NCBI RefSeq assembly: GCF_000340215.1
Contig: NW_006921536.1
Location: forward strand, 2,195,582-2,259,581
Origin: Pseudocercospora fijiensis CIRAD86
Lineage: Eukaryota; Ascomycota; Dothideomycetes; Mycosphaerellales; Mycosphaerellaceae
Reading direction: 5' to 3'
DNA: 64,000 nucleotides
Below are positions 1 through 64,000 of the stretch, piece by piece. The translations under genes were made by a program, and so were the position numbers. How positions within the stretch are numbered: position 1 is the stretch's first letter; every line of letters starts with the position of its first letter. The notes beneath the pieces were generated by a model. The model ran no database searches and was not told where the DNA came from. It worked only from the letters and a program-made list of their open reading frames with translations.

Positions 1-111
1 TTAATACTTATAGTTGTTGCCCTCTTTTGCTTTTACTTTGTCTATTATATTACTCTTTTGCCTTCGATTAATGTTACTATAACTTTATTCCTTTGCTTTT
101 GTTTTTCCTAG
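1..111 (+). pseudogene. end of small hydrophobic ORF (R1 copy)
   Basis: Frame 1 reads a strongly hydrophobic stretch rich in Leu, Ile, Val and Phe that matches the C-terminal half of the ORF at 60089-60334. The N-terminal half is outside the window. Conservation between two recent copies does not by itself prove a protein. Confidence 0.35.
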
Positions 112-1015
112 ATAGAACTATACGAGGCGCATTTTCCTAATAATACCCCGGGGGTAGCATTAGGAAAATAGCCGAACCTAACCCTCTACCCTTCTAGGAC
201 TACTTCTCTCTAGATTTCTAGACTCTAGCGACTACCCTTAAGTAACAACGACAACAAGATACTCTACTAGAGGGTGTTCCTACCCTAATTAGCACTAGTT
301 ACGTAGGACACTAAGAAAGGGAGGATCCCTCTCCCTTCCTAGCTCTTAGATAGATATAGCAACCTAGGCCTATAGCCTCTAAGAATAGGGACCTTAGGCT
401 ATAAAGCTTAGTGTTTAGAAGAAGAAAGAAGGTAAACGCACGGACTACCTTTACGTACTTACTAATATAAAAGGTAATACTGTACCTACAATAGTAGTGC
501 TATAGGCTAATATATCGACGGATTAGCTACGCTAGGCCTAGGCGACTTGCTCCTCGTCGCCGAGTATCTCTAGAGAAAAGCTAATACTACCCCGGGGGTG
601 TTATTAGTCCCGCTAGCTTCACTACTATAGATTTCTACTAAGGACTCGAACTAACTAGTTATATTTCGAGTACGCGAGAATCTACGATAACTAAAGGTTA
701 ATAAAGGCGCGTAGTCGCTACTAGCAATTAGCTAGATCGATTGTCAAACTTTAGCCTACCCTAATAATAAAGAAGTCTCGTATATAGCTTTACTTTCATA
801 TATAGCCGTTACCCGTTTGCTTTACTAGCGCGGAATATACGGACTACGTTACCTTCGCACTATATTTAAAGCGAGCTTCCTAAGCTCCTTCTTCTACTCG
901 GTTACTAACTAACTCGCTACCGCCTAAAACCCCCCTTCTATCTAAACCCTTTAATTATTATTATTAAGCAACGAATACACTTTGCAAACTCGTTTCTAAA
1001 CCGCCTCGGTCGACT
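112..1015 (+). other. spacer between pol and third ORF of R1, no gene seen
   Basis: No convincing reading frame. It contains two copies of a CCCCGGGG-centred palindrome (about 132-168 and 581-607). It corresponds to 60335-61253 in R1b. Confidence 0.5.
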
Positions 1016-3774
1016 ATGTCTTCCGGCGCCTCGAATCCGCTAGGCGCTAGTAGTAGCAACGACCTACCTGCCTCTATTAACCTAAGCCTAGCCGCCCTAG
1101 TTCCGATCGAAGCCCTATCCGATAGCGCCTTAGCTGCTACAACTAGCCTCGAGCACTGCTTCTAGATCGTTACCGCCCTTAAAGACCCTTAAGAGAAGAT
1201 CTAGAACGCTCGCACCCTGCTACGCGTTATTAATAGGAATATTAAGAAGGCTACTATCTTAGTTGCATATAGTATAAACAACTTGCGTTAGTCTATCGGT
1301 AAGCGTATCTTTAAGCGCGAGGTTCTTAACGATATAGATATCGAACAAGCCTTTCCTATCGTCTATAGCCTCGAGATAGCCGGCACCTAGATTCGTTTAC
1401 GCTTTAAGACCCTCGACTAGGCCTTCGAACATTAGGGAGGACTAAGCAGTCTTCCTAAGAGCCTTGTTAACTTCGCCTATAGTAGACAAGAGCGTACTAA
1501 GCAGGTCTCTTCGTTCGTTAATAAGTACAAGGTCCGTCGTTAAGGCGCCGAGCACCTCTCCCGTACTATAATCTATCGCGTATCTACCGCTAGTAAGAAG
1601 GTAGGCAAGCAGTTACTTAACTTGTCCTTTGCGCTTAACGACTTTACGATAGCCTACTAGAAGAAGCACTACGATAGATTGTCTAGGTCGATCTTAACGT
1701 ATAGACAACTAAGGATCTACTAAAGGAGAAGGGCTATCGCATTAATAGTATAGGTTTTATTATTAAAGGTTAAGAGGCTCCTATCGTTAATGTCCTTAAA
1801 CGCAAGGCTCTTCGCCTAGAAACAGAGGCCGACACGGCTGCTAGTCTTACGCTCGCTATAGAAATGTAGGCTAAAGATCGTCGCTCGACCTGTAACCGCA
1901 AGGTCTCTTAAGAAGTTTAAGACGAGCGCGCTAAGGCCGAAGTAGCGCGCAAGAAGGCATTGTATACTCGCTAGGCCCTCCGCAAGGCTACTAAGAAGTA
2001 CAGCGCCCCTTCTAGTGCTAACTATAGTACTAACTATAGTAACTCGGATGTTAATATACTAGATATACTACTAGAAGATGTCTCCTCCGAAGGCTCCTTT
2101 AGCGAGCGTAGAGATAGGGGGCTCTCGCCGATCCTATTAACTAAGAATATCTATAGTTCTTATAAGGGCGACTCTATTACGCACCTTATTACTAACATCG
2201 ATATAGTTCCTAAAGCCGATATAGGCAAAGCTCCTACTGCCCTATCTATCTATTAGTAGCTCGACGACCTTAGCAAGCTAGGTAAAGAGCGGTTTACTAT
2301 ATATACTAACTATATTAAGAAGGCTGCTAAGATCTGTAGTCTCTATACTAGTGCTAAGGCGAGTGTCCTCGTCGGTCGCCTATTAAAGATTAGTCGCGAG
2401 GTTGCTAATAAGGATGCCTTTACTACCCTTAAGACTAGTTATGCTAACTAGTTTCCTAGACGACCTACTACCGCCCCGACCTCCCTAGGACTCTACGTAT
2501 TCAACCCTACTAGTACTGTTACTCGCGATCTTACGCTAACTAAGCGTCGGTATAAGTTAATTACTAGCATTCTCGGCTAAGGCACTTCCTTCGACCGCTT
2601 TCGTTAGACTAGCAATGCTATCTTCCCTCGAGTCTTCGGTTAGATATAGTCGCCTCGCGGAGCGTACCTTCCTCTTATCGTCGACCTAATATAGGAGGAG
2701 TTTCGCATGTTCTTTTAGCATATACGTAAACTGCCTAAGTTTAAGTAGGAAGGCCGCAATGCCCTTTAAACCTATAGAGTAAGCAACTAAATCGTCCGTT
2801 AGCATCCCGCCTTATAGCTCTTAGCCGTTGCCCTTCGACCTAATTACATATATAAGCTTATCTCCGTCCCTAAGCCTACTAAGTACTTTAAGGTAGGTAA
2901 TAGCGGTTATAAGAACTGCCCTACTAAGGAGACTTCTCGTCTCGGACAAGATATAGTTAAGCTCGCAGCTAGTAAGGGTACTAGCTATCTGCGCATTAAG
3001 GTTTCTCTTATATCTGAAGATAAGACCGCCTATTTAACTATTATCGAGGGCATATACGAACTAGAGGTCTTCGAGAACTAGGTTAAGAAGCTTAATGCCC
3101 GTAGCCTAGTTCTACTAAACAAGATTAGCAAGCTTACTAATAAGCACCTTACTAACGACGACCTCGGTTATATATTCGATAGTTAGCCTAACGAAGGCGA
3201 GGTAGCTTAGTAGATCCTTAACCCTCTAAAGGAATACGAGGTCTCTATTTAGATGCTATACCTTCCGTATAGTAATCTAAAGCCCGAGAGCGACTATATA
3301 TTAATCGACCTAGGCTACTCTCGTATTATCGACGGCACTAAGATTAAAGGCTACGACAACTTAACCGTCTCTAAGGTTGCTAAGGCGTACCGCAATCTAA
3401 CCGCCCTTCTAGGTTCTAACACCTTCGTACTATTTGCCTTCCCTGCCGCTATCTTAGTCGAAGGCCTTAGTTGCATTTCCGATGCCCTAGTTAGCAGAAT
3501 TCCTTAGTTAAGTTACGTTATTTAGAACGAAGTTAAACAAATCCTCTAGTTTAGTAAGGAGGAGCTTAAGGACTATCTACGCGAGTAGGAGAACGCTATA
3601 TAGGAGAAGGCTACTAACCTCCTCGTTACTTAAGCTTACTACGAGGCCGAGTACTTTAGTACTAACAGCTTTAACACCTATAGAGGAGTTTTAGAGAACC
3701 GCCTAGCTAATGAGGTTATTGCTAGTAAGGATTACGGTATATTAAAGTAGCAGTAAGTCGGTATAGTAGACTAA
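1016..3774 (+). pseudogene. long third ORF downstream of pol, unknown function (R1 copy)
   Basis: Starts ATG at 1016 (first residues MSSGASNPLG) and runs about 915 codons to TAA at 3772-3774. Stops inside it sit at Gln and Trp positions, as expected from RIP. A one-base deletion near 1676, seen against R1b (GATAG here, GATGCG there), shifts the frame, so this copy is broken beyond RIP. The translation is charged and helical in character, with a Lys/Arg/Ala-rich stretch about residues 270-340 and a short Thr-Asn-Tyr-Ser repeat (two units here, four in R1b). I see no transmembrane helix, zinc knuckle or enzyme motif. It lies where retroviruses carry env, but nothing shows it is an envelope gene. 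Confidence 0.72.
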
Positions 3775-3814
3775 TTGCTTAGGATTGTTTTTGTATGTTA
3801 ATAGATTCTAGGAA

Positions 3815-3841
3815 CAATGCTACCCCGGGGGTATTATTAGG
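3815..3841. repeat. CCCCGGGG-centred palindrome, third R1 copy
   Basis: Imperfect palindrome of the form AATRCTACCCCGGGGGTAKYATT, just downstream of the third ORF. The same motif recurs at about 132, 581, 46074, 48808, 55576, 56343, 60355 and 60807. Confidence 0.75.
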
Positions 3842-3933
3842 AGTTTCTGAAAAATGGCCTAGCTAAAGATGCCTAAGGCAACTACATACCTGTTTGTTTT
3901 TAGCGCAATGTGAAGCGTGTCTAGTTAGATACG

Positions 3934-3947
3934 AAGAAAGGGAGGGA
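3934..3947 (+). promoter_or_regulatory. polypurine tract of R1
   Basis: The purine run AAGAAAGGGAGGGA sits immediately before the 3' LTR, the expected site for plus-strand DNA priming in an LTR retrotransposon. It confirms the + orientation. Confidence 0.75.
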
Positions 3948-4227
3948 TATTGGCTAGTAACCGGCCCTATACACCTAGGCTGAGTTTTAAGCCTATATAA
4001 GAGGCCTCCTTCTATATTGTAGATAGAGCACTAACCTCGTATAGCACATTGTTTATATTACACTTCTATAATGCCTATGTTGCAGGGCTCTAGTTATTAG
4101 CCTAAGCAACCGTCTTATTATCCTATTATGCTAAACATAGCTGCCTATATTGCTATAGGTTATGTTACCCTCGGTAGCCTATACTATTACTGCTAGTAGT
4201 AGTAGTGGTTTTGGTTTCCGTCCTTTA
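3948..4227 (+). repeat. 3' LTR of R1 (280 bp)
   Basis: Matches 45146-45425 end to end, both 280 bp. Starts TATTGGCTAG and ends GTCCTTTA; the termini were probably TG...CA before RIP. A candidate TATA box (CTATATAAGAGG) lies near 3992. The right target-site duplication would be GTAAG at 4228-4232; its partner is outside the window. Confidence 0.9.
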
Positions 4228-4512
4228 GTAAGTATAAACCCGTAGGCTCGGAAAGAGGGCTAATAATCTCTAGATCTTACTGGTCTTCTAGACGAATTCG
4301 GAGACGATATTCTCGCTATATAGTAGCGGTTAGAGCCTAAGTTTCTAACGATAGCGTCGGTCGCTCGGGACGTCCTCGCTATCCCGAGCGTAGGTATAGG
4401 CTATAAGAGGTCTTTTAGTATCGCTCGTTACTAGGGCCGCTTTAATCGAATATACTCGCCTACTACCTTCGAATCTATTATAGTATTCCGATACTATCTC
4501 CTCTACTAGAAT
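4228..4512 (+). pseudogene. hAT-A transposase, C-terminal dimerisation region, part 1
   Basis: Begins exactly at the GTAAGT donor of a 46-bp intron (compare 26957-27002). The next exon reads the hAT C-terminal dimerisation (hATC) motif, with residues ARDVLAIPS followed by a Ser-Phe-Ser-Ile-Ala-Arg segment. TAG codons stand at Trp/Gln positions. The exon is cut at 4512 by the R2 insertion and resumes at 17694. The 5' coding part lies left of the window because R1 inserted at the exon/intron boundary. Confidence 0.8.
4508..4512 (+). repeat. left TSD of R2 (AGAAT)
   Basis: AGAAT precedes the left LTR and is repeated after the right LTR at 17689-17693. The uninterrupted site in hAT-B, about 27236-27245, has a single AGAAT followed by CGCTAAGG. 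Confidence 0.95.
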
Positions 4513-4700
4513 TGCTAGGCATACGGTCATAGTACGAAGGTATCGTAACGGTTATGCGGTGCAAAAGTTGATACCTTCTCTAAGGTGCCGCGAGGCAAGC
4601 TATCTATATAATAGTCCTACTATTAGTAGCAATAGCGACCGCAGCGGTCGATAGTGACCGCTGCCTGCTATCGTACATGCAATAGTATTATATCGTAACA
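4513..4700 (-). repeat. R2 3' LTR (left in window, 188 bp)
   Basis: Starts TGCTAGGCAT and ends TATCGTAACA, intact TG...CA termini. It nearly matches 17501-17688. Contains an inverted repeat around ATAGCGACCGCAGCGGTCG. Confidence 0.95.
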
Positions 4701-4722
4701 GCCTCCCCCCCTACAAAAAAGG
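4701..4722 (-). promoter_or_regulatory. R2 polypurine tract
   Basis: Read on the minus strand this is a T-run, then GTAGGGGGGG and AGGC, directly next to the LTR. It marks the 3' end of R2's internal region and fixes the minus orientation. Confidence 0.75.
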
Positions 4723-4779
4723 TCGGCACTATCTATAGTGTCTTAAAACAAAGGTCCTTAGCAGGCCGCACCGTAGGAA

Positions 4780-7700
4780 GGTTTGAGGCAAAAGAGCGTA
4801 ATAGCGTCGCATAAAGGCTAAGCCTAAACAGTATACTAGAACGGTAATGCTAGGTGCAGAATCGTGTCTCTCTAGTAATAACTGCGTCGGTTTTATGCCT
4901 GCTTATTGCGACGGTTACGAAGGGCGTCGCGTAAGCTAGTCGGTGTAGTCTAAACCGCCTTTAGCTGCGGCTACGGCGCGACGGTCTTTATAGTCTTGTT
5001 ATCGGATAGCGAGGTGTTAACTGCGTCCGCTATAGCAGTAGCGCGGTCTAACTAATCGATAGGGATATTAGGGAAGTCGGCACCTAGTAATAGTAGCGTG
5101 TCGGCGTCGCGTATAGCATCGTATAGCTTGAAGTAGTCGGCTATCTATGCGTTAAGCTTCGCGATCTCATCCTTAGTAGCATTGCCTTATACGCCGCCGA
5201 GCAGCTTAAAAGCGTCCTCGTAGATTAGGTATAGTATAGGGATTGCCTATTGCGGCGCGACGCGCAAGAAATCGTAGTAAAGATAGGTTAGCGATAACGT
5301 AAGCGACTCCTTTAAGACCGTAGCGGAAAGACGACACTACTAGGCTATCTAGCGCTTAGTTGCTTCGCGGATCTATACCTTAGCTAGCATCTATTAAAGC
5401 TAGTATACCTCGGTTGCTACTAACTCGGACTAGCGCATATAGTAGAGAGCTTATAAGTTAAGCGTACGTACACCAATTGCCGTTACATTGTATTAGTATT
5501 GTCCGTAGGCGCCTATAGTGTTCTCTTATAGGGCGGGCAAAGGTAGCAAGCGTGTCGGAAGCGATAGGAGCTTGTGCTACAGCTACGCAACTGTGTTGTT
5601 AGGCGGTAGTAGCTAAGCCGCAACTAGAGCCTTCGTAGGCGTAGAGAATAGGTTAGACGGTAGCGGCATCTTCGACGGTAGGCGAGGCGCTAAGAACGGG
5701 CTAGCGGTTAGCTTCTAGCGAGTGTTTAACTTAGTCGATAGTAATACGCGCGAGGAATTTAGCTAGATCGCCTTAGTTAGCGGGGCAACGGCCGGAGGTT
5801 GCGGCTTAGCCCGAGTCGCGAGCTTAGGAGGGATGATTTTACTAAAGAGGCGCGCGTTAGTAAGGTCGGTCTCGTCTAGCGAGTAGTCGGGTAACGGTAC
5901 TAGGAATGCGCCTATAGGATCCTAAGTATAGTCGATATTATATTACTAGTGATTCTTATTCGTTACTATCTCATCGTACTTAAAAATAGTATTACCCTAT
6001 ATAACACGCTCCTAGACGCCTAAAGGATCGAAGACTAGATCGGTAGCGGCCGTCTGCGGCAACTTATAGAACTATAGCGTTAGCGCGGGCTGCAATCTAT
6101 TAGGGATAGCGCCGTCCTTAAGCGTCTAGATATAGGCGATAAAGGTAGATAAGGCGTATACCGGATCGATCTACGTTAGCTAGCAGACTAGGCCGAAGTC
6201 TACCGGGCACTAACGGTTAAGGAGTAGTAGAGGCATACCTTTGCCCTTATTGGCGGCGTAGGTACCGTTCTAGTAGCGACCGCTACCTGTAAGCTAAGCG
6301 TACTGTTCCGTACGCGACGTATTAGTAGCCTTCGTGTCCGTAAGCGCCTTATTAGTGCAGAGGGCGGATATATAGCCCTCGCCGCGGAGCGTATAGGCGT
6401 TGCGGACCGTAATATACCGCTAGGTATAAGCGACGACGTCCTAGGTAATAGCTAGGCGACCTAGGTTGCGACGGTGTAGGTAGGGCAGACTACTAGAGTT
6501 CAGGGAGGACTTATACCACTTGTAGAGCTATATAGCCGACTAGGCACTAAGCTCTATACCGATTAGTAGCAGCTAAACGGTATAGTCCTTAAGCTAGGAG
6601 TCTAGTAGAGGCAGGCGCACTATTAAGAGTCGTCCGGTAGCTACTATCTATAAGAATTAGACTTCGCCGTAGGTAGTTAGGTCGATCTTATAATGCTTAG
6701 TCGCTCCGACGTGTTTACTAATAGGTCGCTTGCCCGTCTTTTAGTATTCCTTACCGTAATCGCGGTAGGAGACATCCTTACCGTTCTCGCTACGCTTATA
6801 TAGGACCGGGTAACCGCCTACTATAATGCTATCGCGATGTTCTTTTAGGACGAAGCGGTAGAACTACTCTTATACGAGGTCGACCGTCTATAGGAAGTGC
6901 AAGATAGCGCGTACTATAAGACCGACGGCTCTATTACGGATTAGAGACGGTGCTAGCTAGAATCGTAAGTCGCCGGTATAGATACTTAAGCCGAGGAAGT
7001 TCTCGCGTAAGCGGGTAATGTTTGCTAGGAGTCGGTACTATAACTTCGCGTAGTAGAAAGTAATAGTTAGTAGAAAATTCGTATCGAGGTTAGCTAGGTT
7101 AGGAAGCTCCTTCAATTCGCCCGCCGTTATAAGCGCTACGTACTCGCTAAAGCGTATCGCGTAAATCTCCTACTACGTATCGTAACCGTCCGAGTAGAGG
7201 TCGGTCCTAAAGATAGAGTATTTACGAGCGAGATCGTCGTTTACGATTCGGAAGGAGTACGGTTACGTAAAGAGTAGGTTTTTAAAATCGGTAACTGGCT
7301 TACCTATATACTAATACAATTCGCGTAGAATCTAGAAGCGCCGATCGCTAGCTATAAGGTACAGATAATATAGGTAATACTAAAGCCTTACTAAATAGTG
7401 TTCGACTATTCGCTTGCGTAGGCGTAGGCGAAAGAGATTAGGTAGCCGACCGTTAGCGTCCTTAGCGTGCGCGTTACGTACGAGCTTCGCGGCCTAGACA
7501 AAGCGTACGTCTCTATTCTTATTGCGCTCTATAGGATTAGCGGCGATTAGCGCATCGACTTTCTTATTACAGTCCTCGTACTCTACGTACTACCGGATTG
7601 CAGCTTGTTCGGGCGTCTCGTTAGCGCGAAGGAGACGCTTATTAATCAAAGTCTAGCGCGCGCGCTAGCCTCGAAGCCGCTACCGCTCGAACTTAAGTTC

Positions 7701-10060
7701 TTTAGGGGATAGGACCGGAGGTTCCTTAAAAACCGACTCGATCGGAGTAGCTAGGAGCTTAGGAGGAGCTAGTGCGGGCGCTTGTAGCGAGCCGTTACTC
7801 GGCGCCTACGTTAGGGAGGCGGTTGCCTATAGTAGCGGTAAATTAGGAAGTATACGCGCTAGCGGAGATAGTAATTCTAGTAAAGCCGGTCGATTTGCGG
7901 GTATTATTAACGGTAGTGCCGATTCTAAAGCCGAAGGCGTATTAAGAGGCTACGCGCTAACGGGATCAATCGGGCCGCTTTCCGTACCGTTAGCCGGGCT
8001 ACTAGACGCGTAGGTAGCGGCGTCTCGGTAAAGGGCAAAGAAGCCCGGCACGATGTCCTATAGCTTCTCGGCCTCTAGGATCTCGACCTGTAACGCTTTG
8101 CCCTTCTAAACAAACTCCTATTTACCTAAATAGTGCGGCGGAGGGTCGTCGTTGTCGATAAAGTAGTCGGCTATAGCCTTATAGAGCGCTCGGCCCGTCT
8201 GTCGGCCCTCGCCTAGCAACGCCTTCGCTAGCTCCGCTAACTATTTCTTCTTCGTAGTAAGCGCCGTAACCGCCTATATAAACGACTTCCTATCGAAAAC
8301 GTAATCTAAATTAACTACCGCGATAACCGCCGGTACGCAATATTTTAGAAAGGAAAATCGTCTAATATTAGAGAGCGGACAGTCTAGATTCGGAAGCACT
8401 ATCGACAGGCTAGCAATAGTCTAACGCTATATAGTACCAAACTCGCTACCCGGCGTCCCCTACGATTGCGGGCGAGCTATTACCTCGAGTAAGTCGAAAT
8501 CAGATCCGTCTATATTATTAGCCGGGGGCAACGGTGCCAAGCTCGCTATTAGCGTGTCGTTAATACGACTACGGCCTAAGAATAACGGTGCGTATCGCTG
8601 CAACAGTTGTCGGCCGGAGTCCGTTAATGCATAGTGCAATTCTATATCTAATCCGTCCTCGGTAAATATTAGGAAAGGCCGCATATGTCTATTCTTAGTA
8701 GCGTAGCTTAATACCGCCTAAACCTCGCCGGTGCTTAAACTGCCGTTAGTAGAAATAAGCGACAGCGCCTTACGAAAGGTCTATCGAAGATTGCCTTCCG
8801 CCGCGGCGAGGATCGCAAAGCCCTCTAACGTCTATACTAGGTTAATACCGTATTCCTCTAGACGCGTTTATTACGGGTTAAGCGTAGCGTTATCTATCTC
8901 CCTACGATACTCGCCGATCCAATCCGCTATTACGTCTTCTCTACCTGCCGAATCCTTTGTTAAGTTCTCTATATCCTCTAGCTTAGGCGTAGCCGTACGT
9001 ATCTCGACCGTAGCGCTAGGCGCTATATCCTTTCCGTTCGTTATATTCTTAAGCTTAGCCGCGAGCGTAGGAATCTCGATCGGGGTATCTAAGGCTATAT
9101 CCTCTCTACTCGTTACGGCCCTAGGCTCCGGCGCGGCTATACGATTCTCGACCGTTTCGTCTAATACCGCATCCTCCTTGTCCGTTACATTCTCTAGCTC
9201 CGGCGCGGCCGTACGACTCTCGACCGTAGTGTCTAACACTATATTCGCCTTATCCGTTAGGTCCTCTAGCTTAGGCGCGGCCGTATAATTCTTAACCGTA
9301 GTATCTAATACTGTATCCTTATTGCTTGCCTTACTCTCTAGCTTAGGCGTAGGCGTCGAGCCGGTAACAAACAAGGACTATCCGGCCGATCCTAGACTAT
9401 CTAATAGTAGCGGTTCCCCGCGAGGAGCGTTAATCTTACTATTCCCTATCGCGGTATCCTAAGGGTCTCGATCCTCGCTTCTACGATATTCCTTAGCTAT
9501 CGCTCCTTAGAGGAGGTCGAGCGTGTCGGCCTTACGGTATAGGCGAGACGCGCGCTATAACTCCGCCTCGTATAATGTAACGTTTAGGCGCTTACGTCGC
9601 GATCGGTACTATAGAAATTTTTACCGAAAAGCTACTGCTTTACGTTCCCCGCGATAGACGCGGTTATCGCTCTCGAGGGCCGTTTCTAATTGTCGTCGGT
9701 AATTAATAGAAAGCTCTCTTATCGTCCGGAAAGATCGATGCTAAATAAGGGATAGCCCGCGTCTACGTATAACGGTTGCCTAAGTAACGTAGTTACGATA
9801 ACGATATAAGGGCACGCTTAGGCGGATTACGACTCTAAAGGAGGAGTCGCGCCGTAGAGTCGTATCGATTTGCGACGAACCGCGAGGGATTGTCCGGCCT
9901 CGCCTTTATCGGCGGAGCTAGCAACTTCTAAAAAAGGCTAGCGAGCTCTCGTCCGCTTTACTACCCTACGGAGGGTACGGGATAGCGGTACCTCCTCTAG
10001 AGGGTATGCGTTATCGTAGATTTTGCGTAGATCGTCCGCGCCCGTTAAGTCGTCGACATT
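4780..10060 (-). pseudogene. R2 long 3' ORF after integrase, unknown function
   Basis: One minus-strand frame, in which 9374-8871 and 8684-8460 are the longest stop-free stretches, stays coding-like for about 5 kb with stops at Gln/Trp positions. It is in a different frame from the chromodomain-like end of pol near 10121, so it is a separate ORF or follows a frameshift. N-terminal part: Arg/Lys-rich helical sequence. Then about five 24-residue repeats (about 9365-9000). Then a Pro/Ala-rich linker near 7700-8000 and a long region with many Trp-to-stop sites, where the stretch SLDETDLTNARLF can be read. I recognise no family. The start codon is uncertain. Confidence 0.6.
9000..9365 (-). repeat. 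72-nt tandem repeats coding 24-residue units
   Basis: About five units on the minus strand, each built like VLDTTVESRTAAPELENVTD plus four charged residues. They diverge by substitutions but keep frame. An open antisense frame at 8731-9288 is a by-product of the repeat. Confidence 0.8.
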
Positions 10061-13000
10061 ATACTATATATTGTAGGCGCTCCTATACCCTTTCTACTTT
10101 ACTAGGTATTAGAGAACGGGCTAGCCTCTTCGGACGACGGTCCGTCGCCCGAGAAAGCGCTCGATTTCGTAAGAGTCGCCCTCGTCGCTAGAACCTAGAC
10201 TGTCCTTAGCTATAACGGGCGGGGGCTCGTAATTAATAGTTCTCTTAAAAGGATCTAGGTCTTTAGGAGCTTTTTCTAACTGCGAAACCGATATCACCGG
10301 ATAGATACGCATTAATAGCGGCAACTCGAGATAGTAGGCTAGTCGTCCGACTTTCTCGAGAACCGTAAAAGGCCCTTTAAAACAGTAGCTAAACTTGTAC
10401 GACTAACCTAGCACTTCGTAACTACGGTGTAGGCGAAGCATAATATAGTTACCTAGCTTAAGGAATAGGGGCTTATGCTTGCTATTATACCGTTCTTTTA
10501 TTTTTACGTTCGCCTAAGCAATCGCGTCCTAGACTTCCTTCTAGATACGGCTACGCGCTACCGCCCTATTATACGGATAGTCGTATAGTGCGTCGAGCGA
10601 GTCGAGATTCGTTCTTACGCCCGTAGTAACCTCGTTCGGCGACTAACCGGTAGTCGCATTGCGGGAGTTGTTAAGCGTAGCCTATAGCTATAGGATAAAC
10701 GTCGTCTAATCCTCGCTAGGATAATCCGCTAACTAGTAACGGATCGCCGTCTCGACCGTTTAGTTAGTTCGCTCGGATTGACTATCGGTTTAAGGGTAGT
10801 AGGCCGTAGACGTAGCTAGCTTCGTACGTAGGCGCGAGAAAACGCTCTTAAAGAAGTCGCTTAGCTAGCGAGGATTACGATTAGCGATAAGTACTGCCGG
10901 TATACTTATATCTATTAAGTAAAGCCTATCGATTAGAGCGATACCCTAGTCGTAGGCCTTCTAGTCCTCTTTGCCTAGGACGACTGCTACCTGCTTAGAC
11001 GTCTTATAAGTAATCGTATATAGTGTATCAAATCTATCGGTCGTAACCGGCAAGGCGGTTACGAGATCTATCGTTATAGTATAGTACAGGCCCTCCGCAT
11101 TCTAGATCGGGTAAAGTTCGCCGTAAGGAGCGTATCGGGGGGTACGCAAAAGGAGACACTAGTAATAATAATCTAAATAGAGGCGAAGGTAGCGAGCGAG
11201 TCGATATATAAAGAAGGAAGCTTAAATACGGTCGAAGACGCGCTAAAAGCCTTAGTAGCAACGGTTATCGTAAGCCTACTCGAAGATCTCGCCTATTAAG
11301 GCTCGAGGGATATAGAGTCGCTCGCGCCCTAAAGATTAGTTACGGAAATACAAGAGGCCGTCCCTCTCGAAGAATCGAATGCCTAGCGGACTATTGAACT
11401 TATTACCTACGAATAGGTCCGGATTTTTGCTACCCTTATACCGAACTAGCGTTTTCGTTACCGAAGGCATATTAGCTCCCTTCGTATAGAGACGCTCTAA
11501 AGTATTCCGCGCCTACGCTTATCGAACTAGTCGTAAAACCCTAGACTAATGTTCGTCGTTATCGTACGCTCGGTTTAACCGACGTCGGAAATCCGGATCT
11601 AGCTCTACTAATATCGTATAGAAGTAGGCCACTTCCTCTAGATCGGCCGAAGAGGGCGTAGCGTCGGTATAGTAAGAGAGCGGGTCTAAGTTCTCCTCGT
11701 CCGGCGTTAGCTTAGGCGACTCCGTATCCCCTAGAAGTCGACTAAGGGCGTCTAGAACTAGGTATATCCGCCCTAGACGGTAAACTATATCGACTCGATA
11801 TTAGGAAAGGAACATCGATGCCCTTACTAATTTTAGGTTCTACTTGCCTATATCGGTAGTCGTAGTTATCGACACCGAGTTAGTAAGACCGACCGCGGCA
11901 TAGTAGTCTATAAAGATAGTCGTCGGCCTCGATAAAGCATATATCAAATAGCCTACCTTCTTTACTATCTATACGATTCCCGAGTATTCGAGCTCTGTCG
12001 GCTAATATCGTATCTCCGCCTAAGTTAGGCCTCGGCTTAAGAACAAAATAGGCTAAACCTTGTAATAAGGAAACAACTGCGCCTTTCCCTTAGATAGAAT
12101 AGGGTCTAGGTCCCTATCGACATAGTAGAGCACCGCGCTATAGCTAAACTCTTTAGAGGAATCTATATTAGCGTACAAGCGACGGTTAGGGTCGAAATAG
12201 TATAGGAAGGAGGGCTCGTAGAACATCGACTACAATAAGCGAAACGCTTTTACTAGCTCGTCGCGGTACTAATCGTTTTTACCTAGCGTCGTAACGGCGA
12301 CGTGCCGGCGACGACTATTGCCGGTAACTAGCGCCCCTTTTAATAAACGCGTCTTCTCCGCCTATAGAGGCGCCGCTATCTACGCGTAGTATAGGATGTA
12401 TTGCCGCAACTAATTAGTTAGACCGAGATAATGCTCTAACTTCTATACGTTTTCTAGGAACTAAAGTAAGGTAATCGCCGCGATTTTCTCCTTACTCGTA
12501 GCTAGACCGAGGCCGCTAACGTGCTAGCCTAAAAGGGTCGCAGAGGGGAAGCCTAAGAAAGTCTTCTTCGGACTAATACTAATCCTTACGGCGTCTAATC
12601 TCTAGAAGACCGCTTCTAGATAATCGAGATGCTCCGGCAACGTCTTCGAAAATACTACGATATCGTCGATATAAGCTCGCGCAAAGCTGCGACAGTTGCG
12701 AAGGATCTAATCTAGCTTCCGCTATACGAATTAGACACTGTTCGAATATCCTATAATAGCGACCTTATACTGTTCCTAGCTACGATAAGTATTGATCGTC
12801 AATTTGTAACGATCCTCCGGCTTTACGCCCTATTAGTAGAAGAAGGTTAGACAGTCTATAGTGCTAATATACTAGCACCCTACTAACTATACAAAGAGAT
12901 CCGCCTAGAGCGGTATCTAATAGCTGTCGGGGATCGTTACCTTATTTAAGGCGCGTATATCGACTACCGCCCGCGGCTTATTAATTATGCTACCTTTACT

Positions 13001-14260
13001 GTTAGCAACGCGCTTCTATACGACAAACACTAGAAAGCCGAAGGGCGTAGGCTCGGTTGTATACTACATCTTCCCCTAGTAGTGCAGGTCGTTATATATC
13101 TTGTCTACCACTTTACGATCCCTCTTGCCTAGGTTAATTATACGGGGGGGCGGCAACAGATCTAGGTAATTTAGCACGGTTAGGATAGGCATGTAATCGT
13201 ACTCGGGAATATCGACTACCGTTTAGCGATCTGTAAAAAGCTCCGGGTACCGCTCGACCGCTATAGCGATTTAGTCTGCCTAGTTATCGTTACCGTAGAT
13301 CGTTACGCCTAACGCGTGCTAGTATTCCCGCTATACATTCAGTATATCCCGCGTAGCCGTAAAAGCGTTAGGACTTAATCCCGCTAGTCCGTAGTCGGCT
13401 ACGTCGATGTAGTAGGCCCTAGCAATAGTCCTATTACTTAATAAGCCGAGTAGCTGTCCGGCTCGAATCGTTACTAGAGTCGTCGCATCGTTACGAATGT
13501 ATACATAAGAAAAATTAGCGTCTACGACCTGATTGTACGCCGTTACTAACGGCGGAGCTTATAACGACAATCCCTATGCATTACTAGTTAGCTAGACTAA
13601 GAAACCGGCGTTAAGAATGAAATCCCGGCCCTTAGGGAGGTCGCCGCCGTACTTAACTAGAGCGAGGGCGACCGTACGCGGCGCTAATGTTACGTCCTCT
13701 GCTAGCCTTACGGGGCGCTAGACCGACTTCCCTTTCTTGCGCTTAACGGCTACTTTAAAGCGGGCGTTGTCCTAACTAGCTACAGTAACCGTCCGTACGG
13801 GAACATCGATTTTTATTCCCTTTAGGGTAATCGTATCTATACCGACTAGGATTTTTGCCTTTAGTTTAGGAACTAGGTGAACCTCGCGAGTTATTCGTAC
13901 TAGGGAGACTGCACCGTCCGTCTTCGCTACTAGGACAAACATGTCTAATACGACGTATTCCCCGGAGCGATGCGCGCCGGCAATGCCGCCGATTTCGATC
14001 GGTTCGCGTAGCTTACGTACCTCTACGTCCGGGCAATAGCTTAAAACGAAGTCTTTTTCCGCAATAGTAAGCGTATAGCCGGTATCTAGGTAGACCTATA
14101 CAGACGCACCGGATAGTAACAACCGAAGAGGGAAAGTTATATATTGCTAATTCCGGAATACGTAACCTTACTAAGCTAACGGGGGCGCCTTCGACTAAAT
14201 TACTTCCGGGTTTGCCGATACGCGTTCGATAATAGTAGAAGGCGTCGTCGCCCCTATATA
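10060..14260 (-). pseudogene. pol: R2 pol: protease, RT, RNase H, integrase, chromodomain-like end
   Basis: Read on the minus strand, right to left. Protease with YLDTGYTLTI near 14100 (catalytic Asp intact). RT from about 13100 to 12450 with AVVDIRALNK and catalytic YIDDIVVFSKTLPEHL near 12680-12640. RNase H about 12250-11800. Integrase about 11350-10400, with the C-terminal catalytic Glu retained in DSQSE. GPFTVLEKVGRLAYYLELP near 10370-10310 is the usual segment after the core. A chromodomain-like YEIERFLGRR lies at about 10180-10150. The protein makes and integrates element DNA. It is inactive because Gln/Trp codons are stops. Domain edges are estimates. Confidence 0.9.
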
Positions 14261-17200
14261 CTCCTTACGAACATGCTAGTATAGAAGGTTGCCTAACTTA
14301 AATCGCCGCCTATAGACCTTATAAGCGTACTTCGTAGAGGCAAATAGTTAGATCGCCGCTAGTAGGGACGCTTTAGCCTATAGCACCGAGTTTAACGCTA
14401 ATAGCGAGCGATCGCCTACGCCTACAAAGTAAGCTTCTAAGCCCGGATCGGAGTCGTATAGGTCGGTAAAGTAGTCGGCGTCTTCTCCGGCGTTACTAAA
14501 ATAGCTATAATTATCTGCGTCGGTTCTCCGATTATCCTCCTAACTATCCTCCCGATAGCCGTCGTCGGCTTAGTTAGCATTATTTACGGTATCGCCTACT
14601 CTCTTACTATTATCGGTAAAGTTAGCCTACTTACGAGCTCGATCGTTACGCTTTCTATCCTATCGATTGAATAGGCGCGAATCGACCCGCTTTAGGTCTT
14701 TCGGGAGGAAGGTAGGGCTACTACCCTTCGACGGTCCTTTACTATTTCCTGCCGGCGGCAGGCGATTCTGCTAAGGGGCGCTAGGCAGGCGATTCTGCTA
14801 ATAGGCGTTAGTAAGGCGTAGCGGGTTCGGTCGGTCGGCATCGCGGTTCCGGTAGTTAGGGGACGCTCTTACTAGAGCGAAGCTTGCTAGGGCATAAGAG
14901 GCGTTCCCTTCGTATCGGTTCTACTAGGTAGCCTTACTAGCGCGGCTAATGTTCCTAGTCGTAGCGTCTAGGCGACGATTAGACGAGGACGAAAGCATAT
15001 ATTCCTAGATTAATGCCTACTTCTCGTAGTACGTAACCTACTTGTCGACCTTTATACGACGATTCGGCTCGTCTATATTTAATTAGAGGCGCGGATCCAT
15101 TCGACGATAAGCTTCTAAGAGCTGGTTCGATTTCCGTATACCGGCATCCTTAGCGAGTCGCACCGTCTTAACAATAAAGTCCGTTACTAAACGCCCTAAA
15201 GCGATATCCTACCGGTCGAAGCGTTACTTATCGAGGAGATCTATCGCCTTTATCGGAGGGACCTTCTATTTCTTACTAAGACAACGTTCCTAGCGTTTTA
15301 GACCGTGTCCGCCGCGGAGCTTTACTCGGTTGCGGCTAGAAAGGTAACTATAATACTAACTAAGCGCTACCCCTCGAAAGCAAAGGGAGAGGTTAAGACG
15401 AACCGTCTCTCGCCCTACGATATAAGCATAATCCTTAGCCGCTTCGATAAAAGCATATACCGAACGGTATATTATCTTATTCCCGACTAAGGCGTAGTCT
15501 CCCTCGCCGTAATCCGTAACGCTAAGCAGGGGATCGAAGAACCTAAGATACGCTAGATCGAACTATAGCCGCTAGGGGCGGGCGTAGTGCCCCTAGATAT
15601 AACTCGCTTTAGAAACTAGCGCTTCCGCGACGTAGTCCCGATAATACTAACGGTGTCTGCGACGGCGGGCGTGTCTATAATAACTACTATCTAAGGAACT
15701 GTCGTTATCCGACGAGGATTAATCGGAGTCGTCCGAATCCTTACTATTAGATAAAGATCTATCCTTACTCGGATTATCCCTATACCGACGGTGTTTCCGA
15801 CGATACTTCTTGCCTTCCCGTAGCAGACCCTACAAGTCTAATAGCGGAAAGGGTAAAGGCTAACCCTACGTCGGGTTACGAGGGGAATTACCCGGATCGA
15901 GGTTACTAGGTAGCGGTAGTAGAGGATCGTTAGGAGGATTTCCGGGTAGATTGCTAGGAGGATTACTAGGCGGATTGCCTAGCGCAAACCCGCCCCGCCG
16001 CAAGCGGCTATACCTACGGGCATTTATATATGCGTCTGCCCTCTACTAGTAATCGTATTAACCCGGGTTCGGCTAGGGCGGACTTAGCTTACGCGTAGCC
16101 GATAGAGGTAAAATCGCCTGTTCTATTAGAAAGTCTAATACGACTTCGTTAAGATAGACTCCTCTCCGTCTAGCTAATTCGCGAAGATAATTACGACGCT
16201 AACGGTTTTGTTATACGGCGATGTTCGCCCTATCGATCTCCTCGGTTGTCTACGAGGCATCTACCGGGGTGCGATATTAGAAACGACTACGCGGCTCGTT
16301 AGCCTACGGGTCGGCGAGGCCGTCGTTTATTAGAGGCAATTAGCCGCGACCGATGTCCTAGAACGGCGACGTCGATAGATCGGAAGGCCCGGCTAACGGT
16401 TCCTTAGGGGAAGTCTTAGGCAGAGGCCCCCTTAGCTTCTAAGGATTCTCGTCTGCCGGGTATCGTAGCTTAAGTAGCCTCCGCAAGAAAACCGATTTAA
16501 GCGAGCTATTAGGCGAACCGGGACGCTGTTCCGGCGGCACGGTTGTTTCTACCGTAGTAATAGGCGAAACCGTAGGCCGCGGTAGGACTTAAGGCGGTCG
16601 GGCTAGTAGGCGCTGCTCTACTGCAGGTAGTAGATAGATCTCCGGGTAGAATTAACGGTAATAGCGTGAATCGCGCACCGTTAGGAGCGCGGCTTTAAGC
16701 TCCTTAACCGATTTAGTTAGGATTCCTTTATCTACTACCTACTATCCTAGGAAGTTGTAACCGTTAAGGGCGTCTAGGTAGAGTTCCTCGATTTTAGTCT
16801 ATAGAGGCGGCGGATTTCCTACGAGCGGGTAATAATGTAGAACGTATAAGGCAAGCAAGTCGATTCGGCCGTGCTTTGCCCTAAGCTAGGTCGCGAAGTT
16901 CTCGCTATAATCGACGTAGTTCTAGATATAGGAACAGATACGTAGGATATAGGGCTCTATATCTAGCAATCCGAGATTGCAGTACTAGGGCAGCGGTTAA
17001 ACCGCTAGCTTAGCTAATTTCGAGGCTTCTACCGGAGTTAGAAGCGAGTCCGAAGGAGCTACGGCAAGCGGGTGAACTATTAGTAAGAGGGTAGAGGCGA
17101 GATAGTCTCTAAACGGAGAACAACAACGGAGAACCGACTAAAGGCGGAGGAGCGTAGCTTATCGGGCAGGTCCTCCTAGGGAAAGCGGCTGCCCCTAGAC

Positions 17201-17474
17201 CTAGGTATAGTAGGCAATTGCTACTAAAGGTAGAAACTACTACTACTGTCTCCTTAGGGTACTAACAGGATCGCCGATAAGGCGCTCGCGCGTCGGTAGG
17301 GTATAGTGCGGAAGGGTAGTAAATCGAATAGGTACCGTCGTAACGGGTAGGAGTTAAATCGTAGTAATCGGCGGAAGATCGGTAGGACCTATAGCTAATC
17401 GCGTCGATTCTCGTCGCAGCCGTAACGACCGGGGTCGATTCGGGTAGAGGACTAGTAGTTAGTATAGAAGCCAA
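14260..17474 (-). pseudogene. gag: R2 gag region
   Basis: Minus-strand reading region between the 5' LTR and protease. The stretch from about 17474 is Ser/Thr/Tyr-rich. Nearer 15250-14600 a helical, charged gag-like sequence reads without frameshift into the protease, with Arg/Asn-rich RNA-binding-like segments such as QNRLPSAP repeated twice. I could not place a zinc knuckle with confidence. The first codon is unclear: the frame at 17474 opens with TTG only 27 bases from the LTR. Confidence 0.6.
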
Positions 17475-17500
17475 CTAAGTGTTAAGCGAAGCTACTAAGT

Positions 17501-17688
17501 TGCTAGGCACACGGTTACAGTACGAAGGTATCGTAACGGTTGTGCGGTACAAAAGTTGATGCTTTCTCTAAGGTGCCGCGAGGCAAGCTATCTATATAAT
17601 AGTCCTACTATTAGTAGTAATAGCGACCGCAGCGGTCGATAGTAACCGCTGCCTACTATCGTATATGCAATAGTGTTATATCGTAACA
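17501..17688 (-). repeat. R2 5' LTR (right in window, 188 bp)
   Basis: Same length and termini as 4513-4700, with only a few transitions between them. Followed by the AGAAT TSD at 17689-17693. The primer-binding site should lie just left of 17501 (CGAAGCTACTAAGT). I could not match it to a tRNA. Confidence 0.95.
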
Positions 17689-17693
17689 AGAAT

Positions 17694-17940
17694 CGCTAAG
17701 GTAGGTTACTAAAGATTATATTAAAGGAGTTAATCGAGGAATTAGAAAACCTTAAGATCGAAGAAACCTAGGAGCGCGAAGAGAATGCGAAATTTAGTCT
17801 AAGCGAAACCCTAATTAGCAATAACGAAGAGGAGGAAGGCGGAGGTAGAAGGCGATACTAGGTCGAGAAGTAGAAACGTATATAGGCTTAGAGTAGCTTT
17901 AAGGAGACGAAGCGTTTACGTATAAGGTAATATAGCCGGC
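17694..17940 (+). pseudogene. hAT-A transposase, C-terminal tail, part 2
   Basis: Resumes the exon cut at 4512: CGCTAAGGTAGG follows directly on the AGAAT site. It codes an acidic then basic tail (ELIEELENLKIEETQEREEN, then an EEEEGGGRRR stretch), nearly identical to hAT-B 27240-27480. Its exact end is unclear; a TAGCCGGC motif near 17935 may mark another intron. Confidence 0.75.
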
Positions 17941-18259
17941 GTATATAGCTAGTATATATCTAAAATGTATTTCGAATTCCTAGGACCTAAACAGACTAGT
18001 TGCTATAGCAACCGACCCCGCTTACCTACGGACTATTTCTAATTCTCTATTCGCTCTTCCTCTCCTTCTTCCCTTTCCCTATATTCTTAAAGACAAATAT
18101 ACCTTAAGGATTCGGCTCTTCGGGCCTTCCTAAGCCGGCTACCTCCCCTTCCTTAAGCTACTATCCTTTATTCGAATCTAACGATAACCTACTAAGGCGG
18201 TTTAATAGAAGACTATTTGTTCTAAAAGGCAAGAAGTATTAATATCTCCTTACGATTAT
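17941..18259 (+). other. gap between transposase and first H3-like gene (hAT-A)
   Basis: No reading frame I can support. It is pyrimidine-rich (TCTTCCTCTCCTTCTTCCC near 18053-18071), which could be a promoter region for the next gene. It matches 27490-27807 in hAT-B. Confidence 0.4.
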
Positions 18260-18895
18260 ATGCTTATTAATTTTCTAGGTCCTACCGATATACCCTCGTC
18301 GCCTAAACGCGTAGATAAATATCTTTAGAGGCTAAAGGGCAAGGGTAAAGCAAGCTAAGTATAGGGAGACTATAGCGAGAACGAGATATCGGAAGAGTAA
18401 GGCTCTCCGTAGTATATACGAAGGAAGGGGGTTCCTCGGAAAATAGTACCGAAAAACAAGAAGGCTTTAGGTAGATAGAAGAAGGCTAAAAAGAGTAGGC
18501 GGACGAAGACTATCGCGAAGAAAAGTTATCTTTCTATTAAAAAAAAGGGAATAAGGTAGGACTCGACGATAAAGAAGCGGCGCTTTAAACTAGGTACTAT
18601 TACCCTTCGCTAGATCCGGCTTTTCTAAAACAAAAGAGGGACCGAGCTTTTAATCCCTAAGACTCCCTTCTAGCGACTCGTCCGAGAAATTATATTAGAT
18701 TTTCGGTCTAGTATACGATTTACGGCTAAGGCGATTAGTACTCTTTAGGAAGCTACGGAGGCATTTCTCGTAACCGAGCTTAAGCTTTCAAACCTCCTTG
18801 CTATCTATACGAAGCGGGTTACTCTTTAAAATAAAGATATATAGCTTCTAGCTAAAATTCGGCGTCGGTTTATAGCGGATTAGTTAAAAATTGTA
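18260..18895 (+). pseudogene. histone H3-like gene 1 with long basic tail (hAT-A copy)
   Basis: ATG at 18260 (MLINFLGPTDIPSSPKR) opens a frame colinear with hAT-B 27808-28440. About 104 Lys/Arg/Ser-rich residues precede an H3 fold from KKRRFKLGTITLR (about 18573). Next come LLIPKTPFQRLVREI (alpha-1), RFTAKAISTLQEATEAFLV (loop 1 and alpha-2), and KRVTLQNKDIQLLAKIRR (loop 2 and alpha-3), reading TAA/TAG as Gln. H3 proteins normally have a tail of about 40 residues, so the tail length recalls centromeric H3 variants; that comparison is inference. It lies between the transposase and H3-like gene 2 on the same strand. Confidence 0.82.
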
Positions 18896-19510
18896 TTTAG
18901 TCGTTAGATTAACCTAGGAGGAGGCCTATTTTCGTATCCTTTTACCGGCTATAGGTGCCGGCTATATTTCTAATTTTATCTCCGCGCCGTCCCTAAATCT
19001 AAGGTACGAAGTAGAAACCTAGCGCTCTATATTTACCTAGCTATTACAGAGACGAGCTATATTTAGATTAGTTTCTTCGTATATCGCGACCTAGCGGGTA
19101 GTAAGCGAAAGGGCGATAGAACGTTTATAATACGTCTCTATTTAGACCTAAAACACAAAGGTCCTAAGGAGCCCTAGCATCCTAACTATAAGGAGATTCT
19201 TTAGCATTAGCACTTTGATCCTCTATACTACGAGGTAGATAGTAAGCCTACGAGAGAGAAACTTTAACTAGAAATTCTCTATAATACGTAGCGCTATTAT
19301 ATAGCTATAGATGCGTACTAAGTCCGGCAACTCGAAGAAGAATTAAGATAGCGTATTAGCGACCGAGGAGGAGATCGATAGTATACTAGTAGAGTCGAGG
19401 TCTTATAAGCGAAGTATAAGATAATATAGGCTCTTAGTCGTATAGAGTAACGTACTATATAAATAACTAGGCGTGCTACTCTTATTTACTTACGACCTAT
19501 ATCCTAGGAT
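18896..19510 (+). pseudogene. downstream exon(s) of unknown family (hAT-A copy)
   Basis: After a stretch with two CCGGCTA-type motifs (about 18949-18963) a second coding-like block reads SYIQISFFVYRDLAGSKRKG, then TFIIRLYLDLK, then a charged helical segment. It may be a 3' exon of H3-like gene 1 if the donor at GTATTT (28441 in hAT-B) is used, or a separate gene. I do not recognise the family. Confidence 0.5.
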
Positions 19511-19990
19511 GCTCTTCTCGTACTTTTTATACTCTTTTCTAATACCTTACCTATAATCGCTCCGCGATAACTAAGTGAATATAAGCTATAGGATTTCCGC
19601 TCGGTACCTTAGCCTTCGAGATACGGCGGAGTTAATTCTCTATAATACGTAGCGCTATTATATAGCTACAGATATGTACTAAGTCTAGCAACTCGAAGAA
19701 GATTTAAGACAGCGACCGAGTAGGAGAATAACAGTATATTAGTAGAGTCGAGGTCTTATAAGCGAAGCACGAGATAATATAGGCTCTTAGTCGTATAGAG
19801 TAACGTACTATATAAATAACTAGGCGTGCTACTCTTATTTACTTACGACCTATATCCTAGGATACTATTCTCGTACTTTTTATACTCTTTTCTAATACCT
19901 TACCTATAAGCGCTCCGCGATAACCGAGTAAATATAAGCTATAGGGTTTCCGCTCGGTACCTTAGCCTCCGAGATAGGGCGGAGTTGAAT
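19273..19990 (+). repeat. 361-bp tandem duplication in hAT-A
   Basis: 19273-19633 and 19634-19990 are direct copies, both starting AATTCTCTATAATACGTAGCG. hAT-B has a single copy (about 28818-29175), so the duplication arose in hAT-A. Confidence 0.9.
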
Positions 19991-20550
19991 TTAGAGCGAT
20001 AGCCGGCACTCGTAGCCGGTATATAGAGACGGTAGTAGGCCTTTTCCTGCTAAATAACTAGCTTGTTTAGTATAGCCTACCTGATATTTCTTATATTTAC
20101 TAGCAATAGGCCTAGGTTACTTATAAAATTACTATAGCTAGTAAAGGCATTACTAAAGAATATCTATACTATAGTAGGATACTATTATTACGCCGGCTAT
20201 TTATTAAAAGGAGGCTTTCGCCTATTACTATACCGGCTATATATACCGGCTATATTTTAAAGTCTGCCGTACCTGCCTTTTTTAGCCGTACCTGCCTTTT
20301 TTAGCCGTGCCTGCCTTCTTTCCTTACTCTAACGTTACTATAATATAGGCTTGCGCGAAGCTTACTCTATTACCTAGGTAACCTAGCGATACCGCGATAC
20401 TACCTCTCTCGCTATATTTAACCTTCGTATCGATACCTATACCTCTACGCTCTATATCTACTACCTCCGCAATACCCTCGCTCCGCGCGCGCCTTCGTAT
20501 ACCTTCGTAACGCACTTTTTTCCTTAATTCGACGACTTTTATAATACCGA
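19991..20550 (+). other. non-coding stretch with CCGGCTA motifs and 21-bp repeats
   Basis: Contains AGCCGGCACTCGTAGCCGG (about 19991-20020), further GCCGGCTA motifs (20194-20255), and three copies of a 20-21 bp unit TTTTTTAGCCGTACCTGCC (about 20266-20325). A minus-strand frame at 20515-20324 is open but shows no family; I treat it as chance. Confidence 0.6.
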
Positions 20551-21365
20551 GTCTACTTAACTAAGTTACGACGCCTCGCAAGAAGGGACCTACTACTTCT
20601 ACGGGTCGTAACAAGACCGGAAATAATAGAACGAGTATAGTACATTAACGTAAGAGGGCTGCTACTACTACCGCTAGCTCCGGTGCTAGAAAGGGCGTCG
20701 CGAGTAAGGCTCCGCGTAAGACAACGGCGGGCAAGGCTCTACGTAAGACGACAACTAGCGCTTCTACTACTAGTAGTAATCGTACGAAGCGTCGATAGCG
20801 CCTAGGAAGTAAGTCCTATTTATAGCCGGCAGCGTAGCCGGTAGCGTAGCCGGTAGCGTAGCCGGTAGCGTAGCCGGCATTCTTACTGTCTTTTTACTAA
20901 TCCTTCTTTAGCCGTAGCCCTCCGTAAGATTCGGCAGTATTAGAAGAGTTCTAAGCTCCTAATCCGTAAAGCTCCTTTCCGACGACTTATTCGCGAAATT
21001 GCCTAGGTTTATAGAACGGACCTTCGCTTCTAAGCCTCCGCGATAGACGCCCTTTAAGAGGCTATAGAAGCCTACCTAGTTCGTATCTTCGAATATATAT
21101 TTCTCTCCTACCTCTTTTCGGACTATACTAATACTATTTTAGCGGTCAACCTTATAGCTATCTACGCGAAGCGTATAACTATTATAGACAAGGATTTTAA
21201 AGCACTCGATTAGATTCTAAAAGGCTAGAATGTCTATATTCGAGATAGTACTAGGTAGGATAGATGTTCTAGTAGGAAGGATGTTCGTAGTATCGTCTAT
21301 AAGCTTTTCTATATACGAAATAAGCCGCGGTTATACGGCGCTATATACCGCGCTCTAAATACTCT
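20541..21365 (+). pseudogene. histone H3-like gene 2 (hAT-A copy)
   Basis: Same structure as 29721-30540. Exon 1 codes a Lys/Arg/Ala/Thr-rich tail with KAPRKTTAGKALRKTT, like the H3 tail, then KRRQRLG. Intron 1 is 20809-20911 (GTAAGT...TACTAATCC...TTTAG). Exon 2 continues TVALRKIRQYQKSSKLLIRK. Intron 2 is 21095-21142; its donor is now ATATAT, apparently GTATGT before RIP. Exon 3 gives NLIAIYAKRITI. With both introns removed, the core has the length of canonical H3. Intron 1 holds five 12-bp units of GTAGCCGGTAGC type, one more than hAT-B. The start codon is not certain. Confidence 0.87.
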
Positions 21366-21540
21366 CTAAGTATATATATATAGTATAGTATGCTTTATTA
21401 GCCGTACGGAATAGAAGTCTTCGAAAATCCCGTTAGTACTAAGGAGTTAAAAGGCCGGCTACGCTGCCGGCTACGCTGCCGGCTACGCTACTAGGTCTTA
21501 CAAAGAACTAAAAGAAGATAGACATTCTAGTTAATTTATA

Positions 21541-22078
21541 TTAGTTTGGATTTTTATAAAAAGAAAACAAGGAAAAAAGGAAGAAGATTAAAGAACCTAA
21601 TACTTATAGTTATAGGCATTATCCCTATTCTCTAGACTATATTATATACCTGCTTTCGCAACTCTACCTAATACTCCTACTAAATATCCTTATACTCTAC
21701 CTACTAGAAATTCAACTAGGTACCTAGACCTATAGCTGCCTCTATATCTTTTACTATCTTCTATAGGTTGAAGGACTCCTCTATAGCAGCCTCTACTTCC
21801 TTATATAATACGAAGTTACTGCCTGCCCTATCCTTAATATCTGCTAAATAACCTAGAGTTCTAAGGAACGAACTAGCATTCGGCCGTAGTATAGCGAGTA
21901 ACTAGTAGAACGCCCTATAGAGCTGCCTTATAGCTGTTTCGTATATAGTACTAATATCGAGGGAGGAGCTATCCTAGTACTTAATATTAGAGTATAGTTT
22001 AGTAGGAAAGTGCTAGAACTTCTTAAGGAGAGCTTCGACGGAAATCGATAAGTTCTACCTAGATCTAGATAAAGACAT
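21541..22078 (-). pseudogene. minus-strand ORF of unknown function (hAT-A copy)
   Basis: Starts ATG at 22078 (MSLSRSRQNLSIS). It continues for about 179 residues with stops only at Gln-like positions, and matches hAT-B 31260-30721. The sequence is predicted largely helical, with KEVEAAIEESFNLQKIVKDI in the middle. Small indels against hAT-B, near the C-terminus, disturb the frame. No domain recognised. It converges on H3-like gene 2 and lies next to the transposon's right end. Confidence 0.6.
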
Positions 22079-22094
22079 TCTACTAAGCAGTTAG

Positions 22095-22102
22095 GGAATT
22101 GA
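22095..22102 (+). repeat. left 8-bp TSD of hAT-B (GGAATTGA)
   Basis: Identical to 31693-31700 on the other side. An 8-bp duplication is the hallmark of hAT insertion. The unfilled site is seen inside hAT-B itself, about 31271-31278 (TTAGGGAATTGAACCG). Confidence 0.95.
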
Positions 22103-22125
22103 TAGACCCCGCAGTAGTTCGGTTT
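22103..22125 (+). repeat. left terminal inverted repeat of hAT-B
   Basis: TAGACCCCGCAGTAGTTCGG matches the reverse complement of the right end with one mismatch over about 20 bp. The first two bases were likely CA before RIP, fitting the hAT CA...TG ends. Confidence 0.9.
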
Positions 22126-22235
22126 CCGAACTACCAAACGTATATAGTTTGGTTTCTTAGCGGCGAACTAGCTCCCTAGTTCCGGTTTAGTTTTTTCGAA
22201 CTATATAGATTCCTAGTTTAAACTAGAGACTATAT

Positions 22236-22556
22236 TGGTTTTACTATAAGGACACTCTTATTCGACTGCTAGCTACGATTGCCGGCTATAATAGTAACTC
22301 TGTTACATTTACTACGCTCTTTTGCCGTTACTAGGGCGTAGTTGCCGTTACTAGGGCGTAGTTGCCGTTACTAGGGCGTAGTTTTGCTATAAGGACACTC
22401 TTATTCGACTGCCGGCTACGATTGCCGGCTATAATAGTTACTAGGTTGTATTTACTACGCTTTATTACCGTTGCTAGGGCGTAGTTGCCGTTGCTAGGGC
22501 GTAGTTGCCGTTACTAGGGCGTAGTTGCTATTGCTAGGGCGTAGTTGCCGTAGTTG
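22236..22556 (+). repeat. subterminal 20-bp repeats at the hAT-B left end
   Basis: Seven or so copies of a unit like TTGCCGTTACTAGGGCGTAG occur in two clusters (22320-22384 and 22468-22553). Each cluster is preceded by a shared 45-bp block starting CTATAAGGACACTC. Subterminal short repeats are the usual transposase-binding sites of hAT elements; that role is inferred. Confidence 0.8.
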
Positions 22557-23018
22557 CGAAAGCTTACCTATATAACGTTACGTAGGCGGCAACAATTAGG
22601 GCTTCGCGATATTCTTACACTTTCAACTTCTTCCTCTATACCTATATCGACAACAACTACTATACGCTACGCCCCCGCCCTTTTCCCTTATAATAGCAAG
22701 AGAGAAGCGCGCCGCGCGCTAAATAGAAGATAGAACTAAAGACCGCGAGTTTATTTTACCTAAACGTCTAACTAAAAAGCGCAAGACTAAAGAGGAGTAC
22801 TCTATAAAGAAGAATTCCGTACGAGACCGCGAGAGAAAGGATAAGATAGATAAGGATAAAAGAGCTAAGGATAAGAGAAGAAAGGCGCGGAATAAGGCAT
22901 TCTATCGATAGCTAGCGCCTATAGAAAAAAGTGAAGGTTAGAATAAGAAGACAACCTAAGAGAAGGCTAAGAGGAGGAAAGAATTGCGGCTAGTTTTCGA
23001 GCGTAAAGTTCTAGTAGC

Positions 23019-23125
23019 GTAAGTCAATCTAGCTAGCGGCCGTAGCTAGTAGCTATAACCGGCAGCCGTAGCCGGTAGCTATAGCCGGTATATTTTTCTT
23101 TAACACGTTAACTAATAGTATTTAG
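23019..23125 (+). other. transposase intron 1 with CCGGC array
   Basis: GTAAGT donor, GTTAACTAAT branch region and TATTTAG acceptor. In between are AACCGGCAGCCGTAGCCGG and AGCTATAGCCGG. Splicing keeps the frame (KVLVA then PIAATS). Confidence 0.75.
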
Positions 23126-23606
23126 ACCTATAGCCGCTACCTCTATCGATACGACCGATAGTAACGGAGATGTTTAGATAGCCGAGAACAATAATACTAG
23201 AGTTTAGGATACCGCGATAGAGCTTAATACTACGAATAAAGGAACTAAAAAAAGCGAGGAGATACTATACGTCGATCTAGTAACAGGTGCAGTCTTAGGG
23301 CCTAACGCTATAGACGATAAGCGCTAGGAGTAGATCGAGTACAGTCAAAGAGACGAGATACTAGTAAAGGGCTAAGGCATAAGTCCTATTAATCTAGAAA
23401 ATTATAGTTAAAGCTACTACGAAAAGCTAGCAAGGATTGGAATCGAGACTAGTCGTCTTTATATCCTCGATATAGAGTAGAAGTTTCTTTATTAGTATTA
23501 GAGCGAAGCCTTTGCGTCTATAAAGGTAAAGTAGCTTACGATTAATACGATCGGGGCTAGGTATCTAGGGACGGCAGAAGTATTACTATAGGAGGAAGGG
23601 GTATAG

Positions 23607-23672
23607 GTAATTATTCTATACTCGGCATATATAGCCGGCGTTCGTAGCCGGCAGATACTAACAGTTAAATAG
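23607..23672 (+). other. transposase intron 2 with CCGGC motifs
   Basis: GTAATT donor, ATACTAACAG branch region and AAATAG acceptor. Contains TAGCCGGCGTTCGTAGCCGG. Exons join in frame (EEGVQ then KAFLEG). Confidence 0.7.
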
Positions 23673-24102
23673 AAAGCGTTTCTCGAAGGCAGAGTGCTAC
23701 TACTATATAAAATCTTTACTAAGGCAGAGAGGGCTTGTATCCGGAATCTAAGCTACTAGTAGGATAGGTTAGCGTTAGAATTCTCTAAATCTCTATATAA
23801 GCCTCCGAAGGATTACCTATTTTAGCGATACGGCTTTATCTCGACTACTCCGTAGATACCCGAAGAAGCTCGAGCGCTCTTTAAGGTCTTTACTAAGAAG
23901 CGGAAGGAGTTCGAGGATTAGGATTAGTTAATAGAGCTATTAGTTAGTCTTAGGTTTCGTAGTTAGACTCGGCCTAAGCATTTGCTTATCGAGTGTCTTA
24001 TACCGAAAGAGGATAGATTAAGACTAAAAACGAGCTTAGATTCGTTAGGTATAGTAGCTCGGTTCCGTTAGTAGGAGAGAGCCGCCGTATAGAAGGCAAA
24101 AT

Positions 24103-24215
24103 TTAGGTAGTTAGGGTAGCTAGGAAAGAAATTCTAGTAGTTAGGCTAGCTAGGGTAGCTAGGAAAAAAAATCTAGTAGTTAGGTAGCTAGGAAACAAAA
24201 AAAAAGGTAGCTAGC
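24103..24215 (+). repeat. short tandem repeats within a transposase exon
   Basis: Repeats of TAGTTAGGGTAGCTAGG and A-runs; read as Gln/Leu/Gly codons in the transposase frame. It may be a low-complexity linker or an unrecognised intron. Confidence 0.55.
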
Positions 24216-25001
24216 TATTTACTACCTAGCTATTCCTAACGATACGATACTATAAAAGAAAGGGTGTTTCCCTATAGCTACTAGTATATATCTACTACTC
24301 CTAAGTCCTTACCTTACCGTACGAAACCTCAAAACATGCCGACCGACATTGTATATATACTAGGCGCTATACTAGGAAGGGTAATAACGAGACGATAGTC
24401 GAAATAGTCTAGTATACGAGCGAGATTGCGACAACGTCGAGAGGAGGTCGCATACTTACCTTCGAGCCTATCGAGTCCTAGACGACGATTAGGGCTAGAT
24501 TTATCCTCTCCGAATCCTAGTAGTAGGAATTCATTATAGGGTACTACTACCTAGTCCTTACCTTTACGGAGTCTAAGTAGAAGGTTGTTCGGAGATATAA
24601 GAATATCGAGTATTAACCCGGAAATCTTCGAAAAGGCTAGCTAGGCGTATCTTTAGAAACCCGAGTATACAGAGTAGTTCAATTAATAGGTCTATAAGAT
24701 ATAGTTCCCTTTATACTTACGTTCGAAGGAGTATAAACTCCGGAAGTACTCGATGCGATAGGGGAGTAAGGAGCGAACGGACACATTCTAGAAGTTCTTT
24801 ATAGAGGGGGCATTGCACCGTTATACGACTTCTCGACTTAAAGGTTAACTAGTAATTATCTACAACTTCTACGGTTTAATCTTAAAACACCCGAAACTAG
24901 GGGATAGGAACTTATCGCCTACGAACTATCTCTATTCTAAACGGTATCGGGAATCTTAAGGAGAGAGGAGAGTTAATATAGATATAGCGTTCTAGAAAGA
25001 G

Positions 25002-25106
25002 GTACGTCTTCTAAAATGCCGGCTATAGCTGCCGGCTACAGCTGCCGGCTATAGCTGCCGGCTATAGATTCCGGCTATAGATTCCGGTAACTTAAATCAA
25101 CCGTAG
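25002..25106 (+). other. transposase intron 3 with CCGGCTA array
   Basis: GTACGT donor and CCGTAG acceptor enclose six CCGGCTATAGCTG-type units. Both flanking exons are in phase 0 and join FQKE to RSSQ in frame. Confidence 0.75.
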
Positions 25107-26061
25107 AGGTCTAGCTAATTATTATAGGCTACGCTTAAGGAAGCTCTAGGATTGAAGGCTACCGATTTCTCCCCCGAAGACTTTAAGCAACTAGCAAACG
25201 AAATGCTAGCTATAAACGGTCTTCCGGAAGACTTCTACGAAAGGGAGTCTATATAGAAGATATACCTATATCTTATAAACTACCCTCCCCTATTTCTCGG
25301 CGCGACAACCTAGCGTATTATATTCGAAAAGAACAAAGAGGCTACGTTAGACGATATTCGGGAGATCCTCCGTAATACTCGCCGAGTAGCTATTGCTATC
25401 GATAGCTAGTTAAGCCGGACTATAAGAGCCTCCTTCCTCTCGATTATACTATACTTTATTAATTCGGATTGGAAACTCTAGGAACTTATAATCGGATTCC
25501 CTGAAATTCTAGGTTCCTATACTAGTAAGGATATAGCGAAGCTTGTCTATACGGCAATAGATAGGGTTAGCGTAATAACGAAACTGATCTCGATTACTAC
25601 GGACAACGCTAGTAATAATCGAACATTGTATAAGGCGTTGTATATACAATTCACTCGTATATGTCTTTAAAATTACTAATTGTATCGATAGGGTCGAGTG
25701 CGTAGAGGAGATTATAAGGTCTACAATCTAGCTTAATCTTCCGAATATTAAGCTCGCTACGATTCCGGATACGTACGACAATATATACGATAATAACGAT
25801 AAAGAGGAGCCTATTAATAGCCCTAGCCCTAACGAATCGGAGCCGACGTCGTTACTAGTTGTATCCCTATAGAAGTTTCCCTACCTCGCTTATATAGTTC
25901 AAATCGCGATCCGAGCCCTCTTTAAGACGCTTAAAATTGCACTATTAAACGACGACTAATAGAAGATCCTAGATAAGGATAAAGCAAAGTCGAAAGTCGA
26001 GAAACTTATTATAGCAATAAGACGGGATAAGGCAGAGAGCCTCGCTCTCGTTTTGTATAAG

Positions 26062-26130
26062 GTATAACTTTTATCCGTAGCCGGCACCTATAGCCGGCAA
26101 CCTAGTATAGTTCTAACTCTTTTTCTCTAG
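26062..26130 (+). other. transposase intron 5 with CCGGC motifs
   Basis: GTATAA donor, TTCTAACTC branch region, TTTCTCTAG acceptor. Contains GTAGCCGGCACC and ATAGCCGGCAAC. Exons join as LVLYK then LRRLAIYTNSS, matching the hAT family. Confidence 0.75.
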
Positions 26131-27490
26131 CTTCGTCGTCTAGCAATATATACGAACTCGAGCTTATAGAGATATAACCGATTCGAGGCTATTTAAAAGA
26201 ACCTAATCGAGCGCCCTAAAACCGATGCCTAGAATATCGTATAGAATAAGCGATAGCAAAAGCGGCCTCCTTAGCGCCTACTCCGTTTTACCTAAGACGT
26301 TAAGACCCGGTTCGATTCGACTTTCTATATAGTTACGAGGGGATATACTTTACGTACCGCTCTCGAGATCTATTAGAGTTCCGAGGGTATTAAGTAGCTC
26401 GGCCTTACCGCCGCCGAATAGCGCTAAGCAGAGTATCTCGTCGATATTAGTAAGCATTACGCGAAGGTTACTGCTACGATTAGAAGAACCCGAGGACCGA
26501 CGATCTACCTTGTCTTTACGTACTATAACTAGCTCTTTAACGAGCTCGAGGAAACCGTAGCTAAGCTAGCTAAGAAGAGCGTTCCCTAGAAAGTAGCTAT
26601 AACGAAAGCTATAGACACCTCCTATACTAAGTTATATAAATATTACAGTGCTACCTTTAACTCGTTCGGGGATATCTATAGCGTTACGTACTTACTTAAC
26701 CCGGTAGAAAAGGATATATACTAGCAGAGGCCGGAATAGAAGGCGGACGAGGTATAGCCGAAGCATTACTAGACTGTTCTAGAAAAGATGTTCTACGAGC
26801 GTCGGAAAGAAACTAGTCTAAATGCAGCTCCTATAAAGAAAAAGAAGGTTTAGAAGGCTCCGATATTATACCTGTTTTATAGGCAGGAAGTAGAGGCAGA
26901 AGAGGAAGCAACTACTAAAGTAAATAAAGAAGAGTTCGATCTCTATCGACGCGCGAGTAAGTATAAACCCGTAGGCTCGGAAAGAGGGCTAATAATCTCT
27001 AGATCTTACCGGTCTTCTAGACGAATTCGGAGACGATATTCTCGCTATATAGTAGCGGTTAGAGCCTAAGTTTCTAACGATAGCGTCGGTCGCTCGGGAC
27101 GTCCTCGCTATCCCGAGCGTAGGTATAGGCTATAAGAGGTCTTTTAGTATCGCTCGTTACTAGGGCCGCTTTAATCGAACATACTCGCCTACTACCTTCG
27201 AATCTATTATAGTATTCCGATACTATCTCCTCTACTAGAATCGCTAAGGTAGGTTACTAAAGATTATACTAAAGGAGTTAATCGAGGAATTAGAAAACCT
27301 TAAGATCGAAGAAACCTAGGAGCGCGAAGAGAATGCGAAATTTAGTCTAAGCGAAACCCTAATTAGCGATAACGAAGAGGAGGAGGGCGGAGGTAGAAGG
27401 CGATACCGGGTCGAGAAGCGGAAACGTATATAGGCTTAGAGCAGCTTTAAGGAGACGAAGCGTTTACGTATAAGGTAATATAGCCGGCGT

Positions 27491-27807
27491 ATATAGCCGG
27501 TATATATCCGAAATGTGTTTCGAATTCCTAGGACCTAAATAGACTAGTTGCTATAGCAACCGACCCCGCTTACCTACGGACTATTTCTAATTCTCTATTC
27601 GCTCTTCCTCTCCTTCTTCCCTTTCCCTATATTCTTAAAGATAAATATACCTTAAGGATTCGGCTCTTCGGGCCTTCCTTAGCCGGCTGCCTCCCCTTCC
27701 TTAAGCTACTATCCTTTATTCGAATCTAACGATAACCTAATAAGGCGGTTTAATAGAAGACTATTTGTTCTAGAAGGCAAGAAGCATTAATATCTCCTTA
27801 CGATTAT
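27491..27807 (+). other. gap between transposase and first H3-like gene (hAT-B)
   Basis: No supported frame. Pyrimidine-rich near 27600-27625. Near-identical to 17941-18259. Confidence 0.4.
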
Positions 27808-28440
27808 ATGCTTATTAATTTTCTAGGTCCTACCGATATACCCTCGTCGCCTAAACGCGTAGATAAATATCTTTAGAGGCTAAAGGGCAAGGGTAAAGTA
27901 AGCTAAGTATAGGGAGACCGTAGCGAGAACGAGATATCGGAAGAGTAAGGCTCTCCGTAGTATATACGAAGGAAGGGGGTTCCTCGGAAAACAGTACCGA
28001 AAAACAAGAAGGCTATAGGTAGATAGGAGAAGGCTAAAAAGAGTAGGCAGACGAAGACTATCGCGAAGAAAAGTTATCTTTCTATTAAAAGAAAGGGAAT
28101 AAGGCAGGACTCGACGACAAAGAAGCGGCGCTTTAAACTAGGTACTATTACCCTTCGCTAGATCCGGCTTTTCTAAAACAAAAGAGGGACCGAGCTTTTA
28201 ATCCCTAAGACTCCCTTCTAGCGACTCGTCTAAGAAATTATATTAGATTTTCGGTCTAGTATGCGATTTACGGCTAAGGCGATTAGTACTCTTTAGGAAG
28301 CTACGGAGGCATTTCTCGTAACCGAGCTTAAGCTTTTAAACCTCCTTACTATCTATACGAAGCGGGTTACTCTTTAAAATAAAGATATACAGCTTCTAGC
28401 TAAAATTCGGCGTCGGTTTATAGCGGATTAGTTGGAAATT
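27808..28440 (+). pseudogene. histone H3-like gene 1 with long basic tail (hAT-B copy)
   Basis: ATG 27808 opens one frame with Gln-to-stop changes only. Residues 1-104 are a basic, low-complexity tail (repeated Lys-Lys, SPKR, RKTVPK, KSRQTKTIAKK). From 28120 the H3 fold follows: KKRRFKLGTITLR (alpha-N), ELLIPKTPFQRLVREI (alpha-1), RFTAKAISTLQEATEAFLV (loop 1, alpha-2), IYTKRVTLQNKDIQLLAKIRR (loop 2, alpha-3). Canonical H3 reads RKLPFQRLVREI and KRVTIMPKDIQLARRIRG at these places. A protein like this would package or mark DNA in the nucleus. The divergent core and long tail make it variant-like; whether it is CENP-A-derived cannot be told. Donor candidates are 28441 (GTATTT) and 28482 (GTATCC). 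Confidence 0.85.
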
Positions 28441-28551
28441 GTATTTAGTCGTTAGATTAACCTAGGAGGAGGCCTATTTTCGTATCCTTTTGCCGGCTAT
28501 AGGTACCGGCTACATTTCTAATTTTATCTCCGCGCCGTCCCTAAATCTAAG

Positions 28552-29175
28552 GTACGAAGTAGAAACCTAGCGCTCTATATTTACCCGGCTATTATAGAGA
28601 CGAGCTATATTTAGATTAGTTTCTTCGTATATCGCGACCTAGCGGGTAGTAAGCGAAAGGGCGATAGAACGTTTATAATACGTCTCTATTTAGACCTAAA
28701 ATACAAAGGTCCTAAGGAGCCCTAGCATCCTAACTATAAGGAGATTCTTTAGTATTAGTACTTTGATCCTCTATACTACGAGGCAGATAGTAAGCCTGCG
28801 AGAGAGAAACTTTAACGAGAAATTCTCTATAATGCGTAGCGCTATTGCATAGCTATAGATACGTACTAAGTCCGGCAACTTAAAGAAGAATTAAGACAGC
28901 GTATTAGCGACCGAGGAAGAGATCGATAGTATACTAGTAGAGTCGAGGTCTTATAAGCGAAGTATAAGATAATATAGGCTCTTAGTCGTATAGAGTAACG
29001 TACTATATAAATAACTAGGCGTACTACTCTTATTCACTTACGACCTATATCCTAGGATACTCTTCTCGTACTTTTTATACTCTTTTCTAATACCTCACCT
29101 ATAAGCGCTCCGCGACAACCGAGTGAATATAAGCTATAGGGTTTCCGCTCGGTACCTTAGCCTCCGAGATAGGGC
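28552..29175 (+). pseudogene. downstream exon(s) of unknown family (hAT-B copy)
   Basis: Coding-like block starting VRSRNLALYIYPAIIETSYI, then ISFFVYRDLAGSKRKGDRTF, then a charged helical segment ending near 29175. If 28441-28551 is an intron (it contains GCCGGCTATAGGTACCGGC), the block joins H3-like gene 1 in frame. This would add about 190 residues. Otherwise it is a separate gene without a visible start. Family not recognised. Confidence 0.5.
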
Positions 29176-29720
29176 GGAGTTGAATTTAGAGCGATAGCCG
29201 GTACTCGTAGCCGGTATATAGAGACGGTAGTAGGCCTTTTCCTGCTAAATGACTAGCTTATTTAGTATAGCCTACCTAATATTTCTTATATTTACTAGCA
29301 ATAGGCCTAGGTTACTTATAAGATTACTATAGCTAGTAAAGGCATTACTAAAGAATATCTATACTATAGTAAGATACTATTATTACGCCGGCTATTTATT
29401 AAAAGGAGGCTTTCGCCTATTACTATGCCGGCTATATATGCCGGCTATATTTCAAAGTCTCCCGTACCTGCCTTTTTTAGCCGTACCTGCCTTTTTTAGC
29501 CGTACCTGCCTTCTTTCCTTGCTCTAACGTTACTATAATATAGGCTTACGCGAAGCTTACTCTGTTGCCTAGCGACACCGCGATACTACCGCTATATTCA
29601 ACCTTCGTATCGATACCTATACCTCTACGCTCTATATCTACTACCTCCGTAATACCCTCGCTCCGCGCGCGCCTTCGTATACCTTCGTAACGTACTTTTT
29701 TCCTCAATTCGACGACTTTT
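29176..29720 (+). other. non-coding stretch with CCGGC motifs and 20-21 bp repeats (hAT-B)
   Basis: Holds AGCCGGTACTCGTAGCCGG (about 29197-29218), GCCGGCTA motifs near 29387-29445 and three 20-21 bp units (TTTTTTAGCCGTACCTGCC, 29456-29515). No gene seen. It may be the promoter region of H3-like gene 2. Confidence 0.6.
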
Positions 29721-30540
29721 ATAATAGCGAGTCTACTTAACTAAGTTACGACGCCTCGTAAGAAGGGACCTAGTACTTCTACGGGTCGTAATAAGACCGG
29801 AAATAGTAGAACGAGTATAGTATATTAACGTAAGAGGGCTACTACTACTACCGCTAGCTCCGGTACTAGAAAGGGCGTCGCGAGCAAGGCTCCGTATAAG
29901 ACAACGGCGGGCAAGGCTCTACGTAAGACGACAACTAGCGCTTCTACTGCTAGTAGTAATCGTACGAAGCGTCGATAGCGCCTAGGAAGTAAGTCCTATT
30001 TGTAGCCGGCAGCGTAGCCGGTAGCGTAGCCGGTAGCGTAGCCGGTATTCTTACTGTCTTTTTACTAATCCTTCTTTAGCCGTAGCCCTCCGTAAGATTC
30101 GGTAGTATTAGAAGAGTTCTTAGCTCCTAATCCGCAAAACTCCTTTCTAACGACTTATTCGCGAAATTGCCTAGGATTATAGAACGGACCTTCGCTTCTA
30201 AGCCTCCGCGATAGGCGCCCTTTAAGAGGCTATAGAAGCCTACCTAGTTCGTATCTTCGAATATATGTTTCTCTTCTACCTCTTTTCGGACTATACTAAT
30301 ACTATTTTAGCGGTTAACCTTATAGCTATCTACGCGAAGCGTATAACGATTATAGACAAGGATTTTAAAGCACTCGATTAGATTCTAAAAGGCTAGAATG
30401 TCTATATTTGAGACGGTACTAGGTAGGATAGATGTTCTAGTAGAAAGGATATTCGTAGTGTTATCTATAAGCTTTTCTATATACGAAATAAGCCGCTGTT
30501 ATACGGCGCTATATACCGCGCTCTAAATACTCTCTAAGCA
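29721..30540 (+). pseudogene. histone H3-like gene 2, near-canonical core, two introns (hAT-B copy)
   Basis: Exon 1 (about 29721-29988) codes an H3-like tail: ARKGVASKAP, then KTTAGKALRKTT, ending KRRQRLG. Intron 1 is 29989-30079 with TACTAATCC branch. Exon 2 joins in frame as TVALRKIRQYQKSSQLLIRK, then TPFQRLIREIAQDYRTDLRF and QASAIGALQEAIEAYLVRIFE. Intron 2 is 30263-30310, with donor now ATATGT (GTATGT before RIP). Exon 3 reads VNLIAIYAKRITIIDKDFKA. After splicing, the histone core aligns with canonical H3 without a gap. The tail is altered (no ARTKQTARKS start) and the C-terminus runs about 50 residues past the H3 end. ATA at 29721 may be a RIP-damaged ATG; this is uncertain. Confidence 0.9.
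29989..30079 (+). other. H3-like gene 2 intron 1 with 12-bp minisatellite
   Basis: GTAAGT donor and TTTAG acceptor. Contains four units of GTAGCCGGTAGC type. The hAT-A copy (20809-20911) has five units and is 12 bp longer, so the array varies by whole units. Confidence 0.85.
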
Positions 30541-30720
30541 TATGTATATAGTATAGTATGCTTTATTAGCCGTACGGAATAGAAGTCTCCTAAAATCCCG
30601 TTAGTACTAAGGAGTAAAAAGGCCGGCTACGCTACCGGCTACGCTGCCGGCTACGCTACTAGCTACGCTGCTAGGTTTTTCAAAGAACTAAAAGAAGATA
30701 GACATTCCGGTTGATTTGTA
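30541..30720 (+). other. intergenic, inverted-orientation 12-bp array
   Basis: At 30622-30670 the same 12-bp unit occurs in the opposite orientation (CCGGCTACGCTG). It lies between convergent H3-like gene 2 and the minus-strand ORF. The matching array in hAT-A is 21452-21495. Confidence 0.7.
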
Positions 30721-31260
30721 TTAGTTTAGATTTTTATAAAAAGAAAACAGGGAAAAATAAGGAAGGTTAAAGAGCCTAATAGTTATAGTTATAGGCACTA
30801 TCCCTGTTTTCTAGAGTATATTATATACCTGCCTTCGCAACTCTACCTAATACTCCCTCTAAATATCCTTATACTCTACCTACTAAAAATTCAACTAGGT
30901 ACCTAGACCTATAGCTGCCTCTATATCTTTTACTATCTTCTATAGGTTAAAGGCCTCTTCTATAGCAGCCTCTACCTCCTTATACAATACGAAGTTACTA
31001 CCTGCCCTACCCTTTATATCTCCTAAATAACTAAGAGTTCTAAGGAACGAACTAGCATTCGGCCTTAGTATAGCGAGTAACTAGTAGAACGTTCTATAGA
31101 GCTGCCTTATAGCTCTTTTATATACTATACCGATACCGAGGGAGGAGCTATCCTAGTACTTAATGTTGTCGAATAGTTCGGTAGGAAAGTGTATAAACTT
31201 CTTAAGGAGGAGGACTTCTAGGGAAATCGATAAGTTCTGCCTAGATCTAGATAAAGACAT
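30721..31260 (-). pseudogene. minus-strand ORF, about 179 residues, unknown function (hAT-B copy)
   Basis: ATG at 31260 (MSLSRSRQNLSISLE), TAA at 30723-30721. In-frame stops fall at Gln-like positions. Mid-protein NFVLYKEVEAAIEEAFNLQK suggests helices or a coiled coil. No catalytic motif, signal peptide or membrane segment seen. Preserved in both hAT copies with the same position and orientation, so it belongs to the element. Function unknown. Confidence 0.62.
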
Positions 31261-31275
31261 TCTGCTAAGCAGTTA

Positions 31276-31692
31276 GGGAATTGAACCGTAAACGAAAGGA
31301 TGAAATTCATATCTAAGGAGTACAGTTTCCGAACTAAACTATAATGCCTTGTATATGTGTATATATGCTTTTGATTAGTTAGTGCCCTTAGCTGATTGTC
31401 TATAGATTTGAGGTTATATAAGTACCTTTATATAACTACGTAGCCTAAGTAGGATTCGAAAATTCTATAAGTACTAAGGACTAAAAATGCCGGCTACGCT
31501 GCCGGCCACACTACTGAGTCTTATAAAGGGCTTGCTTAAAGCTACGTATACATTCGTACACTTCTTAAAAACCGATAAATTATATAGTTCGAACTAGCTA
31601 CTTATATAGTTGCTTAGCAAACCAACCCAAACCAAACTAGAGTTTCGGCTTAGCAAACTAAACCAAACCAACCCGAACTACTACGGGGTCTA
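31276..31692 (+). repeat. 3'-terminal region of hAT-B with right inverted repeat
   Basis: About 415 bp almost identical to 31693-32108, which is the same terminal region of hAT-A. The apparent tandem repeat exists because hAT-B inserted about 415 bp from hAT-A's end. Contains CCGGCTACGCTGCCGG and AACCAAACC/GGTTTGG-like runs before CGGGGTCTA. Confidence 0.9.
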
Positions 31693-32108
31693 GGAATTGA
31701 ACCGTAAACGAAAGGATGAAATTCATACCTAAGGAGTACAGTTTCCGAACTAAACTATAATGCCTTGTGTATATATATATATACTTTTAATTGGTTAGTG
31801 CCCTTAGCTAATTGTCTATAGATTTGAGGTTATATAAGTACCTTTATACAACTACGTAGCCTAAGTAGGATTCGAAAATTCTATAAGTACTAAGGACTAA
31901 AAATGCCGGCTACGCTACCGGCTACACTGCTAAGTCTTACAAAGGGCTTGCTTGAAGCTACGTATACATTCGTACACTTCTTAAAAACCGATAAATTATA
32001 TAGTTCGAACTAGCTACTTATATAGTTGCTTAGCAAACTAACCTAAACTAAACTAGAGTTTCGGCTTAGCAAACTAAACTAAACCAACCCGAACTACTAC
32101 GGGGTCTA
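31693..32108 (+). repeat. right TSD of hAT-B (31693-31700) and 3' end of hAT-A
   Basis: GGAATTGA repeats the left TSD, then hAT-A resumes with ACCGTAAACG and ends in CGGGGTCTA at 32108. Confidence 0.9.
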
Positions 32109-33687
32109 AATAGTAGACGCCCGCGGTCTCCCGTAGTATCCGAATCCTTAGAGATAGTAGACGAATTTCGGAAATGTAAGAGGCTAAGGCATTTCCGCAA
32201 ATTCCTAGGCTCGTAGTAAAGCTACGTTCTTCTACAATTTAGCAGACCTAGGGTAGGAGACTAACTATTAAGAACTAGAATACGACGATACTACCTAGGC
32301 CGAGGGTAGAGAGTAGACCGAGGATTAGTATATAGCCGGCGAAGATATCGGCGGTATCGAGGTAGAAGAAGACTAAGCTCTTCCTCTTATAAATCTATAG
32401 TCAACTCTAGTACACTACGCCTAGCCGTAGGTTCGTAGACCTAAGGTAAATGCCTAGCCTTAACGCGATAAGACGCGACCCGAAGGTCGGTAGACGCGTT
32501 ACAATATATACGGAGAGGTTTCCCGCTCGGCTAACGAGTTTTTTAATAGCTACCTCGATTATACGTACCCTAAGGACGCTACTAGGAAGCGTACGAATGT
32601 TCTATACGAGCTAGCTCTAGGAAACTCCTCGAGCTAGAAGTAAAACTAGTTACTACTAGCTAGTATAAAACCGCAAGTCTACCGGAAATTCTAGAATCCC
32701 TAGCGGTAGTAGAACTTCCGAAGTCGCCGGGTCGCTTACTACTAGATAAGCAAACATCTTTATACCTAGTAATAACGATTATAGCTAGATAGTCTAGCTA
32801 AACATCGATATCTATACCTCTAGTACTATAGCCCGCAACCCCTAGTCTATTAACAGATGTCTAAGCTTAAATATCCTAGTCTATATCGGTATCGCGCCCC
32901 CCTATAGCGGATTATACGCCTACGCTAGCGGGCGTAGCTTTTCCTATAGAAGATTCTTCCGCTACGATCGCTCTATAGTAGACTACGCTTAGCTCTATCT
33001 ATATATTAGATTTGCTACTAGATATCCTAGCGGGCGTAGCGACTACTATCGGGAGGTCCCCGATTAATCTAGACGCGCTAAATGCTTAGAATGCTATAAT
33101 ATTAGTTACGGAGTAGCCCTAAGTCTACTATATCGCCTAAACGACTAAGGCTACGCCCTTAGCGGAAGAGGCGTAGTACTATACGATTTTATCGAGTACC
33201 TCGAAGATTTCTTCCTCTATTAATAATAGGAAGGCTCGCGTAAGGAAGCGCTCCTTCGGTACTATAGATAACCTTATACTATAGGTCTATTATATACGAG
33301 AACGCCCTTAGTAGGAATTGTAAATTATACCTTGCTTAGTAAAACTCCCTCCGGGAGACCTAGCTTATACCTTTAGATATTATAATATCGTCGAAGCGAA
33401 CTACGCCCTTTCTCTAGAAGGGGATTTTAAGCGCGTTTACCTCGATACTAGTACTAAAGCATCTATAATAGACCGGAGGTAGCTAACTATATAACTAGGG
33501 CAAGACGATATTTAGTATCTTAAGCAACCTCTAGAATTCCGTAGTTTAGCTAGAAGTATATAGTGCGAGTAATAGATTAATTTGTCGATATACTTTCCTA
33601 TCTTCGCTAGGTATTCTTAGTTACCCGCTCTAGCCTATATTAAATAGCTAGTAAGGGTAATGCTAAACTTACTCTATAATATACTCC
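32109..33687 (+). pseudogene. R3 gag C-terminal part and protease
   Basis: One frame with RIP stops reads an acidic region (TQAEGREQTEDQ) followed by a Pro/Arg-rich region, then retroviral-type protease VYLDTSTKASIIDRR (about 33440-33485). The usual active site is DTG; GGT to AGT after T gives DTS here, a RIP-type change. The frame continues through the solo LTR site: removing the LTR and one ACTCC joins MLNLLYNILL to GIDIITLVG without a break. Confidence 0.75.
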
Positions 33688-33883
33688 TATAAGAAGGGTA
33701 TGTTAGTAGGTAGATAGGGTAGTAGTAGGTACGAGTAGTATTCGATAAGGAGCTAGGAGGAGAGAGAGGAAGGCAGGCAAGTTAGCCTATTACTAAGCGC
33801 TAAGCCCTGCCTAAGGCACTAAGACCCTAGCTTTACTTAGCCTAGTTATATACTAATTACGTGTAACCTCTTTAGCCCTAACA
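33688..33883 (+). repeat. solo LTR (196 bp) inside R3
   Basis: Starts TATAAGAAGG (TGTAAGAAGG in the sister copy) and ends GCCCTAACA. ACTCC flanks it on both sides (33683-33687, 33884-33888). No internal region follows, so it is a solo LTR left by LTR-LTR recombination. Confidence 0.92.
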
Positions 33884-36800
33884 ACTCCTCGGGATAGATA
33901 TTATAACGCTCGTAGGATTTATTATCTATATAGGCGCTAGATATATCGAGATAATAGGAAACGACGGCGCGCTTATACCGATCGCCTATTCGCTAAAATC
34001 TAATTGTTTCCTACGCGCTAATATTAAGTCTATAGATAGACTAAGAGTGCTACTATATATAGCCGTTATAGCTAAGGTATAAATCGATAAAGCCGACGCC
34101 CTAAAGGACGCAAATAGGGACTTCCTCTTCGCGCTAAATCTACTAGGCCTCCCCGATACGGCGGTAGTATACGCCTATATAGCCGGACTAGAGATACTAG
34201 CGGTATAGGTCCGTAACCTTAGCTACGATAACGACTTAATTATTTAGCGATATCGAAGTATAGGCGAATTATAGGAACTATAGCTAGATAACTTCTACTA
34301 GATCGACGAGTTCGATACCGACCCTAGGTCGATAGAGCGTAAGATTAGCGGCACGCCTCTTAGACGAGATCTACGACTAATAAATAAGCTCTACTATATA
34401 TCCGAATCGATAGACCTACGGTCCCTAGTAGTTTTTTAAAGCGACGCTATAGGCTAGCTTTAGTTAATTCCGCCTCTAGCTAAAGACTCCGCAAATCGCG
34501 ATTAGGCTAGAGTAGGTCTATAATTCCGGCAGATCCGTAAATCTTAACCTACTATTTACGGACTTAGCGAAAACGACGAGATAGACTTAATAGACCTAGA
34601 CTACCCTTCCGATACTACGAAGATCTTAGTAGATATAGGGATAGCTACTGTTACAACCTCGGCTAGAGTAACGATCTATATAGCGAATCTAGATACCGCG
34701 GTAGCCTTAGACATTAGGTCTATTATAGAAAAATACCCCTAACTATAAATAGATCGGGGTACGACGATCGATCTTCCTAAAGATAGATAGCTAGAGCTCC
34801 TACTTAAATCGGGCTAGGAAAACGAGAAGTTTAGTAGCAAAGTCTACCGTATATCCGATAAGGATAATACAGAGGTAAATAAGCAGTTTAATAAGCTTTA
34901 TGCTTAAGGCAAAATAGCCTATAGTAAAAAGCTATCGCCTCTAGTATAGCTAGTCTTTATAGTCTAGAGAACTCTTTTCCGCGACGATAGTACTACGTAT
35001 AGAAAGCCGCGCGTAGTAATCGATATCCGAGGCCTTAATAGTATATCCTAGAAGGACACCTACCCGCTACTACTCTAGGACGATATTATCGCGAAATTAC
35101 GCGGCTATAAGTATATTTCTATTATAGATATAAGATCTATATTCTACTAGTTCGTAGTCGCGGAAAAGGATCGCTAGAAATTTACCGTTAATACTACGCG
35201 GGGATAGGAATATCTAAAAGTCGCTACTATAGGTTACTATAATAGCGTATAGTACGTATAAAGACTACTCGACCGTATCCTACGGGAATTCGGCGATATA
35301 GCGAATAGGTATATTAACGATATAGTTCTCGGCTCGGTAGACCTAGAGTCCTACCGAGATTTGCTTAATCGCGCATTTAAAAAAATAGATAAGATACGGT
35401 TTAGTCTAGAACTAGGAAAGGCGTTCTTAGGATTCCCCTCTATAAAAATCCTAGGTAGAGAAGTAGATAGAAAAGGCTTCGTAACGTAGGCGGATCGACT
35501 CGTAGTACTACGAGAATTAGAAAAACCTACTAACGCCGAACAACTTAAGTAATATCTCGGACTAGTAGGCTACCTTAGGTCTACGGTACTATACTACGGA
35601 AGAATTACCCTACCGCTATAATAGGCGAAAGTCGCGGCTATAAAGGATTATTAGGCTACCTAAACGAAAGGAGGCAAGCGACGCGCTTAAATACGGCGCG
35701 CGCGCCTCTAATAGACTAACGAAATAAACACCGCTTAGGAAATTATATAGTCGATATAGTCGGAAGAGTACCGAGGGTTTCTTTAGCATTTTAACCCTAA
35801 GTCTACCCTCTATATCGACGTTAATATATCTAAGGAATTCGGAATCGGGGTAATATACTACTAAGTCTACGGAGACTTAGATATAGAATACGAGGAGCCC
35901 GAACTAGTAACTCGTAGAGACGATACAGTTTCGGATTTCGTTAATAGTACTACCTAGTTGCGGAGATCTAAGCAATTCCCGCGTAATAGACTTAAGGTAT
36001 TAGGGTTTGCTAGCTATATACTTACCGGGGCCGAAGCCCGCTACTAGCCTATAGAACTCGAATTGTTCGGGATAGTATAGGCAATTAAGAGGGCCTCTTA
36101 TATAGTAGATTCTACGCTAAAGACTATCGTAGTTACCGACTATAGTATAGTTACTACGATAGCGAAAAAGATATAGATCGTAACGACGGTATCTACGGCT
36201 AGCCTTAACCGCCGAATTATCTAAGCCGCGGTATATATTTCCTAGTTTACAAACCTCGACATTATTTATAGGCCGGGTAGGAATTATATCGCTCCCGATA
36301 TACTCTCCTAATTATAAGGCGCGAGCTCTCCTAATCGATATAACCTTAATATAAGCGGCCTCGACGAGATTCTCGCGATATTAGTAAGGGTACCGATATT
36401 AGAAATGCTACGAAACCCTACGTCTATCGACGATATCGGGAGTAGCGTAGAAAAGGTATATATTATAGAAAGATCTAGACGAGATATAAACGATGCCTAG
36501 AATCGGCCTATACTAAAGACCGGTACTATACCCCCTTACCTAGATCCTAGGTCGCGATCCTTAGCCCTTCCTAACTTCTATCTAAGCGTTCCTATTCTTC
36601 CTACTATAGCGTTAGTTAATATAGTATCCCTATCTAGGATCGACTATACTAAGTATTTTCTTTCGCGACTCGATAGATATAAATACTAGGCCTACGATAA
36701 GATCCCCGTATTTTTCTATAGTCTCCGGGGGCAGCCTAGCTATTATATTAAAACGGTTATATCGCTATCCGACGACTTTAAGACCTAGCTAAGATAGGCT

Positions 36801-38420
36801 TATTAGGAAGACCGCCCGTAGAGACGTTTACTCTCCGTCCTCTAGTCTATTAAGATAGCGTATATATAGGAATAGTAGCCTTAGCCGGATCGAATATTAA
36901 ACCGCTAGACGAGGAGGAGGCAAAAGCGCGAGCGAGATAGAGAGCTTAAGCGAAGGTCCGCGTACCTCGAAGCCGCCTAGCGGAAAGATAATAGCTAAAT
37001 ACTATAGGTCTATCCTAAGGCAACGCCCGGCTACCTCCTAAAACCGCCTTCTCTCCGCTCTTCGGAGGATACAGCCGCTTATAGTATATAGAACGCGCTT
37101 AAAAAACTAGACGACGTTCCTATAGACTTAAAGTCCTTATATAGTATTAGATTCTTTCGGGAAGACGGCCTTATCTACTACGTCGACCTAGTTTTACTTT
37201 ATTCTCGATTATATATTCCTTTTGCCCTTACTTATAAGATCTTTAAGATAGTATATAACCTAAGGTATTATATAGGGTTCTAGCGTACGCTCGATCGGGT
37301 TAACGCTAGCTTCTACGTTAGGAACTGTCGTCGATATTTAGAAAGGTATATCGATTAGTGTAATATATATAAGGCGAACTAATCGACTCGGTATAAGCCC
37401 TACGGCTAGCTTAACCTAATAGACTCGAAGTACCGACTTTCTATAGACGTCTAAATAGTAGATTAGATTGTAGGACTCCTACCTACTAACGAAGGTTTTA
37501 ATACGCTTCTTATAGTAACCTATAAGAAGTCTAAACGGGTTTTACTCCTTCTAGGCAAACACTAGCAGACTACAGAAACGTAGGCAGCCTAGTACCTTAC
37601 GGCTATCTAAGAGCGATCTTAGCGAGTCGCTAAAGTCTTTATCTGCGATCGAGATCCTAAATAGTTATCGAAATTCTTTACTATAATAATAAAGCTACTA
37701 GGTACTTCGATCCTCGCCTCTATAGCTTACTATCTACAGATAGATAGCTAGTCTAAGCGTATAAATTAGACCGTTAAGATCGCGATATAGTATTTTGTTA
37801 CGGCAAATCTAGATATATAGTAGATAGACGTCCTTCCCTCCCTAATATCCTATCTCGGAAGTGTTAAGAATGCGAGTACCGGCGTCTCGCCCGATAAGAT
37901 ACTTTTCGGATTCGATTTAAATACCAACGCCTTTATCGGGCTTCGGGAACTGTAGCTAAAAGACTACGTAACGCTACGATAGCAATTTCGGGACGTAGCC
38001 GAGGAATCTATAGCCTTCGTAGCGGTAGATATAAAGCACCGCTACGATGCTAAGTATTAGTATATATTCTTCGAGCCGGGAGACTATACTATACTTAGGC
38101 TATATTACGGATATCGCGTATATAGTTAGAGCTATCGCAAATATAGTAATTAGGCTATAGGCCCTTTTAAAATTAAGAGAAGGATAGGCAAACTAGCCTA
38201 TAAACTAGAGCTGCCTAAATTAGCTAAGTTCTACCCGGTAATATCGATCGCGTAGCTTAAGCTAGCCCCGAACCTAGTAAAGGACCCGTTTGTAAGGCTA
38301 TACGACCGCATTCCCGTACCGATAGACCTATAGTCTAAGCAACTAGCAATAACTCCTAAACGCGTTTTAGGGAAGCGTAGTTCTAAAGAGAAAACAGAAT
38401 ATCTAGTTAAGTAGAAGGAC
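33884..38420 (+). pseudogene. pol: R3 pol: RT, RNase H, integrase
   Basis: RT about 34970-35520: KPRVVIDIRGLNS, then YINDIVLGS (active site YIDD changed to YIND) and FLGFPSIKILGREV. RNase H about 35770-36290: LYIDVNISKEFGIGVIYY through DIIYRPGRNYIAPD. Integrase about 37150-37900: CNIYKAN (second zinc-finger Cys now Tyr), SIDVQIVD, CDRDPKQLSKFF, and DSQSKRINQTV, where the catalytic Glu is Lys. GPFKIKRRIGKLAYKLELP (about 38160-38220) follows the core. It would copy and integrate the element; RIP stops and lost catalytic residues make it dead. Confidence 0.9.
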
Positions 38421-40459
38421 GAGCAGCTAATAATAAATAAATAGATCTAGGTAGACGACCTTCTAGAGAGTAACGCTTATCTAGTCGACTAGTTCGAGGA
38501 CTCCTAAATTACGGATAGACAGGTTAACTAGATAAAGCTATCCCTAATATTACGAAAGCCTACGTAGGTCGCGCCGATAGTAAAGCGACTCTAGTCGAAC
38601 GATACTAAAGAGGAATAGCTACGGCGAAATACATAGCCTATAAGATAGCAGCCGCTAAGAGGAGGTATAAGGCCGAACTACGCGGAAGATAGCGACCCTA
38701 AGTCTATTAAGAGAGTTACCTAACCCGACGCTAGGGAAGCGTAGATAGGTTAGTCGGCGGCTAATACAGACCCGAACCCGCTAACTTCGCTAGTAAGCAA
38801 AAATACTACGTTAAGCGAATCGACTAGCTCCGACGTATATCGCTCCCGCGATAGCGGCAACTACGACGCCCGGAAATAGGCTAAGACCTTAGGTCTACTA
38901 ACTGTATCTAACGCTAGATCGCGTAAACTAAAGGCTAAGGCGCTTATCCTAACGGCAAGACGCCTTACTAGGGAGGAAATCTAGCGGCAGCGAGATACTC
39001 CTACCCTACTAAATATATAGGTAGGGGCGTATCGTAGGATCCTCTATAACGATATCTTACCGTCCTTTTTTACTATACTACGTTTCCCTCTAATTACTGC
39101 GAATCGGTACCTCGACCTATAGCTATAGGTTTTTCCCCCGTTAGGAGAAATCTAAGAAGTTTCTAGGAGAATTACTTAAACAAATCTTGTACGTATTATA
39201 GACCTAGATATCGGGCCTAAGACGCTACTCTGTCCTTCTCCCGTACCCTTACTTTTAGCTATTCTAGCGCCTTCTATCTACTAGATATACGCAGCTAGAA
39301 TAAGGTTTACGTACCCGCGTAACCGTTACTAACGCGGTACGTAGAAGCTCGGACTATATCGCCGAAGTAACATTTTAACTATCGCTCGGATTAACGATAA
39401 TAATAATATATATAGCTATAAGGCGTAATAATATATATAGCTACGAGGCGCGTAACTATAGCTATCTATATTATAGCAACGTTAAACAAGCATTACTAGA
39501 AGTATTACTACTATAGCCGGCGGGTCGAAGCTTTAGTTAAAGCGCAGCGCGACGATGTTCGGCTAGGAAGACATAACTCTACTAGAATATACGCCTCTAC
39601 TAGGCGGCACCCCCGAAACGCCTCCGTCCGGCTAGGTAACGATATCGCTATAGCGCGGCGAAGATTCCGAAGGAATAGAAAAGAGCAATAGAGTTAAGAA
39701 TAGAGAGAATCCTAAGGCTATAGAAATAGATAGAGAAGATAGCAATAAAGACTATAAGGAAAACGGAGGACGGGAGCCTATTCCTAAGAATAAAGAGAAT
39801 AAGAATAAAGAGAATGAAAATAAAGAAAATAAAAATAAAAAAACTAATAACGAAGAAGGGGAGCCTATTCCTAGAGCGGAGAATAAAGACGCTACGGAAA
39901 ATAGGGGAAATCCCGAGGATAATTAGTCCGCTACTCTAAATAATAGAGGAGCAGTAGGAAAGTAGGCTATGCCTACCGATAGGGAAGAGTAAGGATAGGA
40001 TAACGACGAGGTTAAGGAAGATGTTTCCGATAATAACGGAAAAGAAGAGCAAGGTTAGAAGGCTACTAAGAGATAGGCGCCTAAGACAAAGCGCCTTATT
40101 ATCGCACTACTAAAGCCGGGCGAAATCCTACGTATACCGTACCTAGACAAGGTGCTAAGGTTCTCTAATATACTCTTATATATCGATAGAGCTAGCTATA
40201 AGGCGAACGCCGTCTTAGACGTACTAGGCATACTAGTACATTCTATTAACAGTATAATACGGCGCGAATACAAACTCCTATATAAAATTGCAACGAATAG
40301 TAGGCTAGAGAAGGCTCTAGTACTATAGTTACCTATAGCTCCTATCTACGCCGAGCGATATACGGCTTTCGGCATCCCTTAGATCGAGTATACGGCTATA
40401 CCTTAGGTCTATAAAACGATTGGCGCCTTAGGAAATCGCCTATACTATACCTTAGAGAC
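38421..40459 (+). pseudogene. R3 C-terminal extension after integrase
   Basis: The pol frame continues about 2 kb. It includes an Asn/Lys/Glu low-complexity tract (KENKNKENENKENKNKK, about 39790-39850) and a Pro/Ser/Arg-rich part, then runs to the LTR at 40460. No domain recognised. The element's true 3' end is missing. Confidence 0.6.
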
Positions 40460-40655
40460 TGTAAGAAGGGTATATTAGCAGGTAGATAGGGTAGTAGTAG
40501 GTACGAGTAGTATTCGATAAGGATCTAGGAGGAGAGGGAGGAAGGTAGGAGAGTTAGCCTAACGCTAAGCGCTAAGCCCTACCTAAGGCACTAAGACCTA
40601 GGCTTTACCTAGCCTAGTTACATACTAATTACGTATAGCCTCCTTAGCCCTAATA
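40460..40655 (+). repeat. second LTR of the 33688-33883 family (196 bp)
   Basis: Same length and termini (TGTAAGAAGG...CCCTAATA). Flanks differ (GAGAC before, TACGC after), so there is no TSD. It could be one LTR of a rearranged element or the product of recombination between copies. Confidence 0.85.
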
Positions 40656-41930
40656 TACGCTTCCCTTCTAAAGGCCGCGCCCTCGTAGCCTGTCTATATT
40701 CTACGACCTCTATTGCCGCTAACTTAGCAAGTCTAATAAGCTACTTAGCCCGCGCTAAATTAAACACTTAACTACCTAATTATATAACTATATCAAACCT
40801 TACTTCTAAACAATACAATATACAACTCTAACTGCGCTATCTCTATATATAATAAACTATAAAGTGATATATATCTATAAGAATTAGAGGCCTTCGACTA
40901 ATTACAATACGAGCGCGTCTTCCCTGCTATAATAGGTAGACGTACGAGGTATTGCAGCACTGCCTCCGTTCTAAGTAATGTCGTATCGAGTTCTTTACGT
41001 CTACTCTTAAAAGACCTAGCAATGTCCGCTTCCGAGGGTTGTCCGCTTCCGAGGGTTTGTTCTTATTATTACGAGGACTATTATTGTTCGTAGTTTCGCT
41101 AGCCCTAATTAGTTAGGTTTAGCAGCCTTCAAGTATTAACTAATTATATCTTTTTAAAAAACTTAGTTCTTCTAGTTTCTATAGGTAAAGGCTATTGTAA
41201 GTGTAGTAGTAGAGGTTCGCCTCGCTTAAAGGATTAGATAGATCGAGGAGTAACCTATTATCTGCAAGATCGACCCTAGCTAGCTTAGCTCTATAGTTTT
41301 GCCCTTAGTTAGTTAGTCTATTAAGCTACTTAATCCCTTTAAGCCTTAATATTTTAACCTAGCCTTAAAGTTTTGATTAAAGTTTTGATTAAAGGTGCCT
41401 TAGGCTCGTAGTGTAGGTAAGGTTGTATCTATAGGCGCAGCGATAATAGCAAGTAATGTTAATAATAGCGGCGCTAGTCGTCTTAGCGCTAACTTTACCT
41501 TCTTCTAATTTCCTTCTTCGACTAATAATAACTTAGTAACACCGTTACTAATATAGCGGTATCCTTCCTTTCTTAAACAGCAATACACTCCGCAATACCG
41601 TTACTAATATAGGTGCGCCGGCCGCCGGCACACTACTAGCTCGTAGCGCGACAATATTACCTTTATTACCGTTATTCGTACGCGCGCGCGCGCATCGCCC
41701 TTATCGATCGCTTAGGCCTTAGGGCCTCGATAGAATAAAGGAATAAGAGGGGGCGCTAAGAGAAGGGTCTTGTAGGGTACGCTAGTAAAGAGGTAGATTC
41801 TATAGTAGTGTAGTCTTATTGTCCTTTATTGCTAACAATTGCTTGCCTCTAATTAGTTAGCTAATAGCACCCTAGGGGTAGTATTAATCCTAGGCTCCGA
41901 TAGTAATATTATAGCCTCTTAGTCTTCTTC
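40656..41930 (+). other. unassigned stretch, milder RIP
   Basis: No supported coding frame. CA and TG dinucleotides look commoner here than in the neighbours. Small features: direct repeat TGTCCGCTTCCGAGGGT (about 41021-41056), AAAGTTTTGATT twice (about 41375-41395), a CG run GTACGCGCGCGCGCGC (about 41677-41692) and a weak form of the CCCGGGG palindrome near 41865. It may contain R4's 3' LTR or host DNA. Confidence 0.4.
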
Positions 41931-44900
41931 TTGTCCTTTATACTAGTCTAATACTCGTCTAACAACTCAGTTATATCCTTAAAAGAGTCTTTAGCCTCCT
42001 ACGAGTCCTGTTTAGGTAAATAGCCTTACTATCTTAGGAGGTACTCCTTCTTGCCTTATCTAGTCCGATGCTTTAGTATACGCTCTATAGACTATAGTTC
42101 TTTACTATTAGCTAAGACTTCTTCTAACTTAGTAGGCGCTTTATCGCCTTTACGCTAGTAGTATAGTTTAAGGAGGGATACGTAGAAGGTGTTATAGATA
42201 GTATAATAAGGTAGAAGCTACAACTAATAGGCCTATACGGAGGAGCCCTTAACTTCTTAAATGCGGAATAGGCTAATGTATCTTAGTGCGAGCTTAGGCC
42301 TTGTTTTGCTATTAGGTAATAGGTGTTTACGGATACGGAGGTTCTTCGTGCTTAGTATAACTATATCGCCTTGCTTAAAGGTTATTAGCGTATAGTGTTT
42401 GTTGTAGTAGGCCTTCTAGTAGGCCTAGGCCTTTGCTAGTTTGTTAGCTATCTTAGCGTGAATTTCTCGCATCTTTTAAACCCTCTTAATAGCTGCTAGT
42501 ATCTCTAGTACTTAACGCGCTTCCCTTTCCTTACGCTCGGCCTCGAGCGATAGTAGGTCTTATAGTACAGCAGCATTCTAGCCTATTATAGCTATATATA
42601 GTGAAACCTTAGTAGATAAGTGCACGCTATTATTATATACGAATTCCGTAGGCTATAGGAGATTAACCTAATCCTCGGGGTTTTTATTAATATAGCTGCG
42701 TAGGTACTGCTATAGGGTAGCATTCTGCCTCTCTATTTAACCGTTAGTTTGTAGATAGAAGGCTATCGATAGCCGATGCTTTAGTCTTAGCTATAAGCAA
42801 ATCTCGCTCTAATAGTAAGATATTAGTGTTAATCTACGATCGGACACGATCCCCTTAGGGGTTCCCTAATAGGTATAGAAGATATTAGTCTATAGCGCCT
42901 CTGCTGTATTAATAGCAGTCCAATCCTTGCGCGCCGGGATGTATCGAGCGCCTTTAGTAAATCGATCTACTACAATAAGGATAGCATTATATATATCCTT
43001 GCTACCTCTGCGCTTAGTAGGAGGAAGGCCTATAATAAAGTCTATTATAAGCTTAGCAAATAGCTTCCTAGGAATAGGAAGTAAAGACAACTCTCTAAAT
43101 AGTAAGTGCTTTAGTGCTTTAACTCGCTAGTATACTGCATAGGTCTATATATACTCCTTTATATACCGCTTACTATTTGGCTAGTAGTATATATACGATA
43201 GTAACTCGTACGACCTCTCTATACTATAGTAACTAGCGAGCTTGCTATTATAGTACCTTTTTAAAAGCTCTTGTCTAATCGATTGTTTAGCGGGGATATA
43301 ATATCTGCCCTTAAACTTTAAGTAACCTTTGTCGTCGATCGACTAATTATTATTACTCTTACTAGATCGAGTCGCCCGCCTACTTACAAGCTTATTAATA
43401 CGCTCGATAGCAAAGGCGTCCCTCTGCTAAGCACGCAATAGCTTATCTATAAACGATTAACTATCCCTATTTGCAAGGTTATTTAATAGTACCCGTACTA
43501 TTAAACGAGGTACGTATTATATATATCTAATAGCACTAGTAGCCGGAACTACTACAACCTCTTCTATAGTGCTGTCGCTATAGATAGCAATATCTTCAAT
43601 CGAGTTATTATAGCTCGAGCGATCTACGTCCTTCTTAACGTGCACTAGAAGAACGACAACTCCGCTATAGTATTTGTTACCGCCGCGGGGTCCGGAAGTC
43701 CGCTTATCCTACGCTTACTTATTAATAACACGGGCTATAGCAATCCTATACTACAGGGTTAGAAACAAAGAATTGATGTATTAGGTCTCGCTATCGTAAT
43801 TAGGTCGCCTCGATAGGCTATTAGTAGGGTTGCTTACGCCTAGCCGATATAATATATTAAAATCAAACCCGGCGAGGTAGACGGCCTATCTAGCCTATCG
43901 ACCTATAACCCTAGTAACCTTAGTAATGCTACGGAGGTTGTTATAGTCTGTATAGACCTAAATAGTATGCTATACACTATCGAGATAGTGCCTCTAATAC
44001 TTAAAGGCCTCGATAATAGCTAGGAGCTCTTGCTCGTAGGTCTCGTAGCGACGCTCTATATCGATTATCTTCCGTAAAAAGAAGGCAATTAGGTGCTAGT
44101 AATTGTTCTTATCTAATTGCTATAACATAATAGCCGATATAGCGAACTGTAAAGCGTTAGTCTTAATACGGATCTGCTTGCTTAGTATAAAATAGTGCAA
44201 TAAGGGGACTTTAGTAAATCGCTTCTTTAGACCGTTAAAAGTAGCTTATATCTTATTAGTCTATTTGAATTCCCTAGACAGGTTAGCCTTAGTTTTAGTA
44301 AGCTTAGTTAGGGGCATTACATGCCGTAAATAGCCCTTAATAAAGCGGCGGTAGAAATTAGCGAAGCCGAGGAACGATTAAAGCTCCCTAATAGACGTAG
44401 GAACAGGCTATTTAGTAATTGTTTTAATCCGATTAGGATTAGCCTTAACACCCTCGGTTAATACGAGGAAGCTAAGGAAGGACACCTCTTTAGTAGCAAA
44501 GGTGCACTTAGAAGGTTTGCAATATAGTCTATAGGCTCGTAGGCGGTCGAGGACCTTGCGTACTACGGCCTAGTGTTCTGTAATATTAGGTAAATGTATA
44601 TAAACTAGGATATTATCTAGGTAAACTATATAGAGATAGTCTAATAGGCCTAACAGGGCCCGATTAATATAGGACTAGAATATAGCAGAGGCATTAGCTA
44701 GCCTAAATAGCATAACTAAGTACTTAAAATAGCTATAGCGAGTGCGGAAGGCCGTCTTCTATTCGTCGCCCTTACGAATGCAGATACGATAGTACGCATC
44801 CTTAATGTCTAGTATAGTATAGAAGTAGGCCCTAGAAAGGCGATCGAGGGTCTTATTAATAAGCGGAAGTAGACAGCGGTCTTTAATAGTAACAGCATTA

Positions 44901-45145
44901 AGTCTACGGTAATTAACGTATAACCGTAGGCTACTATCCTTCTTTAGAACAAACAGGATTAGTGCACCGGTAGGGCTGTTACTATACCGAATGCGGCTAT
45001 TAGCTAGGTTTTCCTCTAGGTACTTACGCAACATAGCAAGCTCTCGCTTACTAAGGTTGTAGAGGGGGCTAAAAGGAACCTCTTTGCCCTCTATAATATT
45101 AATCTTATAATCCGTCTCTTTAAATATAGGCAATGTCGATACTAA
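41930..45145 (-). mobile_element. R4: Ty3 chromovirus pol fragment, cut by R1b
   Basis: Minus-strand RT, RNase H, integrase and chromodomain in order. Its N-terminal side stops at 45145, where R1b's 5' LTR begins after ACTAA. The rest should lie right of R1b, beyond 64000. Less RIP-damaged than its neighbours: it holds the longest stop-free RT stretch in the window. Confidence 0.87.
41930..45145 (-). pseudogene. pol: R4 pol: RT, RNase H, integrase, chromodomain
   Basis: Minus strand from 45133: GALILFVLKKDSSLRLYVNY and DIKDAYYRICIRKGDE of RT. Then YLDNILVY (about 44600), where YLDD has become YLDN by TpG to TpA. RNase H includes FDFNILYRLGVSN before LSRRPN. Integrase at 43090-42890 reads LIIDFIIGLPPTKRR, with VVDRFTKGARYIPA; later NGQTERQNATL keeps the catalytic Glu. 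A chromodomain near 42080-41950 reads ILKHRTR, KKEYLLR and DITELLDEY with Trp codons as stops. Chromodomains direct integration to marked chromatin in this clade. Confidence 0.9.
45141..45145 (+). repeat. putative left TSD of R1b (ACTAA)
   Basis: Five bases preceding the 5' LTR. The partner is outside the window, so this is provisional. Confidence 0.5.
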
Positions 45146-45425
45146 TATTAGCTAGTAACCGGCCCTACATACCTGGGCTGAGTTTTGAGCCTATATAAGA
45201 GGCCTCCTTCTATATTGTAGATAGAGCACTAACCTCGTATAGCACATTGTTTACGTTACACTTCTACAATGCCTATGTTGCAGGGCTCTAGTTATTAGCC
45301 TGAGCAACCGTCTTGTCATCCTATTATGCTAAATATAGCTGCCTATATTGCTATAGGTTATGTTACCCTCGGTAGCCTATACTATTACAGCTAGTAGTAG
45401 TAGTAGTTTTGGTTTCCGTCCTTTA
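45146..45425 (+). repeat. 5' LTR of R1b (280 bp)
   Basis: Pairs with R1's LTR at 3948-4227. Begins TATTAGCTAGTAACC; contains CCTATATAAGAGG, a likely TATA box, near 45191. The primer-binding site should start at 45426 (TTAGAGCCGAAGG); tRNA not identified. Confidence 0.9.
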
Positions 45426-46219
45426 TTAGAGCCGAAGGTAGGGCTATCTCTTTATATCTGACAGGTTCGGGTATATTAAAGGTAGTCTCTAGGTACGAAT
45501 AGCTATAACCGAAGCGAGGGCACGATAAGAGCCTACGATACGGACGATACCGAAGTATCTTAAGGGGCTATTACGACAAGCAGAGAAACCTCTTAACGAG
45601 GGCATTACTTTAACCCCGAAAAGCTGCAAACCCTTAGGACTGTTACAGCTTAGGGCCTAGTCTATAGCTATAGCTAGCTTCTAAGGACTCGGCTCCGGGT
45701 CGAAGACCTATTTAGTACCGCTTGCTCGAGATAAGCCCCGCTTAAGGAGGAGATAGACTAATTACCTATCGGCCTTGCTTGGTTTACTAAGACTATTAAT
45801 TAATAGCAAATACGGATTGTAGGTCGGATAGCCGGGGAGTCCCCTATTAATCGGGTAGGGCGTTCCTAGATTCGTAGCCTCGCTTAGATAGTGCTTAGCC
45901 TTCTACTAGAAAAAGAAGGCTACCGCCCCCCCGCCTAGCTAAAGGAGATACGAGCTAGTTTCTAGGATCTAGGTATAAATAGAGATTGCAGTCTCTCCCT
46001 CCGAGCGGCGTTTGTCTAAAATCTACTAAACTAAGCTCCTAGAGGTAGTTAGGCGACCCCTAGGAGGCTAAATCCTAATGCTACCCCGGGGATAATACTA
46101 GGAGAAACAGCCTAATATACTACTCTCTCGTATAGCAATATTACAATAAACCAAACAGACCAAAGTTACTAAAAACACATTTATATAGCATTCCATTTTA
46201 ACTTTATATAGCATTCTAT
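45426..46219 (+). other. R1b leader, no gene seen
   Basis: Untranslated leader between LTR and gag. Includes the palindrome at 46074-46102 (CCTAATGCTACCCCGGGG...). Confidence 0.55.
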
Positions 46220-48659
46220 TTCAACTATTTTAACTATTTTATAACAATCGAATAAGCTCTAGCTCTAGCGAAAACGAGTATTAAGAATTAGCGGAATCCT
46301 CTAAATCCGAAAACGCCCTTAATCCTATTAACGAAGAAATTAGGCGGCGACTAGTTAATATAAGCGAACCTCTTACGCCCTCTACGCTAGAGGCGCTCTA
46401 CACTGTCCTTATAAAAATAATAGAGAAGCAAACTAAGCTTCTCCGTTAAAACAAGCGTCGCCCGCTAGAGCTAGGGAGTAGGGCAAATCCCCTATTCGAA
46501 GGGTAGAACGCTATAGTATATATTAAGCGCTTTAAGGAAGGCTTAGTTAATTACGAGCTCGATAGAGAATCCGACTAGTACAAGATTCGGTCCTTTACGA
46601 GGACTACCTCCTCTAAGCTTTACCGAACCCTTAAAACCCTAGTTAGCTACCTAGAAAAGGACGATAAGTCTAATGCTAACTAGGAGACCTTTAAGATAGC
46701 CTTTATAAGGGAGTATCGGGAGCGCGATAGCCGTCGTATTAAAGGCAGTCGTACGTAGCTCGAGTCCCTCTACTTAGTAAGGCGCACTAAGGATAACGAC
46801 CTAAAGGGGTATGTCCGCGAGTTTGTCGAGTTAGCGGATAGTATCGAACAGAGTAACCTCGAAAACTCTTAGAGAACAAGGCTGCTCCTCTAGGGGTTGC
46901 CGTAGCCTATAGCTTAGCGTATCTTCCGTCGCTATAAGCTTAGCGAGGCCGATCCTAAGAGCTTTAGGAAGTACAAAGAGGTCCTAGTGTATATCAAGGC
47001 CGACATTAATAGCGTAGCCGATGCGAGGAAGTTTATCTACAGCGAAGACCGGAATAACCTAGCGCAGGTTAGGAAAGAAGCCTTAGTAAGCAAGGGACCT
47101 AAGTTCCTTCCTAAATCGCAAAGTAGTCCTAAGACCGTAACTCCTACTATTACTAAGTACTCTTAGGATATCGCGGACTTAGCTAAATCCTTAGCCTAGC
47201 TAAACCTGAATGCGAAAGCATTATAGCGAGTTAGGGAGGTTATCAATGCTACTATACTAGGCGATATACTACTAGTCTACTAGGTTTTAGATCCTAACTA
47301 CCCTAAAGCCCCTTTAGTAGATGTCTACGCTATACGGAAGATCTATTCTAACTTAGATAGCAAGTGCTAGATATATAGCGGGTTTAAATATGTCTAATCG
47401 TCCTACCCTGTCTAGAAAGAGCTTCTTAAAAGGAAGCTTATTATACAAGTAAATAGCCGATTCTACTATATAGATACCGGCGATAAGATTAATTTCGAAT
47501 AGGATCGGAGAGCCCCGAAGCTGCCTTAGCTAAAGACCCTTCTAGAAAAGAAGTATAGCGGTAAGATCGAGTTTAAGGACACTAGGAATAGTACCCTCGC
47601 CGCTATTACTAAACGAGAAACTTAGAAGGTTAGGGCAAAACAGGTTAAGGAGCGAAGTAGTAACGGTACTACTAAGCCTATTAAGGTCAACTTTGTTTCT
47701 TAGGATCCGGACGCAGTTACTAATGTTTACGCGGTTACTAAGAACAGTATAGATGTCTACGCTGCTATACGGTCTTAGACCTAGTCCTAAGGCAAGGGCA
47801 AGAGCCCTTAGAACCCTACTCGCCCTAGTACGGCAGCCCCTACTAGGGTACTAAAGAACAAGGCGGCCGATAAGGCTAAGCAATAGCGAGAGTTAACCGC
47901 TAAAACTAAGACTCTCTAGACAGCTATAGACCGCGCTGCCTAATCTAGTACCGCACCTAGCACCGCACCTAGCACCCTACCTATAGAAAGCCTAGTCGTC
48001 CTAGAGACTCTAGAGGTCGATATAGAGGATGTTACTATAGACATTAGTAGTACCCTAGGGCTAGCTAACCTACCTACCTACAAGCGGAAGTTATCCGACC
48101 TAAAGAGCTTTCGCTTTAATAGGTATATAAAAAAGTATAGTACTAGCCTAGCTAACTCCTTAGACACAAAGGCAAACGCTCTCTTCTAGGCTTTATAGTT
48201 CCTAGACCTTAAGTCTAATATGTCTATAAGAGAGTTACTAGCGTACGGTTTGCCTACTAACCTGTTCTAGAGCCGAATCCCTAACGATACTACCTTTATA
48301 AAAGACCTCGCTATCCTCCGAAGGAAATAGGGACGAGAAGACTATATCGACGTCTCTTCCCTATAGTTCCTTCCTAAATTTTTAGGTGCCTAAGAGTTAG
48401 TAGAAGGCGAATCGGTAACCTACGAGAACTAAGAGACTATCGATAATGCTAACGAAGAGGGAGTTAAGGAGATAGGCCGAGGGGATAGTAATAATCCCGA
48501 CCCTGCTCTAGTTTTAGTCTCTATTAAGGCTATCCGGTTTACTAGCTAACAAATCGGCCGAGTAGGACCTCCTCGACCTAAGGAACTTTATTCTATCCCT
48601 AATAATATAGACCTTTCCGCAGTTACCCGTTCCTTCGCCGTCGTCCCTACTATCTATAT
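46220..48659 (+). pseudogene. gag: R1b gag and N-terminal protease
   Basis: One plus frame reads a helical capsid-like region (EALYTVLIKIIEKQTKLL, then LVNYELDRESD, later YVREFVELADSIEQSNLENS), a Lys/Arg/Ser-rich region and an acidic region, up to SFAVVPTIYI at 48659. There the R5 LTR interrupts it. Removing R5 and one 5-bp TSD continues in frame into protease at 55662. CYS-rich zinc knuckle not found; the middle region has K-C-x-I-Y-S-G-F-K-Y, possibly a Cys-to-Tyr damaged finger. Start codon not determined. Confidence 0.78.
48655..48659 (+). repeat. left TSD of R5 (TATAT, from TACAT)
   Basis: The right TSD at 55657-55661 is TACAT. The single difference is CpA to TpA, so RIP altered one copy after insertion. 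Confidence 0.88.
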
Positions 48660-48888
48660 TATTAAGATATTAATTAGATAGCTATCTAAATTGATAACGA
48701 GTTAGAGAAGGAAGAGAGAGAGGCTCTCTCGCGGAAGAGGCTTTTATCCGCTCGGCGGATGCCTTAGGCATCGAGTTACGTAACTTCGGGTTACTTGTAG
48801 CTTAGGTCTAATAATACCCCCGGGGTAGCATTAGCTAGCCCCGTTACGTAACTTCAAATTTTATATACAAGTCGCTAAGATCGTAATA
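48660..48888 (-). repeat. R5 3' LTR (left, 229 bp)
   Basis: Runs TATTAAGATAT...GATCGTAATA, presumably TG...CA before RIP. Contains the CCCCGGGG palindrome at 48808-48834. Confidence 0.95.
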
Positions 48889-48905
48889 GTACTCCCCCCC
48901 TTCGT
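48889..48905 (-). promoter_or_regulatory. R5 polypurine tract
   Basis: On the minus strand reads CGAAGGGGGGGAGTAC next to the LTR. Confidence 0.75.
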
Positions 48906-51900
48906 AGGCGACGTCTATAGCGCTTTACTTACTTATCGTTAAAGTGTTACGATTATAGCGACTAATAGTAGAGCGCTTAGTCGCGTTAGTATCGCGGAGT
49001 TAGTAATACGCGGCGGTCGCGGTTTACGCGGGTATCGAGTATAATAGTCTTCTACTACTTCTAGCGCGTTAGTAACGTTCTCGGCAACTTCCTATATCGG
49101 TTTATCGTATCTAATCTACTTCACTTTATACTAGATATTCTTACCCTTTCCTTTTATATCTAGTATCCTTTCTACTTCCTATTCTTTATCTCTATCGATA
49201 ACTAGCGGCGGCGGCGGCTCGTACTATTAACTAGGTATACCTATCTTCGGTACTAGGGTTAGTAACGAGGTATAGAAGACGTTATATATACGTATTAAGT
49301 TAGGTAACTTCAATTAGTACGCGTACGGTAATACGACTTTAACAATCTTATATAGTCCTAAGTTCTTAACGTCGAGCTTAGCGTTCGGTCGATCGGTGCT
49401 TATTCCTTTAAGCGATAGGAAGACCTTATTACCGATACGGTAGATAGGAGCGGGTCGGCGATATTAGTTAGCGGAGTCTTCTATACGGGATTACTAATAT
49501 CTTATCTGTTCGATAAGATAGGTTTCGAGAGTCTATAAGTAGTCGATCTAGGCTTAAGTATCGTAGTTAAGTAGTAGGTCTTCTTCTAGTAATATTAATA
49601 GCTTACTTCCGAGGCGCGGATTATAGCCGTAACTAGCTTAAAACGGCGACAATCCGGTAGTTTCGGAAGGTGCGTTATTTATTACAAACTCGGCGACGGG
49701 AAGCTAGAGGCTCTAGTTATCTTACTCGTAGTTTATATATAATCGGAGGTATCCCTCGATAACTTTATTTAAGCGTTTAGTTTGTCTATTAGTCTATAGG
49801 TACCGGGCGGTCGATAGGTTACGCTTAATATATAGGCGTTTATATAAGTAGTTCTAGAATTTAGAGATAAACTACGTACCGCGGTCGGAAGTAATAGTAT
49901 CCGGAAGACCGTAAAGCTTCTAAATATAGGTAAGGTAGGTATCTACGACTGCTTAAGCGTTCGAGTATCCTTCCTTATATACGAATAGAATAAGGTACCG
50001 TATCTTAGTTAGTCGATCGATAATAATAAGGATCGAGTTATAACCGGAGCTATTAAGAAGACTAGTAATAAAGTCTATTATTACGCTCTTCTATCGAGTA
50101 GTCGGTACGGGTAGAGGCCGAAGAAGTCCTCGTTTAGCTTATTTTAAAGATTTAGTCCGGAGGTAGGTATAGTAGGTACCGATATATCGCTCGACGTCCT
50201 TATATATTTATAGCTAGTAGTAGCTACGGCTAACGAGGTAGAACGTCTTTATAATACTAGGGTAGCTAGCGGCGGAATAGTCGTAGTACGTACGGATAAT
50301 ATTAGTACGGAGCGACTTATCTATTTCCTTAGCTTCTAGTACGTAAAGGTAGTCGTAGTAGAATAGGAGGTTATTATCCTTAACCTTATAGTCCGAGGGA
50401 GATAATAGGAGATTATTAGAAGGGTCTATTCTACTACGGAGGTATCCTTTTACTTACTAGAAGAGAGTATCCTTAATCGAGGCATCTCGAACTCGCTTAG
50501 TAATGTTCTCGGCGTTAATAAAGGTCTCGGCGCCGAGAGCCTCTATAGCAAATATAACTATATCGTTACTTATAGTATTAATACGGGCTTTCGCAAATTG
50601 AGGTTTATCGTAACCCTTACCCTAACCCTAACCCTAAGGGTTATTATCGTAAAAAACGTAAAAGTCGTAAAATTGTCCGTTTCTTCGAGAATTGCAATTA
50701 TTTACCTTAGGGTTGCGCAACCCTAACCCTAACCCTAACCCTAACCCTAACCCTAACCCTAAGGAGAAGATCTTATATACGGCGGATCGGAGATCTACGG
50801 CTAGGTTGTATAGCTTTAATATAAGCTAATAGTTATATTTAATACGTAGGTCCTTAGCTAATAAAGATAGGTCGGCGGAGCGATATATAAGCGAGTCCGG
50901 CTTAGCTCCTTATCTACTAGGATAGTACGTAATCTCGAAGTTAAACCTACTAAGGAATTCGCTCTAGCGAGCTTAGCGGCGATTAAGCTACTTAGTAGAT
51001 ATATAGAACTACAGATTACGGTAATCGGTAATAACTCGGATAGGCTCTTCGTTAGATCGGTAATCTTCTAATTCGGGCCTCTACGATTTAAAGGCTTTAA
51101 TAATAGCGAGAAGCTCTTTATCGTAGATCTCGTAGTTATATTTAGCGGGCGTTATCTTCTTCGAGAAGTAAGTAACGGGTTTCTATACGCCGTCGATATA
51201 TAGTTAAGATATAATACCGGTAGTAATATAATCGGAAGCGTCGGTCTCGATTATTACGGATAGGTCCGGGTTATAATAAGCTAATACTAGCGTAGAGATA
51301 AACGCAGCTTTAAGTCGTTCGAAGGAGTCTTAGTAGGCTACTATCTATACGAAGGGCGTATCTTTATACGTTAGTAGGACTATAGGTTTAACGATATATA
51401 CGAAGTTGCGGATAAAGCGTCGATAGAAGTTCGCGAAGCCGAGGAAGGACTATATATCTTTAATATTAGTAGGAATAGGCTAGTCGCGTACAGCTTCGAT
51501 CTTCTTATCGTCTATATAGATACTATCGGTACTAACAACGAGACCTAGGTACTTAACTATTGTTACTTTAAACTCTAACTTTAATATATTAGCTCGTAGG
51601 CCGGCTTTAAGAAGTGCGTCTATTACTTAGCGTACGTAATAGCGATGTTCTTCGATCGAATTAGAGTAGATAAGTATATTATCTAGATACGCGGTATAGA
51701 ATACGTCGAGGAATAGTCGGAGAGCGTTATTAATATATTGCTAAAAGGTTAATAGTACGTTATAGAGCCCGAATAGTATAACCTTGTATTCGAAGAGACT
51801 ATAACGGGTACGGAAGGCTATTTTCTACTCGTAACCTAGTTCGATACAAAGTTGATTAAAGGCCGAGATAATATCGAGTTTAGTATATATTACTACTTTA

Positions 51901-53170
51901 CTTAATCGATCGAGTGTCTCTTAAATAAGAGGGATAGAATATCTATTCTTTACTATAATCTCGTTTAGCTTACGATAGTCTACGTAGAACCGTAAACCTC
52001 TACCGGGTTTCTTAACGAATAGTACTAGCGAAGAGTACTATAAGGTTAATGCTTAAATAAAGCCCTTATCGAGGTTATCCTTTAAATAGTTACGTAGGAC
52101 TTCTAATTCTTCGTACGACATACTATAGAGCGGGCTATACGTCGTTTCCTTGCCTTTAATAATATCGATACGGTAATTCTATCTAGGTCGGTACGGTAGC
52201 AACTTCTTCGCATCTTCCTACGAGAATAATATTAGCCTACCGTAATAGTGCTAAAGGACTTTATTAGCGGGGTTAATATACTTCTTCTTAGCTATCTCTT
52301 TTTCTATATCTCGTAATAATACCGCGAACACGAATAAATCCTTCTTCTTTATTTACTAGTCGAAGACCTATACGCTTACTAGAGCTATAGTTATACCGGT
52401 AATATAGATAAGCGGTAGTAATAAGCGTTTCCGTACTAGTCGAGGTAACGGAATTAGCGGAGGTAAGGGCGGAGATAAGAACTAAGTTAATACTAATCGG
52501 CGCGTAGGACAATCGCGTTACGCGTAGTACTTTCGTATTAAGCCGATAAGTTTTACTATATCGGTATTATCCGATAGGTTATAAGCTAGTTACTATTAAT
52601 AGTGCTACGTAGCTACGGGCTCGGTATAAGCTAGCGTATCGTTATCTTCGCGGTCGGACAAGCTATAGGCGCGGACGATAGTATATAAGTCGTTACAATA
52701 TTCCTTATAGTAATCGGAGTCGAACTATACTCGGTTAAGCTTCTAGTCGATGCGAGGGTTGTATTTATTAAGCTACGGGCGGCCGAGAATAATAGGATAA
52801 TGTCCTAATATAGTAAGGTAGAAGGCCCTATATTCGATATAGCTATTAATATTAATAGTCGCTCTAGCGTACTAAGTAACGTCTACTACGAAACTGCCGT
52901 CGAAAGCAGTTAATCTACGAGGCTCCTTTAGGTTATAGATAGGGAGCTAGTATTAGTGCGCGTAATATAAGTTAATAAAAGATAAACCGGTATAGCCGCA
53001 ATTAACTATTACTAATAATTAGTGTTCGATATCCTACCCTATATCTAGCAAGCTAGACTAAGGTTTATTATAAGCCGTTAAAGTATAATATAAGACGAGA
53101 TGTTGATTATCGCCCTCGGATATAATACTTCCTAACAATACTAATAAACTAATCTGTAAATCTTTCTACT
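48906..53170 (-). pseudogene. pol: R5 protease, RT, RNase H, integrase and chromodomain
   Basis: Minus strand, right to left. Protease about 53020-52970 reads VIVNCGYTGLSFI; the family motif is DCG or DSG, so the catalytic Asp is Asn. RT about 52140-51450, with active site YLDNILIYS (YLDD in the family) near 51690. RNase H about 51300-50800. Integrase about 50570-49400: VIIDFITSLLNSSG, ITSDRGTQFIS, and NRQTKRLNKV, where the catalytic Glu is Lys. Chromodomain about 49170-49040: QEVERILDIKGKGKNIQYKV, then EVVEDYYTRYPRKPRPP. A telomeric-repeat insert breaks the RNase H-integrase linker at 50763-50611. Confidence 0.9.
50611..50763 (+). repeat. telomere-like repeat insert in R5 pol
   Basis: Two CCCTAA tracts (50611-50643 and 50706-50763) flank about 60 bp of other sequence. 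The second begins with palindrome TTAGGGTTGCGCAACCCTAA and has about seven CCCTAA units. The insert separates RNase H from integrase coding sequence. Confidence 0.9.
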
Positions 53171-53511
53171 ATCGATGTTTCCTTCTATAATAGTAGCCTA
53201 GGTTCTTCGGTAATAACGGTATAGGTAACTCTATCGGTATAGGCTCTTAAACGCGACTTTATCTAAGAGCTATACTTTTCCCTCCTTATCGCTACTATAA
53301 GCGTCTTTATTATCGGTAGGAGATAGATCGGCCGGAGCGGCGGCGGTACCGAAGGCGGAGACGTTAGTGTTTAGACGATTGCTACGGCCTTAAGCGCGGC
53401 GGATAAGCTCTAGATAAGTAGTATCGGAGTAGACGTAATTGCTACTATAGAAGCGATATAAACCTTCGCGGCGGCGGCGATCTCTCTCTTCGAGCGTTAC
53501 GCGACGACGAT

Positions 53512-53555
53512 TACCCTAACCCTAACTCTAACCCTAACCCTAACCCTAACCTTAA
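53512..53555 (+). repeat. telomere-like tract in R5 gag
   Basis: About seven CCCTAA units, two with single changes (CTCTAA, CCTTAA). Inserted between DAIDLSAT and NRRRVTLEERDRRRREG of gag. Confidence 0.92.
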
Positions 53556-54452
53556 GTGGCAGAGAGGTCTATAGCGTCCGGGTCGCGGACAGTCGTAGTC
53601 GTAGTCGTAGTAGTACTAGTATTATTACTATTGTTCGCCGAGGTAAATTGTCCTTAGTTATTACGTAGAGCGACGTATCCTTAAGGAGCGTACCTATTAT
53701 TAGAGCCGCTAGCGTTATTATTACTACGGTTAGTATTCGAGCCTTAGTTAGTAGTATTGCTAGATCCTAGCTTAGTATTGTCGCGGCTACTTTCTACGCG
53801 ATATTAGCGGAGCCGATTATCGATAATAGTTAGACGGCGATACAATACTAAGAAGTCGGTAGGCTTATTATATATATTACTAAGCGCTATCTTTAATTCG
53901 GAAGACAAGCTACGCTTAAGAGCGTTAACCTAGGCTCGGCCTTTATAACTAAGTAAGGCGTTAAGTCGATTAAACTCCGTAAGGTAGTAAGCAAACTCCT
54001 TATTCTTCTGCTTTAAGTTGTCTAGCTTGTAACTAGTAGTAGCGACCTCGTTAGGGTCGCCGAAGGCGTTAACTAATAGGTTGCGGAAGTTATCGAGGTC
54101 GTCGAAATCTACGATTACGCCCTATTTATCGTAACAGACGTATAGCTAGACTATCGAGCGGGCTTTGCCGGTAGTACGACTATACGTATATATTAACCGG
54201 TCTTGTAGTATTAGAAAGCGGTTATTATTAATTGTCAACTTAATCGTAAGCTTAGTAAGGAAGGGCTTTAGCTTCTTACGGTCTCTATCGTATTTCTCTA
54301 GGTCTAGATACTTCTCGCTCTTATTATATCTAGTATAGTTATTATCGTCGTTAAAGCTATAGTTAAACCTAGGGCGGCGGAGAGGGTCTAGTCGGTCGCG
54401 AGATCGTAGCACTAGGTCGTAACCGAAGTCATTATTAATATTAACGGGATTA

Positions 54453-54470
54453 TCCTAACCCTTAGGGTTA
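54453..54470 (+). repeat. short telomere-like inverted tract in R5 gag
   Basis: TCCTAACCCTTAGGGTTA, a near-palindrome of one and a half units on each strand. Confidence 0.75.
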
Positions 54471-55427
54471 GTATTTAGACGGCCGAAGCGTAAACGACCG
54501 AGATAGTCGAAAGCGCTAAGAGGTTAACGAAAGCTACTACCGCCTAGTGCAATGTCTTTAGGTGCTAGGTATACGTTAGACGGGCGACGGAACAAGGGTC
54601 GGCTATTATTTAGTATAGGTCCTTAGCCGCCGACCGGGTTACGTAACAAGGACGCTTCGGCGTTACGATAGGTACGAGTAGCTTGTTCGCTAGCTCGGCG
54701 GGCGATATCTTCTACGGAAGACTGTTATTGTTATAGACGTGCGGCTTACTAAGCAAGATTATTACGTTGCTAGTACGCGATATTTAGTACATTACGTGCT
54801 ACCTCGGCGGCTTAGCGTTAGTGTTCTACTTCTATACGAGCCTATACTAGCTCGCTATTAAGGTAGGTATTAGTCTTATAATAGGCTTATTATACTCGCT
54901 TTAGTGTTTCTACTTCTTGCTAGTATTGTTAACGGAGAGTAGCTGCTAACTAGTATAACGCGGTTATACGTTAAAAGACGTATTCGGCGGCTTCCTACTT
55001 ATTTACTCTACTAAAGAGCTACTAGAAGTCCTAGAGATTGCCGGGTAAAGGCTAATGTAGTATACTATCGATGTCTATAAGGCTAGGTCGTAGACCCTGC
55101 GGAGGTTGTTGCTCTAGTATACCGTTTAACTAGGCACTAGCTGTTCCTGCTTAGTTAGGCGTGTTTGTATATTCCGAGCCGCTACTACGATTAGTAGGCG
55201 GTTGTAAAGGATCTATAACGGATCGGCGGTATTACTACGGTTAAGTAACTTACTGTGCTTAATATAGATTAGTGTATAGGTCCTAATATAATACAAGGTT
55301 TGTTAGCGCTATCGTATAACGAGAAGCGTAAAAGGGCGATAGCGATCGCCGGCGATATAATTCTTCGTATAGATATAAACGACAGCACCTACGACGTTAT
55401 CGCAGGTAATAAAGGAACTCGTTATTC

Positions 55428-55656
55428 TATTAAGATATCAATTAGATAGCTATCTAAATTAATAACGAGTTAGAGAAGGAAGAGAGAGAGGCTCTCTCGC
55501 GGAAGAGGCTTTTATCCGCTCGGCGGATGCCTTAGGCATCGAGTTACGTAACTTCGGGTCACTTGTAGCTTAGGTCTAATAACACCCCCGGGGTAGTATT
55601 AGCTAGCCCCGTCACGTAACTTCAAATTTCACATACAAGTCGCTAAGATCGTAATA
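55428..55656 (-). repeat. R5 5' LTR (right, 229 bp)
   Basis: Same length as 48660-48888 and very similar; here CA is better kept (for example TTCACATACAAG). TSD TACAT follows. Confidence 0.95.
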
Positions 55657-55661
55657 TACAT

Positions 55662-58600
55662 TTAGGTTACTATCGGGAGCTATAGTTAATAGATGCTAGC
55701 AATGCTTAATAATGGTTTAGAGTTACTTATTATAAGTGAGCGCTAGGCTAAACAGCTTAGACTGCTAATAAATAGAGACATTTCCCTTAGTATATAGGGA
55801 GTAAATAGGGAGGTTACGCTAGTAGGTGCCTACTACAATGTTATAGTAGACGCTTTCGGTATATGCTTTTCCTTTACCTTCTAGATTGCCGCCGACCTAA
55901 ACACGCTAATTATTCTAGGTCGGCTATAGTCTCGCATAACTCGTAGTATCTAGCGCAACTACGACGATAGCTCCTAGGAGGGAACTATCGCTAACTAGAA
56001 GGGCAACCGAGTCGTGTTTACTAGTTATATCGGCAATACTAGCTACAAGTCCTACGAGGATATCCTTGCTACTTCTAGACGGTCTTCGGGAAACGCTACG
56101 GCGCGGTTGTAGGACCGGTAATCTGCGCTATAAGTTAGTATAGCTTAAATAGGTCATTTCTAGAAGTGCGCCGCTCCGTACGTTAAGGTAAGTTTCTAGG
56201 TTCTATACTAAGAAGACGGGTACTCGAAGCGATAGCGAGTATAACACAACGACTACCTAATACACGAGTTAAGGTAATAATGCTGTCGCAAGTATTACTA
56301 CCGGACGCGGGTCTACCCGAACTAACTAATTAGAGCGCGAGTCTAATACTACCCCGGGGGTGTTATTACGAATCTAACGTTTTCGCCGGCGTTATAAATT
56401 AGGACTACTAGTTATACACCTATCGACTTAAGGAAACTTCTAAAGAGGTTTACGCGCTGTTTTATTGCGCTAATCTCTAGGCCTAGCGACAAAGAGAGAG
56501 AGCTCGGGTTCGATAATCGATTAGTATATATACCCTATATAAGAGGGTAGCTAACAAGATTAAGCCCGTAAAGGGTAGCGTACACATTACCGATAGGTCT
56601 AATCCTAGCGGGAATCCTAACTAGCGACAAAAGTGCCTTAATTAGGAGGCGACACTACTACCTAGGGATAGTCCGTACGATTAGAAGTATATTACTAAAA
56701 AGTTTTCTACTATCCCTAGGGGGTTAAGGCTAATAGAGGAGAGGCTTGCGAAAATCAAACCTAGTATCGAGCTTTCGGATCGTAAACTGGATTTGCTATA
56801 CGAGCTTCTATACAATCGCGAGGCCGTATTAGCGTATAACTTTACTTACCTAGGCAGAATAAATCCGGAGGTTGCCTCTCCGTAGAAGATCCGAACGATC
56901 GAGTATAAGCCTTAGGCCTACCTAGGTTTTAAGCTGAACCTAAGCCTACGAGGTGTAGTTAAGGACATAATACGACAGCATATAAAGGCTAGTACCTTAG
57001 AACCTTCCTATGCCTCGTATCGCAATCTATACTTCCTAGTTTAGAAGAAGACAGCTCCTAGGGAACTAAAGAAGTACCGCCTAATTAACGCTATATAAAA
57101 GTTCAATGCGGTTACGATTAGAGATACTAACCTTCCTCCGGAGACTAATAGGTTCTCGGAAGCCTTTACTAACTATGTTATAGCCTTACTAGTTAACGTT
57201 TTCTCGGGCTACGACTAAATTCCTCTCTACCCTAATAGCCGGGACCTTACTAGTTTCGAGACACCTCTTAGGCTATATAGACAAACTACCCTTCCCTAAG
57301 GGGTAACTAACTCCGTAGCCTAGTTCGTTCGTATTATAAACCAAGTCCTCGCGGCCTATATCTCCTATACAGCGATACCTTTCCTAGACGACATCGGCAT
57401 TAAGGGCCCTAAGACTAGGTACGACAATAAAGAAGTAGAGCCTAGTATCCGCAGGTTCTTTCTCGAATATATCTAGAACCTCGATAGCGTCCTCTACGAC
57501 CTAGAACGAGCCAATCTAACGGTATATAGGGAGAAGCTTCAGCTCCTATGTAAACGAATAAACATTGTCGGGTTTATAACCGATAAAAACGGCCGCTATC
57601 CTAATAATGTACAGGTCCTAAAGATAGTATCCTAGCCGGATCCTACCTATTAGAAGGATGTCCGAACCTAGCTTAGAGTAGTCTCCTACTTCTGCATCTA
57701 GGTCGAGAACTTTGCATTAGTATATAAGCCCTTATACGCCTTGCTTAAGAAGGATACTAAGTTCGAATAGACCCCCGTTTACTAAGCGGCTAAGGACAAG
57801 GTAACTAAGGCACTCGTTAGCGTACCTACACTTACGTCTATTAACTACTTAGAGGGAGCGGGTTTAATTATTGTTGCTATCGACTCGAGCGGGGAAGGCT
57901 ATAGCGAGATACTAATGCAGTATAACCGTAAGGAGCTATCCTTGCGTTATCCTATTAGGTACGACTCCGGGCTATAGAAACCGATCGAGGCCCGATACGA
58001 TACTAGCAAGCGAGAATGCCTTAGAGTCTACAAGGCTCTAAAGAAGTTCCGGCTATAGCTCTTTAGTATGTTCTTTTATCTGGAAATCGATGCTTAGACG
58101 CTAGTCTATTAGCTTAACCGTATAGCCTCCGACCTGCCTAACTCTGCGATAGCTCGGTAGGTTGCCTAGATCTATTTGTTTGACTTCGACGTCTTCTACG
58201 TTCCTAGGAAGAAGCACACTAGACCGGATAGCCTTTCTAGGAGGCCTGCTATAGAAGAGGACATTGCCGAAATAATAGAAGAAGAAGATGTCGACGCGGT
58301 TATTAACTGTACCTTCTTCGCTGCCTTCTATATTAATACTATGCCGGCGATCGCTAGGCCTATTGCCGACGACCAACCTAGCAACTAACCTAGTAACTAG
58401 CCCGACGAGAACCCTACTACTAACGATAACGACTAGGCTAGAGCTAAGGCGGATGAACTAGAGAGGGATAATATCCTTAATAGGGTCTACTCCGACGACT
58501 CTTATTACATCGCCTACTTCCTAACCTATACGAAGAAAGCGCCTAGCCTATTAAAGAGTTAATACTGTCGGGTTATTCGCTATTCTCGACGATTCCTAGT

Positions 58601-60092
58601 TAAAGATCGAATCCTTTAGCGACAGGCTATAATTAATGTACCGCTCTAGCGTATTATTAACGATCTAGCAGCCCGACAAGAAATCCTTCGTTCCGTTTAC
58701 GATAAGCTCGGCTACCGAGCGGCGGAGGGCACCTTCGATGTCCTTCGTCGGCGCTACTAGTAGGACGGCGTATAGGCTAATGTCTCCCGTTACTATAAGA
58801 GCTGTCCTAAGTGCAATTTTAGGAATAGCTACCGACGTCTAGGAGAGCTGCGTATTCCTATAGCCTAATTAGTCGGGGAGCGATAGTACGGCGATAGTGT
58901 CTATCTTAGCCGCAACAATAGCTTATACGTTATTCGAGAGGGTCTTTCTCGATAGCCGGAGGCCTATTATTTCTATAAGGGCTACGGCGCTATTAATGCT
59001 CGTAATATAGCTACCTTCCTATTTAAAGATCTGTTTTGCCGCTAGGGAACACCTTACGAGATTATCTTAGACAACGCTACGAACAATATAGCTAAAGAAG
59101 TTCAAGCGCTGCTTGTTTCGTATAAGGCGAAAAACGTTCGCATCTCCCCGTACTATCCCTAGTCGAATGCTATTGTTAAGCGTAGCTATCGGTCTTTAAT
59201 CGATACCCTATCTAAGATAACTAATAGAGGGGACAGGTCCGTTCCTATTTCTACCCGCGTTCTAGCCCTTCTCTAGGCGGATCGAACTACTATTATCGAT
59301 ACGACTAGACTTACGCTAGTAGAGCTTATAATTAGGAGGGACGCCGTTCTTCCTATTAAGTTGTCCTATCGCACGTATAGCGTTTACGATTAGGGGTCTG
59401 TTCGTACTAGGGCAGATCTCCTTGCCCTACGCGCTAAGGCTCTTAAGGATATAACTACTACTTCTTAGGAGGGTCTTACTCGATAACGGCGCCTTCGTAA
59501 GGAGGCTAAGTAGTATTTCGACGACTATAATGCTATTAACTAGGAACCTCTAAAGGTTAGCGATATAGTCCTCCTATACCGGTCGGAGCTAGAATATAGT
59601 TACTCCTATAAGCTAGCCTTCAAATAGAAAGGGCCTTATAGAGTATAGGAGGTCCTTTACGATAGTTCTACGTACCGACTTTAGGAACTTGATAGTGCTA
59701 CCTTAAAGCACTCGCATCCCCGGGCTAACCTAAAGAAGGTCGTCGAGTTAAGAGAGCCTGCCCGTCCTCCCCCGACCGAGGAGGAAGTCAATGCCTCTAT
59801 AGACCCTCTACCGACCTTAAATGCCTATCGAGAGGAGGATCCTACCGCGATTATAGATCCTATTCTACCCGACAACTATACGCATCCCTAGATATATCTT
59901 AGTAAACTATTAGGAATAACTTATAAATAAAGGGAGGGTTATATACGTATTAATTGCGCGTAGAGCATTTCCGATGTTAATTCCGATAGTGAACTAGACT
60001 TCTAGCTATCTAACTCTAACTCCGAGGAGGAGCTCGACTAGTCTAGCGACGAAGACCGCCTAGAATTATAGCTAGATCCCGAGACTAAATGA
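55662..60092 (+). pseudogene. pol: R1b pol: protease, RT, RNase H, integrase
   Basis: Continues gag in frame after removal of R5. Protease: QQMLAMLNNGLELLIISERQ (about 55690-55750); family form is LDNG or LDSG, so the Asp is Asn by a RIP-type change. RT about 56900-57600: AYLGFKLNLSLRGVVKD, KKYRLINAI, and active site AIPFLDDIGIKGPKTRYD (intact Asp pair), typical of one fungal Ty3 clade. RNase H end about 58180-58260: FDFDVFYVPRKKHTRPDSLS. Integrase: zinc finger KSCPKCNFRNS (about 58800), core LFCR*GTPYEIILDNATNN (about 59030-59090), and SNAIVKRSYRSL, where Glu is Lys. Ends at TGA 60090-60092. Confidence 0.92.
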
Positions 60093-60334
60093 TTGCTTGC
60101 TCTTCCTTGCCTCTACCTACCTCTACTACGTTGCTTTCCTTGCGCTTGTTAACCGTTCTCCGCGCTGTTAATACAGTGCCGCCCTATAGCTTTAGTCCTT
60201 ACTACTTATTCCTACGGATATTAATGCTTATAGTTGCCGCCCTCTTTTGCTTTTACTTTGTCTGTTATATTGCTCTTTTGCCTTCGATTGATATTGCTAT
60301 AACTTTATTCCTTCGCTCTTGTTTCCTTAGATAG
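60089..60334 (+). pseudogene. small hydrophobic ORF overlapping pol stop
   Basis: 81 codons from ATG 60089, which overlaps pol's TGA (AAATGATT). The C-terminal half, ILMLIVAALFCFYFVCYIAL, is a strong membrane-helix candidate. The frame is also hydrophobic in R1. Position right after pol recalls env or accessory genes, but size and lack of signal peptide or furin-type site give no real support. It could be chance in pyrimidine-rich DNA. Confidence 0.35.
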
Positions 60335-61253
60335 AACTGTACGAGGCGCGTTTTCCTAATAGTATCCCGGGGGTAGCATTAGGAAGATAGCCGAACCTAA
60401 CCCCTCTACCCTTCTAGGACTACTTCCCTCTAGATTCCTAGACTCTAGTAACCTTCCTTAAGTAATAACGACAATAAGATACTCTGCTAGAGGATGTTCC
60501 TGCCCTAATTAGCACTAGCTACGTAGGACACTAAGAAAGGGAGGTTCCCTATCCCTCTCCCTTCCTAGCTCTTAGATAGACATAGCAACCTAGGCCTATA
60601 GCCTCTAAGAATAGGGACCTTAGGCTATTAAGCTTAGTGTTTGGAAGAAGAAAGAAGGTAAACGTACGGACTACCTTTACGTGCGTGCTAATATAAAAGG
60701 TAATGCTACACCTACAATAGTAGTGCTATAGGCTAATACATCGACGGATTAGCTACGCTAGGCCTAGGCGACTTGCTCCTCGTTACCGAGCATCTTTAGA
60801 GAAAAGCTAATACTACCCCGGGGGTGTTATTAGTCCCGCTAGCCTTACTACTATAGATTTCTGCTAGGGACTCGAACTGACTAGTTACATTTCGAGCACG
60901 CGAGAGTCTACGATAGCTAAAGTTTAACAAAGGGCGCGTAGTCGTTATTAGCAATTAGCTAGATCGATTGTTAAACTTTAGCCTACCCGGACAACAAAGA
61001 AGTCTCGTATGTAGCTTTACTTTTATATATAGCCGTTATCCGTTTGCTTTACTAGCGCGGAACATACGGACTACGTTACCTTCGCACTATATTTAAAGCG
61101 AGCTTCCTAAGCTCCTTCTTCTACTCGATTACTAACTAACTCGCTACCGCTTAACTACCCCCCCCCCTTTTTATCCAAACCCTTTAATTATTATTATTAA
61201 GCAACGAACATACTTGCAAACTCGTTTACAACCTACTTCCGCTTCGGTCGACT
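60335..61253 (+). other. R1b spacer before third ORF
   Basis: No gene seen. Two palindromes (60355-60383, 60807-60833), plus a C-run near 61160. Parallel to 112-1015. Confidence 0.5.
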
Positions 61254-64000
61254 ATGTCTTCCGGCGCCCCGAATCCGCTAGGCGCTAGCAGTAGTAACGA
61301 CCTACCTGCTCCTATTAACCTAAGCCTAGCCGCCCTAGTTCCGATCGAAGCCCTATCCGATAGCGCCTTAGCTGCTGCAACTAGCCTCGAGTACTGCTTC
61401 TAGATCGTTACCGCCCTTAAAGACCCTTAAGAGAAGATTTAGAACGCTCGCACCCTGCTACGCGTTATTAATAAGAATATTAAAAAGGCTGCTATCTTAG
61501 TTGCGTACGGTATAAACAACTTGCGTTAGTCTATCGGTAAGCGTATCTTTAAGCGCGAGGTTCTTAACGATATAGATATCGAATAAGCCTTTCCTATCGT
61601 CTATAGCCTCGAGACGGCCGGCACCTAGATTCGTTTACGCTTTAAGACCCTCGACTAGGCCTTCGAATATTAGGGAGGACTAAGCAGTCTTCCGAAGAGC
61701 CTTATTAACTTCGCCTACGGTAGACAAGAGCGTACTAAGTAGGTCTCTTCGTTCGTTAATAAATACAAGGTCCGTCGTTAAGGCGCCGAACACCTTTCCC
61801 GTACTATAATCTATCGCGTATCTACCGCTAGTAAGAAGGTAGGCAAGCAGTTACTTAACCTGTCCTTTGCGCTTAACGACTTTACGACAGCCTACTAGAA
61901 GAAGCACTACGATGCGATTGTCTAGGTCGATCTTAACGTATAGACAACTAAGGATCTACTAAAAGAGAAGGGCTGTCGCATTAATAGTACAGGCTTTATT
62001 ATTAAGGGTTAAGAGGCTCCGATCGTTAATGTCCTTAAACGTAAGGCTCTTCGCCTAGAGACCGAGGCCGATACGGCTACTAGTCTTACGCTCGCTATAG
62101 AAATACAGGCTAAGGATCGTCGCTCGACCCGTAACCGCAAGGTCCCTTAAGAAGTTTAAGACGAGCGCGCTAAGGCCGAAGCAGCGCGCAAGAAGGCATT
62201 ACATACTCGCTAGGCCCTCCGCAAGGCTACTAAGAAGTATAGCACTCCTTCTAGTACCGACTATAGTACTAACTATAGTACTAACTATAGTACTAACTAT
62301 AGTAACTCGGATATTAATATGCTAGATACACTACTAGAAGATATCTCCTCCGAAGGCTCCTTTAGCGAGCGTAGAGATAGAGGCCTCTCGCCGATTCTAT
62401 TAACTAAGAACATCTGTAGTTCTTGTAAGGGCGACTCTATTGCGTACCTTATTACTAATATCGATATAGTTCCTAAAGCCGATATAGGCAAAGCTCCTAC
62501 CGCCCTGTCTATCTATTAATAGCTCGACGACCTTAGTAAGCTAGGTGAAGAGCGGTTTACTATATATACTAACTATATTAAGAAGGCCGCTAAGGTCTGT
62601 AGTCTTTACGCTAGTGCTAAGACGAGTGTCCTCGTCGGTCGCCTATTAAAGATTAGTCGCGAGGTTGCTAATTAGGATGCCTTTACTGCCCTTAAGACTA
62701 GTTATGCTAACTAGTTTCCTAGACGCCCTACTACCGCCCCGACCTCCTTAGGACTCTACGCATTTAACCCTACTAGCGCTATTACTCGCGATCTTACGCT
62801 AACTAAGCGTCGGTGCAAGTTAATTACTAGCATTCTCGGCTAAGGCACTTCCTTCGACCGTTTTCGTTAGACTAGCAATACTATCTTCCCTCGAGTCTTC
62901 GGTTAGATATAGTCGCCTCGTAGAGCGCACCTTCCTCTTATCGTCGACCTAATATAGGAGGAGTTTCGCATATTCTTTTAGTATATACGTAAACTGCCTA
63001 AGTCTAAGCAGGAAGGCCGTAATACCCTTTAGACCTATAGAGTAAGCAACTAAATCGTCCGTTAGCATCCCGCCTTGTAGCTCTTAGCCGTTACCTTTCG
63101 ACCTAATTACGTATACGAGCTTATCTCCGTCCCTAAGCTTACTAAGTACTTCAAGGTAGGTAATAGCGGTTATAAGAACTGCCCTACTAAGGAGACTTCT
63201 CGTCTCGGACAAGATGTAGTTAAGCTCGCAGCTAGTAAGGGTGCTAGCTATCTGCGCATTAAGGTTTCTCTTATGTCTAAAGATAAGACTGCCTATTTAA
63301 CTGTTATCGAGGGCATATACGAACTAGAGGTCTTCGAGAACTAGGTTGAGAAGCTTAATGCCCGTAGCCTAGTTCTACTAAATAAGATTAGCAAGCTTAC
63401 TAACAAGCACCTTACTAACGACGACCTCGGCTATATATTCGATAGTTAGCCTAACGAAGGCGAGGCAGCTTAGTAGATCCTCAACCCTCTAAAGGAATAC
63501 GAAGTCTCTATTTAGATACTACACCTTCCGTATAGCGATCTAAAGCCCGAGAGCGACCGCATATCAATCGACCTAGGCTACTCTCGTATTATCGACGGCA
63601 CTAAGATTAAGGGCTACGACAACTTGACCGTCGCTAAGGTTGCTAAGGCGTACCGCAATCTGACTGCCCTTCTAGGTTCTAATACCTTCGTACCGTTCGC
63701 CTTCCCTACCGCTATCTTAGTCGAAGGCCTTAGTTGCATTTCCGATACCCTAGTCGGTAGAATTCCTTAGTTAAGTTACGTTGTTTAGAACGAAGTTAAA
63801 CAAATCCTCTAGTTTAGTAAGGAGGAGCTTAAGGACTATCTACGCGAATAGGAGAAGGCTATATAGGACAAGGCTGCTAATCTCCTCGTTAATTAAGCTC
63901 GCTTCGAGGCGGAGTACTTTAGTACTAACAGCTTCAATACCTACGGAGGAGTTTAGGACAGTCGACTAGCTAATAAGGTTATTGCTAGTAAGGATTACGG
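61254..64000 (+). pseudogene. long third ORF downstream of pol, unknown function (R1b copy)
   Basis: ATG 61254; one frame runs to the window edge (at least 915 codons) with stops only at Gln/Trp-like positions and no frameshift. First residues match R1's ORF (MSSGAPNPLG). Readable parts include SLAALVPIEALSDSALAAAT, RTLLRVINKNIKKAAILVAY, LLEDISSEGSFSERRDRGLS, SLGLYAFNP, LPLIVDLI, KYFKVGNSGYKNCPTKETSR and LGYSRIIDGTKIKGYDNLT. A C-x2-C pair occurs at NICSSCKG, but I see no full zinc finger. No membrane helix. Function unknown; a second gag-like or accessory protein is possible. Confidence 0.75.

What the first reader, a model, noticed from the sequence alone, without database searches (positions are those of the whole stretch)
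22103..31692. A hAT DNA transposon carries two histone H3-like genes as cargo
Seen: perfect 8-bp TSDs (GGAATTGA) and inverted termini enclose a hAT transposase, two separate H3-fold genes and one unknown ORF. The same gene set is in a second copy (hAT-A), so it is not a one-off insertion. Known: hAT elements rarely carry unrelated genes, and I know of no transposon family defined by histone cargo. Inference: an element-coded H3 could alter chromatin on the element or at its target, or shield it from silencing.
Basis: partly seen in the sequence, partly recalled or inferred. Interest (0 to 1): 0.93.

Follow-up and report, generated by a model that had tools for sequence, protein, structure and literature searches.

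The report
Known histone-carrying jumping gene, RIP-mutated
This is a dead copy of an already published fungal DNA transposon that picked up histone H3 genes and multiplied them; the new detail is that one of its two histone genes appears to carry introns, which argues against the published idea that it was copied from a spliced messenger RNA.

Summary
Window 22103-31692 is a 9,590-bp hAT element with 8-bp TSDs (GGAATTGA), near-perfect 20-bp TIRs, a broken hAT transposase, an unknown ORF and two H3-fold genes (PF00125, 72.9 and 69.3 bits). It is nested in a sister copy; the intact target site (78 of 80 bases) lies inside the element itself. Ten of 20 fetched copies are complete, all ten with both H3 genes. 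The novelty claim fails: this is, by every feature compared, the H3-carrying hAT family of Pseudocercospora fijiensis (PMC6710886: 784 H3-like copies, all but the original RIP-inactivated); a similar Pyrenophora element was reported in 2013.

Three details go beyond or against what I read there. (1) The second H3 is split by a GT-AG intron (19 of 19 copies) one codon from a host H3 intron, and its reported 16-residue insertion behaves as a 48-nt intron. (2) The hAT dimerisation domain, reported as not identified, is detectable. (3) Two diverged subfamilies, one copy of each seen, carry both H3s. Transversions show constraint on the transposase, weak or unproven constraint on the H3 cores, none on the tails. 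Most likely H3 was a passenger; a functional histone is not excluded.

The parts
22095..22102 (.). left target site duplication GGAATTGA
22103..31692 (+). complete hAT element (hAT-B), 9,590 bp
   Evidence: TIRs, TSDs, 10 complete sister copies
22103..22122 (+). left terminal inverted repeat, 20 bp
   Evidence: 19 of 20 bases match the right TIR
22723..24250 (+). ORF of unknown function, read-through, at least two frames
   Evidence: no Pfam match
24600..27432 (+). hAT transposase, stop-riddled, several exons; start not defined
   Evidence: homologue P0122; codon-position bias of transversions
27041..27199 (+). hAT C-terminal dimerisation domain (PF05699)
   Evidence: 16.1 bits, E=0.01, below cut-off; 3 of 3 read-through copies, weak; by homology to P0122
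27832..28446 (+). H3-1: long N-terminal tail plus H3 core in one frame, no intron seen
   Evidence: (PF00125, 72.9 bits)
29739..29988 (+). H3-2 exon 1 (N-terminal tail); start not defined
29989..30079 (+). H3-2 intron 1, 91 nt, GT-AG, one codon from host H3 intron 2
   Evidence: GT-AG in 19 of 19 copies
30080..30262 (+). H3-2 exon 2 (core)
   Evidence: (PF00125, 69.3 bits)
30263..30310 (+). H3-2 intron 2 (inferred), 48 nt; reported in print as a 16-residue insertion
   Evidence: AG in 19 of 19 copies, GT in 10 of 19 (not in the window copy)
30311..30400 (+). H3-2 exon 3 (end of core)
31245..31324 (+). internal paralogue of the empty target site
   Evidence: 78 of 80 bases equal to the joined flanks
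31673..31692 (-). right terminal inverted repeat, 20 bp
31693..31700 (.). right target site duplication GGAATTGA
17686..22102 (+). sister element hAT-A, part with H3-1 and H3-2, left of the insertion
31693..32108 (+). right end of hAT-A, with right TIR at 32089-32108

Best explanation
A RIP-inactivated copy of the published histone-H3-carrying hAT family of Pseudocercospora fijiensis. Shown: it moved by cut-and-paste into a sister copy (TSD, TIR, empty site), and the H3 genes moved with it in every complete copy examined. Inferred: an ancestral autonomous hAT took up intron-bearing H3 DNA from a fungal host, most simply as filler DNA while the gap left by excision was repaired; H3-2 is the direct descendant, and H3-1, which lacks introns and has a rebuilt tail, is a processed derivative or a second capture. 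Transposition amplified the cargo to hundreds of copies and RIP then broke them. The H3 genes were mostly passengers.
For: Match to PMC6710886 in genome size (73.9 Mb; 74 Mb in PMC13041039), host H3 of 3 exons, 411 nt and 136 aa on contig 6, element length, 20-bp TIR, 8-bp TSD and two H3s. Ten of 20 fetched copies complete; TSDs identical in 8, one mismatch in 1, no match in 1, and different from copy to copy. In 10 comparisons with the window copy 2,630 transitions against 62 transversions, 1,990 of the transitions in RIP context. Spliced H3-2 equals host H3 at 55 of 78 compared residues, host CenH3 at 46 of 78; all six element H3s aligned score higher against H3 (the CenH3 exon junction is my reading). 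Intron 1 changes the frame, so the H3-2 exons can be joined only by splicing or a frameshift. Transposase transversions avoid codon positions 1 and 2 (ratio 0.44, p=1.6e-07); those of the H3 tails do not (1.10, 1.41).
Against: Host H3 intron 1 has no counterpart in H3-2, and intron 2 of H3-2 none in host H3, so capture of the present host gene as it stands is not shown; intron gain after a retrocopy capture would also fit. Intron 1 differs from the host's site by one codon. The 48-nt stretch begins with GT in only 10 of 19 copies and in neither of the two subfamily copies, although it ends in AG in all of these. No transcript data were used. The H3-2 core shows weak constraint (ratio 0.56, p=0.041), which a pure passenger would not. 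The gap-repair step rests on general knowledge of hAT elements, not on a call.
Confidence: 0.8

Rival explanations
1. Published account: a spliced H3 transcript or retrocopy was captured, and the second copy merely has a 16-residue insertion.
For: H3-1 has no intron at either host position; PMC6710886 found both exon junctions in intronless near-full-length copies. The 48-nt stretch is a multiple of three, and lacks GT in 9 of 19 copies.
Against: H3-2 has a frame-changing GT-AG intron in 19 of 19 copies and in both subfamily copies (103 and 69 nt), one codon from a host intron. The 48-nt stretch ends in AG in 19 of 19, begins with GT in 10 of 19, and leaving it out restores the H3 alignment. 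Retrocopy capture then needs two later intron gains.
Confidence: 0.25
2. One reading: the element encodes working H3 variants that alter chromatin on the element or its target, or shield it from silencing, and were kept for that reason.
For: Both H3s are present in three subfamilies (main aligned pieces 76-91% identical); H3-2 core transversions lean to codon position 3 (27/360 against 24/180, p=0.041), and neither H3 core differs significantly from the transposase in this (p=0.49, 0.52); against host H3, position-2 transversions are rarer than fourfold-site ones in 6 of 6 comparisons, 5 at p<0.05 (the six are not independent). Pyrenophora H3L copies are mostly intact and transcribed (PMC3538342).
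Against: H3-1 core shows no significant bias between subfamilies (12/432 against 9/217, p=0.36) and the tails none. Host-side change enters the host comparison. No chromatin data; the 11 sequences checked are broken.
Confidence: 0.15
3. The H3 block is a separate later insertion inside one hAT copy.
For: None found.
Against: Both H3s lie at the same places in 10 of 10 complete copies with different target sites and in the two subfamily copies.
Confidence: 0.02

Closest known systems
Histone H3-carrying hAT family of Pseudocercospora fijiensis (Dhillon et al. 2019, PMC6710886; abstract, Results, Methods and first of two parts of the Discussion read)
   Same: Element length, 20-bp TIR, 8-bp TSD, one or two H3-like genes per element, 16 residues more in the second, RIP, intact host H3 of 136 aa and 3 exons
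   Different: Here the 16-residue stretch and a further 91-nt stretch of the second H3 read as introns, the dimerisation domain is detected, and two diverged subfamilies are described. I saw none of these in the parts read; supplements were not open to me.
H3L-carrying hAT of Pyrenophora tritici-repentis (Manning et al. 2013, PMC3538342; passages read)
   Same: hAT transposase, an ORF of unknown function and an H3-like gene between TIRs
   Different: About 5.6 kb, one H3L, copies mostly intact and transcribed; the 2019 authors report no nucleotide similarity between the elements.
Pack-MULE type transduplication in plants (recalled, and as described in the two papers)
   Same: DNA transposon that captures host gene sequence and amplifies it
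   Different: Other superfamily; here the carrier keeps its own transposase gene

Membership tests
hAT superfamily | 8-bp target site duplication | tested here: met
   GGAATTGA both sides; of 10 complete copies 8 with identical TSDs, 1 with one mismatch, 1 without match
hAT superfamily | short terminal inverted repeats | tested here: met
   19 of 20 bases
hAT superfamily | transposase with hATC dimerisation domain | tested here: met
   PF05699 16.1 bits, below the cut-off on the broken copy; profile finds P0122, which has PF05699 at 61.8 bits and aligns over that domain
hAT superfamily | catalytic residues in an RNase H fold | tested here: inconclusive
   only a weak TNP-like_RNaseH_N match, 14.9 bits, below cut-off; residues not assigned
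P. fijiensis H3-hAT family (PMC6710886) | ~9.5 kb element with two H3-like genes, RIP signature, hundreds of copies | tested here: met
   9,590 bp; two PF00125 matches; RIP spectrum; 150 H3 matches scored of 772 first-look candidates
P. fijiensis H3-hAT family (PMC6710886) | genome is P. fijiensis | tested here: inconclusive
histone H3 | core histone fold, H3 type rather than CenH3 | tested here: met
   PF00125; 6 of 6 element H3s score higher against host H3 than against host CenH3
transcript-derived retrocopy | no introns | tested here: not met
   met for H3-1, not met for H3-2: GT-AG intron 1 in 19 of 19 copies
same family as the Pyrenophora H3L element | homologous transposase and unknown ORF | not tested
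   no Pyrenophora sequence came up in my searches; the 2019 paper reports no nucleotide similarity

The most novel reading that the evidence does not exclude
A hAT lineage took up H3 as intron-bearing genomic DNA, possibly not from its present host (one H3-2 intron has no counterpart there), and kept two element-coded H3 variants through at least three subfamilies because one of them did something for the element in chromatin.
Probability: 0.12. Interest if true: 0.75.

Novelty: already known. Interest (0 to 1): 0.3.

Why it matters
As a finding it repeats published work. The part that matters is the correction: if the second H3 keeps introns, the cargo was most simply taken up as DNA during repair, not by way of a reverse transcript, and the published 16-residue insertion is an intron. 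The existence of three subfamilies, with transversions that RIP does not touch, gives a way to ask whether transposon-borne histones were ever under selection.

Tried and rejected
Single-copy transposase search: 7,994 candidates scored, none at E<=0.001; the three-copy profile gave one. H3-1 profile search: 1,304 hits among 7,995 scored, 120 listed; I read 9 of these, among them the four listed with 70% coverage or more; the top hit P0002 is a tandem double H3, and none of the nine resembles the H3-1 tail. PDB profile search: one match at E=0.94, not used. A possible C-terminal extension of H3-1 (28420-29040) has no Pfam match and does not align in the two subfamily copies, so it is not claimed. 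CenH3 origin of H3-1 was considered because of its long tail; rejected, since host H3 scores higher in all six comparisons. Copies without H3 were sought only among the 20 fetched; three of these (L015, L016, L018) match only the first 754, 7,526 and 4,140 bases within the stretch fetched and say nothing; the other seven incomplete ones run to or near the right end. In one search the last H3-2 exon was counted from one codon inside the intron. Control stretches outside exons had transversion rates from 0.012 to 0.40 (one subfamily) and 0.019 to 0.21 (the other), so parts of that alignment are poor; H3-2 intron 1 itself, at 1 of 86 and 3 of 65, is no faster than its exons. Two papers opened for H3 mentions (PMC4994206, PMC8616336; passages) do not describe such elements in the passages shown.
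Full report
What is there. The element runs from 22103 to 31692, 9,590 bp. GGAATTGA stands on both sides as target site duplication (22095-22102 and 31693-31700), and the 20-bp inverted ends agree at 19 of 20 bases. The same octamer occurs a third time in the window, inside the element at 31277-31284. The reason is a nested insertion: the target was a sister element, hAT-A. Joining the two flanks over one TSD gives a sequence that equals the element's own internal site at 78 of 80 bases. This is an empty site held within the element itself.

Surroundings. Of hAT-A only the right half is in the window: 4227-4517, 17686-22102 and 31693-32108. It holds both H3 genes and the right TIR at 32089-32108. 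It is interrupted by a Gypsy-like LTR element at about 4513-17688 (terminal repeats aligning over 198 bp; reverse transcriptase, RNase H and Tf2-1-like SH3 domains on the minus strand; AGAAT on both sides). The whole window carries the RIP signature (per 2 kb, TpA/ApT 1.69-2.36, (CpA+TpG)/(ApC+GpT) 0.11-0.49).

Genes. Read through with X at each stop, the element shows an unknown ORF (22723-24250, no Pfam match), a transposase (about 24600-27432) and two H3 genes. PF00125 matches H3-1 at 72.9 bits (E=3.5e-20) and the core of H3-2 at 69.3 bits (E=4.7e-19). PF05699 matches the transposase end at 16.1 bits, under its cut-off of 21.4, and weakly in 3 of 3 read-through copies. A profile of the three copies found one protein at E<=0.001 among 7,997 scored, P0122 (E=9.7e-14), which has PF05699 at 61.8 bits and aligns over 308 columns including that domain. 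PMC6710886 reports that this domain could not be identified in the family; it can be detected.

Copies. PF00125 gives 150 scored matches among 772 first-look candidates in this genome; 148 of the 150 listed have stops inside; the two without are an H3 on contig 6 and a CenH3-like gene on contig 5. With the element's ends as queries 40 left and 41 right ends are listed, from 497 and 722 candidates of which 40 each were scored. Of 20 copies fetched, 10 are complete within the stretch; TSDs are identical in 8, differ at one base in 1 and do not match in 1, and all 10 carry both H3 genes. The window copy against these 10: 95,725 aligned sites, 2,630 transitions, 1,990 of them in RIP context, 62 transversions; H3-1 core has 6-8 stops and H3-2 exon 2 has 5-7 in each of 11 sequences. 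Two diverged relatives, L029 (main pieces 76-83% identical) and L030 (84-91%), also carry both H3 genes; I call them subfamilies, with one copy of each in hand. A fourth fetched copy, L032, belongs to the main family (97.7%).

Identity with a published family. The first paper search found it. Dhillon et al. 2019 (PMC6710886; abstract, Results, Methods, first of two parts of the Discussion read) describe in P. fijiensis 784 H3-like copies in 471 hAT elements, 99 complete elements with 20-bp TIRs and 8-bp TSDs, one or two H3s per element, RIP in all, and one original H3 of three exons, 411 nt, 136 aa on scaffold 6. The host H3 here has exons of 25, 108 and 278 nt, 411 in all, 136 aa, on contig 6. 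Manning et al. 2013 (PMC3538342, passages) described a similar hAT with an H3-like gene in Pyrenophora. The genome here is unnamed, so the species is inferred from these agreements. PMC13041039 (passages) cites the same event.

Where I differ from the published reading. The authors inferred capture of a transcript or retrocopy from the lack of introns, and describe a 16-residue insertion in the second H3. H3-1 indeed shows no intron. H3-2 does. Its tail exon and core exon lie in different frames, separated by 91 nt that begin with GT and end with AG in 19 of 19 copies (window, 17 of the 20 fetched loci and hAT-A; the other three loci do not cover H3-2). The same intron is 103 nt in L029 and 69 nt in L030, GT-AG in both, and its length varies by 12-nt units among copies. 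It sits in codon 45 in phase 1; host intron 2 sits in codon 44 in phase 1 (numbering without the initiator methionine, by the protein alignment). The 16-residue insertion corresponds to 48 nt, 30263-30310, that end in AG in 19 of 19 and begin with GT in 10 of 19; without it the protein runs FESVNLIAIYAKR against FEDTNLCAIHAKR of host H3. In both subfamily copies the 48-nt stretch is present and ends in AG, but does not begin with GT. I read the second H3 as an intron-bearing gene; no transcript was seen. Fungal H3 genes have introns at 31 known sites (PMC3029354, parts 1 and 2 of 3 read; its tables were not open to me), so I cannot say whether the 48-nt site is used elsewhere. That these introns are not in print rests on the parts of PMC6710886 that I read and on the listings.

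Was the histone useful to the element? RIP makes transitions only, so I counted transversions between the window copy and the two subfamily copies. Transposase: positions 1+2 76 of 3,428, position 3 86 of 1,711, ratio 0.44, p=1.6e-07. H3-2 core: 27 of 360 and 24 of 180, ratio 0.56, p=0.041. H3-1 core: 12 of 432 and 9 of 217, ratio 0.67, p=0.36. H3-1 tail 1.10 (p=1), H3-2 tail 1.41 (p=0.39). Unknown ORF 0.59 (p=0.19). The H3 cores do not differ significantly from the transposase in this share (p=0.49 and 0.52), while both tails do (p=0.042 and 0.0019). Control stretches outside exons ran from 0.012 to 0.40 and from 0.019 to 0.21 in the two comparisons, so parts of the alignment are poor, and H3-2 intron 1 (1 of 86, 3 of 65) was no faster than the exons. 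Against host H3, position-2 transversions are rarer than those at fourfold sites in 6 of 6 comparisons, at p<0.05 in 5, but these are not independent and include change on the host side. The subfamily test has two comparisons that share the window sequence, so it is a rough one. I read it as passenger genes with at most weak constraint on the fold.

Verdict. The finding is a known family, with a correction to its gene structure and to the likely way of capture.

Noticed in passing
window 22281-31501 (14 clusters in the element), also in hAT-A: Short palindromic GCCGGC-type repeats (33 of the window's 81 matches lie in the element, one to four per cluster) lie mostly in its predicted introns and spacers and account for length changes of H3-2 intron 1. 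No chance expectation was computed; transposase binding sites or a spreading minisatellite are both possible.
   Followed up: partly
window 4513-17688: RIP-mutated Gypsy-like LTR retrotransposon on the minus strand, inserted in hAT-A with AGAAT on both sides.
   Followed up: partly
window 1-3737 and 60221-64000: Direct repeat of 3.7 kb, 92% identical, at both ends of the window; nature unknown.
   Followed up: no
window 19273-19991; other copies: A duplication of about 360 bp (element positions 6720-7081) behind H3-1 is present in hAT-A, in 6 of 20 fetched copies and in 5 of 7 H3 loci, but not in the window's hAT-B.
   Followed up: no
L031 1891-2413: Host gene without stops that reads as CenH3, with an intron and a longer loop 1 than H3; the exon junction is my reading.
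   Followed up: partly
L030 about 5200-5760: In this subfamily copy the stretch between H3-1 and H3-2 appears to be replaced by tandem repeats, seen in the read-through only.
   Followed up: no
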